Part shown: piece by piece, positions 1-52,868 of the stretch | Layout: the number at the start of each line of letters is the position of its first letter | Numbering within the stretch: position 1 is the first letter of the stretch | DNA from: a virus | Direction: 5' to 3' (one strand) | Virus record (IMG/VR): IMGVR_UViG_3300009159_006334 | Span: 1 to 52,868 of that record | DNA length: 52,868 nucleotides | Position numbers and translations under genes: made by a program | The notes under the pieces: model-generated | What the model was told of the DNA's origin: nothing | Database searches by the model: none | Seen by the model: only the letters and a program-made list of their open reading frames with translations

Positions 1-455
1 ATTTGTAATTCAATTGTGATAGCATCTTGGTTAGACCAATCGTAAGAACCGAAGTTTGATGTCTTAATGAAAGCTCCTTTAATAATCCACTCTGATACTA
101 CATCGCCTACTGGGCCTAAGATTGATAAGTTCAAATCTTTCTTGTAGAAGTCAGAATAACCATCACGGCCAGTTACTGATTCATGTGATAGACGAATCCA
201 CTCCATTACGGCTTGTTGACCTGAAGGAGAGATTGGGTTGTATAAGTTTAAAGTCATATCTTCCCACTCAGCCTTACCCTTAATCTTGCGGTAAACGTTG
301 ATATGGTCGATTTTAACTTCGTTCAAGTTGATGTTTGGTGCAGTTGCACTTTTAATCATAAATGAAGGTATACCGTCAATATACATGATGAAACGGTTCT
401 GAACGGTTGGTTCAAAGGCCGTAAACATTATTTCATTTGGATCTAATACTGGCAT
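1..455 (-). CDS. gp19: Tail tube protein, T4 gp19-like (3' end outside window)
   Basis: The reading frame starts at the ATG at 455-453 and runs off the left edge with 151 codons and no stop, so the C-terminus is missing. The protein begins MPVLDPNEIMFTAFEP and continues with NRFIMYIDGIPSFMIK, a W-x-D-M-T-L strand and PISPSGQQAVMEWIR. This pattern of short beta strands is the T4 gp19/tail-tube fold. T4 gp19 is 163 residues, so only a few residues should be missing. In the virion it would form the inner tube through which DNA passes, inside the sheath encoded by 1393-3510. The T4 order sheath then tube is kept, with one extra gene (499-1371) between them. A TATTTATA motif lies 16 nt upstream. 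Confidence 0.85.
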   Translation of the reverse strand, partial: MPVLDPNEIMFTAFEPTVQNRFIMYIDGIPSFMIKSATAPNINLNEVKIDHINVYRKIKGKAEWEDMTLNLYNPISPSGQQAVMEWIRLSHESVTGRDGYSDFYKKDLNLSILGPVGDVVSEWIIKGAFIKTSNFGSYDWSNQDAITIELQ

Positions 456-471
456 TTTATTCTCTGTTTAA

Positions 472-479
472 TATAAATA
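472..479 (-). promoter_or_regulatory. Putative late promoter (TATTTATA) of the tube gene
   Basis: On the minus strand this reads TATTTATA within GATATTTATATTAAA, 16 nt before the tube ATG. The same word occurs upstream of most other transcription-unit leaders in the window. It is the reverse complement of the T4 late box TATAAATA, so recognition by a T4-type late sigma is an inference. Confidence 0.45.
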
Positions 480-498
480 TCTATTAATGCAAAACTTA

Positions 499-1371
499 TT
501 AACGGCAATTAGACATACTAACTACTACATATTCATGTTCGTCGTTGTATCTACGACATTCACCGTTTACTACTCTATAATCGTCATTCTCATACTCTTT
601 TAAAGCATTTTTTTCATTCTGCGGTCCAAAAGTTTTACTTGTATCAACACCATGTCCTTGACCTGGTGTGTTACCTCCCATTTGTTTGTCTATAGTACCG
701 CTAAGTTTTTGAGCTGCTTTAAAGCTTTTTGGGTACTTTTTCTTCCACCACTGATGCATTTTATCAATAGCAAGAGGTGCTAATCCCATAGCTGCCATAC
801 CTGCTGCTACTGCTTCCCAAGAAACGGCATCTGTCATTTCGTTCATTTGACCTTCTTCTGCTACGTTCATTTCCATTTCTTTTTTCAAATGATTGCAATA
901 TGAATGGTGAACTTTCGCTCTTTCTTGTGTTTCAGGATTAATTCTAATACAATTACCGTCTTGTAGACGATACGTGTAGTCATAGTGGTTGCTAAAATCA
1001 TTTGCTTCCTTCATCTTCTTCATCTTATCGGTATCCATTTCAGCGTCTACCTCATTATACAAGCCCTTAGCCATTTTCTCTTTAGAAGACATCTTCTCTT
1101 TTAAACCTGGAATAGCTGGTTTACCGTCATTACCCATATTCATATCTTGAACACTTGTTGTAGATGTTGAAGTTGGTACGTTACCCTCCATTCTTTTCAT
1201 CTTATCGGTATCTGCTACTGCATTTACTTCTTTTACCTGCTTAGGTGCTTTAGGTTTTTTAACTGCTACAGTGTAACCGTCGTTAGCTTTAGCTTCTTTG
1301 ATAATCTCTCTTGTTAGAGATTCAAACAATTTTTTAGATAAATGTAATCTAACTTTTGTACTATTCTTCAT
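499..1371 (-). CDS. Lys/Met-rich protein with duplicated Cys-pair module, unknown function
   Basis: This 290-residue protein lies between the sheath and tube genes and resembles no family I can name. The N-terminal third is basic and low-complexity. A short TDKMK motif occurs twice, near residues 55-59 and 114-118. A hydrophobic patch (about 184-204) is followed by a WWKKK basic stretch. Two regions look like copies of one module: about 130-159, with a DGNC motif and C141/C159, and about 263-289, with a NGEC motif and C272/C289. Both have a YxYR- or DYR-like entry and similar Cys spacing, so two disulfides or metal sites are possible. Its place between gp18 and gp19 suggests a virion or assembly role. 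No late-promoter motif precedes it; it is probably read through from the sheath gene, 21 nt upstream. Confidence 0.7.
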   Translation of the reverse strand: MKNSTKVRLHLSKKLFESLTREIIKEAKANDGYTVAVKKPKAPKQVKEVNAVADTDKMKRMEGNVPTSTSTTSVQDMNMGNDGKPAIPGLKEKMSSKEKMAKGLYNEVDAEMDTDKMKKMKEANDFSNHYDYTYRLQDGNCIRINPETQERAKVHHSYCNHLKKEMEMNVAEEGQMNEMTDAVSWEAVAAGMAAMGLAPLAIDKMHQWWKKKYPKSFKAAQKLSGTIDKQMGGNTPGQGHGVDTSKTFGPQNEKNALKEYENDDYRVVNGECRRYNDEHEYVVVSMSNCR

Positions 1372-1392
1372 CGAGTTGTTTTTTATATTTTA

Positions 1393-3510
1393 TTAACCGA
1401 ATGTTACTCCAGTTGGTAAGATGTTAAAGTCTAATTGGATGTATTCAGCTGTTCTAGTTGGTTGTAAGTAGATAGCACCTACAAGTAAGTTTCTATCGAT
1501 TACATCTGGTGTGTTATTAGTCTCATCCATTACCACTCTGAATGCATATAAACCTTGTCTTTGTTGTACATATTCTAAGTAAGGGTTAACTTGAGCTAAG
1601 AATTTATTTCTAGTTACTGCTGTATTTTGTTCAAACACTAATGTTTGTGCAATTTGACCAATATATCCTTTCAACGCAATTAACAATCTTCTAACATTTA
1701 CTCTATCTAAAGCAGAAGCTCTAGCTTGTAATGTTTTTTGGCCATATACTACTGTACCTTGACCTGGGAATACTGCAATTGGGTTAACTTTAGAGCTATA
1801 TAAAGTATTTCTTTGATTTACAGTTAATCTGATTTCAGGTTGGATTACTGTTGGTAAACCTCCTCTGTTTAAACCAGCTGGTGCAAACCACTCAGCAGAT
1901 ACCTTATCATTGTACTCATATACTCCTGGAATTACAGTTGAAGCTGGTACGAAATGCAATCTACCAGTCTCAGTAGATCTTACTTGCACCCATGGGTAAT
2001 AAGTAGCACCATATGAATTATCGTAAGATTGAGCTGCTTGATTTACTGTATTGATAGTTTGATTATATCCAACTAAGTCTACTACTGCAATAGCATCACC
2101 ACGAGTTTGTACTGTTGATAATAAAGCACTAACTTGGCTAGTTGCATTTTGATTAGAGATACCAGGTGCATAAATTGAATTGTAAACATATGCATCTTGA
2201 TTAGCTAATAAGTTAATAGCTGTATCGTAATCGCTAGCAAATACGCCTTGTATATTTGTAGTTGGTGTAGTTGCTACAGACTCAACTGTTGGAATTTGCT
2301 CGAATAAATTTAATGGGGCATAATTTGCTCCAGTAAAGCAACCGTATAAAGGACCTGTTGCATCTGCAAAAGAACCGTTATAAGAACCACTTCCGTTTAA
2401 CGGTAAAGAAGCTGTATATTGAGAAAAAGGTCTACCTTGTGGGTTTAGGTAATTTGGTGTTGGTGTAAAAACATTAGAGATTCTAATGTAATTAGATCTA
2501 TTAGGATAGCTACCTGTAGTTTGGAAGTAAGCTTGACCGCTTTCATCGTACTTTACAGTTTGAGCTTGATCTCCAATTACGTATGCAATATAGTTATTTT
2601 GATTTGGATCTAAAGATAAGTTAGTCCAAGTTTCTAATACTGATTGGCCTTGTGTATAGTCGTTACCTTGTCTAACAAGTAAAGTAAAGTAGCCAGATCC
2701 GCTATCTACTTGTGCAATTTGCCATCTAACGTTAGAAGAAGATCCTGAAGGTAAAACACCGTTTGAAGTTTGACCGATTGCAGCACCTTGGTTATTATTC
2801 ATTACATCACCTACTGATAATGTTTGAATTTCGAAAGCATATGTAGCATCGATACCGCCTGCGAAAGCTTGAGTAACTGAACCACTTGTAAAGCTAAAGC
2901 CGTTTCCTGCTGTACCTGGAATAGTTGCTATAAGAGAGGCAGAAGTACTTGTAGCAACAGCACGTAAATCAAAGCTACTTGAGTATCTATTGATTGCTGT
3001 TACAAGATTAGTTATAGTAGCTGTTTGTGTAGATCCTGTTGCGAAGTAGTAAATACCGCTACCGTTGGTTCTAGCTTGAACTAAAGCAACACTTGAAGTA
3101 GCTAGGAAGTTACCTAAGATACTACCGGATATTGCAGCGAAAGCTCCGTCTGTAAAAGAAGCAGAGATTATTGCAGAGGCGTTAGCACCTATGTAATTAG
3201 GTACAAAAGCGTCAGCTTCGCTGTAAGAACCGCTTGTTACTCTTGTCACTAACAAAGAAGTACCTCCTTGTTGGAAGTAGTTATATGCTGCTTGAGAGGT
3301 TAAATATTCTTGTGTATTACCTCCAGAAATGAAAGTAGTACCGAATTTAGCTGAATACTCAGAATATGAAGTTACTAGAGTTGGAGTGTCTTTTCTACCA
3401 ACTACTGTAGGGCCGATTAAAGCCGCTCCTACTGTGATAGGACCTGCTGTTATTTGAGATTGATCGTTTTCTCTTAGGAAAACGCCTGGACTAATTAATG
3501 CTTCTGCCAT
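1393..3510 (-). CDS. gp18: Contractile tail sheath protein, T4 gp18-like
   Basis: At 705 residues it is slightly longer than T4 gp18 (659). The N-terminus carries the sheath signature: ALISPGVFLREND, then AALIGPTVVGRKDTP and a YSEYSAKFG segment. The C-terminal third has the conserved core, including LNRGG, LTVNQRNTLY, PIAVFPGQGTVVYGQKTL, DRVNVRRLLIALKGYI and the final ROD-like strand ending LPTGVTFG. Variable Ser/Thr/Ala-rich inserts lie between about 90 and 230, as in other sheath proteins, where they form surface domains. It would polymerise around the tube and contract on infection. A TATTTATT motif lies 20 nt upstream, so it probably starts its own late transcript together with the 290-residue gene and the tube gene. 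Confidence 0.93.
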   Translation of the reverse strand: MAEALISPGVFLRENDQSQITAGPITVGAALIGPTVVGRKDTPTLVTSYSEYSAKFGTTFISGGNTQEYLTSQAAYNYFQQGGTSLLVTRVTSGSYSEADAFVPNYIGANASAIISASFTDGAFAAISGSILGNFLATSSVALVQARTNGSGIYYFATGSTQTATITNLVTAINRYSSSFDLRAVATSTSASLIATIPGTAGNGFSFTSGSVTQAFAGGIDATYAFEIQTLSVGDVMNNNQGAAIGQTSNGVLPSGSSSNVRWQIAQVDSGSGYFTLLVRQGNDYTQGQSVLETWTNLSLDPNQNNYIAYVIGDQAQTVKYDESGQAYFQTTGSYPNRSNYIRISNVFTPTPNYLNPQGRPFSQYTASLPLNGSGSYNGSFADATGPLYGCFTGANYAPLNLFEQIPTVESVATTPTTNIQGVFASDYDTAINLLANQDAYVYNSIYAPGISNQNATSQVSALLSTVQTRGDAIAVVDLVGYNQTINTVNQAAQSYDNSYGATYYPWVQVRSTETGRLHFVPASTVIPGVYEYNDKVSAEWFAPAGLNRGGLPTVIQPEIRLTVNQRNTLYSSKVNPIAVFPGQGTVVYGQKTLQARASALDRVNVRRLLIALKGYIGQIAQTLVFEQNTAVTRNKFLAQVNPYLEYVQQRQGLYAFRVVMDETNNTPDVIDRNLLVGAIYLQPTRTAEYIQLDFNILPTGVTFG

Positions 3511-3530
3511 TTTATGTGTTTATTTCTGAT

Positions 3531-3538
3531 AATAAATA
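3531..3538 (-). promoter_or_regulatory. Putative late promoter (TATTTATT) of the sheath gene
   Basis: The minus strand reads CTATTTATTATC, 20 nt before the sheath ATG. It fits the window-wide [A/C]TATTTAT[A/T] pattern. Its location at the 5' side of the most strongly expressed type of structural gene supports a late-promoter role. Confidence 0.45.
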
Positions 3539-3563
3539 GCTGGTAACGATGGCAAAACCTAAT

Positions 3564-3818
3564 TTATTGTATTGGGGTAATAACGCCGGTTTCTACATCG
3601 ATAGAACCGTTACCATACTTAGTGCCAAACCCTGTTAATAAGGTTTTTTCCTTAAGGGCGTTTTGCTTGATGACATTACTTAGATTCTCAATTTCGAAAT
3701 CTAAAAGGGTCTTTCTGTAGGTTAAATCACCTAAAACGCTAATGCTTTCAAAGATTTCTTCTCTAAGACCTTGGAACTCTTTAAGTTCCTCTTGTGTTAA
3801 CGTAACTTTTTCAGACAT
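3564..3818 (-). CDS. Small coiled-coil protein of unknown function
   Basis: This 84-residue acidic/amphipathic protein is almost entirely helical in appearance. TLTQEELKEFQGLREEIFE is followed by a second Leu/Ile-rich helix around residues 35-62. The C-terminus is a short turn-rich tail with GTKYGNGSIDVETG. Such tails look like a small beta hairpin after a helical hairpin. It is encoded 5 nt downstream of the 65-residue membrane protein and just before the sheath gene, so the two small genes form a pair. A structural or chaperone role is possible, but nothing in the sequence identifies it. Confidence 0.65.
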   Translation of the reverse strand: MSEKVTLTQEELKEFQGLREEIFESISVLGDLTYRKTLLDFEIENLSNVIKQNALKEKTLLTGFGTKYGNGSIDVETGVITPIQ

Positions 3819-3823
3819 TTTAA

Positions 3824-4021
3824 TTATTTTTTAACTTTTTTAGCTGTAGTCTTAGCAACTTTTGCTTTTTTTTCTGCTACTACTTCTACTTCTTTTACTA
3901 CTTCTTTAACCTCTTCAACTTTACTTTCTACCTTTTCGATAACTTGAGAGATCTTAGTTTTGTTTAATTTGTAGGCAACAAATAATGCTACTGCTACAAT
4001 GATAACGAGTACTAATGTCAT
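3824..4021 (-). CDS. Small single-span membrane protein with charged coiled-coil tail
   Basis: The 65-residue product has an N-terminal membrane segment (about residues 2-17, TLVLVIIVAVALFVAYKL). A Glu/Lys/Val heptad region follows (about 25-50), then a Lys/Ala tail ending TTAKKVKK. One span plus a highly charged cytoplasmic tail is compatible with a holin, a spanin-like accessory or a membrane anchor, but there is no specific family match. It leads the short unit 4021-3564 and has a TATTTATA motif 25 nt upstream. Confidence 0.65.
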   Translation of the reverse strand: MTLVLVIIVAVALFVAYKLNKTKISQVIEKVESKVEEVKEVVKEVEVVAEKKAKVAKTTAKKVKK

Positions 4022-4046
4022 AATGTGTGATTTTATTGTTATTTTA

Positions 4047-4054
4047 TATAAATA
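4047..4054 (-). promoter_or_regulatory. Putative late promoter (TATTTATA)
   Basis: The minus strand reads TATATATTTATATAAAA, 25 nt before the start of the 65-residue membrane protein. It separates this structural unit from the methyltransferase/sulfation operon, whose last gene ends at 4075. Confidence 0.4.
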
Positions 4055-4074
4055 TATAGACTTTTATAAGAACC

Positions 4075-4614
4075 TTAGATTTTAACGCATTCAATATTTA
4101 AGCTTATTAAAGTACCGTTCTCTTTATCCATATGTGGAATATAGGCTTGTGAATAGTCGTCAAAATTACCGTGATCTACTTGCTTCCAATCCCAGAGCTT
4201 TATATTAGTAAAGCCATTAAGTTTTAATAGAAAGTCTAAAGAACTATAATCATACACTGTCTTGTGGTATATAGTTTTATTTCCCATCTTCATCTTACCG
4301 TATAGGGGACCTAGAAATTTACTGATACTATGATCGCTTATATATAGTTTAACTATTTTTTTGAAGTCGGGAACTGATAATCTTAATATGCCGCCAGGTT
4401 TTAAAACCCTACGCCATTCATTTAATACTGTAACAGATTCTTCTCTATCAAAATACTCAAATACATGCGAGGCGTAAATTAAACTTACTGTATTGTCTTT
4501 AAACGGTATGTTTGTAATATCGTGAGAATGTAAATGAGAGAAATCTCCTCCGTCTATATGTGTCCATTCCGGACCGAAATCTTTTTTTCCACAACCTAAG
4601 TGTAATTTTATCAT
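4075..4614 (-). CDS. Class I SAM-dependent methyltransferase
   Basis: The 179-residue protein opens with the SAM-binding motif I, KLHLGCGKKDFG (residues 3-14), and an acidic DGGDF loop. The motif NTVSLIYASHVFEYFDRE (about 41-58) and the post-motif ELWRRVLKPGG-like segment (WRRVLKPGGILRLSVPD, 67-83) follow. This is the Methyltransf_11 pattern seen in many sugar and lipid methyltransferases. The acceptor cannot be read from sequence. It is the last gene of the operon, 11 nt after the DUF2061 gene, so it may act on the same sulfated or glycosylated product. Confidence 0.85.
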   Translation of the reverse strand: MIKLHLGCGKKDFGPEWTHIDGGDFSHLHSHDITNIPFKDNTVSLIYASHVFEYFDREESVTVLNEWRRVLKPGGILRLSVPDFKKIVKLYISDHSISKFLGPLYGKMKMGNKTIYHKTVYDYSSLDFLLKLNGFTNIKLWDWKQVDHGNFDDYSQAYIPHMDKENGTLISLNIECVKI

Positions 4615-4625
4615 AAAAACTTTAT

Positions 4626-4850
4626 TTAAGGCTTAACTTGTTTATTTTTTAGTCCGTATTTAATCCACCTATACCAGACTCTTTCGTGAATATAATATTG
4701 GATAGGTTTATAGATGAGTTCAGCTACACCAAATGCAGCACCTACCTTAATTGAACCGCTAATTAGCCACATTAATAAGAATCCAATTAAAGTACTGATA
4801 ATTCTATAGCTAATTGTCTTGGCTATATGTCGTTTACGTTCAACTACCAT
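4626..4850 (-). CDS. DUF2061-family small membrane protein
   Basis: The 74-residue protein matches the DUF2061 pattern: KRHIAKTISYRIISTLIGF, a first membrane helix ending in LMWLISG, then GAAFGVAELIYKPIQYYIHERVWYR. Two hydrophobic spans are visible (about 17-31 and 36-52). The function is not established. From memory, members often sit beside sulfate-activation genes such as cysC in marine Bacteroidota, which matches its neighbours here; that recollection should be checked. It overlaps the upstream nucleotidyltransferase gene by 7 nt, so the two are likely co-translated. Confidence 0.82.
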   Translation of the reverse strand: MVVERKRHIAKTISYRIISTLIGFLLMWLISGSIKVGAAFGVAELIYKPIQYYIHERVWYRWIKYGLKNKQVKP

Positions 4851-5233
4851 AACTTTCTTTCTTTTTTCATTTGTTCACGAATTGCGGTAGCTGAAATATC
4901 GTGTATTTCCTGAGGTGGTACATGTTCGATAACATCATACCCAATTCCTCTACCAATATTTACAGATTCGATATCAGGAATAGTAATAATTTTAATTTTA
5001 CCTTCTTGAATTAAATTTATTAATTCGTTAGTAAGGTTCATCATAACTTCATGTGCAGTCCAAGGGTTTTTTTCGTCAGGTTCTATGTCTCTAATACACA
5101 GTAGTACCTTTTTGCCTTCGTTTAGAGCTTGATCTACTAACCAACGATGTCCATCATGCCAGGGTTGCCAACGTCCAATAAACATTGCATGACCTTTACC
5201 GCTACCATTTCCCTTTGCTAATATATTTTTCAT
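4844..5233 (-). CDS. HxGH cytidylyltransferase-like nucleotidyltransferase
   Basis: The 129-residue protein carries the nucleotidyltransferase core of the cytidylyltransferase/NMN adenylyltransferase superfamily. It has GRWQPWHDGH (residues 20-29, with H26 and H29 as the HxGH pair) and the late motif ISATAIR (113-119). These bind ATP or CTP phosphates and move a nucleotidyl group to a phosphorylated or anionic acceptor. The acceptor is unknown. Sitting between an APS kinase and DUF2061, it could serve nucleotide-sugar supply. A sulfate-activating role is also conceivable, because ATP sulfurylase belongs to the same fold, but the GRxQPxH motif is closer to NMN/sugar enzymes. It overlaps cysC by 4 nt (ATGA). 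Confidence 0.8.
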   Translation of the reverse strand: MKNILAKGNGSGKGHAMFIGRWQPWHDGHRWLVDQALNEGKKVLLCIRDIEPDEKNPWTAHEVMMNLTNELINLIQEGKIKIITIPDIESVNIGRGIGYDVIEHVPPQEIHDISATAIREQMKKERKLW

Positions 5234-5667
5234 AAACTTAGTTTTTGTCTTAATTGTTGAAATGTTTCAAATTCTGATTGATCTGTAGTATCAATACTTA
5301 CAAAATTTTCAGTAGGCATTCCGTAATCCTGTACGTGAAACTGCTCTCTACCTCTAATACTTGAAGTATGTACATACACCTCTCTAATATTGTCTCCCAT
5401 AGCTTCTTTAAAGGAATCTCGTTGATCTTTATAAGGTGATACCAATGATACGATAGCTACTTCTCCTTTATAATGAATGAATTTAGCTATGTTTTGTGCA
5501 AATTCTATATTCTTTCTTCTCCCTGCTTCTGAATAGTCTTTATTATCAAAAATCTCTCTAATATCATCGCCGTCTATAATAGTAGCTTTTCCTGCAAAGT
5601 GTGCTTCAAGCCACTTAGCTAATGTTGTTTTGCCTGCACCAGGCTGTCCTGTTATCCAAAATATCAT
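5230..5667 (-). CDS. cysC: Compact adenylylsulfate (APS) kinase
   Basis: APS kinase phosphorylates adenylyl sulfate with ATP to give PAPS, the sulfate donor for sulfotransferases. Seen here: P-loop GQPGAGKT (residues 7-14), DGDDIREIF (32-40), the RRKNIEFAQNIAKF helix (50-63) and SPYKDQRD (77-84). At 145 residues it is shorter than cellular CysC (about 200). It lacks a recognisable KGLYKKAR-type loop after the VYVHTSS strand, so APS specificity is inferred rather than proven. Its start overlaps the stop of the sulfotransferase gene (ATGA), directly coupling a PAPS maker to a PAPS user. Confidence 0.83.
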   Translation of the reverse strand: MIFWITGQPGAGKTTLAKWLEAHFAGKATIIDGDDIREIFDNKDYSEAGRRKNIEFAQNIAKFIHYKGEVAIVSLVSPYKDQRDSFKEAMGDNIREVYVHTSSIRGREQFHVQDYGMPTENFVSIDTTDQSEFETFQQLRQKLSL

Positions 5668-6401
5668 ATTACCGATTTTATAAATCTTGTATTATCCAGA
5701 TGTTCATAACCGTAAAATAGCATTTCCTCTTCAAATAAATAGTAAACCTCGAGATACTGGCGTTGGTTGATCTTACTTAGAAAATCAACTTTCCTATGGT
5801 GTAATTTTGTTTTCTCATAATAAGTCTTATAGTAAGAATATAGTAAAATAAAATCAATATTAATTGCTTTATTTTTACTTTTTAGAAAATTAAAATTTAC
5901 TTCTTGGTTAAAAAGAGTACTATTTTCCGAATAAAAAGCAGTGTTATTTGCTTTTGATTTAGTTTCTCTAAAGTATTCTATATCTCTATCAAGGTCTTCT
6001 AGTTTAACTATTTTATACTCTCCAAGCTCACTATCGAAGTAATCCCTCATACTTGTCCATTTCATATCTCTTCCAACAGTGAGACAATTGTATTGAGATT
6101 TAAGATGTGAGTCGCGATCTCGTTGGCTAGTTGTAGTAGAATATTCTATATAAGCATCAATTCCCATCGTTTTATCAAAATCAAAGAAGTAGTATGACGA
6201 AAAGAATCTACTTATTGGATTTCTAACAAATAAAAACTTTTGTTTCTGTCTAAATTCCTCGCTAGTTAATGGTATGTTACAACTGCTATTAAAGCCTATT
6301 GAATACTTAGCAAATACATTATTAAACACTGAGTTTAATAAACTGTGTCCAGATTTTAAAAAAAATATATAGTATGATTCTTCTGTTTCGTATACAAGCA
6401 T
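5664..6401 (-). CDS. Sulfotransferase-like protein (PAPS-dependent)
   Basis: This 245-residue protein shows both nucleotide-binding signatures of the Sulfotransfer_2-type fold. A 5'-phosphosulfate loop, FLKSGHSLLNSVFN, lies near residues 14-27. A 3'-phosphate motif, FLFVRNPISRFFSSYYF (about 56-72), has R60, R65, S68 and Y70. The C-terminal half is Asn/Lys/Tyr-rich and ends with a helical EEEMLFYGYEHLD segment. The family moves sulfate from PAPS to carbohydrate hydroxyls or tyrosine. The next gene makes PAPS, which strengthens the call. The acceptor is unknown: phage fibres or a host glycan are both possible. Confidence 0.78.
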   Translation of the reverse strand: MLVYETEESYYIFFLKSGHSLLNSVFNNVFAKYSIGFNSSCNIPLTSEEFRQKQKFLFVRNPISRFFSSYYFFDFDKTMGIDAYIEYSTTTSQRDRDSHLKSQYNCLTVGRDMKWTSMRDYFDSELGEYKIVKLEDLDRDIEYFRETKSKANNTAFYSENSTLFNQEVNFNFLKSKNKAINIDFILLYSYYKTYYEKTKLHHRKVDFLSKINQRQYLEVYYLFEEEMLFYGYEHLDNTRFIKSVI

Positions 6402-6411
6402 TAGTTCTTTT

Positions 6412-6981
6412 TTATAATAATTTCTTTTTTATTTTAATTCCAATATTAGTTGCAATCATAAATCTCACATCTTGTGATTTATTCTCCTGTGTTCTGTGAA
6501 GATACCAGCCTGGCATAATAACTATCTCGTTTTCTTTTATTGGTATTCTTTTCCAACTCCAACTTTCGTCTTGAAATGGTATAAATTTGTAAGAGTCGTA
6601 GCTTGGATTTTTAACTTCTAATATTTCAGAATTTTTGGGTATTTTAAGATATGCACAAATAACAGCAACAACGTCTCCGTGATTATGCTCTAATTTACTT
6701 TCACCATAAGATGACGACCTTAACCAAGAATCTTCAATATAATATTCATGATTGTCTGGTAGTCCCCATTTTTCAGTTATAATTTTTTTGTAGAGAGGTT
6801 CAAGATAATCATAATAGCCTTTAAACATTTCAACTTTGTGTGGTTTAAAATTTGCACCATATCTACCATAAACATCGTCATATTCTAAATGGTATTGATA
6901 ACAAAATTCTTTTATTAAATCCCATTTAAAATCATACTCGAGCTTATAGATTTCGTTATCAAATAATCTTACTTGTTCCAT
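6412..6981 (-). CDS. 2-oxoglutarate/Fe(II) oxygenase-like protein
   Basis: The 189-residue protein has a double-stranded beta-helix pattern like the phage 2OG-FeII_Oxy_5 group. Candidate ligands are H101 and D103 in LEHNHGDVVAV, H162 in IMPGWYLHRT, and R173 in DVRFMIATNI as the 2OG-binding arginine. The strand order (metal motif, long insert, distal His, Arg) is as expected. Known relatives hydroxylate amino acids or small metabolites; the substrate here is unknown. It is the first of three oxygenases of different subtypes in the window and lies 10 nt before the sulfotransferase gene. Confidence 0.72.
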   Translation of the reverse strand: MEQVRLFDNEIYKLEYDFKWDLIKEFCYQYHLEYDDVYGRYGANFKPHKVEMFKGYYDYLEPLYKKIITEKWGLPDNHEYYIEDSWLRSSSYGESKLEHNHGDVVAVICAYLKIPKNSEILEVKNPSYDSYKFIPFQDESWSWKRIPIKENEIVIMPGWYLHRTQENKSQDVRFMIATNIGIKIKKKLL

Positions 6982-7019
6982 TTTTCAATTTGGTTAATGT
7001 TATTACTTTTTTTCATATA

Positions 7020-8063
7020 TTATATACTATTTTTAATAAGAATACCTATATTTTGAAATGCATCTGACATTTTATAATATTCATATTCAAATTCGTTAGG
7101 GCTTTGATTATATAGATTAATTAATTCATTCGGTATATACGCATCTTTATTTAATATTTGATTAGCTCTTTCTTTATTGTATTTAATTTTATCTTTAATT
7201 AATTTATATAATTCATTATAATTTTTATCTTTTAATTTCTTTATGTTATCAATAATGCCATTTGCGCGATTATCAGTATCTGGATTAGAATCAAAATCAT
7301 AATCGAATATCTCATCATATAATTTAAATCCAATATGTTCTAATATTTTATTTTGGTTTGGTGAACCAAGACATATAAAACATTGTTCTAAAAGTATTGG
7401 TTTATATGTTTTTTCAGTTACTAACATATAATCATCATCTCTCGTTTCTGTAACAAGATTAAATAGAACATTTATTTTAAGAATATCTTTAACTTTTGCG
7501 GGATTATTAATATCAGAATAATCATCAATTTTCATATAACTTTGATTCCAATATTTAAAATCATAATTAAAAGCACAAGTGGGATCAGTTGCATTTAACC
7601 AAGAAATTTTGCCGTAATCCATTAATTCTTCTTTCTTCAATAAGTCAATCATTAAACATCTATGATATGTAATTCTTCTATTATAGGAAACAAATAATTT
7701 TTCAAAAATTTTATTTTCAAATGTTTGTTTAAGATCTACAAGTAAGTTGTGATTTGTAAAATGTAAAAGATATGTTGGCCATTGTATGTGTTTTATTTTT
7801 TCGTGTGTAAGATTTTTAGAATCAAACTCATTAAATCCACCATTTAAAATAAACAAATTAACATCAAATTTTGTCAATAAAACATATATCTCATTAACAT
7901 CATCTTTAATTTCATTAAAATTAAGGTAGATGCCAAACTCCATTGGATTAAAAAATAAAACATTTTTTGGTTGTTTTTTAATAGCTTCAATTATTAATCT
8001 TAAAGAATTGTCTTTATGGAGATTAACCTCATCAACAAATATTATATGTTGTCTTTTATCCAT
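7020..8063 (-). CDS. Glycosyltransferase-like protein with GT10/fucosyltransferase-like C-terminal motif
   Basis: The 347-residue protein is very Asn/Lys/Ile-rich. The C-terminal half holds LFVSYNRRITYHR (about 124-135), then LVTETRDDDYMLVTEKTYKPILLEQCF (about 203-229) and an FDYDFD acidic segment. The T-E-K-x-[YF]-K-P signature followed by a hydrophobic strand and a Pro-rich turn resembles the donor-binding motif of alpha-1,3-fucosyltransferases (GT10). The same layout appears twice in the 21293-23812 protein. The acceptor and sugar are not determinable. The gene and the next one upstream look more AT-rich than their neighbours. Confidence 0.6.
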   Translation of the reverse strand: MDKRQHIIFVDEVNLHKDNSLRLIIEAIKKQPKNVLFFNPMEFGIYLNFNEIKDDVNEIYVLLTKFDVNLFILNGGFNEFDSKNLTHEKIKHIQWPTYLLHFTNHNLLVDLKQTFENKIFEKLFVSYNRRITYHRCLMIDLLKKEELMDYGKISWLNATDPTCAFNYDFKYWNQSYMKIDDYSDINNPAKVKDILKINVLFNLVTETRDDDYMLVTEKTYKPILLEQCFICLGSPNQNKILEHIGFKLYDEIFDYDFDSNPDTDNRANGIIDNIKKLKDKNYNELYKLIKDKIKYNKERANQILNKDAYIPNELINLYNQSPNEFEYEYYKMSDAFQNIGILIKNSI

Positions 8064-8084
8064 TTTATAATATTTTAACTAGTA

Positions 8085-8852
8085 TTAAAATCTTTTTATA
8101 ATATATTTATATAATTCTTCGCTAATTAGTTTATACCCTTCTTTATTTGGGTGTTGTGAAGCTCTAGATTTATATTTTTCATTTTGATATTCCCATATGT
8201 TATTCTTATTGTTCTCATTTAAAAAATCCTTAAATGTTTGTTTATTAAATCCCCAATAATATGCTTTATCAATTATATGAGTAATATCATCTTTTTTATG
8301 TAAATCAATCAACATAGATTCAAAAGAATCACACATAATATACTTCATACCGTAAAACTCAAAAATTTTTTGAATAAAGATAATATAATTTTGATTAACA
8401 ATATTATAATAATTTTGATTAAAAATTTCAGTTATATATAATTGTTTAAACTTAATGAAAAATTTATCAAAATCGATATGTTCGCTTTGATATGAATTTA
8501 AAAATTTATGTGGCTCATCAATTAAGTGCCTGACTGACCATGTAACCCATTCACCACTTGGTAGAAATGGTACCGTGTCTCTTAAAGAAGAACTCCACAT
8601 TATTACTGAGAGGTCTTCTTTTTTGATAACACCATTTTTTAAATCATTTATTACATTATTAAAAATTTTTAAATTTGATAACCCATTAACTCCGTTATTA
8701 ACATGAGGAATATTCATTTTTTTTGAGAGAAAATTAACCCAACTATTATCATTTTGAAATTTAATTTTGTCTTTTTTCGGCAAATTATCTTCAATTTTCC
8801 TATCACATCCTACTCCGGCGGTCCAACTATCCCCGTATGCGTGTAGCATCAT
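8085..8852 (-). CDS. SGNH/GDSL-like hydrolase
   Basis: The 255-residue protein begins MMLHAYGDSWTAGVG, with the block I GDSW nucleophile at S9. It has a block II/III-like NNGVNGLSN (52-60) and a C-terminal SQHPNKEGY (about 232-240), where H234 would be the catalytic histidine. SGNH enzymes are esterases or acetyltransferase partners acting on acylated sugars or lipids. In a sugar-rich operon, de-esterifying a glycan is the simplest guess. It is Asn/Lys/Ile-rich like its neighbour. Two related proteins are encoded on the plus strand (18408-19148 and 26376-27209). Confidence 0.7.
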   Translation of the reverse strand: MMLHAYGDSWTAGVGCDRKIEDNLPKKDKIKFQNDNSWVNFLSKKMNIPHVNNGVNGLSNLKIFNNVINDLKNGVIKKEDLSVIMWSSSLRDTVPFLPSGEWVTWSVRHLIDEPHKFLNSYQSEHIDFDKFFIKFKQLYITEIFNQNYYNIVNQNYIIFIQKIFEFYGMKYIMCDSFESMLIDLHKKDDITHIIDKAYYWGFNKQTFKDFLNENNKNNIWEYQNEKYKSRASQHPNKEGYKLISEELYKYIIKRF

Positions 8853-8854
8853 AT

Positions 8855-9529
8855 TTATTTTTTTAATCGATTAATATTATTACCTTTTACAAATCGTTGT
8901 GAATAGAAGTTTTTAAAGTCTGAATGTAATACTGTTATATCTCGTGTTGTGTAGACTTGTAGCCAAACTCTTCTCGGCTTATTAGATTTATTTTCTTCTG
9001 AGTAGTGTAGGGTTTCTCCATCCCAGACAATAATATCTCCTGCTTTTGAGTAAGCAGTGTTATACTCTTTTGTTTTTTTATTTAGTAACCTAATAGGACC
9101 ATTTTTATCTGTAAAGTCATCTAATACCCAACAACAAGTTATGCTTCGGTACCAGCCTTCAGAAGCCATTCGCGGATTAGGACCATATCCATTATCGCTA
9201 TGAGGATCGAAAGTAAAATTATCGTTAGGTAACTTAACTACTATTTGATCGTTGAATAAATAAATTTCATCAGTATCTAACAGCTCACTTGCTATGTCAT
9301 ACATTAAATCTGAGGTGTAAAATTCAAACAGCTTATCATACTCGGTACTAGCGACATCTAAGCCTGTCCAATACTTCATAAGACCAAACGGACGAGGCTG
9401 TCCTATTAAATTTTCATTAATAGTTCTATTTCTATAATCTAAAGTAATCTCTCTTGCTGTATCTAAAAATTCAAGAGTTAATTTATTGCTAAAAGTAATA
9501 TATCCATTTTCTTCAAATTCTATATTCAT
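8855..9529 (-). CDS. Phytanoyl-CoA dioxygenase (PhyH)-like oxygenase
   Basis: The 224-residue protein shows the PhyH Fe(II)/2OG layout. FTFDPHSDNGYG supplies H110 and D112. GDIIVWDGETLHYSEEN supplies the distal H175. The PRRVWLQVY strand holds the 2OG-binding Arg (186 or 187). The family hydroxylates lipids, amino acids and secondary metabolites. Two nucleotides separate it from the SGNH gene and two from the methyltransferase gene upstream, so it belongs to the same operon. The substrate is unknown. Confidence 0.8.
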   Translation of the reverse strand: MNIEFEENGYITFSNKLTLEFLDTAREITLDYRNRTINENLIGQPRPFGLMKYWTGLDVASTEYDKLFEFYTSDLMYDIASELLDTDEIYLFNDQIVVKLPNDNFTFDPHSDNGYGPNPRMASEGWYRSITCCWVLDDFTDKNGPIRLLNKKTKEYNTAYSKAGDIIVWDGETLHYSEENKSNKPRRVWLQVYTTRDITVLHSDFKNFYSQRFVKGNNINRLKK

Positions 9530-9531
9530 AA

Positions 9532-10104
9532 TTAACTTTTTTTAATCTTGCATACCCAGGAAACATCAGCAAATGCTTCAAAGTTATATGGTATTAATGA
9601 ATTTGCAATTGAACACTTCTCTATATCCTTATCTTGAATCTCTAACCAATCCCATTTCTTATTATAAAACTCTTGTCCGAATATTGCAAAATTAGGGACG
9701 TAGTCGTGTGCCATTATAACATCTCCTTCTTTTAAGAATGCTGAGAAGGTATTAAATTCTTTTGGTTTATCTCCGCCATCGCATAGTAATAGGACTTTAC
9801 CGTGGTTCTGTATTAAACTCTGTAAGTCGTATTCAAAAATATTCATATGGTTTATATTAATACCTTTACTAATTAAGTTATTATGAGTACTATGAGGATC
9901 TTCGATATCAAACGACATCAGCTTATAGCTTAAACTGTGTTCAGCTTTAAAATCATATAAAAATTCAACAAAACCACCTACTGCGGTTCCAATTTCTACA
10001 ATTAAGTCGAAAGGTTCTTCTAATAGAAATTTCTCGAAGACATTCCAAGCATTAAATTGCTGCTGTGCTTTGTATTTGCCTTTATATGTAGAATACATGT
10101 CCAT
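9532..10104 (-). CDS. Class I SAM methyltransferase (Methyltransf_24-like)
   Basis: The 190-residue protein contains motif I as LIVEIGTAVGGFVEFLYD (about 34-51), an acidic SFDIEDPHS second motif, and LLLCDGGDKPKEF followed by GDVIMAHDY. This DGG-K-xEF...HDY pattern is typical of phage and cephalosporin-hydroxylase-like methyltransferases. These act on sugars or small molecules. It lies 40 nt after the fucosyltransferase-like gene. A second member of the same broad class is encoded at 39175-39903. Confidence 0.78.
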   Translation of the reverse strand: MDMYSTYKGKYKAQQQFNAWNVFEKFLLEEPFDLIVEIGTAVGGFVEFLYDFKAEHSLSYKLMSFDIEDPHSTHNNLISKGININHMNIFEYDLQSLIQNHGKVLLLCDGGDKPKEFNTFSAFLKEGDVIMAHDYVPNFAIFGQEFYNKKWDWLEIQDKDIEKCSIANSLIPYNFEAFADVSWVCKIKKS

Positions 10105-10144
10105 AAAATGTAATATAACCTTTTTAGCAATGTTATCAAACTGT

Positions 10145-11188
10145 TTATATGAGTTTTTTAATACCTATGTTAATTTTAATACTATTTTTAGAGCTATTAT
10201 ACTGTTCTAGGATAGTATCCCACTTCTCTTCTGAGATTACTGAGGGCTGCTTTCTATATTCTTCGGCAAATAGGCTCCATGTTGAGGTATTTGACTTTAT
10301 TAAGAATTTACAAAAACTTAAAGCAAATAAATCAACCATATTACATATTGTAAGCTCTTTCTCATCAGTATCGATAATATCTCCAGATAGAGTAAGGAGT
10401 TCTTTAATCTCACCTATTATAGTTTCTTTAAGGATAATATTCTTACCGTATTTTTCGACGTAATATGAAATTAAGTGAAAAGGTAGATCTGTACTAATGT
10501 AGAACTTTTGATTCGGATTTATTTTTAAAAAATTATCAATAATATTAAAATAAACCTCATCATTGATGTAAGGATACCCTTCGTGATTGTATATGTAAAT
10601 TTTACTCCTAAAATCAAGGTAGGATTCTTTTATGTTAGACGATTCAATGTCTATTTTATCTTTGTCGTATGCAACGCCAGAACCTCTTCTAAGATGTATA
10701 CCTATTGCATCCTTAGTAATATCTTTTAAATAGTCTTCTACTAAGTAGTTTTTTATTTTTATATAAGATAACGGACGTATTTTATCTTGATACTGAGTCT
10801 GTAGTGTGTTTAGAAAAGTAGAAGTAAGAAGTTCGCCGCTCTCACTAAATTTACCAAAATCAAAGGTGTACGTTAAGTGATTAAAGTCTGCTAATTGCTT
10901 CGCAGAGTACATATGATGGCAAAAGTCTTCTCGTACTTCCTTAATGTCGGGAGTATTAATAACTTTTTGATCTATGTTTTGTACTAGGGATGTGTAAGGT
11001 AGAAAAATAAAGTCATTGCTAACTTCAGGCCATTCTGTTTGATCCATCAATATACGATAACCTCTTCCTAATGTTTCTCTTAAATAATATGCTATCTCCC
11101 AATTCGCAACCCTATTACCAAAACTTGTATCTAAATTATGCCACATGAATCGTTTGTTGATCCACATTAGCGATTTTTCAGAATCCAT
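10145..11188 (-). CDS. Fucosyltransferase-like protein (GT11/GT23-type HxRRG motif)
   Basis: The 347-residue protein has AIGIHLRRGSGVAYD (about 161-175), the H-x-R-R-G-D/S signature that binds GDP-fucose in alpha-1,2 and alpha-1,6 fucosyltransferases. An F-Y-I-S-T-D strand and, near residues 283-312, a VDLFALSFCKFLIKSNTSTW segment follow; the latter matches the S/T-rich donor pocket. The N-terminal RFMWHNLDTSFGNRV motif fits the start of the same fold. Donor and linkage are inferred from family only. Its ATG overlaps the stop of the 51-residue gene (TAATG), indicating coupled translation. Confidence 0.7.
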   Translation of the reverse strand: MDSEKSLMWINKRFMWHNLDTSFGNRVANWEIAYYLRETLGRGYRILMDQTEWPEVSNDFIFLPYTSLVQNIDQKVINTPDIKEVREDFCHHMYSAKQLADFNHLTYTFDFGKFSESGELLTSTFLNTLQTQYQDKIRPLSYIKIKNYLVEDYLKDITKDAIGIHLRRGSGVAYDKDKIDIESSNIKESYLDFRSKIYIYNHEGYPYINDEVYFNIIDNFLKINPNQKFYISTDLPFHLISYYVEKYGKNIILKETIIGEIKELLTLSGDIIDTDEKELTICNMVDLFALSFCKFLIKSNTSTWSLFAEEYRKQPSVISEEKWDTILEQYNSSKNSIKINIGIKKLI

Positions 11189-11343
11189 TAGCTCTGTGAT
11201 GCCTTTAATAGCTTAATAAATTTGCTTATAATACTGTTTGATTGTACCTTATGCTTATCACTTAAGGGTTTCATTGCTCTTTCCAAGGTAGTTGATTGAT
11301 CTACTTTTTTGTATACTATCTTATTCACTGTAGTCTCTGACAT
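11188..11343 (-). CDS. Small hypothetical protein (51 aa)
   Basis: A 51-codon frame starts MSETTVNKIVYKKVDQSTLE-like (MSETTVNKIVYKKVDQSTT) and ends FIKLLKASQS. Its TAA overlaps the ATG of the fucosyltransferase-like gene by one base, and it starts 8 nt after the Hint protein's stop. That tight packing supports it being real. The protein is basic and probably helical, with no recognisable motif. It fills what would otherwise be a 160 nt gap. Confidence 0.5.
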   Translation of the reverse strand: MSETTVNKIVYKKVDQSTTLERAMKPLSDKHKVQSNSIISKFIKLLKASQS

Positions 11344-11351
11344 AGTAATTA

Positions 11352-13214
11352 TTATTTATTGTGAACTAACACGTTGTTAGCGTAAAAATTATGGTTATCT
11401 TCCACTGTGATGATATAAGTACTAGTACTATCTACATCTAAAAGTTCGATTTGTTTGATTGCAGTCATGCTCATACCGTTTGAAGTATATACTAAATCGC
11501 CTACTTTAATTAACTCAACTTCTCTATCTATACTGTGTATTGTTTTTGTTGATTCAGGATCTAAAGAAGCTAATTTTAAACCGTCTACATAAAAAGGATG
11601 TTCTGGAGTAGCAGTAATTGAAGTTTGATTTGAGAAATGGTAAGTTACTAACTTAGTACTGTTGTTTACTCTACAAGAAATAACTTCTTTAATTTCATTT
11701 GTATTAGTTTCTTCATTATATGAAAGTACTTTCTCGCTTTCTACTATTTCTTCAATATTTTTCTCTGTTCCATCTTCCATCTGCACCTTAGTACCGGCAA
11801 TAAAGCAGTTATGAGCTATTGTAAAGAAAGTACTCATACTAAATCCGTGAATATTCTTAGTTGCTAATATAAAGTTATCTTCTTCCTCAAGGTTTAATGC
11901 ATAAACAGTTTGAGGCTCTTCAAAAATTACTAATTCAATTGAATTTACAGTAACTAGAGTACCATTACTTGAAAGAATTGAGTCTCCGGTCTTAATATCT
12001 AAAACTCTTCGGTATTTTATAGTATTTGTTTCTTTATTATATACTAATAATCTCGTCTCACCTCCTATTACTATCTCTTCACCATCTCCAAAATTTATAG
12101 AGGTCATTTCATTAGTATAAGTTAAGCCGCTATAGATATCAACTAAAGTTGAAATAGTTTCATGTGATCCTTCTGGTAATACGTTACCGCTTATTAACCA
12201 GTCTCTAATAATAGCCTCGTCATCTGTGTTTGGAGCGCTTTCTATAGAGTAAGACTTAAATTTATCGCCTATCTTTACGTCTTTAATTTGAATAGTGTTG
12301 CCTTCTTCGTCTAAAATTTCAGTATCTCCAATAAACCCATGTCTAATATTTTTAACATGGTTTGTTGCAAACTCATAATAATGTTTATTAGATACTTTAT
12401 TAACTAATGATGTATCGTCGAATCCAACTTCAGTCGGTAAATCAAGAACGGCTAAAATTTCATAATCAGCAACAGTACATAAATCTAGATTAGGTCCGTA
12501 TACGATTTGAAATGAACGAACCGAACTAACCTTATTATTATTACTTTCAACTGCAGATGGTGAGTAGTGGTATTGTTGTAATACCAAATTGTGATCATTT
12601 ATTTCTTCTAAGAAAGAATTAAGTCTATTCTGTACTGGTAGTTCGGATTGGCCTATTTTATAAAAGCCGTGTGATTTATGTTCTTCAATTGTTGACTTTA
12701 CAATAACATCCGGAATATTACCTTGATTTAATAAGTTAATATCAAGTGTATTGTAGTCTCCATTCAAGTTAGATGAATGGTAGAAATTAACAATAGATTG
12801 AGAATCGCCTGCATCAGCAAATAACTTTAATAAGTTTAATGTGCCTTTAGCGTATTCAGAATCCAATATTGATGTCTCATCGTACGCCATTCTTAAAACA
12901 AAGGTACTACCGTTATCGTCGATTGCTGGAGGGAAAATACTATCTTCAGGAGTCAAGATTGGATTTAATGTAATAGAAAGAGCGCTTTTCTCTAGGGATT
13001 CTCTTAGTGATTCAATAATAGGGTACTGAATACTATGCTTATACACCACGGTCAATTCCGTAATTGCATTATTGTTTAATATGTTAAAAAATTCAGACCA
13101 ATCGAATACAGATTTTTGAGATTCAATAATACCAGTATCAGTATTTATCTCAATTAAGCGCAAATCGTCGTTTTGGTCTCTAACAAAATCAGCTGAAAAA
13201 AAAGTTCCTTTCAT
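11352..13214 (-). CDS. Structural protein with two C-terminal Hint (intein-like) domains
   Basis: This 620-residue protein starts GTFFSADFVRDQNDDLRLIE, a region I know from T4-like marine phage virion proteins with ATP-grasp-like character (residues 1 to about 290). Two Hint modules follow. The second (about 470-620) looks complete: CFIAGTKVQMEDGTEKNIEE with Cys470, TATPEHPF as the TxxH block B, and a terminal NFYANNVLVHNK with the His-Asn pair. The first (about 293-469) starts GFIGDTEILDEEG, with Gly where Cys1 is expected, and lacks a clear block B His. It still ends in AHN directly before Cys470. So one degenerate and one apparently active Hint lie in tandem. Only one residue follows the last HN, so cleavage rather than splicing is likely. 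A TATTTATA motif lies 16 nt upstream. Confidence 0.8.
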   Translation of the reverse strand: MKGTFFSADFVRDQNDDLRLIEINTDTGIIESQKSVFDWSEFFNILNNNAITELTVVYKHSIQYPIIESLRESLEKSALSITLNPILTPEDSIFPPAIDDNGSTFVLRMAYDETSILDSEYAKGTLNLLKLFADAGDSQSIVNFYHSSNLNGDYNTLDINLLNQGNIPDVIVKSTIEEHKSHGFYKIGQSELPVQNRLNSFLEEINDHNLVLQQYHYSPSAVESNNNKVSSVRSFQIVYGPNLDLCTVADYEILAVLDLPTEVGFDDTSLVNKVSNKHYYEFATNHVKNIRHGFIGDTEILDEEGNTIQIKDVKIGDKFKSYSIESAPNTDDEAIIRDWLISGNVLPEGSHETISTLVDIYSGLTYTNEMTSINFGDGEEIVIGGETRLLVYNKETNTIKYRRVLDIKTGDSILSSNGTLVTVNSIELVIFEEPQTVYALNLEEEDNFILATKNIHGFSMSTFFTIAHNCFIAGTKVQMEDGTEKNIEEIVESEKVLSYNEETNTNEIKEVISCRVNNSTKLVTYHFSNQTSITATPEHPFYVDGLKLASLDPESTKTIHSIDREVELIKVGDLVYTSNGMSMTAIKQIELLDVDSTSTYIITVEDNHNFYANNVLVHNK

Positions 13215-13230
13215 AAAATTACCAGTTTTA

Positions 13231-13238
13231 TATAAATA
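13231..13238 (-). promoter_or_regulatory. Putative late promoter (TATTTATA) of the Hint protein operon
   Basis: The minus strand reads GATATTTATATAAAACTGG, 16 nt before the ATG at 13214. The flanks closely match those of the tube gene motif (GATATTTATATTAAA). It lies in the 67 nt gap after the tandem radical SAM genes and probably drives the operon 13214-4075. Confidence 0.5.
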
Positions 13239-13281
13239 TCTACTAAATTCAAATATTCAAGTCAATTATGTATATATATGT

Positions 13282-14355
13282 CTATACGATCTTCTTTGTT
13301 ATATCTACTACGTCGTGTAAATTGTGATATACCTGCGGCTCAATCCATATCTTCTTAGCTTCTTCAATAAAATCACTGTATTCAGGATGTATTGGATCCC
13401 AGACTTTAACGAATTCGTACTGATTACAGTTAAATGTTCCCCAGTTATTGATTTTAATGAATAAAACAGATGCTTTTTTACCGAATATTCCCCTAATTAA
13501 GTCAGCAAACATCCTCATTTCCTTATAATTAGCTTGTTGAACTACAAAAGACGTTCTTACCTCTTCCAAACTCGGAATTGTACTGATAAATTTAAGGTTC
13601 TTGATTAAATTATCCCAATTACCGTTTAATCTAACCTTATTCTCGTAAGTTTCTCTAGTTGCAGCGTCAATACTGATCTCACACGTCTTTACATACTTGT
13701 GAATGTTCGGCATAGTGTTCCACATCTTCTTAGTCCACATAGATGCATTTGTATGTAAGTGAATACTCTTAAGTTTTGGGTACTCTTCTTTATTAAAAGT
13801 CTGTAAAAAGGTCCTAAATGTGTTTGAGACAAAAGGATCTCCGGATGCAGTGAAGTATAATGTCTTAGCATCCTTTGAAAACAGTCTTTTCATCTCTGTC
13901 ATGGTATCTTCTATCTCTATTAAATTCTCTGGAGTAGCTTTATAGGTCTCTTTTCTGCAAGAAGGACATTTATAATTACAGCTCTTGTCGAAATTATGTT
14001 CTATTTTCTCAGGACCCACTTCCATATAAGGGTCTTGATTAATAAACTTCTCTTTAAACTTATTTGGTAGGTCATCTTTGTGGTAAATTGGGCCTTTAGG
14101 ATCTACCTCGTTAAATTTCAATAGATATGATAAATATGGGCATTGAGTAGCATCACAATGTCTGTATGACCCATCCATTACCGATCTTCTTGATTCTAAA
14201 GAGTCTTCTGAGTTCCAGATCTCACTTAAAGGTTGATTTTCAGGGTTTCTTTTAATTAACCACTCAGGAATACAGAGAAAGTACTGATTTTCTTCATGTA
14301 TATGTAGAAATCTAAAAGGTGCTGTACACACATAATTTTTTAAATCAACTTTCAT
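13282..14355 (-). CDS. Radical SAM protein, tandem copy B
   Basis: The 357-residue protein has the radical SAM iron-sulfur triad CNYKCPSC (C126, C130, C133). It also has a TASGDPF loop in the place of the GGEP motif and the later NASMW and CEISIDAATRETYENK strands. The N-terminus carries extra cysteines: C10 in NYVCTAPF, C28 in FLCIPEWL, and C67/C72 in HCDATQCPYL. This is an N-terminal SPASM/twitch-like cluster site. It is the same length as the next gene and clearly its paralog, but has one Cys where the sister has two adjacent (CC). The start abuts the sister gene's stop exactly. Product unknown. Confidence 0.85.
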   Translation of the reverse strand: MKVDLKNYVCTAPFRFLHIHEENQYFLCIPEWLIKRNPENQPLSEIWNSEDSLESRRSVMDGSYRHCDATQCPYLSYLLKFNEVDPKGPIYHKDDLPNKFKEKFINQDPYMEVGPEKIEHNFDKSCNYKCPSCRKETYKATPENLIEIEDTMTEMKRLFSKDAKTLYFTASGDPFVSNTFRTFLQTFNKEEYPKLKSIHLHTNASMWTKKMWNTMPNIHKYVKTCEISIDAATRETYENKVRLNGNWDNLIKNLKFISTIPSLEEVRTSFVVQQANYKEMRMFADLIRGIFGKKASVLFIKINNWGTFNCNQYEFVKVWDPIHPEYSDFIEEAKKIWIEPQVYHNLHDVVDITKKIV

Positions 14356-15429
14356 CTATATAATCTCCTTTTTTACTTCTATGAATTCATACATGTTATG
14401 AAATACTTGTGTATCTCTCCAAACCTTATTAAATTCCTTCTTAAAAAGATCGTGTTCAGGGTGATTAACATCCCACACTTTCTTAAGCTTAAATTCTCCT
14501 TCAGTAAAAGTATCCCAGTTATTTATTTTACCAAAAAACACATGAACCTTTTTGCCAAAAATTGATTTCATTAGCTTTAAAAATGTTTCCATTTCGGCAT
14601 AATTACTATCCTGTACTACAAATGATGTTTTAATGTACTTTAGTACAGGTATCTTTGATATAAAATGCAAGTTGCCAATTAAATTATCCCAATTACCTCC
14701 TAAACGTGTCTTATTTTCATAAGTCTCTCTAGTACCCGCATCTATGCTTATTTCACAGCTCTTAACATAAGGCCATACATTCTTCATACTATCCCACATC
14801 TTCTCATTCCACATTGATGCATTAGTATGTAAGTGTATGTTCTTTAATTTTGGATATTTCTTAGGGTCGAACGTTCGTAAAAAATCTCTAAAGCCAACTG
14901 ATACGAATGGATCACCACTGCCAGTAATAAACATTGTAGATAGGTACTTTGCGAATTTAGTCTCTATTTCTAAAAGAGTAGCTTTTACTCTTTCAATACC
15001 TTTAGAGTTTTCAACAATTAAATCAACTCGACATGACGGACATTTGTAATTACAAGTTCTATCAAATGCAAATTGAATAACAGAAGGTCCAAGATTCATC
15101 TCACCAGTCTCAGCATTATAGTTATCAGTTATGTAGCTTGGTGTATTCTTTCTTTCTACTATTGGATTTACATTATTTAACTTTTTATCGTTTAATAACT
15201 CGGATAAAAACGGACATTGCTTTTTGTCGCAGTACTTATAGGAGCCATCGTGTATTGATTTTCTTATTTCTTTTGCTTCTTCAGAGTTCCAGACTTCATC
15301 TAACGGCTTTTCCATATCTGGAGCAATATTGTTAGGTAGCCACGTAGGGCAGCACATAAAGATAGCTTGATTATGAATTTCAATATTTACAAACGGAGCT
15401 GTACATATGTAATTTTTTAAGTCTCTCAT
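14356..15429 (-). CDS. Radical SAM protein, tandem copy A
   Basis: The 357-residue paralog of 13282-14355 has core ligands C126, C130 and C133 in CNYKCPSC, a TGSGDPF loop, NASMW, and CEISIDAGTRETYENK. N-terminal auxiliary cysteines are C9 (ICTAPF), C26/C27 (FMCCPTW) and C67/C72 (CDKKQC). The family uses S-adenosylmethionine to start radical chemistry on peptides, sugars or cofactors; the specific reaction is unknown. Neighbours are a GT25, an FkbM methyltransferase and a carbamoyltransferase, so a sugar or glycopeptide substrate is plausible. Its stop (TAG) is followed immediately by the ATG of copy B. Confidence 0.85.
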   Translation of the reverse strand: MRDLKNYICTAPFVNIEIHNQAIFMCCPTWLPNNIAPDMEKPLDEVWNSEEAKEIRKSIHDGSYKYCDKKQCPFLSELLNDKKLNNVNPIVERKNTPSYITDNYNAETGEMNLGPSVIQFAFDRTCNYKCPSCRVDLIVENSKGIERVKATLLEIETKFAKYLSTMFITGSGDPFVSVGFRDFLRTFDPKKYPKLKNIHLHTNASMWNEKMWDSMKNVWPYVKSCEISIDAGTRETYENKTRLGGNWDNLIGNLHFISKIPVLKYIKTSFVVQDSNYAEMETFLKLMKSIFGKKVHVFFGKINNWDTFTEGEFKLKKVWDVNHPEHDLFKKEFNKVWRDTQVFHNMYEFIEVKKEII

Positions 15430-16008
15430 TTATATCAATTTATTTTTTTTAAGTACATACCCATTTGGTGCTATATTTGATTTAAATGTATCTAATTGCC
15501 TAAAAATACTCTCTTCACTACTTTTTATTTTCATTTTCTTTTTATTTACAATAGATAACTCATAATCGTAAGGAAATTTTACCTTTCTACTATTAAAATA
15601 GTCAAGTAACTTAGTAGCACCTTGGTGGGATACAAAGTATGAATAACAACTACCCTCTACTCCTAGGTTGTAAAGGTCAAATTCCTTAAAATTTACTTTT
15701 GTCCAATCGAAGCTACTAACTATATCAATATCGTCTTCTATTATTAATATATCGCTTTTGGATTCAGCTGATAACTTAATCAATGTTAGGTGAGATAAAA
15801 ACGTTGCCATAGTTGCTCTTTGGCTAAAGTCCCACTCGCTTAAATAACTATCAACAAAATACCTTTTTTCCAATTCTACTGTAATATCGCCTGGTTCTAT
15901 TGCGTCAAAGAATTGAAACTCTAGTCCAATCCTATCCTCTATAGATTTCATCCATATTTTTCTACCTTCGTCTGCTTTTAGTGAAATACAGTATGTTTTA
16001 AATTCCAT
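15430..16008 (-). CDS. Glycosyltransferase family 25-like (LPS-type)
   Basis: The 192-residue protein shows the GT25 pattern: YCISLKADEGRKIWM at the start, FQFFDAIEPGD (31-41), ATMATFLSHLTLIKL (about 65-79) and the acidic metal site DILIIEDDIDI (E91, D92, D93). GT25 enzymes add galactose or related sugars to lipooligosaccharide or collagen-type acceptors. It is a little shorter than cellular members. The gene directly abuts its neighbours on both sides (stop|start with no spacer), indicating coupled translation with the FkbM and radical SAM genes. Confidence 0.8.
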   Translation of the reverse strand: MEFKTYCISLKADEGRKIWMKSIEDRIGLEFQFFDAIEPGDITVELEKRYFVDSYLSEWDFSQRATMATFLSHLTLIKLSAESKSDILIIEDDIDIVSSFDWTKVNFKEFDLYNLGVEGSCYSYFVSHQGATKLLDYFNSRKVKFPYDYELSIVNKKKMKIKSSEESIFRQLDTFKSNIAPNGYVLKKNKLI

Positions 16009-16653
16009 CTAAATATACTTATTACCTTTCACTTGAAAGCTATTGTGAATATACAATGCATCGTTATTACTGCTGTATAGCTTGGTGTATCCATACCCGT
16101 ATAACAAATTATCAAAATCTTCGTACGAAGTACCTGATTCATAAAAAACGTCGAATGCGCAAATTTCTGACCAAATGCAGTAGGGTCTGTAGGTACCTAA
16201 CTTACTTAGTATTTTATACTCTGCGCCTTCAGCATCGATGTGTATAAAATTTGGTGTTATATTGTTTTCGTTACAGAATTTATCTAAAATTATACTTTTA
16301 ACAAGGTAGGGTTCACCGTATGTTAGATCAAAGTATTTAGTTGGAATTGGTTTTAGTGTACTGCTAGATATATTCCAATCTTTTTGACCATTAAATGTAT
16401 CAGATGGATAGAATATTATTTCACCTTCAATGTCTGATAATGCATAATGAAAATAATTTATTCCATGATCAATTGCTGTTATGGTATTGCTTTCTTTAAA
16501 TTTCTTATTACATTCAAATGCATAAAATTCTGCATTTGGTAAATGATTCTTAAAGTCGATTGTATCATACAAATCAGAACACCCTATGTTAAAAAAATTT
16601 ATTTTCTTATCATAGAAATTATCTACTAAAAAATCTACACTTAAATCGCTCAT
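16009..16653 (-). CDS. FkbM-family SAM methyltransferase
   Basis: The 214-residue protein carries the FkbM landmarks. FFNIGCSDLYD (20-30) is the SAM loop, FYAFECNK (43-50) is the acidic second motif, ALSDIEGEIIFY follows, and FIHIDAEGAEYKIL (136-149) is the hallmark HIDxEGAE-type motif. FkbM enzymes O-methylate sugars and polyketides. It sits five nt after the NodU-type carbamoyltransferase gene. That pairing is known from Nod-factor and antibiotic sugar tailoring, so a carbamoylated, methylated sugar is a reasonable guess. Confidence 0.85.
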   Translation of the reverse strand: MSDLSVDFLVDNFYDKKINFFNIGCSDLYDTIDFKNHLPNAEFYAFECNKKFKESNTITAIDHGINYFHYALSDIEGEIIFYPSDTFNGQKDWNISSSTLKPIPTKYFDLTYGEPYLVKSIILDKFCNENNITPNFIHIDAEGAEYKILSKLGTYRPYCIWSEICAFDVFYESGTSYEDFDNLLYGYGYTKLYSSNNDALYIHNSFQVKGNKYI

Positions 16654-16658
16654 AATTT

Positions 16659-18212
16659 TTATTTGAAAAACATTTGATTGTTTATTACTAATATATCTAT
16701 ATCTGTTTCTTGGAATGTCTTAAAAGCATCTTCGGGAGTCAGTACCATAGTCTTATCCTTTATATTAAAAGAGGTGTTAAGTAGTATTGGAAATCCACTT
16801 AGCTTTTCAAAACGTGTTAATAGCTTATGCATATTAGTTACACGGTTATGAACAGTTTGTATCCTAGCTGTACCATCTACGTGCGTTACTGCTTTTAGTT
16901 TATCTCTGTATTCCTCTCTTACCTTAACAACTTGATTCATATACGGAATAAAATTATGCGATTCAAAGTAAGTATTTTGTGCGAACTGAGTAACCATTGG
17001 TGCAAATGGTCTAAACATCTCACGTTTTTTAATAAGTTTGTTTATTCGATCTTGCATTCCAGGTAATGTTGGGTTTGCTAAGATACTTCTATGTCCTAAT
17101 GCACGTGCACCAAACTCAATCTTACCTTCGTACCAGCCTACTACCTTTCCTTCGTGTAATTTTTTTGCTATAATATTTAAATCTAGCATTTCTGAGTTAC
17201 ACATTGTAAATTTATACTCCGGACCTAAGAAAGGGTCTTGTTTTATACGATGATGTACAAAATTAGTACAAGCACCAATGCAAGAACCTGCATCTGAAGG
17301 TGCAACAGGTATCCAGATATTCTTATAGGGGGTATTTTCCTTTATCTTACCGTTTGCAGTGCCATTATAGGCACATCCTCCGCTTAAGCATAAATTCTCC
17401 CCTGGATACAGGTTTAAAAAGTGGAATAAAGCTTTTTCGTATATCCATTGAAGAGATGCTGCAATATCTTTATGTCTTTGCTCTATTGGTTCGTCAGGAA
17501 GCCTGTTATCTCCTAGTAGTTCTATTAAATGGTGATTAAACATTACTCTATTACTGCTATTCCACGTGAAATACTTCATATCTACGTGTAGTCCTTTCTT
17601 ATAATTAAGTAATTTCCTAAACTTACCTTTATGCTTTGTCGGATCTCCATAAGAAGCGAGCCCCATTACCTTATATTCGCCTTCGTTTGGTTTAAACCCT
17701 AGATAAGCAGTGATAGCTGAGTATAATAACCCTAAAGAGTGTGGATATTTAACAGTAAGTTCAGGGATAAATTCTCCGTCTACTACCCTTACTATTCTTA
17801 ACGTCTCCTCTTCCCCCACTCCGTCAATACTAACTAGAGTTGCATCTGCAAAGGGAGAACTGTTGTAAGCATACATTAAATGAGACATGTGGTGTTCAGA
17901 AAAGAACACGGTATCACTAAGCTTCTTTAGTTTAAACCATACTTTAATGCCTGTCCACAAGGTTCTAGGTACAGATCTCCAATTATGCTTTAAAGCTCTT
18001 AATAATTTCAAGTGCGGCTTTTCATAATAACATACTACGTCGAACTTATCGGTGTAAGTATCCTTAATATACTGTATTGTATTAACAGGGAAAGAAGAAT
18101 CGTGCTTTATTCCTGTAAATTTCTCTTCTTCACATGCAAACACAAGTTTTCCCTCTTGAAATAGGCAAGCAGCCGAATCGTGATAATATGCTGATATTCC
18201 TAGTACGTTCAT
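16659..18212 (-). CDS. NodU/CmcH-type O-carbamoyltransferase
   Basis: The 517-residue protein matches the family along its length. The N-terminal Kae1-like domain has GISAYYHDSAACL (H11, D12), SEHHMSHLMYAY (H107, H108, H111) and LVSIDGVGEE (D130). The C-terminal domain has CLSGGCAYNGTAN, FGARALGHRSILANP, a REMFRPFAPMV strand and FPILLNTSFNIKDK. These enzymes make carbamoyl-adenylate from carbamoyl phosphate and ATP and move it to a sugar hydroxyl. It is slightly shorter than NodU (about 560-570) but has both domains. Its ATG overlaps the stop of the 38-residue gene (TAATG). Confidence 0.92.
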   Translation of the reverse strand: MNVLGISAYYHDSAACLFQEGKLVFACEEEKFTGIKHDSSFPVNTIQYIKDTYTDKFDVVCYYEKPHLKLLRALKHNWRSVPRTLWTGIKVWFKLKKLSDTVFFSEHHMSHLMYAYNSSPFADATLVSIDGVGEEETLRIVRVVDGEFIPELTVKYPHSLGLLYSAITAYLGFKPNEGEYKVMGLASYGDPTKHKGKFRKLLNYKKGLHVDMKYFTWNSSNRVMFNHHLIELLGDNRLPDEPIEQRHKDIAASLQWIYEKALFHFLNLYPGENLCLSGGCAYNGTANGKIKENTPYKNIWIPVAPSDAGSCIGACTNFVHHRIKQDPFLGPEYKFTMCNSEMLDLNIIAKKLHEGKVVGWYEGKIEFGARALGHRSILANPTLPGMQDRINKLIKKREMFRPFAPMVTQFAQNTYFESHNFIPYMNQVVKVREEYRDKLKAVTHVDGTARIQTVHNRVTNMHKLLTRFEKLSGFPILLNTSFNIKDKTMVLTPEDAFKTFQETDIDILVINNQMFFK

Positions 18213-18328
18213 TAGTGGTTATAGATAAATGGATCACGCTTTTTTAACTCTTCAATTTTCTTCTTAAATCGCTTTTTACGCTTACGTTCTTCCCATTTGT
18301 CTTTAATCCACTTGATTAGCTTTTTCAT
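18212..18328 (-). CDS. Small basic protein (38 aa), unknown function
   Basis: A 38-codon frame starts MKKLIKWIKDKWEERKRKKR and ends RDPFIYNH. The sequence is a single amphipathic, strongly basic helix with a conserved-looking RDPFIY tail that I associate with small proteins in marine T4-like phages. TAATG overlap with the carbamoyltransferase start supports translation. It is the first gene of the minus-strand unit that begins at the divergent intergenic region 18329-18407. A nucleic-acid or membrane-surface role is possible but not shown. Confidence 0.6.
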   Translation of the reverse strand: MKKLIKWIKDKWEERKRKKRFKKKIEELKKRDPFIYNH

Positions 18329-18374
18329 AACCGAAATATACGTTTATTTGTTAAAATTTGAACTCTTTTTCAAT

Positions 18375-18390
18375 AATAAATATATTTATA
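18375..18390. promoter_or_regulatory. Divergent, near-palindromic promoter region
   Basis: AATAAATATATTTATA reads TATTTATA on the plus strand (18383-18390, 17 nt before the ATG at 18408) and TATTTATT on the minus strand (18382-18375, 46 nt before the start at 18328). It is the only place where transcription diverges in the window, and both directions carry the same motif seen upstream of other units. A bidirectional late promoter is the simplest reading. Confidence 0.45.
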
Positions 18391-18407
18391 CATAGCAATA
18401 CAGTTAT

Positions 18408-19148
18408 ATGGAAGACAAAAAGACTTTAATATCTAGCGGATGCAGCTTTACCGCACATAGCCACAACTGGCCTTATATTTTAGAAGAATCTTACGGCTTT
18501 AACCTAATAAACTGCGCAGAAGCGTCACAGGGTAATGGATTGATATCTAGAAAGTTAATTCACAAATTAAATAAGCTAGTCGAGTATCCGAATCCTAAAA
18601 ATTTAATAGTAGGTGTGATGTGGTCTGCTATAGATAGAGGTGAGCGCTATATTGAACCTGGAGATATGTACGTAGGTCCTCCTTTCTTAAATCATAACCC
18701 AACTCGAGTGTCAGAAGATTCTCATTGGAGTGGATGGAGAATGATGTCTCCTCAGTGGGATAAGTCAGAAGACTGTATTCAATATTATAAAATATTCAAT
18801 CATCCAATATCTTCCATAGTCCATACTATTGAGCACATATTAAGAGTTCAATGGTATTTAGAAAAAATGAAAATAAATTACTTCATGTCAACTATGCAGC
18901 ACATATTTTATGATGATTTAATTAATAATGCTGAAGTTCGCTATTTGTACGATATGATTGACCATACGAAGTTTTTGCCTGTGAAAGGATGTCACGACTG
19001 GGTAAAGGATAACTACAAGGCTGAGGGTTTCTTGCCTCCTGATCCAAAATGGGATGGTAGGATTGATATGCATCCAACTAGGTTTGGGCATGAAAGATTT
19101 ACAGAAGAGATAATAGTACCACATTTAAAAGAAAGAAATTTAATTTAA
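18408..19148 (+). CDS. SGNH-like hydrolase, GCSFT subtype
   Basis: The 246-residue protein has a block I variant SSGCSFTAHS (G11, C12, S13) in place of GDS. NCAEASQGNG (35-44) follows, and the C-terminal DMHPTRFGHERF supplies the Asp-His of block V. This GCSFT subtype is common in large phages beside sugar genes; whether S13 is a nucleophile is untested. It is the first gene of the plus-strand sugar operon and follows the divergent promoter by 17 nt. A role in trimming acyl groups from the glycan made by the operon would fit. Confidence 0.7.
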   Translation: MEDKKTLISSGCSFTAHSHNWPYILEESYGFNLINCAEASQGNGLISRKLIHKLNKLVEYPNPKNLIVGVMWSAIDRGERYIEPGDMYVGPPFLNHNPTRVSEDSHWSGWRMMSPQWDKSEDCIQYYKIFNHPISSIVHTIEHILRVQWYLEKMKINYFMSTMQHIFYDDLINNAEVRYLYDMIDHTKFLPVKGCHDWVKDNYKAEGFLPPDPKWDGRIDMHPTRFGHERFTEEIIVPHLKERNLI

Positions 19149-19160
19149 CAAATTCTAGTT

Positions 19161-20132
19161 ATGAAAATATTAATAACAGGAGGATCGGGATATCTGGGTT
19201 CAGTTATAACAGGAAAAATGCTTGCATCAGGATACCAAGTAACAGTCCTAGATAAGCTTATATTTAATCAAGTTTCTTTATTATCTTTTACATCTAATTC
19301 TAATTTTAAATTTATACACGGAGATGTTCGCAATGAAAAGCTCTTAGAAAAATTATGTGATGAAGCAGATGTAATTATTCCTTTAGCTGCTATAGTTGGA
19401 TTTCCAGCCTGTGCTGCAGAGCCAGAGTTAGCGGAAGAGGTAAACTTTAATCAGATACGAAATATTGTAAAATTTACAGAGGGTAAGGGTAAGAAGGTAT
19501 TATATCCTAATACAAATAGTGGATATGGAATTGGTGAAAATCAAACAGAATGTACTGAGGAATCTCCTTTAAGTCCAATTTCAGTTTACGGTAAGACAAA
19601 ATGTGATGCTGAAAATATCCTAAAAGAAAAAACAGATGCTATTATTTTTAGATTAGCAACGGTGTTTGGAGTATCTTCTCGTATGAGGACAGATCTATTA
19701 GTTAATGACTTTACTTACAAAGCAATTACAGATAAGTATATTGTTGTATTTGAAAAAACATTTAAAAGAAATTTTATTCATATTGAGGATGTTGCAAATG
19801 CCTTTTTATTCATGTTAGAAAACTACGATACCTATAAAGGTGAAATTTTTAATGTTGGATTAAGTGAAGCAAATCTTTCAAAGCAAGAGTTATTAGAAAA
19901 AATTCAAACTCACGTAAAGGATTTTGCTGTAGTATATGACGATTACTACGAAGATCCGGATAAACGTAACTACATAGTATCTAATACGAAGATAGAAGCG
20001 ACAGGATGGAAGCCAGAATGGGACTTGGATAGAGGTATAAAACAATTAATAATGGCCTATCAAATGATAGTGCCAAAAATGGGCGCAGAATTTAGAAACG
20101 GTTTTCCTTTAGGTTACGCAAATCAAACATAA
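19161..20132 (+). CDS. NAD-dependent epimerase/dehydratase (extended SDR)
   Basis: The 323-residue protein has the Rossmann motif GGSGYLG (7-13) and IIPLAAIVG (72-80). The catalytic S/YxxxK set is canonical: TNSGYG, then Y143-G-K-T-K147. VFEKTFKRNFIHIEDVANAFLF matches the substrate-binding region of nucleotide-sugar 4-epimerases/4,6-dehydratases. It would convert an NDP-sugar at C4 or reduce/oxidise a keto-sugar. It lies 12 nt after the SGNH gene and 1 nt before the RmlC-like gene. Of the three SDR proteins in this operon it is the only one with an intact YxxxK. Confidence 0.88.
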   Translation: MKILITGGSGYLGSVITGKMLASGYQVTVLDKLIFNQVSLLSFTSNSNFKFIHGDVRNEKLLEKLCDEADVIIPLAAIVGFPACAAEPELAEEVNFNQIRNIVKFTEGKGKKVLYPNTNSGYGIGENQTECTEESPLSPISVYGKTKCDAENILKEKTDAIIFRLATVFGVSSRMRTDLLVNDFTYKAITDKYIVVFEKTFKRNFIHIEDVANAFLFMLENYDTYKGEIFNVGLSEANLSKQELLEKIQTHVKDFAVVYDDYYEDPDKRNYIVSNTKIEATGWKPEWDLDRGIKQLIMAYQMIVPKMGAEFRNGFPLGYANQT

Positions 20133-20133
20133 T

Positions 20134-20679
20134 ATGAGCAATAAGTGGGATGAGTTTATAGAAACTCCATCAAAAAAATTCGGTTATCAAGTACCCGTAT
20201 TTACTCCGTCTATCTATAGAGAATATAGAGGTGAAATCTTTTCAACTTTTCACTCAGAAGAACATCCTGTAATGAGACATATTCATTATGATAAAAGTGA
20301 GATTAGTATTCATGGTAGATTTTCAAAATCCTATAAAGGAGTATTAAGAGGTCTACATTACGATAATAAGACTTGGAAATTAGTTCAAGCTACAGTTGGT
20401 GATATCTACCTAGTTGTATTAGATATGAGAAAGCAATCGGATACTTTTGGTGAATGGGAGGCATTTACAATAACTGAGAAGGATAGAAATCAAGTTTTAG
20501 TTCCTCCAGGATTTGCAAATGGACACTACGCTTTGACAGACTGTATGTTCCATTATAACTTATTCTATAAAGATGATTATGTAGATGTAGACGGACAAGG
20601 GGTAGTTAGGTGGAATGATCTAGAGTATCAAATGGAATGGCCAACAGATAATCCAATATTACAAAAAAGAGACAAATGA
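20134..20679 (+). CDS. RmlC-like dTDP-4-keto-6-deoxyhexose 3,5-epimerase
   Basis: The 181-residue cupin has the RmlC core: FSKSYKGVLRGLHYD (63-77, with H75 as the likely base), WKLVQATVGDIYLVVLDMR (81-99) and VLVPPGFANGHYAL (121-134). A Tyr in FHYNLFY (around 141) would be the acid. The canonical GFAHGF is GFANGH here, so the substrate may differ from dTDP-4-dehydrorhamnose. RmlC enzymes epimerise C3 and/or C5 of 4-keto-6-deoxy sugars. Its stop overlaps the next start (ATGA), coupling it to the TPP-enzyme alpha subunit. Confidence 0.87.
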   Translation: MSNKWDEFIETPSKKFGYQVPVFTPSIYREYRGEIFSTFHSEEHPVMRHIHYDKSEISIHGRFSKSYKGVLRGLHYDNKTWKLVQATVGDIYLVVLDMRKQSDTFGEWEAFTITEKDRNQVLVPPGFANGHYALTDCMFHYNLFYKDDYVDVDGQGVVRWNDLEYQMEWPTDNPILQKRDK

Positions 20680-21308
20680 TAAAAAATTTAGAACAGTATG
20701 CAATTGTTAAGGAGCCGTTGTGGGATAGAGCTAGCTTAGAGGTATTTGAAAAAAAGATAGCAGATCATTGGGAGGCTGGTAAGATAAAGGGTCCTGTGCA
20801 TTTAAGCGGAGGTAATGAAGATCAATTAATTGAAATCGGTAAGAGAATTAAATCTACTGATTGGGTATTTTCAACATGGCGTTCTCATTATCATGCTTTA
20901 ATTAAAGGGGTTCCTTCAGAATGGTTAGAGGAAGAGATTTTAGCTGGACGTTCGATTACGATAGTAAGTGAGGAGTATAGGTTTTATGCATCTGCTATAG
21001 TTGGTGCAATTATTCCAATTGCTGTAGGTGTTGCTCTTGCCAACAAGAGAGACGGTAAGGAAGATAAAGTTTGGTGCTTTATAGGTGACATGGCTTTTGA
21101 AACAGGCGGGTTCTATGAAATGCATAAATACGTAACTAATTATGGCTTACCTGTGGTCTTTGTTGTTGAAGACAATGGTGTTTCAACTAATACACCAACA
21201 GAAGCAACTTGGAATGGAATAAAAAGAGAAATACCTAGTGACGTCATTTGGTATAATTACGAAAAAAAGTGGCCGCACTACGGAACAGGAAAATGGGTAA
21301 TATTTTAA
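20676..21308 (+). CDS. Thiamine-diphosphate enzyme alpha subunit (E1-alpha/transketolase-N-like)
   Basis: The 210-residue protein has the TPP-binding motif: IGDMAFETGG (136-145), closing with VVEDNGVSTNT (163-172, N167). STWRSHYHALIKG (66-78) resembles the E1-alpha RDHGHALA region. It is shorter than dehydrogenase E1-alpha (about 330-360), keeping mainly the cofactor domain. The matching beta/pyrimidine domain is a separate gene at 27190-27726. In sugar clusters such pairs transfer two-carbon acetyl units to keto-sugars (for example AviB1/AviB2 in avilamycin). Here the adjacent RmlC-like and SDR genes suggest a branched-chain or C-acylated sugar; that is inference. Confidence 0.83.
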   Translation: MIKNLEQYAIVKEPLWDRASLEVFEKKIADHWEAGKIKGPVHLSGGNEDQLIEIGKRIKSTDWVFSTWRSHYHALIKGVPSEWLEEEILAGRSITIVSEEYRFYASAIVGAIIPIAVGVALANKRDGKEDKVWCFIGDMAFETGGFYEMHKYVTNYGLPVVFVVEDNGVSTNTPTEATWNGIKREIPSDVIWYNYEKKWPHYGTGKWVIF

Positions 21309-23812
21309 AGTTTGTTTACGATGATTGGGATGAAGAAAACAATGTCCCTAGACCTAATAGGTTAAAAACTTATCAACAAGAGGGTACCAACTCGGCATGG
21401 TTAGTTTCTTCTGATCCTATGAAGATTCTTAACCAGGTTACTATTGAAAATTACAAATTAGAAGAGGTAATTAAGAATCCAACTCAAGTGTACTTCTATC
21501 ACGTTTGGTTTAGAGGAAATTTTGAATCTAGTTTTTTTAGCAAAGGAAAGTTACCAGTAGACAATGAAATAATTCGAATAATTAATCAAAATCCAAATTT
21601 ACATTTAATTTTAATGAACGAGCAGGAGTATGAAACTAGAACTGCAGTAAAACAGTTGGATGAGATTGTAAAAAGGTTAAGGTTAAAGCCACATAGGGTA
21701 TGGTTTGTAAACAATAATGAAAAATTAGAGGAGTATAAGCTAGAATCGAGTGCTGGTATAAATGTGCATACTTCTCGCTGCTTAATTTCGCACGTTAAAA
21801 GAGATGAAAATAATGCACTAAGCTTTAAGACTGATAAAGATATTAGTTCTTTCTTTTTATGTCATAATAGATCTCCTAGACCTCAAAGATATGCATTACT
21901 TTGTCTATTAAAAAAATACGGTATATTAGAAAGTGTGGATTGGTCTTTAGTTAATGGTTGGGGTAATGATAAGGTTAATTTTGAGTTAAATTGTTTGCAG
22001 CTTTTTACTCGAGAACAATTTCAAGATTTATCTTCAGAAGCTCAATATTTCGAGTCTATTGAAATGAAGAAAAGTAAATACGAAACTAATCATTTTGAAT
22101 TTGATAATCGTAATAATCAAAGGATATTTTTTGAACATGCTACCTATGAAAATTCATACTTTAACATTGTAACGGAAACTATCTACCATGGAGAAGATAT
22201 ACACATAACAGAAAAATCTTTTAAGCCGTTTTACTTCTTGCAGTTTCCATTAATATTAGCATCGTACCAACATGGCTATTATTTTAGAAAAGCTTATCCC
22301 GAATATGATTTTTTTGATGATGTGATAAATCATGATTATGATAATATAGAAGATGATAAAGAAAGGCTTCTTGCATTTGTTAATGAAGTCAAGAGAGTTA
22401 ACAGCAATAAAGAGTTTTTCATCGAGTTTTATAAGAATAATGAAGAAAGGTTTATTAAAAATCACGAAGTGTGTAAAGCTTACAATTATACACGGGATCA
22501 TGACTTTTTTAAAAAGCTAAGCGAACTACCTGTTACAGGAAATAAGGCATTAAATTTAGTATATGATAATTGGAATGAATATACTCAATATCCGTCAGAG
22601 CCTAATTGTAGGGAGGTTTATACAAATCACTTTATGATTGTTCCTGATATGTCTGTGTTTGCTCTAGGGTTTGGATCAGATCTTATTGTAAGATATCTGC
22701 TAGAAGATATGCCAAAGTACCCCGATAGAAAATTTTACTACTTTATAACATTAATACCTAATTTATTTTTAAGCAAAATTAAAGATAATAAGCTACCGTT
22801 GCCAGAGGAAGTTCTTGATTACTTATTAAAGTACTCAAACTTTAATGTTGTTATAATAAATGAACAAGAATTTGAAACTTTTGAAGCTGTCGAGGCAATT
22901 CATCAATGGTCTAAAGCACTTAACATAAATCAAAAGCAATTGTGGATTTCAAATAATAACATTAAACTAAATGATTATAAAGAAATCTTAAACAGCGATA
23001 TTAATTTTTACACTACATCGTGGGTAAAAAATCACGTTGGTGGGGTAATGCACAACAAAATAGGCGATATACAATATAAACCTAACAAAGAAGGTGCTTT
23101 ATTTCTTTGTCATAATAGAAGGCCTAGGCCTCATAGACACGGATTACTTTGTCTATTGAAAAAATACGGTATATTGGATAATGTTGATTGGTCTTTAGTT
23201 AATGGTTGGGAGGTACGAAGTGAAGATTTGGGTTTTTATTATAATGTTTTTAATGAAGAAGATATTAATTCGTTGTCTGAAGAAATAAACTATTTTCAGA
23301 GTATTGAGCAAAAGAAGAGTAGGTACGAAGAAGAATATACTTGGTTTGATGATAGGGAACATACTAATGGTGTCAATTGGAATGAGACGTACGTAACAGC
23401 TACCTATGAAAATTCTTATTTTAATATAAGTACTGAGACTGAATTTCGTACAGAGGTTATACATATTAGTGAAAAATCCTTTAAAGCATTTTATGCTATG
23501 CAGTTTCCTTTGGTTTTGGCTTCACCGAATCACATTGCTGAGATGAAAAAACATTTTGATTATGATTGGTTTGATGATGTTATAGATCATAGTTATGACT
23601 CGGTTCTTAGTCACAGAGATAGATTATATAAATTTGTCGAAGAGGTTAAGAGAATTAATGATAATAAAGAATTTTTTATAGAATTTTACAAAAATAACAA
23701 ACAGAGATTTATCGATAATCATGAGAAATCCTTAAAATGGTCATCAAATCCAGCCGATAAGAATTTTCTTTTAGGATTATGTGATTTACCTCTTATACCT
23801 TGGAACAAATAA
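21293..23812 (+). CDS. Internally duplicated glycosyltransferase-like protein
   Basis: I chose the ATG at 21293 over a GTG at 21269, because the MGNILKFVYDDW start aligns with the start of the second half (ALNLVYDNW). This gives about 839 residues. Two homologous halves each contain FLCHNRxPRPxR, a YGILxxVDWSLVNGW block, and a TYENSYFNIxTET...EKSFKxFY segment. An FFDDVI- or WFDDVI-type acidic motif and a KEFFIEFYKNN helix complete each half. The TET...TEK/SEK-K motif resembles the donor site of GT10-type transferases and is shared with 7020-8063. The two halves are close even at DNA level. A two-active-site or pseudo-dimeric enzyme is likely. Confidence 0.68.
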   Translation: MGNILKFVYDDWDEENNVPRPNRLKTYQQEGTNSAWLVSSDPMKILNQVTIENYKLEEVIKNPTQVYFYHVWFRGNFESSFFSKGKLPVDNEIIRIINQNPNLHLILMNEQEYETRTAVKQLDEIVKRLRLKPHRVWFVNNNEKLEEYKLESSAGINVHTSRCLISHVKRDENNALSFKTDKDISSFFLCHNRSPRPQRYALLCLLKKYGILESVDWSLVNGWGNDKVNFELNCLQLFTREQFQDLSSEAQYFESIEMKKSKYETNHFEFDNRNNQRIFFEHATYENSYFNIVTETIYHGEDIHITEKSFKPFYFLQFPLILASYQHGYYFRKAYPEYDFFDDVINHDYDNIEDDKERLLAFVNEVKRVNSNKEFFIEFYKNNEERFIKNHEVCKAYNYTRDHDFFKKLSELPVTGNKALNLVYDNWNEYTQYPSEPNCREVYTNHFMIVPDMSVFALGFGSDLIVRYLLEDMPKYPDRKFYYFITLIPNLFLSKIKDNKLPLPEEVLDYLLKYSNFNVVIINEQEFETFEAVEAIHQWSKALNINQKQLWISNNNIKLNDYKEILNSDINFYTTSWVKNHVGGVMHNKIGDIQYKPNKEGALFLCHNRRPRPHRHGLLCLLKKYGILDNVDWSLVNGWEVRSEDLGFYYNVFNEEDINSLSEEINYFQSIEQKKSRYEEEYTWFDDREHTNGVNWNETYVTATYENSYFNISTETEFRTEVIHISEKSFKAFYAMQFPLVLASPNHIAEMKKHFDYDWFDDVIDHSYDSVLSHRDRLYKFVEEVKRINDNKEFFIEFYKNNKQRFIDNHEKSLKWSSNPADKNFLLGLCDLPLIPWNK
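21895..21962 (+). repeat. Internal repeat, copy 1 (pairs with 23143-23210)
   Basis: This 68 bp stretch, encoding the LLCLLKKYGIL...WSLVNGW block of the first half, differs from 23143-23210 at about five positions by my count. Most other parts of the two halves differ far more, which points to local gene conversion or strong constraint. Confidence 0.75.
23143..23210 (+). repeat. Internal repeat, copy 2 (pairs with 21895-21962)
   Basis: Second copy of the 68 bp block, in the second half of the duplicated glycosyltransferase-like gene. It is in the same frame and encodes the same LLCLLKKYGIL...WSLVNGW motif. Confidence 0.75.
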
Positions 23813-23821
23813 AATAATACA

Positions 23822-24754
23822 ATGAAAAAAATACTAATAACAGGATGTAGTGGATTAGTCGGTACACATTTAGTTAAAAAATGTATTAGTTTAGGCTACG
23901 ACGTAGTTGGTGTTGATTTATACTTAAGTAAACATCTTCCAGCAAGCGGATGGTCTTTTATTGAAGCGGATTTGACTAAGAATAACATAATTGAAACTAT
24001 TTTCCTATGTAATAATTTTGATGTAGTATTTAATACCTTTGGAATTAAGGGTTCACCAATGAGGGCTAAAAATAATCCTGTCGATTTTTTATATCCATCC
24101 TTTAAAATTAACACTGAGATTATAAATCAATGTGCGAAAAAGGATATATGGTTAGTATTTGTTAGTTCGGTGGGTGTTTATGCTCCAGCTGAGAGGTTTG
24201 TAGAGGATACGGTGTGGAAGACTTTACCTTCAGAAGCGGATTGGTATCCTGCTTGGAGTAAGAGAACTGGAGAAATTTTATTGGAGGCATATAAGGTACA
24301 ATACGGTTATGATAGGTGGTCAATTATAAGGCCGGCAAACATATTTGGTAAGTATGATGATTTTAGTGGTTTTGGTACTGTCATAGCATCTACAATTAAA
24401 AAAGTTGCTGAAGCGAAGGATGAGATTGAATGTTGGGGAGATGGTTCTCCAATTAGAGACTTTGTCTATGCTGGTGATGTTGCTGATGCTATTATAAAAG
24501 TGTATCAAAAGCAAATAAACGATACTGTTAATTTTGGTTCTGGTATTGAAATTTCAATTAAGGAGATAGTTGATAGCATAGTTAGTATTAGCGGTAAAGA
24601 TTTAAGTATAAAATGGGACGCGTCTAAGCCAAACGGAGACTTAAGAAGGTTAATGGATGTGTCTAAGCAAACAGCTTATAGTATTCTACCTACAACAACA
24701 TTTAAAGAGAGATTAAAAGAAGTATATGAATTCTACACCGATTCCATTAAGTAG
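23822..24754 (+). CDS. NAD-dependent epimerase/dehydratase-like SDR with altered YxxxK
   Basis: The 310-residue protein has GCSGLVG (8-14) and an LVFVSSVGVYAPAE strand with the catalytic Ser. WGDGSPIRDFVYAGDVADAI is a strong GDP-fucose-synthase/epimerase substrate loop. At the active site the sequence is W-Y142-P143-A-W-S-K147: the residue four before the Lys is Pro, with Tyr one step earlier. So the classical YxxxK spacing is broken. It is otherwise intact and probably binds NAD(P) and an NDP-sugar. It follows the duplicated GT gene by 9 nt and overlaps the oxygenase gene by 29 nt. Confidence 0.85.
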   Translation: MKKILITGCSGLVGTHLVKKCISLGYDVVGVDLYLSKHLPASGWSFIEADLTKNNIIETIFLCNNFDVVFNTFGIKGSPMRAKNNPVDFLYPSFKINTEIINQCAKKDIWLVFVSSVGVYAPAERFVEDTVWKTLPSEADWYPAWSKRTGEILLEAYKVQYGYDRWSIIRPANIFGKYDDFSGFGTVIASTIKKVAEAKDEIECWGDGSPIRDFVYAGDVADAIIKVYQKQINDTVNFGSGIEISIKEIVDSIVSISGKDLSIKWDASKPNGDLRRLMDVSKQTAYSILPTTTFKERLKEVYEFYTDSIK

Positions 24755-25424
24755 CTTTCTAGAAGAAGGTGCTTATGTTGGTAATTTATATGATTTTATT
24801 GATGCAAATGAAATGACTCAAGTAGAGTCTAAAATTAAAGGTATTTGTAGTTATGTTGAATCAGATAGAGAGTCTATTTTAAAATGTAGATACGATTACG
24901 CACCTGAGCTTCAAAGCTATGAGCACTCAATACCTTTAAATCAAATTCTAGAAAGAGATTTATTTATAAAAGAGAATGATTTACGTACAGTACAAAAGTG
25001 GTACGAATTTTCTATGAGTAATGAATACCATCAGTACTTTTATAGCTTATCTAAGAAAATAGTAAATACTCTCTATCCAGATACCGTCATAGATGATAGC
25101 GATAGAATGGGAGATTTTACTCTATACGAAGATGATCATTTTATAAGTGATCATAAGGATGGTTACAGTAACGGTAGGTTATGTGTTTTAATTATGTATT
25201 TAAGTAGTGAGGCGGATTATAACAATGGCGGCGGTGAATTAATTATAACTACAAATTCAAGTACTCAACATACAGTAAAGCCTCTATTAGGTACTTTCAG
25301 TATTATGGATTTTTCAAAAAGTGATTTGATTCATGAAGTCAAAGCGGTAAAGAATGGATTTAAAAGATACTCTTTTATTAATTTTTTTAAAGTTAAAAAT
25401 GTAGAGAATAAAATAACAATATGA
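24726..25424 (+). CDS. 2OG-Fe(II) oxygenase (prolyl-hydroxylase-like)
   Basis: The 232-residue protein has the complete set of 2OG oxygenase residues. H143 and D145 lie in ISDHKDGYSNG, the distal H203 in DLIHEVKAV, and R214 in FKRYSFINFF. VLIMYLSSEADYNNGGGELII is the characteristic strand-turn of P4Hc-type enzymes. It probably hydroxylates an amino-acid side chain or a sugar-linked substrate. Its start lies inside the end of the preceding SDR gene (29 nt overlap) and its stop overlaps the next start (ATGA), so it is firmly part of the operon. Confidence 0.83.
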   Translation: MNSTPIPLSSFLEEGAYVGNLYDFIDANEMTQVESKIKGICSYVESDRESILKCRYDYAPELQSYEHSIPLNQILERDLFIKENDLRTVQKWYEFSMSNEYHQYFYSLSKKIVNTLYPDTVIDDSDRMGDFTLYEDDHFISDHKDGYSNGRLCVLIMYLSSEADYNNGGGELIITTNSSTQHTVKPLLGTFSIMDFSKSDLIHEVKAVKNGFKRYSFINFFKVKNVENKITI

Positions 25425-26395
25425 TAAATAAAAATTCCAAAATATTAATTACTGGTGGTTCGGGATTAGTGGGACAAAATTTAACCGAAAGATTACTTAG
25501 AGAGGGGTACACTAATCTAAGAGTTAACTTACATAAAAGAGGTGTTAGAACCGTTCATGATGGTGTTCATTACACGTATCATGATCTACAGGCGTATGAA
25601 GGATGTTTAACTGCAACAAAGGAAGTTGATATCGTATTTCATGCTGCTGCCTCTACATCTAATGCGGTTGATACTGTTGTTGACCCCTTAGCACATGTCA
25701 CACCAAATGTAGCAATGAATAACTTCCTAATTGATGCTAGTTGGAGAAATAAAATACAGCACTATATCTTTATTTCATCTAATACAGTTTATCCTCCAAA
25801 GGGTGATGAACCTGTTATTGAAACCGATTTCTTATTCGATGAGCCTTACCCTGTTTATTTTCCTGTGGGGTGGATGAAAAGGTATGCTGAAGTTCAGTGT
25901 GAGTTATACGGTAAGTATTTACCTGTTAAAATGAAATGTACTGTTGTTAGACCAGCTAACTTATTTGGCCCTCATGATAAATACGACTTTAATAAATGTC
26001 ATGTAACTCCAGCAACTATTCGCAAAGTAGCAGATAAAATGAATCCGATTCCTGTTTGGGGGGATGGAAGTGAGTTAAGAGATCTTTTATATATTGAAGA
26101 TTTTATAGAAGCATTACAAGTTATTATGGAAAATGAAGTTGAAATGTTTGAAGTATATAATGTTGGCTCAAATAAGGTATATTCAGTATTAGAAGTATTG
26201 GAGATAATGAAGGTAATTGCAAATTACAATGCTCCAACTGAATTTATTAGTGGTAAACCTTCTATGATACCGACACGTAAAATAAATTCAAATAAAATTA
26301 AAGAAAAACTAGGTTGGGAGGCAACAACAAGTCTTGAATCTGGTTTAAAAAACGCTTACAATTGGTATAAAGAAAATGAAAACGAATTCAAATAA
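25421..26395 (+). CDS. GDP-fucose-synthase-like SDR, catalytic Tyr position occupied by Val
   Basis: The 324-residue protein has GGSGLVG (12-18), VFHAAASTSN, and IFISSNTVYPPKGDEPV with the catalytic Ser. VVRPANLFGPHDKYDFNKCHVTPATIRK and VWGDGSELRDLLYIED are very close to the GDP-L-fucose synthase (GMER) substrate region. The active site reads Y145-F-P-V149-G-W-M-K153, so Val replaces Tyr at Lys minus 4. Either another Tyr serves as acid or the enzyme has changed function. The GMER-like body would fit supply of GDP-fucose to the fucosyltransferase-like proteins elsewhere in the window. Confidence 0.86.
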   Translation: MINKNSKILITGGSGLVGQNLTERLLREGYTNLRVNLHKRGVRTVHDGVHYTYHDLQAYEGCLTATKEVDIVFHAAASTSNAVDTVVDPLAHVTPNVAMNNFLIDASWRNKIQHYIFISSNTVYPPKGDEPVIETDFLFDEPYPVYFPVGWMKRYAEVQCELYGKYLPVKMKCTVVRPANLFGPHDKYDFNKCHVTPATIRKVADKMNPIPVWGDGSELRDLLYIEDFIEALQVIMENEVEMFEVYNVGSNKVYSVLEVLEIMKVIANYNAPTEFISGKPSMIPTRKINSNKIKEKLGWEATTSLESGLKNAYNWYKENENEFK

Positions 26396-27209
26396 AATAA
26401 CTAAAGGAATTGTATTTGGTGGTTGTTCTTTTACATGGGGACAGGGCCTTTACTACTATTCTAATTTAGAGACTTTAAAAGAACCTCTACCTGATTGCTA
26501 TGATAGTAAGTTAGTTACTGATGCTCATAAGCGATATGGTGCAACATTAAGATATCCAAGACTTGTGGCAAATCATTTTAATACTTTTGAAGTATGTATG
26601 TTACAAAACGGTGGATCCGAAGAAACTACTTTTGATTATTTGAGAAAAGTATTTGGCTTAGAAGAAAACTGTGATCATTTATTTACTGAATCATTATCTT
26701 TTAGTGAGCTTGAATATATTATAATACAAACTTCACAGCCTAATAGAAATTCTTTTACTTATACTTTAGATGGTAGTCAGCATTACTACAAAATAGATTC
26801 GCCAGAAACAAAAGACCTCTTTTACAAATGGCTAAGTCAAGAAAAAATAGAGTTTGAAGATTGGTACTCGAGTCATGTTAAAAGTGTATTTAATCAGTTA
26901 AAAGAAAACATGTTTTTTTACGAATCTAAAGGAATAAAGACATTATTTCTTAATTGGGAAGAAGATTATTCGTCTTTAATCAAAGAAGATACTTACATGT
27001 CAGAAAGATTTATATCTTTAGAGTATAGAGGTAAGAATTACGAATGTATTCGCCATTTAATGGATGAAAATAAACACTTAACCATTAATAGCGATTACGA
27101 ACATTTTGAAATACCTCCTACCGATCATCACCCTTCAAAAGAATGTCATGAAGTTATGGCTACAAACATTATAAAAAAAATAAACAACAATGGAAAAAAA
27201 CTTATATAA
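26376..27209 (+). CDS. SGNH-like hydrolase, GCSFTWG subtype
   Basis: The 277-residue protein begins after a short basic leader with IVFGGCSFTWGQG (G16, C17, S18). QNGGSEETTFDYL follows in the region of the block II/III residues. The C-terminal DHHPSKECHEVMATNII holds the Asp-His pair (around 250-252). It belongs to the same broad class as 18408-19148 and is a little longer. Its 5' end overlaps the fucose-synthase-like gene by 20 nt and its 3' end overlaps the TPP beta gene by 20 nt. Confidence 0.7.
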   Translation: MKTNSNKITKGIVFGGCSFTWGQGLYYYSNLETLKEPLPDCYDSKLVTDAHKRYGATLRYPRLVANHFNTFEVCMLQNGGSEETTFDYLRKVFGLEENCDHLFTESLSFSELEYIIIQTSQPNRNSFTYTLDGSQHYYKIDSPETKDLFYKWLSQEKIEFEDWYSSHVKSVFNQLKENMFFYESKGIKTLFLNWEEDYSSLIKEDTYMSERFISLEYRGKNYECIRHLMDENKHLTINSDYEHFEIPPTDHHPSKECHEVMATNIIKKINNNGKKLI

Positions 27210-27726
27210 AAATGCGCTCCTAAACTCAATGACTTATTTGGGTCAACAGCAAGATACTGTTTTCATAGGTCAACAAGTTCTTTGGCAAGGTAATCCAATG
27301 AGTACTACTCTAGTTGAAGTTCCTAAAGATAAATTAATTGAATTGCCAGTAATGGAAGAATCTCAAATGGGAATATCTTTAGGAATGGCTATGGCAGGTA
27401 AATTTGTTATAACCTTTTATCCAAGATGGGACTTTTTAATCTGTGCAACGAATCAATTAGTAAATCATGTAGATAAGATAGTGTTAATGAGCAAGGGTGA
27501 GTGGAAATCCAACATTATTATTCGCTTAGGTAAAGGATCGGATAAGCCTTTAGATCCAGGACATCAACATAAAGGAAACTACTTAGAAGAATTTAAATCT
27601 ATGTGTCCAAATATTACTTTTTGGAATTTAGATAAGCCGGATAATATTGAAGAAACTTATAAAACTGTTTATGCGTCGGGCGGGATGCATATTATTATAG
27701 AGTATCCTGAGCTATACTACGCTTAA
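27190..27726 (+). CDS. Thiamine-diphosphate enzyme beta subunit (E1-beta/transketolase-Pyr-like)
   Basis: The 178-residue protein matches the pyrimidine-binding half of E1-beta enzymes. ELPVMEESQMGISLGMAMAG (51-70) contains the Glu that activates TPP (E56 or E57), and NQLVNHVDKI (88-97) matches the NHAAK helix. It lacks the C-terminal transketolase-C domain normally present in E1-beta (about 325 residues). It should pair with the alpha protein at 20676-21308, nearly 6 kb upstream in the same operon. It ends the plus-strand block: its TAA is directly followed by the reverse-strand stop of 27727-28131. Confidence 0.82.
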   Translation: MEKNLYKNALLNSMTYLGQQQDTVFIGQQVLWQGNPMSTTLVEVPKDKLIELPVMEESQMGISLGMAMAGKFVITFYPRWDFLICATNQLVNHVDKIVLMSKGEWKSNIIIRLGKGSDKPLDPGHQHKGNYLEEFKSMCPNITFWNLDKPDNIEETYKTVYASGGMHIIIEYPELYYA

Positions 27727-28131
27727 TTACCAACTAATTTCCCAATCTTTAAATTCAGCAGCTAGACAGTCAATTTTATAGTCTTTTCTACCTCCTACTA
27801 TTTCTTGTATTTTGTTTTTTGCAGTATTTCTAATACCGTTAATACCATGTGTTAATGCTAAATTAGATGGTCCTGCAGTTCCTGCTCTTACTGCTGACTC
27901 ATTATGCCAGATATGAGCGTTCATTTGAGATAATACTACAATCGCTCTAATAGTTTCTGCATTAATGGGGGTAATACTACTATCAAGACATATCTGTATA
28001 TCATGAACGATGTCTGCTATTTCTTGTGCATACTCTTCCTTATGTTCAGGTATTTTGACTTCTTTTAACTGTGAAATACTTAATCTATCGATTAATTCAG
28101 CCAATGTTGGTAGGTATTTTCTATTTTCCAT
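27727..28131 (-). CDS. Conserved phage helical protein, unknown function
   Basis: The 134-residue protein starts YLPTLAELIDRLSISQLK, has HKEEYAQEIADIVHDI, and then IRAIVVLSQMNAHIWHNES and THGINGIRNTAKNKI. It closes with DYKIDCLAAEF. I recognise the pattern from marine phage sugar islands, where it accompanies glycosyltransferases, but no biochemical role is known. It is all-helical, with a central conserved HxW-N-E segment. It is the last gene of the operon that starts at 40762, 11 nt after the radical SAM gene, and converges with the plus-strand operon. Confidence 0.65.
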   Translation of the reverse strand: MENRKYLPTLAELIDRLSISQLKEVKIPEHKEEYAQEIADIVHDIQICLDSSITPINAETIRAIVVLSQMNAHIWHNESAVRAGTAGPSNLALTHGINGIRNTAKNKIQEIVGGRKDYKIDCLAAEFKDWEISW

Positions 28132-28142
28132 ATTATAATTTA

Positions 28143-29312
28143 TTACAAATAATTAAATTCAGTTAAATAATCATGTATGCTTAATCCTCTAATATAATCA
28201 ATACTTTTGATATAATCAACGAAATCGCTGTAAAAAATTGAATAATCTTTACTTAATTCGCTAGATAATCGCTTTGCCTTATCTTCTGGTAGTTTTTCTA
28301 AAGGCACTTCTCCTTTAAATAGACTTGCATGTAAGTATTCTGGCCAATACACGTAGTTGTGTTCTATTTTAAAGCCTTTTTGTGTGAAGTATTCGTAGAA
28401 ATTTCCTACATTATGCACATTTAAAGCACTTATTGTTTGAGTAACTCTTATATCAAAGGAATTTCCATTTAATAAGTCTAAATTAGTTTCAGTAACGTCG
28501 AACTTAGATGGATATCTTATATACTCATTTCTTTTTCCTAAGTCGTCGATAGATACGTTTAATTGAACGTTTTTAAATTGTTTCCACAGTTCTATAACTT
28601 TAGGCGTAATTAAAGTTAGATTAATGCTATATAATAACCTTATTTTGCTATTTAATCCCAAGTCGCAAAGTTTTTGTAGAAAGTACAGGTGTTCTTTAAT
28701 TAGCATCGGTTCTCCCCCGTTTATGTATATCTCCTCAAGGTTTTTCGCATTATCTAACAACTCATCGTACCATTTTATATCTTTGTACCAAGTACTAAAG
28801 CTCTTATCAATAGAATAGAAGCCAGATTGAAATTTTTCAGGCAATTCTGCTACATCTTCATTCCATTTGGTACTACTCATTGGATTACACGTTAAACATT
28901 TTAAGTTACAAACATTTCCAATCCGTAATTCAACTACTTTATAATCTAATTGCTTTAATGCACCGTCTTTATTGACCATTTCCTGAAGTTCTTCTAAGCT
29001 ATGTTGATACTTTTCATTTTCGTACATTCTTTTACTTATTCCTCCTGCTCTTTCTAATTTATAACAGCCTGCACACTCTTTAGGTTCTTCTCCACTTAAC
29101 ATTTTAACTCTTACGCCACAGAAGTTTTTTGAATTAGAGATTTGACTTAAAGTCTCTCGTCCTAGTATATTTAAATCTTCATTCTTAGAAAAGGAGAAGC
29201 CATTTGACATGTCTGATTGACAGCAGGGTGTAACAACGCCGTTAGGATGCGTTGCTAAGTGTATAAAAGGTAGTACACACGCTTTAGTCTTATTTAAATC
29301 TTGTTCCACCAC
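28143..29312 (-). CDS. Radical SAM protein with N-terminal twitch-like Cys cluster
   Basis: The 389-residue protein has core ligands C135, C139 and C142 in NVCNLKCLTC and the GGEP-type loop in EEIYINGGEPML. It also has IRLLYSINLTL and QLNVSIDDLGKRNEYIRYP in the barrel. N-terminal cysteines C12 (CVLPF), C30/C31 (TPCCQSD) and C80/C83 (ECAGCYK) form a likely auxiliary cluster site. It overlaps the end of the interrupted radical SAM gene upstream by 19 nt and is the last of five radical SAM genes in this operon. Substrate unknown. Confidence 0.88.
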   Translation of the reverse strand: MVEQDLNKTKACVLPFIHLATHPNGVVTPCCQSDMSNGFSFSKNEDLNILGRETLSQISNSKNFCGVRVKMLSGEEPKECAGCYKLERAGGISKRMYENEKYQHSLEELQEMVNKDGALKQLDYKVVELRIGNVCNLKCLTCNPMSSTKWNEDVAELPEKFQSGFYSIDKSFSTWYKDIKWYDELLDNAKNLEEIYINGGEPMLIKEHLYFLQKLCDLGLNSKIRLLYSINLTLITPKVIELWKQFKNVQLNVSIDDLGKRNEYIRYPSKFDVTETNLDLLNGNSFDIRVTQTISALNVHNVGNFYEYFTQKGFKIEHNYVYWPEYLHASLFKGEVPLEKLPEDKAKRLSSELSKDYSIFYSDFVDYIKSIDYIRGLSIHDYLTEFNYL

Positions 29313-29962
29313 TCAATTAATGCTTTATTTTGTGAAAATATCTTTTCGATAACCCCTTTATTATCTCTAAACGCATCTACAAATTCAATTCTTTGTTTAC
29401 CTGCTTTAATTCCTTCACGATAATCTGTAAACTGTTCTTCAAAAGTTTTTTTATTCTTTAAATTTAAAATTGCATCGTAATATATGCCTGTTTTAACATG
29501 GTCTAAGATATCATCTAAGATAGGCTCTAGAATTGGTCTAGGAATCATCAAAGGTGACATTATAATGGAGCTATCAAAAGCAAATGTCGTTTTAATTAAA
29601 GTATTTACATTTAACTCTTTAGATAGATCGTATAAATCCTTAATTGAAAATAACCCTGGAGATGTAATCGTTAAATCAAAGGTAATTCCGTATGAACCGT
29701 AAAGGTCGTTCAAAAATAAGCCCTGTTTAAAGTTATCTAACCAATTATCCCATTTAATTCCATGTCTAACATACTCTACTATCTCTCCTGTACCGTCTAT
29801 ACTCGCACAAACTTGTACGTCTTTAAAATGAGGTAGTAGATCGTAAAGGTTTTGACCTTTGAAACTAATTCTACTTAGGTTAGTGTTGTATCTAATTGTA
29901 ACATTCTTTGATTGACCATTATCAACTAAGTACTTCATTACTTCCCAATGTATGTCCCACAT
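29294..29962 (-). CDS. C-terminal part of a radical SAM gene interrupted by in-frame TGA
   Basis: This 222-codon frame is the direct, same-frame continuation of 29981-30595 after one TGA and six more codons (VGGEPL). It encodes the rest of the radical SAM barrel: MWDIHWEVMKYLVDNG, TIRYNTNLSRISF, and VQVCASIDGTGEIVEYVRHG. It has no cluster-binding cysteines of its own, so alone it cannot be a radical SAM enzyme. The ATG at 29962 could allow reinitiation. If the TGA were read through or corrected to TGG, a single protein of about 433 residues would result. Confidence 0.75.
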   Translation of the reverse strand: MWDIHWEVMKYLVDNGQSKNVTIRYNTNLSRISFKGQNLYDLLPHFKDVQVCASIDGTGEIVEYVRHGIKWDNWLDNFKQGLFLNDLYGSYGITFDLTITSPGLFSIKDLYDLSKELNVNTLIKTTFAFDSSIIMSPLMIPRPILEPILDDILDHVKTGIYYDAILNLKNKKTFEEQFTDYREGIKAGKQRIEFVDAFRDNKGVIEKIFSQNKALIEWWNKI

Positions 29963-29980
29963 TAAAGGCTCACCTCCTAC

Positions 29981-30595
29981 TCAATAAATCTCTTCTATTG
30001 AACCATCTTTTACTGCATTCCACAATTCAACCTCCGTAACTTCTTCTTTAAACTTTTTGAACTTGTCTTGGTTTATTTTACTATAAAAGGGTTCTCTTTT
30101 TTCATCAACTCCCATAATCTTTCTCTCTGCTTCCCATTGTGAACTTAGTAAATCACCACACATTCTACATTTAAAGTTACATAGATTACTTATCCTATAG
30201 TCAAATGAAATTGGTTTCATCGTTGTAAAGCCATTTTCATCTGTCTTTTCAAATATCTCGTCAACTTTATGTGGAAATAGCTTTTTAGTAAAATAGTCTT
30301 TATAGGTATTAATATTTAAAATCTGCTCATTACAGACTTGACATTGTGAAATAGATTCTCCCTGCATTATTCTCTTCCTAAGATCCATCATATAGGTACT
30401 ATTCCAATGTTCCTCTAATGATTTAGGATTAAATGTAGAATCAATGTCTGGATTCTCTAAGTCTAAGTATTGTTTAATATAATCAGCCTTTTCTCTACTA
30501 GCACAACATAAACGTCTTTCACCTTGAGGAGACAAATAAGTATGTGTCCAAGGTGCTACACAGAAGTAGGGACTTAGTTGGTCAGGTTTATTCAT
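29981..30595 (-). CDS. N-terminal part of a radical SAM gene interrupted by in-frame TGA
   Basis: The 204-residue product has the auxiliary cysteines C12 (FCVAPW), C30/C31 (LCCASRE) and C85/C88 (QCQVC), and the core triad C139, C143, C146 in CNFKCRMC. It stops at a TGA (29983-29981) right after SIEEIY, exactly where the reading EIYWVGGEPL is expected. A TGG-to-TGA change at one Trp codon explains it. The truncated product lacks most of the SAM barrel. It may be a true nonsense mutation, a sequencing error or programmed readthrough; the sequence alone cannot decide. Confidence 0.78.
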   Translation of the reverse strand: MNKPDQLSPYFCVAPWTHTYLSPQGERRLCCASREKADYIKQYLDLENPDIDSTFNPKSLEEHWNSTYMMDLRKRIMQGESISQCQVCNEQILNINTYKDYFTKKLFPHKVDEIFEKTDENGFTTMKPISFDYRISNLCNFKCRMCGDLLSSQWEAERKIMGVDEKREPFYSKINQDKFKKFKEEVTEVELWNAVKDGSIEEIY

Positions 30596-31808
30596 TAAAA
30601 AACTTAAAAAGTGAGGGATAGTCTTCTTTTATAATATCATATGTGCTTTCGTCTCTTACATAATCAAAGAAAGTAAAGTTTCTATACTCTGCTTTAATCT
30701 CATCGTCGCTATAATCCTTACTCCACATAAATCTTAGTACTGAATCAATATCGCTCTGATATCTTCCCCAGTCATAAATTCTCCACTTATCCTCTATTCT
30801 CTGTTTTTCACTATTAGGTAGTACTGCGATAGACATATGGTTAGGATAATGTATTATATTATTCCATATTTTAAATTCTGGAGTATTTTGCTTAACCCAA
30901 TCGTGAAATTCTGGTAATCTATAAGCATTTACCCAACTTATAGTATAGGTGTAATTAAATCCTACACCTGGTTTATTTAACTTCTTGTAAAAATCATAAT
31001 ACCTAAGGCAGTTAGCTTTAGTTTCTTCCCAAATACCATTCTTTCTCAAGTATTCGTACATCTTACCTATTCCGTCTACACTTAATCCAATTCCTACCGC
31101 TTTAAAATTAGTACAGATTTTGCTGAGTAATTCTTCGTTAAAAATAGAACCGTTAGAAGACATTGCTATATCAATATTCTTACTATATCCCTTCTCTACT
31201 AAAAACTCTAATACTGTTTTCCACTTCTCAATGTAAAAAGGTTCTCCTCCTACAATTTCAAGCCTTTTAACTTTTTGTCCCCAATCATCTAAGTTGTTCA
31301 AGAATATACTTTCACTACCTCCAGGTTGACCATAAGGCATTAAAAACTTATGTACATAGTCGTTAGTACCTACAGGAACTTCTGGTAGGTTATTTATCTC
31401 TTTTTGCCATTGAGTACTATGTGATGTACCGCAACTTCTACACTTTAAATTACAAGCATTACTTATAATAATTTGATAGTCTATTGGATACTCGTTAACA
31501 GTTTCTGTATTAACTTCAAGTCCTTGACTACTAAAAATATCATTGTAAATTTGTCTCTTACTCTTATAGCCATTAGACTCATCTACCCAACAAGTCTCGC
31601 ATCCTTTAGGTTTTTCTCCTTTTAAAAACTGTTCTCTCAAATCATTCATATAATCACTATGAAAAATATCTTTCACAGAATCATTTTGAACATAGAATAA
31701 CGAACCATCTTCCTTTTGGATATTGCCTTTGTAAATACAGCAGGGTCTAGCAGATCCATTTGGATCGTTAGAGAACCCTGCCCACGGTAATTTACATATA
31801 CTACTCAT
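30588..31808 (-). CDS. Radical SAM protein with N-terminal twitch-like Cys cluster
   Basis: The 406-residue protein has core cysteines C119, C123 and C126 in NACNLKCRSC. The SAM-binding loop is LEIVGGEPFYIEKW, followed by IAMSSNGSIF and GIGLSVDGIGKMYEYLRKNG. N-terminal ligands are C5 (ICKLPW), C23/C24 (RPCCIYKG) and C70/C73 (GCETCW). The layout is the same as in the interrupted neighbour. It overlaps that gene by 8 nt and the upstream radical SAM gene by 8 nt, so the three are translated together. Confidence 0.88.
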   Translation of the reverse strand: MSSICKLPWAGFSNDPNGSARPCCIYKGNIQKEDGSLFYVQNDSVKDIFHSDYMNDLREQFLKGEKPKGCETCWVDESNGYKSKRQIYNDIFSSQGLEVNTETVNEYPIDYQIIISNACNLKCRSCGTSHSTQWQKEINNLPEVPVGTNDYVHKFLMPYGQPGGSESIFLNNLDDWGQKVKRLEIVGGEPFYIEKWKTVLEFLVEKGYSKNIDIAMSSNGSIFNEELLSKICTNFKAVGIGLSVDGIGKMYEYLRKNGIWEETKANCLRYYDFYKKLNKPGVGFNYTYTISWVNAYRLPEFHDWVKQNTPEFKIWNNIIHYPNHMSIAVLPNSEKQRIEDKWRIYDWGRYQSDIDSVLRFMWSKDYSDDEIKAEYRNFTFFDYVRDESTYDIIKEDYPSLFKFFNE

Positions 31809-33372
31809 TGTTCTTAATAAAGTTTAACATTTCATCTTGTTGATCTGGTTCAATAAAGTCTTGAGCGCCTGGATTTGCCCATTGTGGGTTTAGTATCCAT
31901 CCTTCTTTCTTGGCTGTCTCCATTACTTCAGTAACATACTTGTTTGATTTGCCATCATCACCATCAACAAGTTCTTTAATAGGTGCTATATTTGTTATAG
32001 GAATTGAATCCCACCACTCCTTAAGCATAGGAAACGTTTCAATAAAGTTTTTATTTCTTCTAATATCGTATTGAGTATAAAAAGACTTAAAGTCTCTTTC
32101 TCTAGATTCTAAAGAAGAAGTGTGGTTATGTCCAGTTTCAATTTGTCTGATATAAGATACCATTCTCATCATTCCATCTCTTTCCCAATCTTGAAAATAG
32201 TTTGCACCTCCGTCATAGTTATCTAGTATCCACTTTTCAATATGATTTGCTCTCTCCTCTCTAACATGTTTAGGTAGGGTTACTATTGATTGAAAGGAAG
32301 GAAAGCGTAATATGTTAAATGAGCAATGAGGTGAAGGAGTTTTATACTCTCTTTTTAACCTTAGAATTTCATCCATAAAGTCAGTAATAGAAAATAAGCA
32401 TAATGCGTTAATTGTCATCATACAGTTTATAGATTTTACATTACCCTCCTTTAGCATCCTTTCTACATTACCTATCCACTTTTCCCACTTTAAACCGTCT
32501 CTGATATATTCAGCATGTGCACCAAAAGATTCACAGCTAGTATATAAATGAAAGCTTTTAATATTATGACTTGCTTTTAATAGTTCTTCAAATAATTCAT
32601 CTTTCTGTCCTAAATTAGAATTAACTGCAAAGTCAACTGCGCAATCTTTATGATTTTCCCACCATTTCATTAACTTCCAAAAGTCTTGAGACATAGTAGG
32701 TTCACCTCCTGTTACTCTTAGCTCTCTTAATGAGTGTTGTAACTCTGCTTCCCACCATTTCCAAAAAGCTTCGATATAAGGATTACCTTCGTTCTTTTTA
32801 CCGTAAGGTAATGAGTGAGATCCATCATGTTGAAAGGCTGCTGCACCGTCACTTACTAAGTTTTGATAGGCTCCATTCTTTTTAATATCGTTTTGCCATG
32901 TAGTACTAAAAGAAGCATTACAATAAGAGCATGCGAAATTGCAGTTAGGATCAAAAGCTATTTCTAGTGTTTTTAAATCTACATCTTCTGTCCAACTTAA
33001 TTTAGTTTTAGCTTCTAATAGCTCTTCGTCAGAATAGATAACGGATTTATAGACTCTATCTGAAACTTTATCAGGTCCTAGATCTTCTATCTTCCAACAG
33101 TAATCACATTCCTTAGGTCTTTCACCTTCTAGCATTTGCTTTCTAACAAGCTTCTTATATTGAGTATTGTGAATTGCTTTATAGCTCATAGCTACCTCTT
33201 CTAAAGGTATTTGGTGTGCTGGCGGATGGTGACAGCTAGCGTTTGTTCCATTGCCTAGCCAAATAGTTGCATTATACCATTTTGCTCCACAAAAAGATGG
33301 CGAAACAGAGTTAATTGCTCTATCTCTATACTCTGTATAGCTTTCGTTATCTTTTTTTGCGTAAACTCCCAT
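31801..33372 (-). CDS. Radical SAM protein, CHHP subtype
   Basis: The 523-residue protein is the longest radical SAM here. Core ligands are C144, C148 and C151 in NCNFACSYC; the loop is LRVTGGEPTMS. The N-terminus has C28 (FCGAKW), then C47-H48-H49-P (SCHHPPAHQIPLEEV) in place of the CC pair, and C89/C92 (ECDYCW). The Cys-His-His change suggests a different metal site. The long C-terminal extension (after about residue 400) ends acidic. It starts 3 nt after the stop of the LamG-like gene. Confidence 0.87.
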   Translation of the reverse strand: MGVYAKKDNESYTEYRDRAINSVSPSFCGAKWYNATIWLGNGTNASCHHPPAHQIPLEEVAMSYKAIHNTQYKKLVRKQMLEGERPKECDYCWKIEDLGPDKVSDRVYKSVIYSDEELLEAKTKLSWTEDVDLKTLEIAFDPNCNFACSYCNASFSTTWQNDIKKNGAYQNLVSDGAAAFQHDGSHSLPYGKKNEGNPYIEAFWKWWEAELQHSLRELRVTGGEPTMSQDFWKLMKWWENHKDCAVDFAVNSNLGQKDELFEELLKASHNIKSFHLYTSCESFGAHAEYIRDGLKWEKWIGNVERMLKEGNVKSINCMMTINALCLFSITDFMDEILRLKREYKTPSPHCSFNILRFPSFQSIVTLPKHVREERANHIEKWILDNYDGGANYFQDWERDGMMRMVSYIRQIETGHNHTSSLESRERDFKSFYTQYDIRRNKNFIETFPMLKEWWDSIPITNIAPIKELVDGDDGKSNKYVTEVMETAKKEGWILNPQWANPGAQDFIEPDQQDEMLNFIKNNE

Positions 33373-33375
33373 ATT

Positions 33376-33954
33376 TTATATTTTATGTAGAAAATTACAA
33401 TTTCCTGTTTTATCAAAACTCTTATTATGAATAAAAACATCAAAGTCATGCTCTGATATTACTTTACTATCTCTTGTTATTACTAATTTATATAAGATTA
33501 CATCTAGATAGTTTAAATTAAATCCGTTTTTAGGAAAATTACCTGCTCCAAATACTAAATGAGAATTTTTATCGCTGTCTAGTTTACTTTCCAGGGTAAG
33601 GTTATATACCGTAACTCCATTAAGAGAAATTCCTAATTGATTCTTAACCTTAACTATTTTTAAATCATACTTTATTCCAGGTTCCCATATATAATCAATA
33701 AACTTACAGATTGTTTCACCATTACAAGTATAGAGAAAGGATATTCCGTATTGCTCAAAATCAAAGCCTAAGTAGGAAGGTAGTTTTGCAAAAAGACTAG
33801 ATTTTTCTGTAATCGGTTTAATTAATTCAAAAACTAAATGAAACATAAAATTTCCCTCGTAATCAAAAATCTTATTAGCAGGATTATCTATAAAATTATC
33901 TACCAGGTTATCAGGCCACATTGCCCATGGATTACCCTTTTCTATTCTTAACAT
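33376..33954 (-). CDS. LamG/concanavalin A-like beta-sandwich protein
   Basis: The 192-residue protein shows a run of beta strands typical of a concanavalin A-like fold. These are NFMFHLVFELI, SYLGFDFEQYGISFLYTC, KYDLKIVKVKNQLGISLNGV and YLDVILYKLVI. There is no catalytic signature of a glycoside hydrolase, so sugar or peptide binding is more likely. It lies between the two CHHP-type radical SAM genes, overlapping the upstream one by 23 nt. Two nearby GT7 proteins also carry LamG-like domains. A shared scaffold or substrate-binding role across the operon is an inference. Confidence 0.6.
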   Translation of the reverse strand: MLRIEKGNPWAMWPDNLVDNFIDNPANKIFDYEGNFMFHLVFELIKPITEKSSLFAKLPSYLGFDFEQYGISFLYTCNGETICKFIDYIWEPGIKYDLKIVKVKNQLGISLNGVTVYNLTLESKLDSDKNSHLVFGAGNFPKNGFNLNYLDVILYKLVITRDSKVISEHDFDVFIHNKSFDKTGNCNFLHKI

Positions 33955-35320
33955 CTTCGTATAAGTTTTTTAATTCGGGGAAAGTTTCTAAAAAATTTGT
34001 ACCTCTTCTAGTATCGTGTTCGTCAACAAATAAAACAAAATCGTGTTTATTTTTTTCAACATCAAAACTATCATCTTCTGATATTGCATAGTCGTATATT
34101 CTTTTTATTTTTTGAACTTCTATATCAGAAAATCCAATATTACTATGTTTAAATTCGGGTGTTGTATAGTAAAATGCTTTCTTAGCTGCTTCTAATATTA
34201 ATTCTTTATGTTTTTTATCAAGTATTTTAACCGATTGGTGAGTTGGAAACCTCAGATAGGAAGTATCTAACTGAATTGGCGATACCCAATAGCGTTCAGT
34301 CGTTTGGTATTTTTGTTTTAATTCAAAAACCTTATCAATTAATTTATCGTAACTAAATACTGACATTACATTAAAAGTAGCCATTACAACTATAGAAACA
34401 GTGGGTAGCTCTGATAAGATATACTCTACGTTTTCTATAAATAAGTTAAAGTCTAATCCGTTTCTAATATATTCTGCTTGAGATCCCCAAGCTTCACAAG
34501 ATGTAAAAATTATAAACTCATTTACTCTTCCTTTCTCTATAATACTCTTAGCTACTTTTACAAACTTCTCAATTAAAACTTTAGGAGAGCCTAAGTTTGA
34601 ATTTATAGAAAGATTCAAGTTTCTATTAGGGAATTCTGTTGTATCTATGAATTCTAATACCTTCCATGTATCTTTTGATAGTAATGGTTCTCCACCAGTA
34701 ATCCTAAAGGTATGCAAATCGTTGTATAAATCAGGCCACCAATTCCAGAAAGATTCTACGTACGGATTCTCATCTGAATTTTTATAGGGGAGTTGGCTTA
34801 ATCTTTTATAATAGTCTATATCATTAAAATTTGTAGAAGTGGGATATGCACCATACTTTTCTATTTCCTCCATCCACTTAGACGAAAACATTGGACTACA
34901 GTATGAGCACTTAAAATTACAAGTATTAGCGAAACTTACTTCTACGTACTTTGGATTATAATTTGCTTTCCAATCAAGGCCTTTAATTTCTTCCATAAAA
35001 GGTAAGGACCAAGGTTCAGAAGATTTAAAAACTCTATCTGAAAATGAATTAGATGTTTTTTCTACATTCCAGCAATAATCACACTCGGCAGGCTTTTTAC
35101 CTTCTAACATCTCCTTTCTCTTTAACTTTTTAAAGTTAGTATTATGCAGAGCTGTGGGATTTACTCTTATTTCTTCGAGAGGTATTTTATGTGGTCCTGG
35201 ATGGTGGCATGAATGTGTCATTCCATTATGTAGATGCATAGTAACTTGCGTCCACTTTGCTAAACAGAAGCCACAGCCTTTACTATCTAATTCCTTTTTT
35301 ATATCATGTAAATGCTCCAT
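33932..35320 (-). CDS. Radical SAM protein, CHHP subtype
   Basis: The 462-residue protein has core cysteines C134, C138 and C141 in TCNFKCSYC and the loop FRITGGEPLLSKDTW. N-terminal residues C16/C19 (GCGFCLAKW), C38-H39-H40-P (SCHHPGPHKIPLEEI) and C80/C83 (ECDYCW) mirror those of 31801-33372. This makes the pair a distinct subgroup. The C-terminus has an NFLETFPELKNL tail that the sister protein also shows (NFIETFPMLKEW). Its start overlaps the GT7-LamG stop (TAATG). Confidence 0.87.
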   Translation of the reverse strand: MEHLHDIKKELDSKGCGFCLAKWTQVTMHLHNGMTHSCHHPGPHKIPLEEIRVNPTALHNTNFKKLKRKEMLEGKKPAECDYCWNVEKTSNSFSDRVFKSSEPWSLPFMEEIKGLDWKANYNPKYVEVSFANTCNFKCSYCSPMFSSKWMEEIEKYGAYPTSTNFNDIDYYKRLSQLPYKNSDENPYVESFWNWWPDLYNDLHTFRITGGEPLLSKDTWKVLEFIDTTEFPNRNLNLSINSNLGSPKVLIEKFVKVAKSIIEKGRVNEFIIFTSCEAWGSQAEYIRNGLDFNLFIENVEYILSELPTVSIVVMATFNVMSVFSYDKLIDKVFELKQKYQTTERYWVSPIQLDTSYLRFPTHQSVKILDKKHKELILEAAKKAFYYTTPEFKHSNIGFSDIEVQKIKRIYDYAISEDDSFDVEKNKHDFVLFVDEHDTRRGTNFLETFPELKNLYEDVKNRKG

Positions 35321-36753
35321 TATAATACTACGTTTATCATTTTAGCTTTAGGAGTTAACTCTTCAATACTCACTAAAGTATATTTTAAATTATTCATACC
35401 ATCTGCTTTGTAATCTATCTTACCCTGCTGCATACCCATTATATAACGATATTCATTTTTGGCTGTTGTCTCTCCTTTTGCCCATTTTCCGTCCACAAAT
35501 CCTTCGTCAATATGATCTAAACAATCCATTCTACCTGGAGTTCTATGAGGTACGATTGTATGTGGTACTTTAATAGTTTCTTCTAATCTTTCGCAATTAG
35601 AAACAAGGCCATTATTGTTATTTCCTGTATTATCTTTTAGTAGCTTGTCGTTTAGAAAATCATAATCTAAAACAGCACCCTCTACTTTATTATTAAATGA
35701 AGATACGATTTCTTCTTGAGTTAAACACCTATTCCAAATTATTAACTTACCTATATCTCCTTTAAAATACTTAGCAGGATCGTTTTCATTAGCAGAAGGA
35801 GACATTCCTAAGTAATAATCTACATCGTCGTACCTTTTTAAGCCTCCTAAATAGGAAGCTGGGGAGTCAGTTCCAGTTCCACTTGCTGCTTGAGATTCTA
35901 TTCCGTTTAAATACGTATGTATTTTTTTACTATTTGCATCTACAGTAAATGTAACCCAGGTCCATTGATTTTCATATCTTTTCATCCACTGGTAAAGAGG
36001 TTTACTGAATATATCCCATAGCATCACCGTATAGGCTCTTGAATTATTATACGAAATACCGTAATCATATCCAGGTCTTCTAAAAATTGGATATTCTACG
36101 TATCTTTTATCTTCAGCTCCTATTAAATAAATTGGCATTTTCTTTTCTTGATGAAAAGCTCTAACTAATACACTTACCGTATGAGATTTATTAGTTAATT
36201 CATTTAAGGTTGGACTAGATGGAATTTTTACATGCGAATTATCACCATTAAATCTTAAAAAAGGTTTTGTTTTTTCGTAATTAACATAATCTATATTTGC
36301 ATAGCCTTCTAGTACACATCTCCAAAATAAATCATCATCTTCCATTCCCCAATCCCAATAGTCATTTGAATATCCATTAGTTCTTTCTACTTGCTCTTTG
36401 CTAAAAATTACAGCACCACCAAAGTAATCGGCATACTTTAAGTGGTAATTAGTTTTTGAAATGTGAATTGCAATATGTCTAGGATTATCTTCTGGAAAAG
36501 AATAGTCACAATTATCGTCTTCTGGAATCATGTCAATATCATGCCATACTATGTAGTCACAACCATCCTTAAACGCTTGTTCAGCAGCTATGTTTTTCAT
36601 AGCACCTCTATTAAACAGCTTATCATCTATTTGATGGCCAAAATACATACAGTATTCTATGCCTCTTTCTTCTAAAAAGTTTCCTACTCGAGGTATAAAC
36701 TGCTCTAAGTGAGCTTCTCTATTTCTATATGGTACGCAAACTCCTAATTTCAT
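35320..36753 (-). CDS. GT7 (beta-1,4-galactosyltransferase-like) fused to LamG-like domain, copy B
   Basis: The 477-residue protein has an N-terminal GT7 domain. It contains LGVCVPYRNRE, LFNRGAMKN (47-53), VWHDIDMIPED (metal site D72/D74), YFGGAVIFSKEQ, and NGYSNDYWDWGMEDDD (126-141). These are the hallmark motifs of animal-type beta-4-galactosyl/GalNAc transferases. A LamG-like domain follows (about 165-350: YLGGLKRYDDVDYYLGMS, FKGDIGKLIIWNRCLTQEEI). A further C-terminal domain (about 350-477) has VDGKWAKGETTAKNEYRY. The fusion suggests an enzyme that holds its acceptor. Its ATG overlaps the stop of copy A (ATGA). Confidence 0.85.
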   Translation of the reverse strand: MKLGVCVPYRNREAHLEQFIPRVGNFLEERGIEYCMYFGHQIDDKLFNRGAMKNIAAEQAFKDGCDYIVWHDIDMIPEDDNCDYSFPEDNPRHIAIHISKTNYHLKYADYFGGAVIFSKEQVERTNGYSNDYWDWGMEDDDLFWRCVLEGYANIDYVNYEKTKPFLRFNGDNSHVKIPSSPTLNELTNKSHTVSVLVRAFHQEKKMPIYLIGAEDKRYVEYPIFRRPGYDYGISYNNSRAYTVMLWDIFSKPLYQWMKRYENQWTWVTFTVDANSKKIHTYLNGIESQAASGTGTDSPASYLGGLKRYDDVDYYLGMSPSANENDPAKYFKGDIGKLIIWNRCLTQEEIVSSFNNKVEGAVLDYDFLNDKLLKDNTGNNNNGLVSNCERLEETIKVPHTIVPHRTPGRMDCLDHIDEGFVDGKWAKGETTAKNEYRYIMGMQQGKIDYKADGMNNLKYTLVSIEELTPKAKMINVVL

Positions 36754-38162
36754 ATTCCTACATTTACGTGTACTTGATTTTCAATATGGGTATAGTTATG
36801 TACTTTATATTCACAATCACCCAGCCCATCTACGGTATGGTCTCCAAATCCTTTTGCTATTTCGTTATAATACCTTAATTGATTATATCTAGTATTAATA
36901 TCCTTCCATCCTCCTCCTGTAAATCCATTCTCAGCATGCGATATTAATTTAAACTTACTTTCTCTTCTAAAAGGAATATCTAGTATCTTACCCTCTTTAA
37001 AAGTATAAGCAACGATTTCACATTCAGTCATATACCCTCTATTACCTCCTGCAAGATCCATTAATTTATAATCCTTTACAAATTTAGAATCGTAATATAG
37101 TTTCAATAAATGAGCAGATTTGTAATTACCAAAATCTTGAGTTAATCCAAAAAATTTATTATCTGAAATCTCTTTAATCTCTTCTTCTTCTAATATTGTA
37201 TTATATACAGCAAAAGTATACAACAGTCCTTTAAAGAAATTAGAAGTTTTATCTCTGTGAGGATATCCACAGCCTAAGTAGAAATACTTTTCTGCTTTAT
37301 AATCTAATAACTCATTATACTCTGTTGAACCTACTAATTCTCCATCTTGAAACATTGTTATTATTCTTGTTCCTGGATTAATTGTAAGACAGATGTTAGT
37401 TCTATAAGTTGGTTTAATATCAGAAGTAATGTATATAACTTCTTTGTTACTATTATAAGCTGTAAACTTATATTTTTGATAAGAGTCATACGTTATAGCA
37501 AAATCTAAGCCTGGAATTGAAAATATAGTAAACTCATCGTCAAACTTATCATGATCTAAAGTTATTTCGTCTGGATAGAAGGTTATAAAAATAGAAGTTT
37601 CTTTAGTAAGGTCTATGTTATTATGACACTGTACGTAAGCATTATGTCCATTAAACTTTAGAGCGGCTGTATTACTGTAAGCCATCTTTAGTATTTTCTT
37701 ATCTAACGGAACGTGACTTATCTTACATCGATAAAGTAAATCATCATCTTCGAATCCCCATCCCCAATATTTGTTTGAAAATCCATTGATTAATTCAAAC
37801 ACTTCTATTGGAAATAAAGTTACACCTCCAAAGTAAGTATCAAATATACTACGATTTATTCCTTCATTAGATTCAAAACCAGTAGCAAGGTGTATAGGAA
37901 TGTCAGAATATGAATAATCTACGTCAATAGGAATCATATCTATGTCATGAAAAACTAAGTAGTCGCAGTGAAGAGCTTTAGCATAAGTATAACCTATGTT
38001 TAATAACTTTCCTCTATTAAACAACGAAGCATTATCTTGTTCTACAATAATTAATTCATAGGAAATACCTTTACTATCTAAGTAGTTACTTATAGCTTTT
38101 TTAAAGACTCCAAAATGCTCAAAGCGATCTCTATATGGTACGATTACTCCTAGCTTATGCAT
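36750..38162 (-). CDS. GT7 (beta-1,4-galactosyltransferase-like) fused to LamG-like domain, copy A
   Basis: The 470-residue paralog of 35320-36753 has GT7 motifs VPYRDRFEHF, LFNRGKLLNIG (48-57), VFHDIDMIP (D73/D75), YFGGVTLFP and NGFSNKYWGWGFEDDD (126-141). The last two are closer to the animal consensus than in copy B. The LamG-like part has YFYLGCGYPHRDK and FFKGLLYTFAVYNTILEEEEI. The C-terminal region includes GGGWKDINTRYNQLRYY, parallel to copy B. It would transfer a UDP-sugar to a terminal GlcNAc-like acceptor; donor and acceptor are inferred from family only. It overlaps the 60-residue gene by 8 nt. Confidence 0.85.
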   Translation of the reverse strand: MHKLGVIVPYRDRFEHFGVFKKAISNYLDSKGISYELIIVEQDNASLFNRGKLLNIGYTYAKALHCDYLVFHDIDMIPIDVDYSYSDIPIHLATGFESNEGINRSIFDTYFGGVTLFPIEVFELINGFSNKYWGWGFEDDDLLYRCKISHVPLDKKILKMAYSNTAALKFNGHNAYVQCHNNIDLTKETSIFITFYPDEITLDHDKFDDEFTIFSIPGLDFAITYDSYQKYKFTAYNSNKEVIYITSDIKPTYRTNICLTINPGTRIITMFQDGELVGSTEYNELLDYKAEKYFYLGCGYPHRDKTSNFFKGLLYTFAVYNTILEEEEIKEISDNKFFGLTQDFGNYKSAHLLKLYYDSKFVKDYKLMDLAGGNRGYMTECEIVAYTFKEGKILDIPFRRESKFKLISHAENGFTGGGWKDINTRYNQLRYYNEIAKGFGDHTVDGLGDCEYKVHNYTHIENQVHVNVGI

Positions 38163-38337
38163 CTTTCTTACTTATTGTATGAAATTCTGATAAGTAAAAT
38201 TGAACTCTTTCGCTCCATTCGTTTTTATCTATTTCTTCAAACCATAAAGTTAGAGAGTCTAAAGAATTAGCGATTTTTTCTAACGCTTTTACTTTTCTAG
38301 TTTCTAAAAGGACTGCGTCTTTTTGTTCTTGTGTCAT
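38155..38337 (-). CDS. Small helical phage protein (60 aa), unknown function
   Basis: The 60-residue product starts MTQEQKDAVLLETRKVKALE and has IANSLDSLTLWFEEIDKNEW, ending with QFYLSEFHTISKKD. It looks like a helical hairpin with conserved Trp and acidic residues. I have seen this type in T4-like marine phages next to glycosyltransferases, without known function. It lies 1 nt after the GT2-like gene and overlaps the GT7 copy A gene. A small partner protein for one of the enzymes is possible. Confidence 0.6.
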   Translation of the reverse strand: MTQEQKDAVLLETRKVKALEKIANSLDSLTLWFEEIDKNEWSERVQFYLSEFHTISKKDA

Positions 38338-38338
38338 A

Positions 38339-39178
38339 TTATATTGAAATTATTATGTTTAGTAATTTATCCCAGTTTTTATAGCTCCAAGCTCCAACTT
38401 CTTCTATCATAAAGCGAGGATCGGTTATATCAATCTTAAATCTAGACTTTGCTAACTCTCTATACATTTTTCTGTATTCTTCTGAGTATGCATTTTCTCT
38501 ATTTGTATTTGCTACTGCTCTAATTCTTTCACCGCAAGTAGCATCCCATTTAAAATGGTTTACTATAACGTTATATTTTTTATAAGGAGCAATTAGCGGA
38601 TGATTCCAACCTTGCCATTTCCAAGTCGTATGTCCATCTATCTTTGCATAATGTTGGCCAGGAGTTAATTCTACATATCCTTTCATTATACAAATTTTAT
38701 TTGGACAAGCTCCCGATAAAGGATATCTAAAGAATCCTGCTAAAGGAAATTGCTCAAAGATATCTTCTTTTGGCTGTAGCTCTGGAAATATTCCGTTTGG
38801 TCCTATTCTATCAACAAATCCTCCTCTTACTAAATCCCATCCGTACTCTTCACAGTCCTTTATAATATATTCTAGAGATTCAGGATATTCATGAAATTCA
38901 TCATCATCGGCAACAATCCACCAATCTTCAGGATGCTGATTTTTTATTTCATTGTACATGCTAGTTACAGTCTCCCAATTGTACTTTTCAGCAGTACGTC
39001 TAAAAACTATTTTTGCTTTTGGAAACTCCTCTACTATCTTTTCTACTTCTTTAGAAAGCTCTTTATCTTCCCAATCATAAATACCTACACAAATCTCATC
39101 TACTATATTAGAATAGTAAGTTAAGAAATGCCACAATATATTCGTTCTAGATCCAACTACAGTTGCTAATCTAATCAT
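38339..39178 (-). CDS. Glycosyltransferase, GT2/GT92-like
   Basis: The 279-residue protein starts with a GT-A-type strand (IRLATVVGSRTNILWHFLTYY) and VDEICVGIYDWEDKEL. It has the metal-binding D91-D92-D93 in WWIVADDDEFHEYP and a terminal VIVNHFKWDATCGERIRA motif. The DDD motif and the HFKWD tail, which may bind the donor phosphate, resemble GT92/DUF-type glycosyltransferases. It overlaps the methyltransferase gene upstream by 4 nt (ATGA). Sugar and acceptor unknown. Confidence 0.75.
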   Translation of the reverse strand: MIRLATVVGSRTNILWHFLTYYSNIVDEICVGIYDWEDKELSKEVEKIVEEFPKAKIVFRRTAEKYNWETVTSMYNEIKNQHPEDWWIVADDDEFHEYPESLEYIIKDCEEYGWDLVRGGFVDRIGPNGIFPELQPKEDIFEQFPLAGFFRYPLSGACPNKICIMKGYVELTPGQHYAKIDGHTTWKWQGWNHPLIAPYKKYNVIVNHFKWDATCGERIRAVANTNRENAYSEEYRKMYRELAKSRFKIDITDPRFMIEEVGAWSYKNWDKLLNIIISI

Positions 39179-39903
39179 CTTTTATTAATTATAGTTATAC
39201 CGCTTGAAGATGGTTTATCTGTAAAGGTATGAAAATTAAATAGATTTACCAAATTCCATTTAGTATTTTTTTGCAATTCCTTAATAAATCTTACAGGTCC
39301 ATCGAAAGAATGATGATCTTTCTTAATATCTTCCGAAACTATTAGAGAGTTAGAATAATTTTCATCGGAATCATGTAGTATTACTACACCTTTCGGGGCT
39401 AAAAGTTTCGAATAGAGTTCAAAATCGAGTTTTACTCCTTCATATGAGTGGTCTCCGTCAATAAACAGCACATCTATCTTTATATCTTGCGGCACAAAGA
39501 AGTTATAGTAGGCATTTTCGGAAGTCTCTTTAATAAAACGAGGAGTAAACATATACCTGAAGAAAGAATTCTCATCTTCTAGATCGTTATACCCTCCAAC
39601 TCCGTTACAAGCATCTACCAGGTAAGTAGCTCCAATATCTCCCCAGTTATGATCCCCGTTTCCTTCAAAAATCCCTTGCCTGTACAAGTCTCTTCGTGCA
39701 ATAGTCATAATTCTAGGAATAAATCCACCGCCTGATCCTATACATACGCAGTTTTTTGCTCGCATATGCTGAATGATAGAATATACTATCAATCCATCAC
39801 CCATATGTAAGTCAGTTGCTCCATGAGTCCATCTATAAGGTACCGGAGTATTCTCATTATTGGTAATATGTCTTCTTACGTAGTCAGAATTAAGTATGTC
39901 CAT
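39175..39903 (-). CDS. Class I SAM methyltransferase (Methyltransf_24-like)
   Basis: The 242-residue protein has CVCIGSGGGFIPRIM (52-66) as SAM motif I. DVLFIDGDHSYEGVKLDFEL (about 147-166) is the hallmark of this group, and GVVILHDSDENY follows. Such proteins methylate sugars or aminosugars and are frequent in O-antigen clusters. It overlaps the DXD glycosyltransferase-like gene by 14 nt and is the second gene of the operon. An N-terminal WTHGATDLHMGDG segment may contribute to substrate binding. Confidence 0.83.
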   Translation of the reverse strand: MDILNSDYVRRHITNNENTPVPYRWTHGATDLHMGDGLIVYSIIQHMRAKNCVCIGSGGGFIPRIMTIARRDLYRQGIFEGNGDHNWGDIGATYLVDACNGVGGYNDLEDENSFFRYMFTPRFIKETSENAYYNFFVPQDIKIDVLFIDGDHSYEGVKLDFELYSKLLAPKGVVILHDSDENYSNSLIVSEDIKKDHHSFDGPVRFIKELQKNTKWNLVNLFNFHTFTDKPSSSGITIINKR

Positions 39904-40762
39904 GATTCAATAAATTTAAGACATTTTTACTTAAGTTCGGAAACAATTTATAAAAAGTTTCTAATATGTTTTGTTTACATTCTACATAGTATCCATGACT
40001 TTCATCGAAAGCTCTTCTTTTATCTGGTCCGAAGTGAGTTGCATAGGTGTATTCTTCCTTTTTAGGGAAGATTCCAAGCCCGTTTTCATACCATTCGTCT
40101 TTATGACATACTAAGGTCTCATTAAAAAGGTATTTGTGCTCTAAATTCATCTCTTTTATAAGCTGCCATAGTAGTTTCTGCTCACAAAAGACCATGTTTA
40201 ACCCGTTTATCTCCCCGCCTTTCTTCGTCATAACATTCATCCATTCTAAAGCGGTTTGAGCATAGATTCCCCTTAGCTTTTCATTGTTAATATAGAGAAA
40301 AGCTACGTTGATAGCTTTATCATCCCAATCGTAGTTAGGAAGCTCCATATACTTACGTAATTTATAAGGTTCCGGGTAGTGTTTGGTGGTAACTTCCATA
40401 AAATTACCTATAATATCTAATTTCCAGTAATCTTCAGGTATAAATCTCTGTTTTATGAATAGATCTAAGTCAATTACCGCAAACGGTGCAGTTAATTCGT
40501 TTATAACCTTTAATTTAGCGGAAGCCCAGAAAGCATCTTCGTTGAATTCGTATTGTTTTCTATCTAGTACTTCAGTATTAACATTATCCCATAGATCTAG
40601 GATTCCCATGTCTGAGATTAGTTGCTTACTGTGTGAATCACAGTATAGGTTGGTAGTATGTTCGGGATAAAAGTGCTTCCATGTAAGGATGGAAGTATAT
40701 AAGAATGCCTTCTCTAAATCAGAGTGAAAGGACATATGTTCAGCACACCATACAACATTCAT
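39890..40762 (-). CDS. DXD glycosyltransferase-like protein (DUF6734-like)
   Basis: The 290-residue protein has an N-terminal GT-A-like strand layout. FWASAKLKVINELTAPFAVIDLDLFI carries D98-x-D100 as the metal motif. FNETLVCHKDEWYENGLG and YTYATHFGPDKRR follow near the end. This resembles DUF6734 proteins, which are probably glycosyltransferases. It leads the large minus-strand operon that runs to 27727. A TATTTATT motif is 12 nt upstream, directly after the fibre-block gene ending at 40783. Confidence 0.7.
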   Translation of the reverse strand: MNVVWCAEHMSFHSDLEKAFLYTSILTWKHFYPEHTTNLYCDSHSKQLISDMGILDLWDNVNTEVLDRKQYEFNEDAFWASAKLKVINELTAPFAVIDLDLFIKQRFIPEDYWKLDIIGNFMEVTTKHYPEPYKLRKYMELPNYDWDDKAINVAFLYINNEKLRGIYAQTALEWMNVMTKKGGEINGLNMVFCEQKLLWQLIKEMNLEHKYLFNETLVCHKDEWYENGLGIFPKKEEYTYATHFGPDKRRAFDESHGYYVECKQNILETFYKLFPNLSKNVLNLLNHGHT

Positions 40763-40774
40763 AACTAAATTTAT

Positions 40775-40782
40775 AATAAATA
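40775..40782 (-). promoter_or_regulatory. Putative late promoter (TATTTATT) of the sugar/radical SAM operon
   Basis: The minus strand reads AATATTTATTATAAATTTAG, 12 nt before the ATG at 40762. It touches the stop of the preceding fibre-block gene, so it separates the fibre block from the 13 kb sugar/radical SAM operon. Confidence 0.4.
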
Positions 40783-41274
40783 TTAAGAGAACACAGCGTA
40801 GATCGTAGTATAACTTGCAGCGTCTGTTGTGTTGAAGTTGTAAGTATATACGATTGGAGAGGCAGCGGTACCGTAAGGTTGGTTAGCACCTGTAGTTACA
40901 CCTCCTGTTAGGATTGGAGTTGTTCCCCCTGAAGTAGTAGCCCATCTTCTAAAGTAGAACGGGTAGATTGAAGTTGCTACAATGGTAATATAAGAGTAAA
41001 CCTTTGAAACAGCAAAATAGGTTGTACCAGCTCCTTGACCGCTATCTGAAAACGGATACGTAATACTCACTGTACCTTGTGCTATGTTGCTACTTTGAAC
41101 TATAACTTGAAATAAACTAGTACTTTGTAACATAGTACTCATATTAGCAGTACCAGTATTATACCTAGGATATGTTTTACCCCCTACAGTTCGTAAAGAC
41201 TTTGGAGAGGCTCCAACAAATGTAGCTGCTGTATTAAGTGATACGCCTGTAGCCCCTTGTGTACTTATACCCAT
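40783..41274 (-). CDS. Putative fibre or virion-surface beta protein
   Basis: The 163-residue protein is rich in Thr, Ser, Gly, Tyr and Ala with few charged residues, as expected for an extracellular beta-structured phage protein. It starts MGISTQGATGVSLNTAATFV and contains VYSYITIVATSIYPFYFRRW and a GGVTTGANQPYG loop. It lacks the SYA hexapeptide repeats of the upstream fibres. It overlaps the next gene upstream by 1 nt and ends the fibre block. A receptor-binding tip or adhesin is possible; no family was recognised. Confidence 0.55.
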   Translation of the reverse strand: MGISTQGATGVSLNTAATFVGASPKSLRTVGGKTYPRYNTGTANMSTMLQSTSLFQVIVQSSNIAQGTVSITYPFSDSGQGAGTTYFAVSKVYSYITIVATSIYPFYFRRWATTSGGTTPILTGGVTTGANQPYGTAASPIVYTYNFNTTDAASYTTIYAVFS

Positions 41275-41807
41275 TATTCGTCTATTATGTTTTCGTCACC
41301 AAATATTTTTCCAAATTCCTCCTTAACTGAAGCATAAGCAAATTCGTAGACTTTACCTTCGTTCTTGTCTATAGCTATCTTATACTTAGTTATCGTTTCA
41401 GTTCCTTTTTGAACCGTCTTTGTATTTTCACTCTCTCTAATCTGCTCTACAATATTTCCCTCATCGTCAAAGTCGTAATAGGTACTTGTTACTACTTCTT
41501 TTACTTCTTCAAAAAGCGGCACCTCTATTTCTACAGGCTCTATCATAGGAAATTCAAAGTAAGTAGGGTATTCAATCTCCTCTCCTTTATGAACTAAGCT
41601 AACTCCTACAACCTGTGATGGCTTTGGATTTACTTCACCAAAGTATTCTGGAACTGTTTCTTTAGCAGCCTGTCTGCTTGGATACATTGCTACAGTTGCG
41701 TGCAGTATACCATAGAATACTTCAACTCTATACATCTCAATCCTCACGTAAGCCTCAGTCAACAACCCTTGGTTAGTTTCTAAAGGCTGTTTAATTATAA
41801 ATCCCAT
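41274..41807 (-). CDS. Hypothetical acidic protein of the fibre block
   Basis: The 177-residue protein is acidic and beta-rich. VRIEMYRVEVFYGILHATVAMYPS forms strands, then EVEVPLFEEVKEVVTS-like (IEVPLFEEVKEVVTSTYYDF) and a Lys/Glu-rich C-terminal helix, YEFAYASVKEEFGKIF. It starts 3 nt after the S74-tailed fibre gene and is likely co-transcribed. Its acidic character differs from the neutral fibres, so a fibre chaperone or connector is conceivable. No specific match was recognised. Confidence 0.6.
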   Translation of the reverse strand: MGFIIKQPLETNQGLLTEAYVRIEMYRVEVFYGILHATVAMYPSRQAAKETVPEYFGEVNPKPSQVVGVSLVHKGEEIEYPTYFEFPMIEPVEIEVPLFEEVKEVVTSTYYDFDDEGNIVEQIRESENTKTVQKGTETITKYKIAIDKNEGKVYEFAYASVKEEFGKIFGDENIIDE

Positions 41808-41810
41808 AAC

Positions 41811-43583
41811 TTATTTATTTAATAACGTATTTACTAACTCTTTTAATTCGTTTATTTCTTTTTGTTGTGCCTTTACTCCTTCTATTAAGACTGGAATAAG
41901 TCTATCGTACTTTACAGCTTTAAATCCATATCCACTTGTTGTTGTAATTTGAGGTAAGATTTTTTCCACCTCTTGTGCTACAACTCCAAGATCTGCACTT
42001 CCAGCTTCATATACTATTTGCTTATCGTTCCAGTTAAAAGTATAACCGGTCAATTGTGTAATTAAACTTAATGGATTTTCAATTGCTAACAAATTATCTT
42101 TTAAAGTTCTATCAGAAGTATTGTAAGCAACTACGTCACCGCTTGAGTTTATAGTTGAACCAGAAATTATACCGGTTGCAAGTACACTTGCAAAAGTAAC
42201 TGCCGAGTTTGTTGCTACTGCTTGACCGATTGATATTGTTCTAGCTGCTGAACCATTATATGTTGTTCCTGAATCAAGGCTTATACCCGTTCCAACTGTT
42301 AATGCATTTGTTACTGAGCCTGCACTTGTAGCATTAGTAGAGTTTACTGCGTAAGATGCACTAACTGCATAAGATGCAGATAGAGCATATGAAGCACTAG
42401 TTGAACTTGGTGCATAAGATGCACTAACTGCATAAGATGCAGATAAGGCATAAGATGAACTTATTGCATTTGAAATAAGTCCTGATCCAGAATGATATGA
42501 TGCACTAACTGCGTATGATGAACTTAAAGCGTAAGATGAACTTACTGCATTAGTTGAGTTTACTGCATAAGATGAACTTACGGCATATGAAGAGCTTAGA
42601 GCATAAGATGAACTTACGGCATATGAAGAACTTAAAGCTTGAGCTGCGTAAGAAGCAGTTCCTAATAAGCTTCCAGTAAAGCCGCCTGTTGATGTAGTGC
42701 TATTAGATATAGTCAAGGATCCAGTTACTGAAACACTACCTGTAAACTGATGTGTGTTAGTCATTAAACTACCATTAACACTAGAACCTGTAATATATTC
42801 AGTAGAAGCTGTTACGTACTGTACGTTTAGCGTTTGAGCTGTAAGAGTACTGTTAACTAAAATATTTGAAGCAGTAAAGTTAGTTGCAAAAGATGCTGTT
42901 GCTGCATTAGTTGCATTTACGGAATAAGATGAACTTACTGCGTATGAGCTACTTAAAGCATAAGATGCACTAGTTGAACTTGGTGCATAAGAAGAACTTA
43001 CAGAGTAAGATGAACTTACGGCATATGAAGAGCTTAGAGCATAAGATGAGCTTATAGTACTCGTACCCGAGCCGGTAGCTACTGTTATATTGAATGTTGT
43101 TCCGTCTCCTTCTGTAAAAGTAATTACGTTATTAGATACTGATGCTGTATATAGGTTTGTTGTAGCTAATGAACTAGTTAGGGCATATGATGAACTTAAG
43201 GCATAAGATGCAGAAGTAGCAGAAGGAGCGTATGAAGAACTTACTGCGTATGAAGAACTTACTGCGTATGAAGCTGATAAGGCATAAGATGCAGAAGTAG
43301 CAGAAGGAGCGTATGAAGAACTTACTGCGTATGAAGAGCTTAATGCATAGGAAGCACTAGTTGAACTTGGTGCATATGAAGCACTAACAGCATAAGATGC
43401 AGATAAAGCATAAGATGCAGATACTGCATTTGTAATAGAACCAGTTATACCTCCAGTAATAGAGCCGTTCACAGCTAGACTGCCTGTAATAGTAATAGGT
43501 CCATTTAAAATAGTGCTCCCTGTAACTGTAAGAGAGCCACTTACTGATAGCGATCCGGTTGCTATGCCACTGTCTATAATCAT
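41811..43583 (-). CDS. Tail fibre with SYA hexapeptide repeats and C-terminal S74 autoprocessing chaperone
   Basis: The 590-residue protein opens with short GSLTVTGS-type strands. It then carries long runs of a six-residue repeat, consensus [A/S]-S-Y-A-[L/V/P]-S, broken by a unique NNVITFTEGDGTTFNITVA module. The last 100 residues are an S74 intramolecular chaperone. SDRTLKDNL (from about residue 490) holds the catalytic Ser and Lys, followed by TGYTFNWND and LGVVAQEVEKILPQ, and a terminal coiled coil KAQQKEINELKELVNTLL. The chaperone should trimerise the fibre and cut itself off before the Ser. A TATTTATA motif lies 17 nt upstream. Confidence 0.88.
   Translation of the reverse strand: MIIDSGIATGSLSVSGSLTVTGSTILNGPITITGSLAVNGSITGGITGSITNAVSASYALSASYAVSASYAPSSTSASYALSSSYAVSSSYAPSATSASYALSASYAVSSSYAVSSSYAPSATSASYALSSSYALTSSLATTNLYTASVSNNVITFTEGDGTTFNITVATGSGTSTISSSYALSSSYAVSSSYSVSSSYAPSSTSASYALSSSYAVSSSYSVNATNAATASFATNFTASNILVNSTLTAQTLNVQYVTASTEYITGSSVNGSLMTNTHQFTGSVSVTGSLTISNSTTSTGGFTGSLLGTASYAAQALSSSYAVSSSYALSSSYAVSSSYAVNSTNAVSSSYALSSSYAVSASYHSGSGLISNAISSSYALSASYAVSASYAPSSTSASYALSASYAVSASYAVNSTNATSAGSVTNALTVGTGISLDSGTTYNGSAARTISIGQAVATNSAVTFASVLATGIISGSTINSSGDVVAYNTSDRTLKDNLLAIENPLSLITQLTGYTFNWNDKQIVYEAGSADLGVVAQEVEKILPQITTTSGYGFKAVKYDRLIPVLIEGVKAQQKEINELKELVNTLLNK
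43058..43180 (-). repeat. Near-identical DNA block shared with 45984-46104
   Basis: The stretch encoding the VITFTEGDGTTF module of the S74 fibre gene is nearly identical at DNA level to 45984-46104 in the 594-residue fibre gene, with roughly ten differences seen by eye. Flanking SYA repeats differ more, suggesting recent recombination between fibre genes. Confidence 0.75.
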
Positions 43584-43600
43584 TGTTGAATGTTATTTGT

Positions 43601-43608
43601 TATAAATA
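43601..43608 (-). promoter_or_regulatory. Putative late promoter (TATTTATA) of the S74 fibre gene
   Basis: The minus strand reads GATATTTATAACAAATAAC, 17 nt before the ATG at 43583. The GATATTTATA core is identical to those before the tube and Hint genes. Confidence 0.45.
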
Positions 43609-43633
43609 TCATGAAGCTTAATTAAATTTTCAA

Positions 43634-44383
43634 TTAAACTACCCTAGCATATCCTGCTACTGCATTGGAGAATGTTACTGTTGTTACGTTATTGCTTGTT
43701 CCAGTAATAGATTGAGGTATGAAAACTAAGTTATTAGTATCATATATCTGCACTAGGGGATATTGGTTGTTTAAATTATGAGTTATTGTCCAAGTTGTTG
43801 AAGGCGTAACTTGTTGAAAATTAAAACCAACAGTGCTTGCGTAAGAAGCTGTTACTGCATAAGAACTACTTACTGCATAAGAAGCGCTTACTGCTGACGA
43901 AATAGAGCCGCTAAAATAAGATGCTGTTTGTGCATAAGATGCTGAAGTAGCTGTAGCTGCATAAGATGCAGATGCTACAGTTTGAGAAACTATTCCACTT
44001 CCTTTTGAAATAATAGCATAGCCAGCTTGCGCTGTAGAAAATGTAATTGTAGTTACGTTTACATTTGTTGATGTTATTGATGCTGGAATTAATTGATTAT
44101 ATCCAGAATTATATACGTTTACAAGAGGTGTAAGTGTATTTAGACCATGAGTAATGGTCCAGGTAGTAGCTCCAGGACTTTGTGTAAAAGTGTATCCTTG
44201 ATCAGGAAAAGCAAAAGCAAATGATGCAGTTGAGGCGTATGATGCACTTAAAACTTGTGAAGCAAAAGAAGCGGTTCCAAATAGAGATCCGGTAATTCCT
44301 TGTAATACGTTTAATGAACCAGTGATTTGTACATCACTTAAAGAATTTATACCGTATCTAGCGACGAATTGATTAACTGCCAT
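43634..44383 (-). CDS. Modular fibre-like protein with two beta repeats
   Basis: The 249-residue protein starts MAVNQFVARYGINSLSDVQ, an N-terminus shared with 44615-46399 and thus a likely virion attachment module. It contains SYA repeats and two copies of a roughly 70-residue unit, TTWTITHGLNTLTPLVNVY and TTWTITHNLNNQYPLVQIY. Each unit ends with a VTTITF- or VTTVTF-type strand and AGYA. The same unit occurs once in 46487-47773. A collar or fibre subunit with repeated beta modules is likely. Confidence 0.75.
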   Translation of the reverse strand: MAVNQFVARYGINSLSDVQITGSLNVLQGITGSLFGTASFASQVLSASYASTASFAFAFPDQGYTFTQSPGATTWTITHGLNTLTPLVNVYNSGYNQLIPASITSTNVNVTTITFSTAQAGYAIISKGSGIVSQTVASASYAATATSASYAQTASYFSGSISSAVSASYAVSSSYAVTASYASTVGFNFQQVTPSTTWTITHNLNNQYPLVQIYDTNNLVFIPQSITGTSNNVTTVTFSNAVAGYARVV

Positions 44384-44437
44384 TTATCTTTTGCTTCAGT
44401 TCACTATCCCTAAAGCTGGGGTTTGCCTTTTAAAAAA

Positions 44438-44611
44438 TTATAACTCAACTACTCTATAAGTTCTACCAGTAGGATCTGCTTGTTGCAATTCAAAAGCTTT
44501 TGCTTCTGCTTGTGTCTTAATACGATAATCGTAAATTGGATCGTCAGGATTTAACTGAGCTACCCAAATCATATCGTTTCCTGGTAAAAATTGCATTTGT
44601 ACTTGATACAT
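44438..44611 (-). CDS. Small conserved phage protein (57 aa)
   Basis: A 57-codon frame starts MYQVQMQFLPGNDMIWVAQL and has a KTQAEAKAFELQQADPTGR segment, ending YRVVEL. It looks like a compact beta-alpha-beta fold; the ADPTGRxYRV tail is a pattern I have seen in small virion-region genes of marine phages. It lies just after the 594-residue fibre gene (3 nt) and before the 249-residue one. It fills the 230 nt gap between them. Function unknown. Confidence 0.6.
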   Translation of the reverse strand: MYQVQMQFLPGNDMIWVAQLNPDDPIYDYRIKTQAEAKAFELQQADPTGRTYRVVEL

Positions 44612-44614
44612 ATA

Positions 44615-46399
44615 TTATAAATAAGTTGCTTGTGATTTAATATTCCAACCTGAAGTATTTGTTTGTGCAAGTAATTGAACATTAGCACCTACTATTGCTG
44701 CTGACATTGTTACTGCAGTAGTTGAACCGTTATCTATTGTTGAGAAGTCTGTAAATGTTATAGCTCCGGCGTCAAATGATGCAATAACTTCTCCTACTCT
44801 TGAATTGGCTCCGTTTAGGGCAGAGTATTTGTAGAATGCTGCTGTGAAAGAACCAGTAGCTTGGTTAAAGATTATATTAGATCCTACAGCGCTAGATGAA
44901 GTACCGGCAGTTGTTATTACTGAACTACTAATTGTGAATGTAGTAGCGTAAGATGATGTTTGAGCATAAGATGCACTTGTTGCATTTGTAGCGTAAGAAG
45001 AGCTTACTGCATATGAACCACTTAAAGCATAAGATGCAGATAAAGCATATGATGCACTAACTGCGTAAGATGCACTAATTGCGTAAGATGCAGAAGTTGA
45101 ACTTGTAGCATATGAAGCACTAACTGCGTATGAAGAACTTAAAGCATAAGATGCTGATGTTGCATTTACAGCGTAAGATGAACTAACGGCATAAGATGAA
45201 CTTAAAGCATATGAAGCACTAACTGCATATGAACTGCTTAAAGCATATGATGCACTAACTGCATTTGAAATAAGCCCTGATCCAGAATGATATGATGCAC
45301 TTACAGCATATGAAGAACTTAAAGCATAAGATGAACTTACAGAATAAGATGAACTTACTGCGTATGAAGAACTCAAAGCATAAGATGCTGAAGCTACAGA
45401 CATTGAACTTGTCTGGCTAGTTACTATTACTGGACTACCATTAACAGATAATGATCCTGTTACTGTAACAGATCCGGTAAGTTGCTGTGTGTTAGTTAAT
45501 AAGCTTCCAAATACATTTGATCCTGAACTGTATTCAGTAGAAGAGCTAATGTATTGAACGTTTAAGCTTGTTGCGGTAATAGTACCGGTAGTTAAAATAT
45601 TTGAAGCAGTAAAGTTAGTTGCAAAAGATGCTGTTACTGCGTTAGTTGCATTAACTGCATAAGAAGCAGATACTGCGTAAGATGAACTTAAAGCATAAGA
45701 TGCACTAGTTGAACTTGGTGCATAAGAAGAACTTACAGAATAAGATGAACTTACAGCATATGAACTGCTTAAAGCATAAGATGCTGATGTTGCATTGTCT
45801 GCATTGGCAGCAGTGACAGCTCTTGATGCTGTTGTTGCATTTAAAGCATAAGACGAACTTACTGCGTATGAGCTGCTTAGGGCATATGATGAACTTATTG
45901 CATTTGAGATAAGTCCTGATCCGGAATGGTATGAAGCGGATACTGCATACGAAGAACTTAAAGCATAAGATGCACTTACTGTATTCGTACCTGAACCAGT
46001 AGCTACTGTTATACTAAATGTTGTTCCGTCTCCTTCTGTGAAGGTAATTACGTTATTAGATACAGATGCTGTATATAAGTTTGTTGTAGCTAATGAACTA
46101 GTTAAAGCATAAGATGCAGATACACCATAAGAGGCACTAACTGCATAAGAACTACTTAATGCATACGATGCGCTAGTTGCATAAGATGAAGATATAGCAT
46201 AAGAAGATGTAGCAGAAGACAATGAACCTGTACCTTCGTAAGTAAATACTCCAGAGGTTGGATTGTAAGATACTACGTAGGGTTGAATTGAACTTGCTAG
46301 GTTAGCAGATATAGATCCAGATATAAGTGCCGATCCTGTTACCTGTAGGTCATTTAACGAAATTATACCGTTTCTAGCTACGAATTGGTTAGTTGCCAT
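44615..46399 (-). CDS. Large SYA-repeat fibre protein
   Basis: The 594-residue protein starts MATNQFVARNGIISLNDLQ, matching the N-terminus of 43634-44383. It is dominated by [A/S]-S-Y-A-[L/V]-S hexapeptides. The NNVITFTEGDGTTFSITVA module is shared with 41811-43583, and their DNA is nearly identical there. The C-terminal roughly 100 residues (FNQATGSFTAAFYKYSALNG) resemble the end of 46487-47773. No S74 chaperone is present, so folding may rely on another factor. A TATTTATA motif lies 31 nt upstream. Confidence 0.8.
   Translation of the reverse strand: MATNQFVARNGIISLNDLQVTGSALISGSISANLASSIQPYVVSYNPTSGVFTYEGTGSLSSATSSYAISSSYATSASYALSSSYAVSASYGVSASYALTSSLATTNLYTASVSNNVITFTEGDGTTFSITVATGSGTNTVSASYALSSSYAVSASYHSGSGLISNAISSSYALSSSYAVSSSYALNATTASRAVTAANADNATSASYALSSSYAVSSSYSVSSSYAPSSTSASYALSSSYAVSASYAVNATNAVTASFATNFTASNILTTGTITATSLNVQYISSSTEYSSGSNVFGSLLTNTQQLTGSVTVTGSLSVNGSPVIVTSQTSSMSVASASYALSSSYAVSSSYSVSSSYALSSSYAVSASYHSGSGLISNAVSASYALSSSYAVSASYALSSSYAVSSSYAVNATSASYALSSSYAVSASYATSSTSASYAISASYAVSASYALSASYALSGSYAVSSSYATNATSASYAQTSSYATTFTISSSVITTAGTSSSAVGSNIIFNQATGSFTAAFYKYSALNGANSRVGEVIASFDAGAITFTDFSTIDNGSTTAVTMSAAIVGANVQLLAQTNTSGWNIKSQATYL
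45984..46104 (-). repeat. Near-identical DNA block shared with 43058-43180
   Basis: Partner of the block at 43058-43180, located in the 594-residue fibre gene and coding for the same module in the same frame. Confidence 0.75.
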
Positions 46400-46430
46400 T
46401 TAATTATTTTTTATTTTGATTATTTCCTAT

Positions 46431-46438
46431 TATAAATA
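46431..46438 (-). promoter_or_regulatory. Putative late promoter (TATTTATA)
   Basis: The minus strand reads GACTATTTATAATAGG, 31 nt before the ATG at 46399, within the 87 nt gap between two fibre genes. No other signal is seen in the gap. Confidence 0.42.
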
Positions 46439-46486
46439 GTCTATTTTAAGACTATACGATTAACTTTTTATGTATTAATTTTTATG

Positions 46487-47773
46487 TTATACAAAGGTTG
46501 CAACCGCTCTTACTGTCCATCCTGCTGTAGGTGTAAGTATATTTAACTGAACTTGACCTCCTGTTATTACTACCGATCCTACTACACCTGAAGTATTGCC
46601 TACATCTATTGTAGAATAGTTGGTATAACTTGAAGTAGTAGAAGTCCAAACTACGTTAGCATTTTCAGATCTAGCATTTGAACCGCTATATAAAGTATAT
46701 TGGTAGAAAGCGCCTGCGAATGATCCTGTACTGGTAGCAAAGATACCGTTATTTCCTGCTGATGTAGATGGTGTATTTGAATACATCATTTGTGATCCAC
46801 CTATAGTAAATACATCTGCATGTGAAGCAGTTGCTGCTAAAGAAGCACTCGCTGCAGTTAAAGCATAAGATGCAGTAGTTGCAAAAGAAGCAGAAATAGC
46901 ACTCTGACTAGAAATACCGCTACCTTTTGATATAATAGCAAATCCAGCCTGTGCTGTTGAAAAAGTAATTCGAGTATTATTTGCATCTATAGAAGTAACA
47001 GATGCTGGAATTAATTGATTATAAGTTGAATCATATACATCTACAAGAGGTGTAAGAGTATTTAAATTATGATTAATATTCCACGTATTAGATCCAGGAC
47101 TTTGTGTAAACGGATAGCCTTGATCTGCAAATGCAGAAGCAAAAGAAGCAGTTAGTGCATAAGAAGAGCTTAGAGCTTGTAAGGCATAAGAAGCTGTAGC
47201 AGGTACATTGGCTGCATATGATGCAGATAAAGCATAAGAGGAAGAAATAGCTTGGCTAGCAGTTCCGTAAAAGGCTGAAGCTGAAATATTATATTTAGCT
47301 GTTATATCTCCTGTTACACCGCTTATTGTAAATAATGCTTCACTAGCATGATAAGCAGAAAGTATTTCAAGTACGTTATCTACATTGTATATTCCGAATT
47401 CAGTAGACTGATTATCGGCATATCTGAATACAAGAGCTGCATTTTGTGCGCCATTATTAATTATGACATTATGAGCGTCACCTATGAAGCTTGAAGTATT
47501 ATCTGTATTTACTAATACATTTTGGAATAAAGGACTAACAGAAGAAGCTGTTTGTGCTAGCTTTACATAGCTTGCAGTTTGTGCAGTTTCAATATAAGAT
47601 GCAGTAATTGCAAATAAAGCGCACGAAGAGGAAACGGCCCAAGAAGCGGTTCCGAATAAAGATCCGGTAAGTTGAGATGCGCTTACTATAGAAGCGGTTA
47701 TAGAAGAGTCTACATGAAGTTCATATAAGTTTGCTGAACTACCAGAGACAATGACTTTTTTCCAATTCGGCAT
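46487..47773 (-). CDS. Modular SYA-repeat fibre protein
   Basis: The 428-residue protein starts MPNWKKVIVSGSSANLYEL, an N-terminus shared with 48113-49927. It is a mosaic: short SYA repeats, a GDAHNVIINNGAQNAALVF strand unit, and an NTWNINHNLNTLTPLVDVY unit shared with 43634-44383. The C-terminal domain ATSTGSFAGAFYQYTLYSG is shared with 44615-46399. This shuffling of modules between neighbours is typical of rapidly evolving adhesins. A TATTTATA motif lies 84 nt upstream, in a 98 nt gap. Confidence 0.8.
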   Translation of the reverse strand: MPNWKKVIVSGSSANLYELHVDSSITASIVSASQLTGSLFGTASWAVSSSCALFAITASYIETAQTASYVKLAQTASSVSPLFQNVLVNTDNTSSFIGDAHNVIINNGAQNAALVFRYADNQSTEFGIYNVDNVLEILSAYHASEALFTISGVTGDITAKYNISASAFYGTASQAISSSYALSASYAANVPATASYALQALSSSYALTASFASAFADQGYPFTQSPGSNTWNINHNLNTLTPLVDVYDSTYNQLIPASVTSIDANNTRITFSTAQAGFAIISKGSGISSQSAISASFATTASYALTAASASLAATASHADVFTIGGSQMMYSNTPSTSAGNNGIFATSTGSFAGAFYQYTLYSGSNARSENANVVWTSTTSSYTNYSTIDVGNTSGVVGSVVITGGQVQLNILTPTAGWTVRAVATFV

Positions 47774-47857
47774 GCTAAATATTTTTTAAGTTGTGGTTAG
47801 GTACATACACTGATGCCGTGTCTATGCCTACTTCCCCATGGGGCCAACAACATTTCA

Positions 47858-47865
47858 TATAAATA
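47858..47865 (-). promoter_or_regulatory. Putative late promoter (TATTTATA) with longer leader
   Basis: The minus strand reads CCTATTTATATGAAATG. It is 84 nt from the next annotated start (47773), much farther than at other sites. The leader contains a CCCCATGGGG palindrome (47834-47843), unusual in this AT-rich sequence. Confidence 0.35.
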
Positions 47866-47871
47866 GGTAAC

Positions 47872-48120
47872 TTACTGGTTTAAACTGATGTAGTACTGCT
47901 GTAATTTATATACTAAATTAAAAATTTTTTCTACGTGTTCTCCTTTAAAGTTTGTGTCTTTAATAAGGACCAGGATTAATTCAATTTCACCTTTAGAAAG
48001 GGGAGGTATATTAGTAGGAATATTAGAAAGAGGAGCTTTTGATGGCTCCTCTTCTTTATTTCCAGTGATATGTTTTGATGTGAAAGCCATAACTAATTTA
48101 TTTTTTAAGCGATTAAGCAT
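47872..48120 (-). CDS. Small hypothetical protein of the fibre block
   Basis: The 82-residue protein has a basic N-terminus (MLNRLKNKLVMAFTSKHITG), a Pro/Ser linker (APLSNIPTNIPPLSKGE) and a C-terminal helix pair (IELILVLIKDTNFKG and VEKIFNLVYKLQQYY). The C-terminal part resembles small helical phage proteins of unknown function. It overlaps the end of the large fibre gene by 8 nt, so it is expressed with it. A structural partner or fibre chaperone is possible. Confidence 0.6.
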   Translation of the reverse strand: MLNRLKNKLVMAFTSKHITGNKEEEPSKAPLSNIPTNIPPLSKGEIELILVLIKDTNFKGEHVEKIFNLVYKLQQYYISLNQ

Positions 48121-49927
48121 AAATGTAAATATCTCCTGAAGTAGTATCTACCCATGTATTACCTTGACCTAATCCTGTACCTCCAAATTGTGGAACTGCA
48201 GCGCCTGGTGCTGTATTAGTGATTACAGTTGTGTTAGCATATTCAGAAGCTGCTGCTGTAGTAGCCTCTGGTAAGACATTAACTGCTACTGCAAAACGGC
48301 CGTATAATCCATCAGTTCCAGTTGTAGTGCCTGCTGTTTCTAAGAAGAATGCTGATCCTGAGTTAGCAGCGTTACCTGTATTAATTATAATACCTGAATC
48401 TTGGAATGTAGCAGAACCAGAGTTTAATAAGATAAACTGGTCTTTAATTGATAGGTTGTCAACATTTTGGAATGAAGCAGTACCTTGTACAGTTAAGTTA
48501 CCTTGCATTACCACATTATCGTGGAATGTAGAAGCACCAGTTACATATAAACCGCCAGCTTGAATTAATACACCGCCTGCATTATTAATTGTTACATTTT
48601 CTAGATCTGTAATTGAAGAATTTGCAAAGGCAGCTCCTGTCCATTTTGTAACTGAACCAGAAGTTAAATTGCCTGATCCTGTTACTGCGGCTGCATAAGA
48701 TGCACTTAATGCTTGAGAAGCACTTGTTGCACTTTCTGCATAAGATGCACTTAATGCGTAAGATGCACTTAATGCATAAGATGCGCTAGTTGCAGAATCT
48801 GCAGTTGATGCATTGCCAGCATAAGATGCAGATGTTGCACTAGTTGCATAAGATGCACTTGTAGCTGAATCAGCTGTAGATGCATTCAAAGCATAAGATG
48901 CACTTAAAGCATAAGATGCACTTGTTGCGCTATCTGCTGTAGATGCATTTAAAGCATAAGATGCACTTAAAGCATAAGATGCAGAAGTAGCATCATTTGC
49001 GTAAGACGAACTTAAAGCATAAGAAGCAGAAGTAGCATCATTTGCGTAAGAAGAACTTACTGCATATGAAGAACTTAAAGCATATGAAGAGCTTAAAGCA
49101 TATGAAGCGCTAGTTGCATAAGATGCAGAAACTGCAGCAGATGCTTCATAGGCATATGAAGAACTTAAGGCGTAAGAAGCAGACAAAGCATAAGAAGCGC
49201 TATCTGCAGTGTCTACTGCTGTTTGGTAAGTAAGTTGTCCTGTAGTATTATCATATCCTACTACAAAGCTCTTACTAACTTGAGTTAAACCTGTAAGAAA
49301 AACAGATCCTGTTTGATTAAATGAACCTGTAAATATAAAAGTATCAGCGTTAACATCAAATGCAGTACCTGTTGCGGTATTGATAGATAATGAACCGCTA
49401 ATAATTACTGCTTGATTTAATGTATTAACGTAAGATGCTGTATCTGCGTTAGAAGCAGTTACAGGAACGTTTGAAGCATAAGAAGCTGTTAAAGCATAAG
49501 ATGAACTTGTTGCACTATCTGCTTGAGAAGAACTTAAAGCATAAGATGCACTATCTGCTGTTGAAGCGTTGTTTGCATAAGATGCAGAAGTTGCAGCAGA
49601 TGCATCAAGTGCATAAGAAGCACTAGTTGCATAAGATGCAGAAGTTGCAGCAGATGCTTCAGAAGCATAAGATGCACTAACTGCGTAAGATGCTGTAGTT
49701 GCAAAAGATGCAGAATCTGCTGTAAATGATCCTGTACCTTGGTAGTACAATTGACCAGTTGTAGCATCTATACTTACGATATTAGCTTTAGGCGCATTAG
49801 TTAAGCCTTGTAAAAATACACTGCTTGAAGCATTTAATGATCCTGTTATGTTTACACTCGTATCAACGCTTAATTGATTTAACTGGGCTGAACTACCAGA
49901 GACGATGACTTTTTTCCAATTTGCCAT
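48113..49927 (-). CDS. Large SYA-repeat fibre protein
   Basis: The 604-residue protein starts MANWKKVIVSGSSAQLNQL and has TGSFNQTGSVFLTGLTQ strand units. A very long hexapeptide-repeat region (SYALSAS, ASTADSAT and ATSASYA variants) covers most of 70-430. The C-terminal domain (about 440-604) is unique: a HDNVVMQGNLTVQGTASFQ strand ladder and a FLETAGTTTGTDGLYGRFAV segment, ending TWVDTTSGDIYIYA. The last part resembles head-fibre/long-tail-fibre tip domains. Ser, Thr, Tyr and Ala make up most of the repeat region. A TATTTATT motif lies 35 nt upstream. Confidence 0.8.
   Translation of the reverse strand: MANWKKVIVSGSSAQLNQLSVDTSVNITGSLNASSSVFLQGLTNAPKANIVSIDATTGQLYYQGTGSFTADSASFATTASYAVSASYASEASAATSASYATSASYALDASAATSASYANNASTADSASYALSSSQADSATSSSYALTASYASNVPVTASNADTASYVNTLNQAVIISGSLSINTATGTAFDVNADTFIFTGSFNQTGSVFLTGLTQVSKSFVVGYDNTTGQLTYQTAVDTADSASYALSASYALSSSYAYEASAAVSASYATSASYALSSSYALSSSYAVSSSYANDATSASYALSSSYANDATSASYALSASYALNASTADSATSASYALSASYALNASTADSATSASYATSATSASYAGNASTADSATSASYALSASYALSASYAESATSASQALSASYAAAVTGSGNLTSGSVTKWTGAAFANSSITDLENVTINNAGGVLIQAGGLYVTGASTFHDNVVMQGNLTVQGTASFQNVDNLSIKDQFILLNSGSATFQDSGIIINTGNAANSGSAFFLETAGTTTGTDGLYGRFAVAVNVLPEATTAAASEYANTTVITNTAPGAAVPQFGGTGLGQGNTWVDTTSGDIYIYA
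48680..49210 (-). repeat. Degenerate 18-bp tandem repeats (coding, hexapeptide)
   Basis: This part of the 604-residue fibre gene consists of near-periodic units such as gcataagatgcacttaaa on the plus strand, one per six codons. Similar arrays occur at about 42340-42660, 42890-43420, 44940-45400 and 45640-45980 in the other fibre genes. Unit identity is high enough to promote slippage or recombination. Confidence 0.8.
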
Positions 49928-49962
49928 TTGATTTTGTTTTTTAGGGGTTTTTATTTTCCGTT

Positions 49963-49970
49963 AATAAATA
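49963..49970 (-). promoter_or_regulatory. Putative late promoter (TATTTATT) of the first large fibre gene
   Basis: The minus strand reads ACTATTTATTAACGG, 35 nt before the ATG at 49927, in the 91 nt gap after the 260-residue gene. An A-rich leader with AAAACCCC follows; no Shine-Dalgarno sequence is evident. Confidence 0.42.
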
Positions 49971-50018
49971 GTATTTTTTTCCGAAACTATAAGTTTTAAA
50001 TGAATAATTTTTAATAAT

Positions 50019-50801
50019 TTATTCCAGTCCAACATACATTGAGCTAGAAGTGAAGTATATATTGCCTGCTATTGTAGATCCTGTTGGATTTATTGAATGA
50101 GTTGCAACGTTTAATATGCTTCCGTTTACAGTTAAGACAGGTTGTTGTGAAGTAAATCCCTTTATTATAAATAAATCACTCGATACCGTCATATCGCTAT
50201 TTGAAGCAATATCAAAGAAAGATAAGCTCTGAGACTGAATTAGAAATATACTTGCAGTACTACTATTAACACTAATTCCTACATTTCCATTTAGAATATA
50301 GGAAGCTGTTGCTGCATTTTGAGCAAAGACTGCATAAGAAGCTGATTCAACGGATCCTGATTGAGATACTATAACATCAAAAGTTGTTTGGTCACCTCTT
50401 GTAAAGGTAATTGTACTAGCTAATGCAGAAGCTGTTACAATTCCCAACAGTGCAAGTGAGGAAGTAGTTGCGTAGGATGCAGATATTGCAAAAGAGGAGC
50501 TTGGTATAGCATTTACACCTTGTACGAATCCTCCAGAAACGTATAAAAACTGACCTTCCTGTATAAAGGGTAATGCTAGATTACCGTCTAATACGTTAGA
50601 TCCTGAAGTAAAAAAACTACCAGATATAATAATAGTATCTACACTAATACCACTTAAGGCATTAATAATGTTTAATATTTGACTGGATTTTATTACACCT
50701 CCAGGGTAAATACCGTCGGTAGGGATCGTATTTTCAGGATAACTTAAGTTAAATCCTGTTAGTTGATTTACTTGATCTGCTAAAGTGTTTGGGTTGCTCA
50801 T
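50019..50801 (-). CDS. Virion-surface/fibre protein adjoining the tail terminator gene
   Basis: The 260-residue protein has a distinct N-terminus (NPNTLADQVNQLTGFNLSYP, then GVIKSSQILNIINALSG). Beta-rich GSFFTSGSNVLDGNL and ASTITFTRGDQTTFDVIVS follow; the latter is a variant of the VITFTEGDGTTF module found in two large fibres. A few SYA repeats are present. Its start overlaps the gp15-like stop by 4 nt. The unique N-terminus could bind the neck or baseplate, making it a fibre adaptor, which is inference. Confidence 0.65.
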   Translation of the reverse strand: MSNPNTLADQVNQLTGFNLSYPENTIPTDGIYPGGVIKSSQILNIINALSGISVDTIIISGSFFTSGSNVLDGNLALPFIQEGQFLYVSGGFVQGVNAIPSSSFAISASYATTSSLALLGIVTASALASTITFTRGDQTTFDVIVSQSGSVESASYAVFAQNAATASYILNGNVGISVNSSTASIFLIQSQSLSFFDIASNSDMTVSSDLFIIKGFTSQQPVLTVNGSILNVATHSINPTGSTIAGNIYFTSSSMYVGLE

Positions 50802-51667
50802 GATGTCTGTTCTGTATTAAATACTATTTTACATAAATTATATGTCCTACTCTGTAACTGTGCAAGATATGCATTTAATGTATCTGGAATTAAATATCCA
50901 TTAAGTGTTAAATTAAACTCCGTTCTAACAAGTCTATCTTCACCTTGTTCGTAAGTTTGAATATCATCAAACGAATCAATCTTAGCTAAGAATTGAAATC
51001 TAGAAGGATCCCCCCAGTAAGAATTAGAAGCAAAATTTAATCCCTCAACTAATCTATCCATTTGTTCTACGAAGTTAGTCCAAATTGCACACTTATAAGT
51101 AATTGTAACGTAATCCGGAGTTACTACTACTACAAACTCTTTTTGAGGTCTTTGTGCTTGTAAAATTTGAAAATTATCGTAAATATTTCTACGAGAAAAA
51201 GCTTTTTCAAATAACTGTACGTTATGTGCTACGTTACCGTCTAATTTGTTACCTAATTCTCTATTCTGTGTAACATTTGATTTTTTATACATAATTAACG
51301 GTGGCATAATTTTACCGCCATTGTCTCTATAGTAACCATCTCTCTGTACTGATTTCCATTTTTCAGGAGTACCGTAAATAACAGGAACTAAGATAGTATC
51401 GTTATTTTGATATACAGATAATTTTAAAACTTCATCAAAATAATATTGAATAGCTTCACTATGGTCTTTAATTCCAATAGAAAACTTTTTATTATCTAAT
51501 TCAGTAAATTTTGTTTCGTATGCACGATTAAATTCAGGTTGTCCTGGCTTAAAGGGATCAGAGAATATAATATTAGGATTACCGTACTGAGGATCGGTTG
51601 GAACAATAATTTTGTCCAAAAATTCTCGCCTGGTCTGCGGTCTAACTTGTTGTACTCCTCCTGCCAT
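50798..51667 (-). CDS. gp15: Tail sheath stabiliser/terminator, T4 gp15-like
   Basis: The 289-residue protein (T4 gp15 is 272) has YYFDEVLKLSVYQNNDTILV, then PVIYGTPEKWKSVQRDGYY and GGKIMPPLIMYKKSNV. Later come FVVVVTPDYVTITYKCAIWT, NFASNSYWGDPSRFQFLAKI and RTEFNLTLNGYLIPD. This is the layout I know for T4-like gp15: pre-strand YFxD, the EKW...P-I-I-x-x-R/K motif, and a C-terminal beta sheet. gp15 caps the tail tube and sheath and joins the tail to the head neck. Its position after gp13- and gp14-like genes matches T4. Confidence 0.8.
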   Translation of the reverse strand: MAGGVQQVRPQTRREFLDKIIVPTDPQYGNPNIIFSDPFKPGQPEFNRAYETKFTELDNKKFSIGIKDHSEAIQYYFDEVLKLSVYQNNDTILVPVIYGTPEKWKSVQRDGYYRDNGGKIMPPLIMYKKSNVTQNRELGNKLDGNVAHNVQLFEKAFSRRNIYDNFQILQAQRPQKEFVVVVTPDYVTITYKCAIWTNFVEQMDRLVEGLNFASNSYWGDPSRFQFLAKIDSFDDIQTYEQGEDRLVRTEFNLTLNGYLIPDTLNAYLAQLQSRTYNLCKIVFNTEQTS

Positions 51668-51668
51668 A

Positions 51669-52160
51669 TTATAATCGCTCTTGTGTAATACCTAATCTCT
51701 CTGGTGTCGTTAGGTGGGTGAAACAAATAATGGAGAAACTTTGTCCGAATTCATTTAAACCTTGAGAATATGAGTAATCAGGATCTTTACCTAAGAAGTA
51801 CTGGTTTTCATTAGTATTATCTACTTCGTAATAAAGTTCGTTATACATAACAATATCGCCAGTCTCAGGAACTACGTTAGCTATTTCTAAATCTACTTTT
51901 AAAAACCTAAATCCAACTTCTCGTATAACATCTGGACCAAAATTATCAATCTTAGTATTAAAATCTCCTCTTACAATTAAACAGTTTATTAAAACTGGTC
52001 CAATATAACTCTTTACTAAGGCTTCACCATAGACATTAGGTTGCGTATCAGGTAAAACTACCTTATAGTATCCAATTTGTTGTGTAGCTACGTTGTTAAC
52101 AAACTCGTGTGCTACTCCAATTTGCATTAATGCATCCCTAACTGTTCCAAATAACGCCAT
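51669..52160 (-). CDS. gp14: Neck protein, T4 gp14-like
   Basis: The 163-residue protein is shorter than T4 gp14 (256). It has VIREVGFRFLKVDLEIANVV, then PETGDIVMYNELYYEVDNTN and QYFLGKDPDYSY. The GD-I-V-x-x-x-x-x-L-Y-E-V motif is typical of the phage gp14/Ne1-type neck proteins. The identification leans on gene order (13-14-15) as much as on sequence. It lies 1 nt before the gp15-like gene and 10 nt after the gp13-like gene. Confidence 0.68.
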   Translation of the reverse strand: MALFGTVRDALMQIGVAHEFVNNVATQQIGYYKVVLPDTQPNVYGEALVKSYIGPVLINCLIVRGDFNTKIDNFGPDVIREVGFRFLKVDLEIANVVPETGDIVMYNELYYEVDNTNENQYFLGKDPDYSYSQGLNEFGQSFSIICFTHLTTPERLGITQERL

Positions 52161-52170
52161 TTTTTTGTTT

Positions 52171-52868
52171 TTATCCTACATACACCATTAAAGGTATATT
52201 TGTTAATGTATTTTCTAAAGAGTTATTCTCAGATTCTTTTCTCTCTAATTGTTTCTGTCTCGACATGTCTTCAAGATCTAATCTTAACTTTTCTCTTAAA
52301 TCTTTTTGCATTGCTTGGCCTCTTGGAATTAAATCTGCAAAGTTTAAAGTTGTTTCTGCACCTGGTATATTAACTACTGTATATTTTCCTCTTACTAAAC
52401 CTAGTAATTCTGAAGTTAATGCAGCTGTAAACTCTTTAGTCCATTGTTTTGCAGGTTGGTTAAGATCAGAATAAGTAATTAACCCGTAAGGTGCCATAGA
52501 AGCATTTGCAACTAAGCCTTGATTATCGCCATAAGGACTATTTTCAGTTAAACTCATTAAGTCAGACTGAAATGCATATTGTAATGAAATGCGACCGCCT
52601 TCTCCGTAAGGTATTGGAAATATTCTAATATTTGTTCCTATTAATTCAAAGGTCCAAGCTGGTAAATTTACTGTATTTTGCATTTCTGCTTCTTGTATTC
52701 TTTGTATCGTCCAAAATACAGGATAATAAGTAGCTGCGTTACCTCCGCCAAATCCTCCGCCAAATCCTGCTCCACCCCAGCTTCCAGGCCATGCACCTAC
52801 TCCAACTAGTTGCGGATAGTAAGAACCGTATCCATACATGTATAATGCAGGAGGTGCTTGATACATTA
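52171..52868 (-). CDS. gp13: Neck protein, T4 gp13-like (5' end outside window)
   Basis: At least 231 residues are encoded, open to the right edge; an ATG at 52866-52864 may be internal. A Gly/Tyr-rich segment is followed by NLPAWTFELIGTNIRIFPIP and GGRISLQYAF. The conserved ALTSELLGLVRGKYTVVNIP then GAETTLNFADLIPRGQAM helix-loop comes next. A charged helix (EKLRLDLEDMSRQKQLERKE) leads to the ending LTNIPLMVYVG. The RGKY...IPGAE pattern and the final PLxxYxG are characteristic of T4-like gp13. T4 gp13 is 309 residues, so about a quarter may be missing. Confidence 0.72.
   Translation of the reverse strand, partial: MYQAPPALYMYGYGSYYPQLVGVGAWPGSWGGAGFGGGFGGGNAATYYPVFWTIQRIQEAEMQNTVNLPAWTFELIGTNIRIFPIPYGEGGRISLQYAFQSDLMSLTENSPYGDNQGLVANASMAPYGLITYSDLNQPAKQWTKEFTAALTSELLGLVRGKYTVVNIPGAETTLNFADLIPRGQAMQKDLREKLRLDLEDMSRQKQLERKESENNSLENTLTNIPLMVYVG

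Follow-up and report, generated by a model that had tools for sequence, protein, structure and literature searches.

The question raised by this locus is what a virus would do with a two-subunit ThDP enzyme whose halves stand at the two ends of a run of genes attributed to sugar metabolism. The window analysed here is a stretch of 52,868 nucleotides, positions 1 to 52,868 of the IMG/VR record IMGVR_UViG_3300009159_006334, and its source virus infects aquatic bacteria. By homology, PP (20676..21308, + strand, 210 aa, ATG start) is the cofactor (pyrophosphate/metal) domain of an E1-type ThDP enzyme, with H42, GD137-138, and N167, and PYR (27190..27726, + strand, 178 aa, ATG start) is the pyrimidine-binding domain of the same enzyme, with the catalytic E56, R79, and H127. 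PP matched Pfam E1_dh (3.3e-18) and the NCBIfam PDH E1-alpha model TIGR03182 (2.1e-27), and PYR matched Pfam Transket_pyr (1.7e-10) and PDH E1-beta PRK09212 (1.9e-10); as sequence comparisons, these family matches far exceed chance. In the alignment of relatives, GD137-138 of the metal/ThDP motif was invariant and N167 nearly so (D in S-SM2), and E56 of PYR, the Glu of MEESQMG, was likewise invariant. The first-pass annotation had proposed the two ORFs as the cofactor and pyrimidine halves of one enzyme, and the coordinates, the Pfam and NCBIfam matches, and the conserved residues bear out both this assignment and the functional nature of the motifs it had quoted.

Against the PDB, the PP profile reached 1.3e-20 with PDH E1-alpha, 1.4e-6 with DXS, and 0.012 with ordinary transketolase, and the PYR profile reached 4.8e-17 with PDH E1-beta and 0.011 with DXS. 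These E-values favour PDH E1 for both halves and exclude an identity as DXS, the housekeeping split to which the homology might have been nearer, as well as an identity as transketolase. With a GD...N metal motif in the PP domain and a catalytic Glu in the PYR domain, the pair is assigned by homology to the 2-oxoacid dehydrogenase E1 superfamily. It has in common with pyruvate dehydrogenase E1 alpha/beta the active-site Glu, the metal motif, and two His, but differs from it in the reduced domains and in the Arg at PYR position 79. R79 was common to all the short and all the non-housekeeping long E1s sampled and was absent from housekeeping E1-beta; this signature may mark carboligases in general. 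The AlphaFold2 model of PP (pLDDT 92.4, pTM 0.90) had human PDH E1-alpha as its top Foldseek match (7.6e-13). A naturally fused PP-PYR homologue (L116) was predicted as a confident two-domain unit (pLDDT 90, pTM 0.92) with a transketolase-like architecture, and its best alignment was with single-chain transketolases, which is expected because E1 chains are separate entries in the PDB; this fold likeness is not diagnostic. The lack of a predicted interface, which the first-pass annotation had named as a ground for refutation, did not arise with this fused homologue.

Both halves had been described as reduced relative to E1 alpha/beta, and the alignment to full-length E1s agrees: PP is without the C-terminal arm and, past the metal motif, without a beta-alpha segment several tens of residues long, and PYR stops at about residue 178, before the transketolase C-terminal domain. 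Judged from this alignment, the pair does without the E1-beta C-terminal domain and the full alpha subunit, unlike the E1 component of a 2-oxoacid dehydrogenase complex, and no ORF resembling E2 (lipoyl acyltransferase) or E3 was noticed by eye among the ORFs of the window. The reduced size is stable, almost every viral relative having a PP of about 210 aa, and the genes are under purifying selection, with dN/dS of about 0.05-0.18 between close relatives and conserved catalytic residues. The halves are invariably paired, the PP partner lying on the strand of PYR in 72/72 viral loci with both genes. The lengths, the dN/dS values, and the synteny rule out gene decay or a chance split. In the E1 tree, which has no established root, the short family sat on a very long stem of 1.9 changes per column, and its E1 group of origin is not readable from this tree. 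A "Staphylococcus phage" match (OR850426) was discarded: it is an E1-beta of full length and housekeeping type, and its 1.5-kb contig is probably of cellular origin.

Upstream of the pair lies SDR1 (19161..20132, + strand, 323 aa), by homology a NAD-dependent sugar-nucleotide oxidoreductase and Cj1427-like GDP-heptose C4-dehydrogenase. It is followed by an RmlC-like cupin (20134..20679, + strand, 181 aa), a putative NDP-4-keto sugar C3/C5 epimerase whose stop overlaps the start of PP by 4 nt, as in most relatives. Between PP and PYR there are five genes, all on the + strand. The 847-aa two-module protein (21269..23812, true start probably the ATG at ~21293) has no assigned family, with no significant Pfam match and no PHROG family, and its relatives occur in many loci, often between PP and PYR. 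SDR2 (23822..24754) is a GDP-fucose-synthase-like extended SDR (NAD epimerase-type) and SDR3 (25421..26395) a GDP-fucose-synthase/GDP-mannose-epimerase-like one; the catalytic Tyr is replaced in both (PAWSK instead of YxxxK in SDR2, VGWMK in SDR3). They are separated by a 2OG-Fe(II) oxygenase-like protein (24726..25424; Pfam 2OG-FeII_Oxy_3, 6.4e-9), an accessory gene missing in some relatives. The last of the five, SGNH-like by eye only (26376..27209, 277 aa), had no Pfam match; it overlaps the start of PYR, and its relatives adjoin PYR in many loci. The annotation had counted five sugar genes in this interval; the number stands, but the two SDRs alone are clearly of this kind. Because all the genes of the run are on the + strand and the gaps or overlaps between them are tiny, an operon from PP to PYR is plausible. 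Abutting PYR tail to tail there is a conserved 134-aa neighbour (27727..28131, - strand), present in 43/80 viral loci with identity mostly 70-80%, whose similarity to DUF4254 was marginal (6e-4, below the cut-off). A NodU/carbamoyltransferase-like protein (16659..18212, - strand), found in 28/80 viral and 5-6 Omnitrophota loci, is a candidate for a decoration step. Neither the Rfam scan nor the tRNA scan gave a match in the window.

The nature of the sugar is suggested by the two genes upstream of PP. Over 309 aa, SDR1 was 53% identical to PDB 6vo6 (361 bits, with the following match at 95), an entry titled only "putative sugar-nucleotide epimerase/dehydratease" which we take to be Campylobacter Cj1427, a GDP-heptose C4-dehydrogenase. 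The triad of SDR1 (S120, Y143, K147) was invariant, and a role as 4,6-dehydratase is ruled out, the Asp-Glu pair being missing. Cj1427 oxidises GDP-D-glycero-manno-heptose with 2-oxoglutarate as oxidant (PMC10680097), and an L-2-hydroxyglutarate oxidase, annotated in locus L190 and recognised by eye in L182 and L183, is consistent with a 2-oxoglutarate-using reaction of this type. The RmlC-like protein matched Pfam dTDP_sugar_isom (2.2e-31), and its best PDB matches were 7ani, 8dcl, 7m14, and 8dco at 116-118 bits, versus 82 for true RmlC; by this similarity it is nearer to the DdahB/MlghB/Cj1430-type GDP-4-keto-heptose epimerases than to dTDP RmlC. A dTDP-rhamnose pathway was also rejected on the ground that neither RmlA nor RmlB was seen in the window. 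The dTDP flavour given to the sugars in the first-pass annotation is therefore probably wrong, since both genes point to GDP-4-keto-heptose, whereas the keto-sugar context itself is strongly supported by the PDB matches of these two genes and by the distribution of 4-keto-forming enzymes described below. The activated keto-sugars handled by the gene set are probably seven-carbon.

The PP-PYR gene set recurs in many viruses and in a few uncultured bacteria. SDR1-type and GMD-type enzymes both yield 4-keto sugar nucleotides. Among 80 viral loci, which are related to one another so that the counts are not independent, SDR1 alone was present in 55, a GMD-type 4,6-dehydratase alone in 17, and both in 0. 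The ThDP pair is accompanied by one or the other family in a mutually exclusive manner (72/80), with about 4 exchanges of SDR1 and GMD on the PP tree, and in several loci a GMD-type gene whose SSE and YAISK motifs are intact sits exactly between the two halves of the pair. Neither gene was found in 8/80 loci, several of them cut short, although at least L047, L048, and L064 are complete there. HddA was missing from 22 of 23 large viral contigs and found in one; the viral cassette therefore acts after nucleotide activation, and a complete GDP-heptose pathway in the virus is rejected. In the extended Omnitrophota loci, SDR1 was present in 19/19 and an HddA-like kinase in 18/19, PP-PYR being found also with a guanylyltransferase, and RmlC was absent. 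The same partner genes accompany full-length E1s in Solidesulfovibrio and Azospirillum, the latter also with the carbamoyltransferase.

Considering these genes together, we propose, with about even confidence for and against, that PP/PYR is a minimal E1-type carboligase that would extend a GDP-4-keto-(hept)ose by a two-carbon unit. SDR1 would oxidise C4 of the presumed base sugar, GDP-D-glycero-manno-heptose, a GMD-type 4,6-dehydratase would supply the 4-keto group instead in sister viruses, and the RmlC-like protein would epimerise C3/C5 beside the ketone. PP and PYR would assemble 2+2, with active sites at the PP-PYR interfaces, and would work as a stand-alone carboligase outside any 2-oxoacid dehydrogenase complex. 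The pair would decarboxylate a 2-oxoacid, most likely pyruvate, and attach the resulting two-carbon acyl anion at the C4 ketone; the C4-branched sugar nucleotide so formed would then be reduced, decorated, and transferred to a glycan. No gene reducing an acetyl branch was identified in the window, SDR2 and SDR3 being without the catalytic Tyr. It is possible, if on balance doubtful, that the viral cassette (SDR1 or GMD, RmlC-like protein, and a carboligase of PP and PYR only) makes GDP-activated nine-carbon C4-branched heptoses for virion or host-surface glycans; we know of no C4-branched heptose from such viruses.

AviB1/AviB2, Pau11/Pau12, and EvdU5/EvdS3 are proposed to attach two-carbon units to the keto sugars of avilamycin, paulomycin, and everninomicin, respectively. 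As here, they are two-subunit E1-type ThDP pairs beside keto-sugar-forming enzymes and are presumed carboligases. They have no E2/E3 partner. Pau11/Pau12, homologues of AviB1/AviB2, are full-length with 325/345 aa (PMC4425429), and pairs of this type keep the transketolase C-terminal domain, whereas the pair of the window consists of the PP and PYR cores only (210/178 aa), has GDP-heptose-type partners, and is carried by a phage. The AviB1/AviB2 likeness drawn in the annotation holds as an analogy, by the company of keto-sugar enzymes in 72/80 viral loci, but not as membership, since the halves are not full-length. YerE of the yersiniose pathway has chemistry like that proposed here, a two-carbon branch on an NDP-4-keto sugar, but is a single-chain ThDP flavoprotein of the acetolactate-synthase family. 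The Campylobacter jejuni GDP-heptose pathway (Cj1427, Cj1430, Cj1428; DdahB/MlghB, DdahC/MlghC) has a homologous C4-dehydrogenase and homologous C3/C5-epimerases, as well as an alternative 4,6-dehydratase entry. Unlike the window, it has no ThDP enzyme in the cited descriptions, and the window is without the kinase and guanylyltransferase that make GDP-heptose. Among phages, the single 405-aa profile PHROG 34187 matched PP (1.8e-52) and then PYR (5.2e-26), in that order. The cyanophages S-SM2 and P-TIM68 have a fused form of this family, annotated as "transketolase central region-containing protein", which adjoins a zinc alcohol dehydrogenase and an HldE-like kinase, while the pair of the window is split and adjoins SDR1 and RmlC. 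Carriage of such a gene by a phage is thus not new; what is new is the pathway context of the ThDP pair, and in the open-access literature no paper was found on a phage branched-sugar pathway or on the PP/PYR family.

The acetyl group could be transferred, as in AviB-type systems, onto another keto sugar, such as UDP-4-keto-xylose from UDP-xylose synthase (UXS) or a 4-keto hexose. A UXS homologue (375 bits to human UXS1) lies just upstream of PP in Omnitrophota, in parallel to EvdS6, proposed with EvdU5/EvdS3 for eurekanate (PMC10338323), and GMD-type dehydratases accept GDP-mannose besides GDP-heptose. We consider this acceptor unlikely, given that the viral loci yielded no UXS, that the Cj1427-like SDR1 is what viruses and Omnitrophota have in common, and that the viral RmlC groups with heptose epimerases. 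Distinctly unlikely, in our judgment, is a transketolase-like precursor enzyme that would move a ketol (C2) between sugar phosphates, the resulting unusual ketose phosphate entering the heptose pathway before the kinase/nucleotidyltransferase (GmhA/HddA/HddC or HldE). PP/PYR and their long counterparts do sit with GmhA-, HddA-, HddC-, or HldE-like genes in bacteria and cyanophages, and the fold of the fused model would also suit this role, within the limit given above; but the sequence is that of E1, its invariant companion is an enzyme that makes the 4-keto group on an activated sugar, and a split transketolase distinct from PP/PYR is encoded next to them in locus L181. Moreover, with HddA missing from most large viral contigs, an upstream product would stay unactivated unless the host activated it.

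We give little credence to a 2-oxoacid carboligase that stands alone, acts on an acceptor other than a sugar (in acyloin or lipid head-group chemistry), and is merely co-located with the sugar genes. L189, a long relative that carries the R79 signature, does lie inside a Streptomyces non-sugar natural-product cluster of polyketide/butenolide type, but nearly all the other sampled contexts were glycan loci, and the exclusivity of SDR1 and GMD ties the pair to 4-keto sugars. Stuffer DNA was once considered as an explanation for cyanophage LPS clusters (PMC3037559), and sugar islands do vary between phages, with none in the examined region of the related Flavobacterium phage immuto. That the genes here are stuffer DNA or decayed host genes without function is nevertheless extremely improbable, and largely refuted for the PP/PYR/RmlC/SDR1 core by the low dN/dS, the fixed lengths, the invariant catalytic residues, and a gene coupling conserved over dozens of contigs.

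The preferred reading, a two-carbon transfer to a GDP-4-keto-(hept)ose, offers a function hypothesis with named substrates for the widespread phage family PHROG 34187, which is filed as "unknown function". It also bears on whether phage polysaccharide clusters are functional or stuffer, a question of cyanophage genomics (PMC3037559): the core genes are under strong purifying selection, and a specific enzymatic logic is kept while one 4-keto-forming enzyme replaces another. If the carboligation is true, viruses would have taken over from bacteria a way of making branched, high-carbon sugars, and its ThDP enzyme, pared to the two catalytic domains, could serve as a compact biocatalyst. If the nine-carbon reading is true as well, the product would represent a class of sugar that no phage is known to have, and the carboligase would be among the smallest ThDP carboligases.

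Both halves of the two-subunit ThDP enzyme reported by the first-pass annotation were present as open reading frames, the cofactor half (PP, 210 aa) at 20676-21308 (+) and the pyrimidine half (PYR, 178 aa) at 27190-27726 (+), and their Pfam and NCBIfam matches, to an E1-type cofactor domain and a transketolase-type pyrimidine domain, bore out the labels they had received. When the family profiles were compared with the PDB, pyruvate dehydrogenase (PDH) E1-alpha was found for PP at 1.3e-20 and PDH E1-beta for PYR at 4.8e-17; closer homology to 1-deoxyxylulose synthase, raised as an alternative, was not observed, this enzyme and transketolase being many orders weaker than E1. In the alignment PP retained GD137-138, N167 and H42, which we take to be the E1-alpha active-site His63, and was closed by a Tyr-x-Tyr...Pro-His segment; PYR retained E56 and H127. 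The proposed reduction relative to E1 alpha/beta was also confirmed by alignment to full-length E1s, where PP lacked both a segment some tens of residues long that follows the metal motif and the C-terminal arm, and PYR ended before the transketolase C-terminal domain. The AlphaFold2 model of PP (pLDDT 92.4, pTM 0.90) had PDH E1-alpha as its best PDB match (7.6e-13).

PP and PYR covered positions 6-198 and 238-401 of a single 405-residue profile, PHROG 34187 (annotated "unknown function"), so that elsewhere they form one protein. Cyanophages S-SM2 and P-TIM68 carry such a fusion, annotated "transketolase central region-containing protein", and in the predicted structure of a fused Parcubacteria homologue (pLDDT 90.4, pTM 0.92) both domains aligned with single-chain transketolases (TM 0.62-0.70). 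A 735-kb uncultured phage has the split pair in the order PYR then PP. On sequence grounds the reduced proteins are not decaying genes, a reading rejected by steady lengths (PP 208-224 aa in almost every viral locus, PYR mostly 171-203 aa), dN/dS of 0.05-0.18 between close viral pairs, and a PYR on the PP strand in 72/80 viral loci; 4 of the 8 loci lacking PYR have less than 7 kb beyond PP. The two viral genes were adjacent in 11 loci, 0.3-2.5 kb apart in 17 and more than 2.5 kb apart in 43, and the five-gene insertion of the window is thus one state of a flexible cassette. A 4-nt overlap between the RmlC-like gene (20134-20679, +, in the window) and PP was counted in 52 of the 90 loci that allowed the measurement, and in a further 16 the ORF caller's start lay 39 nt upstream.

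The short family (at least 210 bits, against at most 124 for full-length E1s) is rare among sampled cells: Omnitrophota 21/285 genomes, Gammaproteobacteria 2/369, and Verrucomicrobiota 1/240, Patescibacteria 1/239, Desulfobacterota 1/198 and Cyanobacteria 1/292; in each of the last four the single genome is the query itself. Genes shared by extended Omnitrophota loci encode two proteins resembling UDP-sugar dehydrogenases, a homologue of UDP-xylose synthase (375 bits against human UXS1), PP, PYR, a GDP-fucose-synthase-like SDR, SDR1 (19/19), a radical SAM protein of the B12 type, a kinase resembling HddA (18/19), a guanylyltransferase resembling HddC and a DegT protein. The gammaproteobacterial locus L181 (PP 61% identical) has RmlC, GMD, SDR2, SDR3, HddA, HddC and GmhA homologues. 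SDR1 (50-54% to the window) also adjoins full-length E1 alpha/beta in Solidesulfovibrio magneticus, together with kinase, guanylyltransferase and DegT neighbours, and on Azospirillum plasmids; in the marine cyanobacterial loci L182 and L183 a full-length E1 in fused form is accompanied by genes resembling GmhA, HldE, zinc-ADH and SDR1. Given these same neighbours, short and long E1s appear to fill one slot. Position 79 is Arg in all short PYRs and in 9/9 sampled long non-housekeeping E1-betas, and Thr, Asn or Phe in 7 housekeeping-type ones; as one of the nine, from Streptomyces, lies outside sugar clusters, Arg79 may be a feature of carboligases more broadly. The full-length PDH E1-beta encoded in OR850426.1, a 1.5-kb entry filed under Staphylococcus phage, is of the housekeeping type, and the entry probably represents cellular DNA.

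SDR1 (19161-20132, +), upstream of PP, shared 53% identity across 309 residues with PDB 6vo6/6vo8 (361 bits; next PDB match 95 bits), entries titled just "putative sugar-nucleotide epimerase/dehydratease" and presumably Campylobacter jejuni Cj1427. Its alignment kept Ser120, Tyr143 and Lys147 and lacked the acidic dehydratase pair. Against the PDB, the window RmlC was nearest to GDP-4-keto-heptose C3 and C3/C5 epimerases (116-118 bits), which are DdahB/MlghB-type enzymes (PMC7949155), and lower against dTDP RmlC (82 bits). The strongest evidence that PP/PYR would need a 4-keto sugar nucleotide, the output predicted from family for both SDR1 and the GMD-type 4,6-dehydratase, is their exclusivity ALTERNATIVES: in the 80 viral loci, which are related and not independent samples, SDR1 occurred without GMD in 55, GMD without SDR1 in 17, both in 0 and neither in 8 (several incomplete). 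On the PP tree this state changed about 4 times (bootstrap 3-4; starred branches force at least 2). The viral GMD-type proteins, where compared, were 64-65% identical to that of L181, those checked kept the SSE and YAISK motifs, and in one group of loci the gene lies exactly between PP and PYR.

L-2-hydroxyglutarate oxidase genes were seen in E1/SDR1 sugar loci, annotated in L190 (22374-23576) and by eye in L182 (1469-2701) and L183 (1095-2327), a placement consistent with recycling of L-2-hydroxyglutarate, the compound that a dehydrogenase of the Cj1427 type is expected to set free. SDR2 (23822-24754, +) and SDR3 (25421-26395, +) have PAWSK and VGWMK at the site of the catalytic YxxxK Tyr, and the Ser region and Lys are still present in both; relatives, among them those in L002, L109 and L181, show PGWAK, GGWAK or VAWMK there. 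They form a distinct and possibly non-redox group of extended SDRs. A 134-aa protein (27727-28131, -) with marginal DUF4254 similarity occurred in 43/80 related viral loci, mostly 70-80% identical, conserved above most neighbours. Radical SAM/SPASM-type proteins, several paralogous, form clusters either side of the sugar genes (13282-15429 and 28143-35320, -), a density unusual for a phage. At 4844-6401 (-) an adenylylsulphate-kinase-like gene (Pfam 7e-19), a small gene resembling a cytidylyltransferase and an ORF of sulfotransferase appearance without Pfam match make a possible PAPS/sulfation module, with a like group at the end of L035, another locus. A 620-aa protein (11352-13214, -) ends in an intein/Hint splicing domain (Pfam Intein_splicing 8e-15). 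The product of 35320-36753 (-) fuses a Galactosyltransferase (GT7-like) domain with a LamG/ConA-like lectin domain, as probably does, by eye, that of 36750-38162 (-); the fusion is possibly virion-associated. An HddA-like heptose kinase was seen in the 238-kb viral contig of L061 (L192, G1641:C1:37341-38330), distant from the PP/PYR cassette.

In the PP tree the main viral group was nested within cellular short PPs, with L181 the nearest cellular row (95/86), and the fused cyanophage proteins formed a separate group, joined by Parcubacteria and by a single-cell contig of Prochlorococcus. The family has probably entered viruses two or more times. The tail sheath of the window (1393-3510, -) matched that of Flavobacterium phage immuto at 47.8% identity from end to end, which makes a Bacteroidota host a reasonable guess. 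The sugar island was absent from the matching region of immuto, and the comparison suggests a recent gain.

Most likely, GDP-4-keto-heptose would be produced by SDR1 (or GMD) and epimerised by RmlC, and PP/PYR would attach to its C4 a two-carbon acyl group taken from a 2-oxoacid; donor, acceptor, position and product are proposed. The same kind of addition has been put forward for AviB1/AviB2, Pau11/Pau12 and EvdU5/EvdS3 (PMC4425429, PMC10338323). The AviB1/AviB2 likeness advanced by the first-pass annotation stands as an analogy of proposed chemistry; the window enzyme is smaller, so membership of that group is not claimed. A transketolase-like early step for PP/PYR is less favoured than this late one: HddA was lacking in 22/23 large viral contigs, so the viral cassette probably acts on a nucleotide sugar supplied by the host, which favours the late step.

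Follow-up and report, generated by a model that had tools for sequence, protein, structure and literature searches.

A phage genome fragment of 52,868 nucleotides (IMG/VR virus record IMGVR_UViG_3300009159_006334; the whole stretch is called the window below) carries five tandem radical SAM (rSAM) genes on the minus strand (28143-35320), one of which is split by an in-frame TGA. We propose, with a probability of roughly 0.55, that their products are tailoring enzymes which modify a glycan made by the surrounding phage island in a multi-step radical pathway, and that the carrier of this glycan is most likely the tail fibre. The phage origin of the window, as read from the sequence in an earlier note on this DNA, agrees with its T4-type sheath gene and its virus record.

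The tandem array and its cysteine pattern

The five genes, in gene order, are the following, with bit scores against the NCBIfam model NF033640.

33932..35320, minus strand: rSAM-A, core member, orthologue group A; 462 aa; 326.7 bits; N-terminal twitch C19/C38/C80/C83, core C134/C138/C141
31801..33372, minus strand: rSAM-B, group B in the tree; 523 aa; 307 bits; C28/C47/C89/C92, core C144/C148/C151
30588..31808, minus strand: rSAM-G, group G; 406 aa; 296 bits; PF13186 (SPASM) at residues 5-74; C5/C23(24)/C70/C73, core C119/C123/C126
29294..30595, minus strand: rSAM-D, group D; interrupted (29981-30595 and 29294-29962, 204 + 222 aa); 306.4 bits when read as one gene with 1 TGA
28143..29312, minus strand: rSAM-E, joining group E with support 0.986; 389 aa; 321 bits; PF13186; C12/C30(31)/C80/C83, core C135/C139/C142

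The N-terminal cysteine cluster which the earlier note had ascribed to this array is present in all five proteins. The first cysteine (residues 19, 28, 5, 12 and 12, respectively) is followed by x-[AL]-[PK]-[FW], then by CC or CHH, CxxC, and the CxxxCxxC and GGEP motifs of the radical SAM superfamily, and the spacing C-x17/18-C(C/H)...CxxC upstream of the core is shared throughout. In an alignment of 399 phage and bacterial proteins, the core cysteines are invariant (399/399, 100%) and the four N-terminal positions hold Cys in 100, 97.9, 100 and 99.2% of non-gap rows; because of this near-invariance, the pattern is not due to chance. These four are the only general N-terminal cysteines in that alignment, and the ligand within the CC pair would be the first Cys by canonical GX4C spacing and the second by the MAFFT alignment.

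The TGA of rSAM-D is codon 205 (29981-29983), lies immediately ahead of GGEP and is the sole in-frame TGA of the gene. Its use as a sense codon is unsupported, as 8 of the 54 ORFs in the window end in TGA and the other group D proteins compared are uninterrupted throughout (14/14).

Two further genes bring the total to the seven rSAMs in 53 kb that had been counted before, the pair being included as a variant.

14356..15429, minus strand: divergent N-Twi-like rSAM, C-x4-C variant; 67.6 bits, below the NF033640 cut-off of 170
13282..14355, minus strand: divergent N-Twi-like rSAM, C-x4-C variant; 58.8 bits, below the same cut-off

In this pair the first and second cysteines are as in the five, but C-x4-C-P, a variant found in each of the 13 sequences that have Leu at position four, replaces CxxC, and G-D-P stands where the tandem five have GGEP. 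By their scores, the two are relatives of the family described below, not members of it.

Family assignment and the N-terminal twitch domain

All five tandem proteins exceed the curated cut-off of NF033640 (296-327 bits, the interrupted gene scoring 306 as one, vs 170 bits) and are accordingly assigned to this family, the "twitch domain-containing radical SAM protein" (N_Twi_rSAM). The ligands-first arrangement, which the earlier note had set against the usual position after the core, therefore already has a named model. Of the close match to a characterised family that the earlier note had listed as a refuting outcome, half is borne out: the family has a name, but literature searches, whether by that name or by a twitch/SPASM domain at the N-terminus, returned no function or biochemistry, so that N_Twi_rSAM is a named family with no reaction found in the literature.

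Several lines of evidence identify the N-terminal cysteines as a predicted auxiliary Fe-S domain of the twitch/SPASM type upstream of the core, in line with the ligand role first suggested for them. PF13186 matches the N-terminal segment over its full length in three of the genes. In a six-sequence profile, residues 6-99 align to BtrN 163-258, and the four cysteines fall one-to-one on C169, C187, C232 and C235 (BtrN numbers counted off the printed alignment), which we take to be the cluster ligands of BtrN's C-terminal twitch; a twitch domain is thus placed ahead of the core. In the AF2 model of rSAM-A (pLDDT 94.3, pTM 0.91), C1 and C2 are linked by a beta-hairpin and C3xxC4 is preceded by helices, the order described for twitch domains (PMC6231123). 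The auxiliary cluster of BtrN has four Cys ligands (PMC9012708). The features of a BtrN-type twitch, namely four ligand cysteines as C..C..CxxC and the C1-C2 hairpin, are therefore present, but the domain is N-terminal in the five, not C-terminal to the core. Homology to the BtrN twitch does not in itself entail sugar chemistry, and PMC6231123 cautions against deducing the function of SPASM/twitch proteins from their sequence.

A full SPASM domain (seven-Cys motif, two clusters) was rejected, since the first four motif cysteines alone are conserved, as was the BtrN dehydrogenase family, in which the domain order differs and full-length homology is absent; MoaA membership was ruled out by cut-offs. 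Full-length fold matches occur among predicted phage proteins (TMq 0.80). In the PDB, the best matches are SkfB/SuiB (E 4e-5 to 6e-4, TM-scores about 0.3), a search that is uninformative for the whole protein because the domain order is rearranged and the aligner is sequential.

Weak matches to the heme synthase AhbD (29.9 bits) and to viperin (up to 42.7 bits) could suggest general auxiliary metabolic or antiviral-like genes, concerned with heme synthesis, antiviral defence or Fe-S metabolism and without a tie to a glycan. This is very improbable: the scores lie far under the cut-offs (500 for AhbD; for prokaryotic viperin, NCBIfam at most 41.5 vs 180, PADLOC at most 42.7), in contrast to those against NF033640, and the neighbouring genes are sugar enzymes. 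A Baltic survey of auxiliary metabolic genes (AMGs) lists 261 phage genes called ahbD and terms inferences on them speculative (PMC9301287). Virome rSAM genes labelled as AhbD or Fe-S 'AMGs' could be compared with N_Twi_rSAM.

A fixed module of laminin-G and glycosyltransferase proteins

The array forms part of a module which is preceded by a fibre gene.

33376..33954, minus strand: protein with a laminin-G fold, its gene set between those of rSAM-A and rSAM-B and sharing 23 bases with rSAM-A
35320..36753, minus strand: GT7 galactosyltransferase-type domain fused to laminin-G (PF02709, PF13733, PF13385)
36750..38162, minus strand: second GT7-laminin-G fusion (PF13733, PF02709, PF13385)
38155..38337, minus strand: sm65, acidic conserved protein, 60 aa, probably helical; conserved in 59 loci
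38339..39178, minus strand: GT38, GT2-like glycosyltransferase (weak PF13704, below cut-off); 69 loci
39175..39903, minus strand: MT39, Methyltransf_24 protein (PF13578), first gene of the fixed core module; 67 loci
39890..40762, minus strand: DUF6734 protein (PF20508) ahead of the module
41811..43583, minus strand: repeat protein resembling a tail fibre and ending in an S74 chaperone domain (PF13884), eight genes upstream of rSAM-A

The gene order, compared over about 190 IMG/VR loci, is methyltransferase, glycosyltransferase, 65-aa protein, two GT7-laminin-G proteins, rSAM-A, laminin-G and 0-7 further rSAMs. Contigs retrieved by the methyltransferase alone, an independent bait, have an rSAM within two genes at the same place in 57/57 testable cases, and those retrieved by the GT7 protein in 50/53. 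Homologues of the laminin-G-fold protein, which matches neurexin and laminin LG domains in Foldseek (model pLDDT 73), occur in 77 of the first 83 loci, and in four loci (L078, L080, L086, L089) laminin-G-like stretches are fused to rSAM-A itself.

Beyond the fixed module, the phage glycan genes are variable, which counts against the glycan reading; those of the window are listed here.

16659..18212, minus strand: NodU-type carbamoyltransferase (PF02543, PF16861)
19161..20132, plus strand: NAD-dependent nucleotide-sugar epimerase/dehydratase
20134..20679, plus strand: RmlC-type dTDP-sugar 3,5-epimerase (PF00908; TIGR01221 below cut-off)
20676..21308, plus strand: TPP-enzyme half, E1-alpha/transketolase-like (PF00676, PF02775)
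23822..24754, plus strand: nucleotide-sugar epimerase/dehydratase (PF01370 in three members of A6)
25421..26395, plus strand: nucleotide-sugar epimerase/dehydratase (PF01370 in three members of A6)
27190..27726, plus strand: TPP-enzyme second half, pyrimidine-binding (PF02779)

Distribution in phages and Bdellovibrionota

In the tree, each of the tandem five falls into an orthologue group of its own (A, B, G, D, E). By sequence, these are best described as distinct, mostly old groups which recur as a set, and not as recent duplicates. Such recurrence fits a multistep pathway, as proposed earlier. The five groups co-occur in phage contigs L028, L030, L036, L038 and L051, and have counterparts in a Bacteriovoracaceae chromosomal array adjoining obgE (L108). 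Relatives of the array members are found again in Bdellovibrionota chromosomes, and in the many uncultured phages and the predatory bacteria with the array the surroundings are for the most part genes for sugar synthesis. The density of rSAM genes, on the other hand, is neither phage-specific nor unprecedented: the T4-like marine contig TARA_ERS488813_N000010 is reported to carry 12 (Nishimura 2017; PMC5332604), and the Bdellovibrionota genomes tested hold 5-33 N_Twi matches each. A near-identity search for phages with the array matched none. In tblastn against 50,697 phage records, rSAM-A, laminin-G and GT7 were unmatched, which leaves the module without a cultured phage representative in that set, and rSAM-G reached only Vibrio phages of the KVP40 type at about 24% identity.

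In Halobacteriovorax-type genomes, N_Twi genes lie within O-antigen-like loci which also hold DegT aminotransferases, epimerases, GT1/GT2, carbamoyltransferases, GDSL esterases, transketolase and an ABC-2 exporter, a gene content much like that of the phage island. These exporters and glycosyltransferases could indicate that the same chemistry acts on an O-antigen-like host surface polysaccharide, which the infecting phage would alter to exclude superinfecting phages or to switch receptors; serotype conversion by phage genes is an established kind of function and offers a precedent. We regard this as distinctly unlikely for the phage, where the proteins scanned include no recognisable exporter, flippase or polymerase and where the island is flanked by fibre and sheath genes within the late structural block, a position at which the cultured relative immuto has small genes only.

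The bacterial relatives also bear on a RiPP-like radical modification of a filament protein itself, be it the phage S74 tail fibre, bacterial flagellin or a small S74 protein. Many bacterial A-type genes stand alone without neighbouring sugar genes. PqqD-type peptide chaperones, the RRE/PqqD partners expected of such a system, lie at most two genes from A-/B-type rSAMs in nine Bdellovibrionota loci (9/414 near genes vs 3/508 far genes), scoring below equivalog cut-offs. A 144-152 aa S74 protein adjoins A-/B-type rSAMs in five loci, one small S74 ORF is found on a contig with N_Twi-like genes in 10/10 genomes tested, and A has flagellin genes next to it in three loci (L101, L117, L119), an association to be taken as a lead only, a fourth match (L320) being the L119 locus again. 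For the bacterial genes, the PqqD and flagellin neighbours mean that a protein substrate fits equally. Of the testable phage loci, 79/131 have an S74 fibre gene upstream, in most cases at a distance of eight genes from the first rSAM, but this proximity is weak evidence because S74 fibres are widespread in tailed phages. Moreover, no PqqD-like protein was detected among phage-locus ORFs at E 0.01, and the module has no Cys-rich or repetitive short precursor, sm65 being free of Cys and without a Pfam match, on which grounds a RiPP system in the phage was rejected. The loci of Halobacteriovorax type are, for their part, devoted to polysaccharides. Protein modification is the main rival to glycan tailoring, and we consider it unlikely overall.

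A proposed model for radical glycan tailoring

According to the preferred reading, glycan tailoring, each enzyme would most likely bind two Fe-S clusters: the CxxxCxxC motif would carry the [4Fe-4S] cluster that cleaves SAM, and the four N-terminal cysteines an auxiliary one, which would serve as an electron relay. The glycan would be made by the epimerases, RmlC, split TPP enzyme, carbamoyltransferase, GT7/GT2 transferases and methyltransferases of the island. Each paralogue may then abstract one H from a sugar via the 5'-deoxyadenosyl radical, leading to dehydrogenation, epimerisation or dehydration, while the role of the laminin-G domains would be to bind either the glycan or its carrier. 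The fibre encoded just upstream is the most probable carrier, with a host-surface glycan as second choice.

More tentatively, and with confidence short of even, we suggest a phage- and predator-borne rSAM assembly line, in which A leads, further N-terminal-twitch members are added or swapped, laminin-G docks the substrate and the radical-edited sugars are destined for a tail-fibre or cell-surface glycan. If true, surface glycans would here be diversified by a mechanism of a new type. For N_Twi_rSAM as a family, the conservation of the module, the fusions and the bacterial counterparts together lead to a testable hypothesis, in which a surface glycan or a filament protein is edited by radical chemistry; they also point to candidate partner proteins and to genera that can be cultivated (Halobacteriovorax, Bacteriovorax).

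Comparison with known systems

BtrN, the 2-deoxy-scyllo-inosamine dehydrogenase, oxidises an aminocyclitol. Its four auxiliary-cluster cysteines and its helix motif have aligned counterparts in the N-terminal domain of the five, but in BtrN the twitch follows the core, the core similarity is weak and the context differs. The RiPP maturases SkfB and SuiB (twitch and SPASM, respectively) share the rSAM core fold, but their auxiliary domain is C-terminal and their RRE N-terminal. We know of no radical SAM tailoring in mycobacteriophage virion-glycosylation systems. Such systems, as introduced in PMC12619734 with mycobacteriophage capsid and tail tube glycosylation (Freeman 2023, cited therein), likewise employ phage-encoded glycosyltransferases, which there act on the virion. 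The genes of TARA_ERS488813_N000010 are described as Fe-S related, and the parts of that paper dealing with them note no array, module or glycan link (PMC5332604). N_Twi_rSAM itself is matched at full length above the curated cut-off by all five and has the same order of twitch first and core second; the phage array, the laminin-G/GT7 module and the A-B-D-E-G set lie outside the family definition, and this genomic setting appears to be described here for the first time.

Radical SAM genes and their N-terminal cysteines

Five clustered radical SAM (rSAM) genes, in tandem on the minus strand, lie at precisely the positions given in the earlier note, and the two additional rSAM genes at 13282-15429 are also present. 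All five tandem proteins match the NCBIfam profile NF033640 (N_Twi_rSAM) at 296-327 bits (cut-off 170 bits; interrupted gene scored as one reading), and they belong to a family that has a name but is uncharacterised. The group D gene carries a single in-frame TGA, immediately ahead of GGEP, and all group D relatives compared are open throughout; the TGA may be a genuine stop or may stem from misassembly. The genes concerned are:

28143-35320 (-), tandem rSAM genes of groups A, B, G, D and E
33376-33954, LamG, laminin-G-fold protein
35320-36753 and 36750-38162, GT7L, GT7 galactosyltransferase-type domains fused to laminin-G
38155-38337 (-), sm65, 60 aa
38339-39178, GT38, GT2-like glycosyltransferase
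39175-39903, MT39, Methyltransf_24 protein

Pfam SPASM (PF13186) spans the N-terminal segment in three rSAM genes, and a profile of the six intact proteins matches BtrN, with profile residues 6-99 falling on BtrN 163-258, a region C-terminal to the BtrN core. In the printed alignment, four phage cysteines pair with BtrN C169, C187, C232 and C235, which we take to be cluster ligands. Four Cys ligands are stated for BtrN (PMC9012708). In the AF2 model of rSAM-A (pLDDT 94.3, pTM 0.91), C19 and C38 are separated by a hairpin (25-29/34-36) and C80 and C83 are preceded by helices, which is the twitch-domain order described in PMC6231123, and the N-terminal positions are 98-100% Cys among 399 phage and bacterial proteins. 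On this evidence the domain order is rearranged relative to C-terminal SPASM/twitch enzymes. The earlier observation of cysteines preceding the core is confirmed and its interpretation supported in part; the arrangement has already been named by NCBI. The whole fold is common to predicted structures of uncultured phage proteins.

Paralogue groups and bacterial relatives

A tree of 228 phage rSAM proteins resolves into groups, which are arrayed with A first and the others in recurring orders (A; AC; ABDEG; AFHIMK). The window array is A-B-G-D-E, the 28143 protein being placed in E solely by the combined tree (support 0.986). A Bacteriovoracaceae chromosomal contig holds, adjoining obgE, a single run of B, D, E, G and A relatives (grouping support 0.92-0.97 for D, E and G; weak, 0.43, for B); the window's five therefore did not arise by recent local duplication.

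Among the Bdellovibrionota, each genome tested carries 5-33 N_Twi matches, and A-type proteins occur in 27 of 114 genomes sampled across the phylum. Some matches reach 716-834 aa (L101 9989-12493; L297 1474-3624); the former has the appearance of a two-rSAM fusion, with one flagellin gene on each side. Close rSAM-A relatives (53-56% identity) lie on contigs binned as Flavobacteriales (L111) and Pelagibacterales (L118), probably phage contigs misplaced in MAGs.

A conserved module near the tail fibre

Loci fetched with rSAM-A share the order MT39, GT38, sm65, GT7L, GT7L, rSAM-A, LamG and further rSAMs, which in some contigs run as far as the sheath gene. Since selection by rSAM-A would bias this set, loci were refetched with MT39 and with GT7L: an rSAM lies at most two genes from the last GT7L in 57/57 and 50/53 testable loci, respectively. 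Of 131 testable loci, 79 have an S74 fibre ahead of the first rSAM (commonest spacing eight genes, about 6.5 kb). Near-duplicate contigs are included in these counts. Foldseek backs a laminin-G fold for LamG in a moderate model (pLDDT 73). GT7 carries fused laminin-G domains, and laminin-G-like stretches, assigned by sequence resemblance without a Pfam match, are fused to rSAM-A in four loci, twice in L080.

The acidic, probably helical sm65 has no known family and keeps its place in 59 of the 83 first loci; it is possibly a regulator or chaperone of the module.

Glycan or protein as substrate

A glycan may be the target, mainly because the sugar enzymes of the phage island run parallel to those of Halobacteriovorax-type N_Twi loci. 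The former comprise three epimerases, RmlC, a split TPP enzyme, a NodU-type carbamoyltransferase, a cytidylyltransferase-like protein, APS kinase, GT25, FkbM and 2OG oxygenases; the latter, DegT, epimerases, GT1/GT2, carbamoyltransferase, transketolase, GDSL and an ABC-2 exporter. Counted against a glycan are bacterial gene contexts, some of which would fit a protein as well: nine loci have a PqqD protein, and five a small S74 protein, adjoining A- or B-type genes (the loci for this comparison being chosen partly for such neighbours); flagellins flank A in three, and other A-type genes stand alone amid unrelated genes. Four genomes picked for PqqD only each also have a small S74 ORF on a contig bearing N_Twi-like genes, 0.2 to about 11 kb off. 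The small S74 protein, PqqD and A-type rSAM are a candidate compact substrate system in predatory bacteria; a glycosylated fibre would fit both the glycan and the protein lines.

Small proteins with an S74 domain (~150 aa; N-terminus conserved as YDFGxIxEFNLQ.IEEE.LN.S.YLDVFAGSD) adjoin PqqD and an A-type rSAM at:

L125 11260-12180
L131 11304-12150
L304
L311

The island and known phages

The TPP halves, E1-alpha-like at 20676-21308 (+) and pyrimidine-binding at 27190-27726 (+), lie 6 kb apart, flanking sugar genes on opposite sides; both recur in relatives, and the Halobacteriovorax locus L321 also has a split transketolase. The 847-aa protein at 21269-23812 (+), with two stretches akin to the 7020-8063 protein (24-25% identity), appears to represent a fused duplication within an unknown family of the sugar island. 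The C-terminus of a 620-aa protein at 11352-13214 (-) is an intein/Hint module (residues ~467-620, last residues VHNK). Directly N-terminal to it is a further Hint-like stretch (~291-466) whose final AHN is followed by a Cys; the two may be tandem Hint modules on a front part that by eye is ATP-grasp-like. Several long proteins at 41811-49927 (-) are built of SASYALSSSYAV-type repeats, one terminating in an S74 chaperone domain.

In the limited open-access literature searched we found no description of the conserved tail-proximal module or of the set of paralogues that the phage has in common with predatory bacteria, and both appear undescribed. The phage, a single IMG/VR virus record of 52,868 bases, is T4-type: the gene for its tail sheath (1393-3510) shares 48% identity with the counterpart in Flavobacterium phage immuto. 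Whereas the equivalent interval in immuto holds small genes only, about 2.4 kb, the window phage carries between its sheath and fibre-like genes (at 41.8 kb and above) a sugar and radical SAM island of roughly 38 kb.
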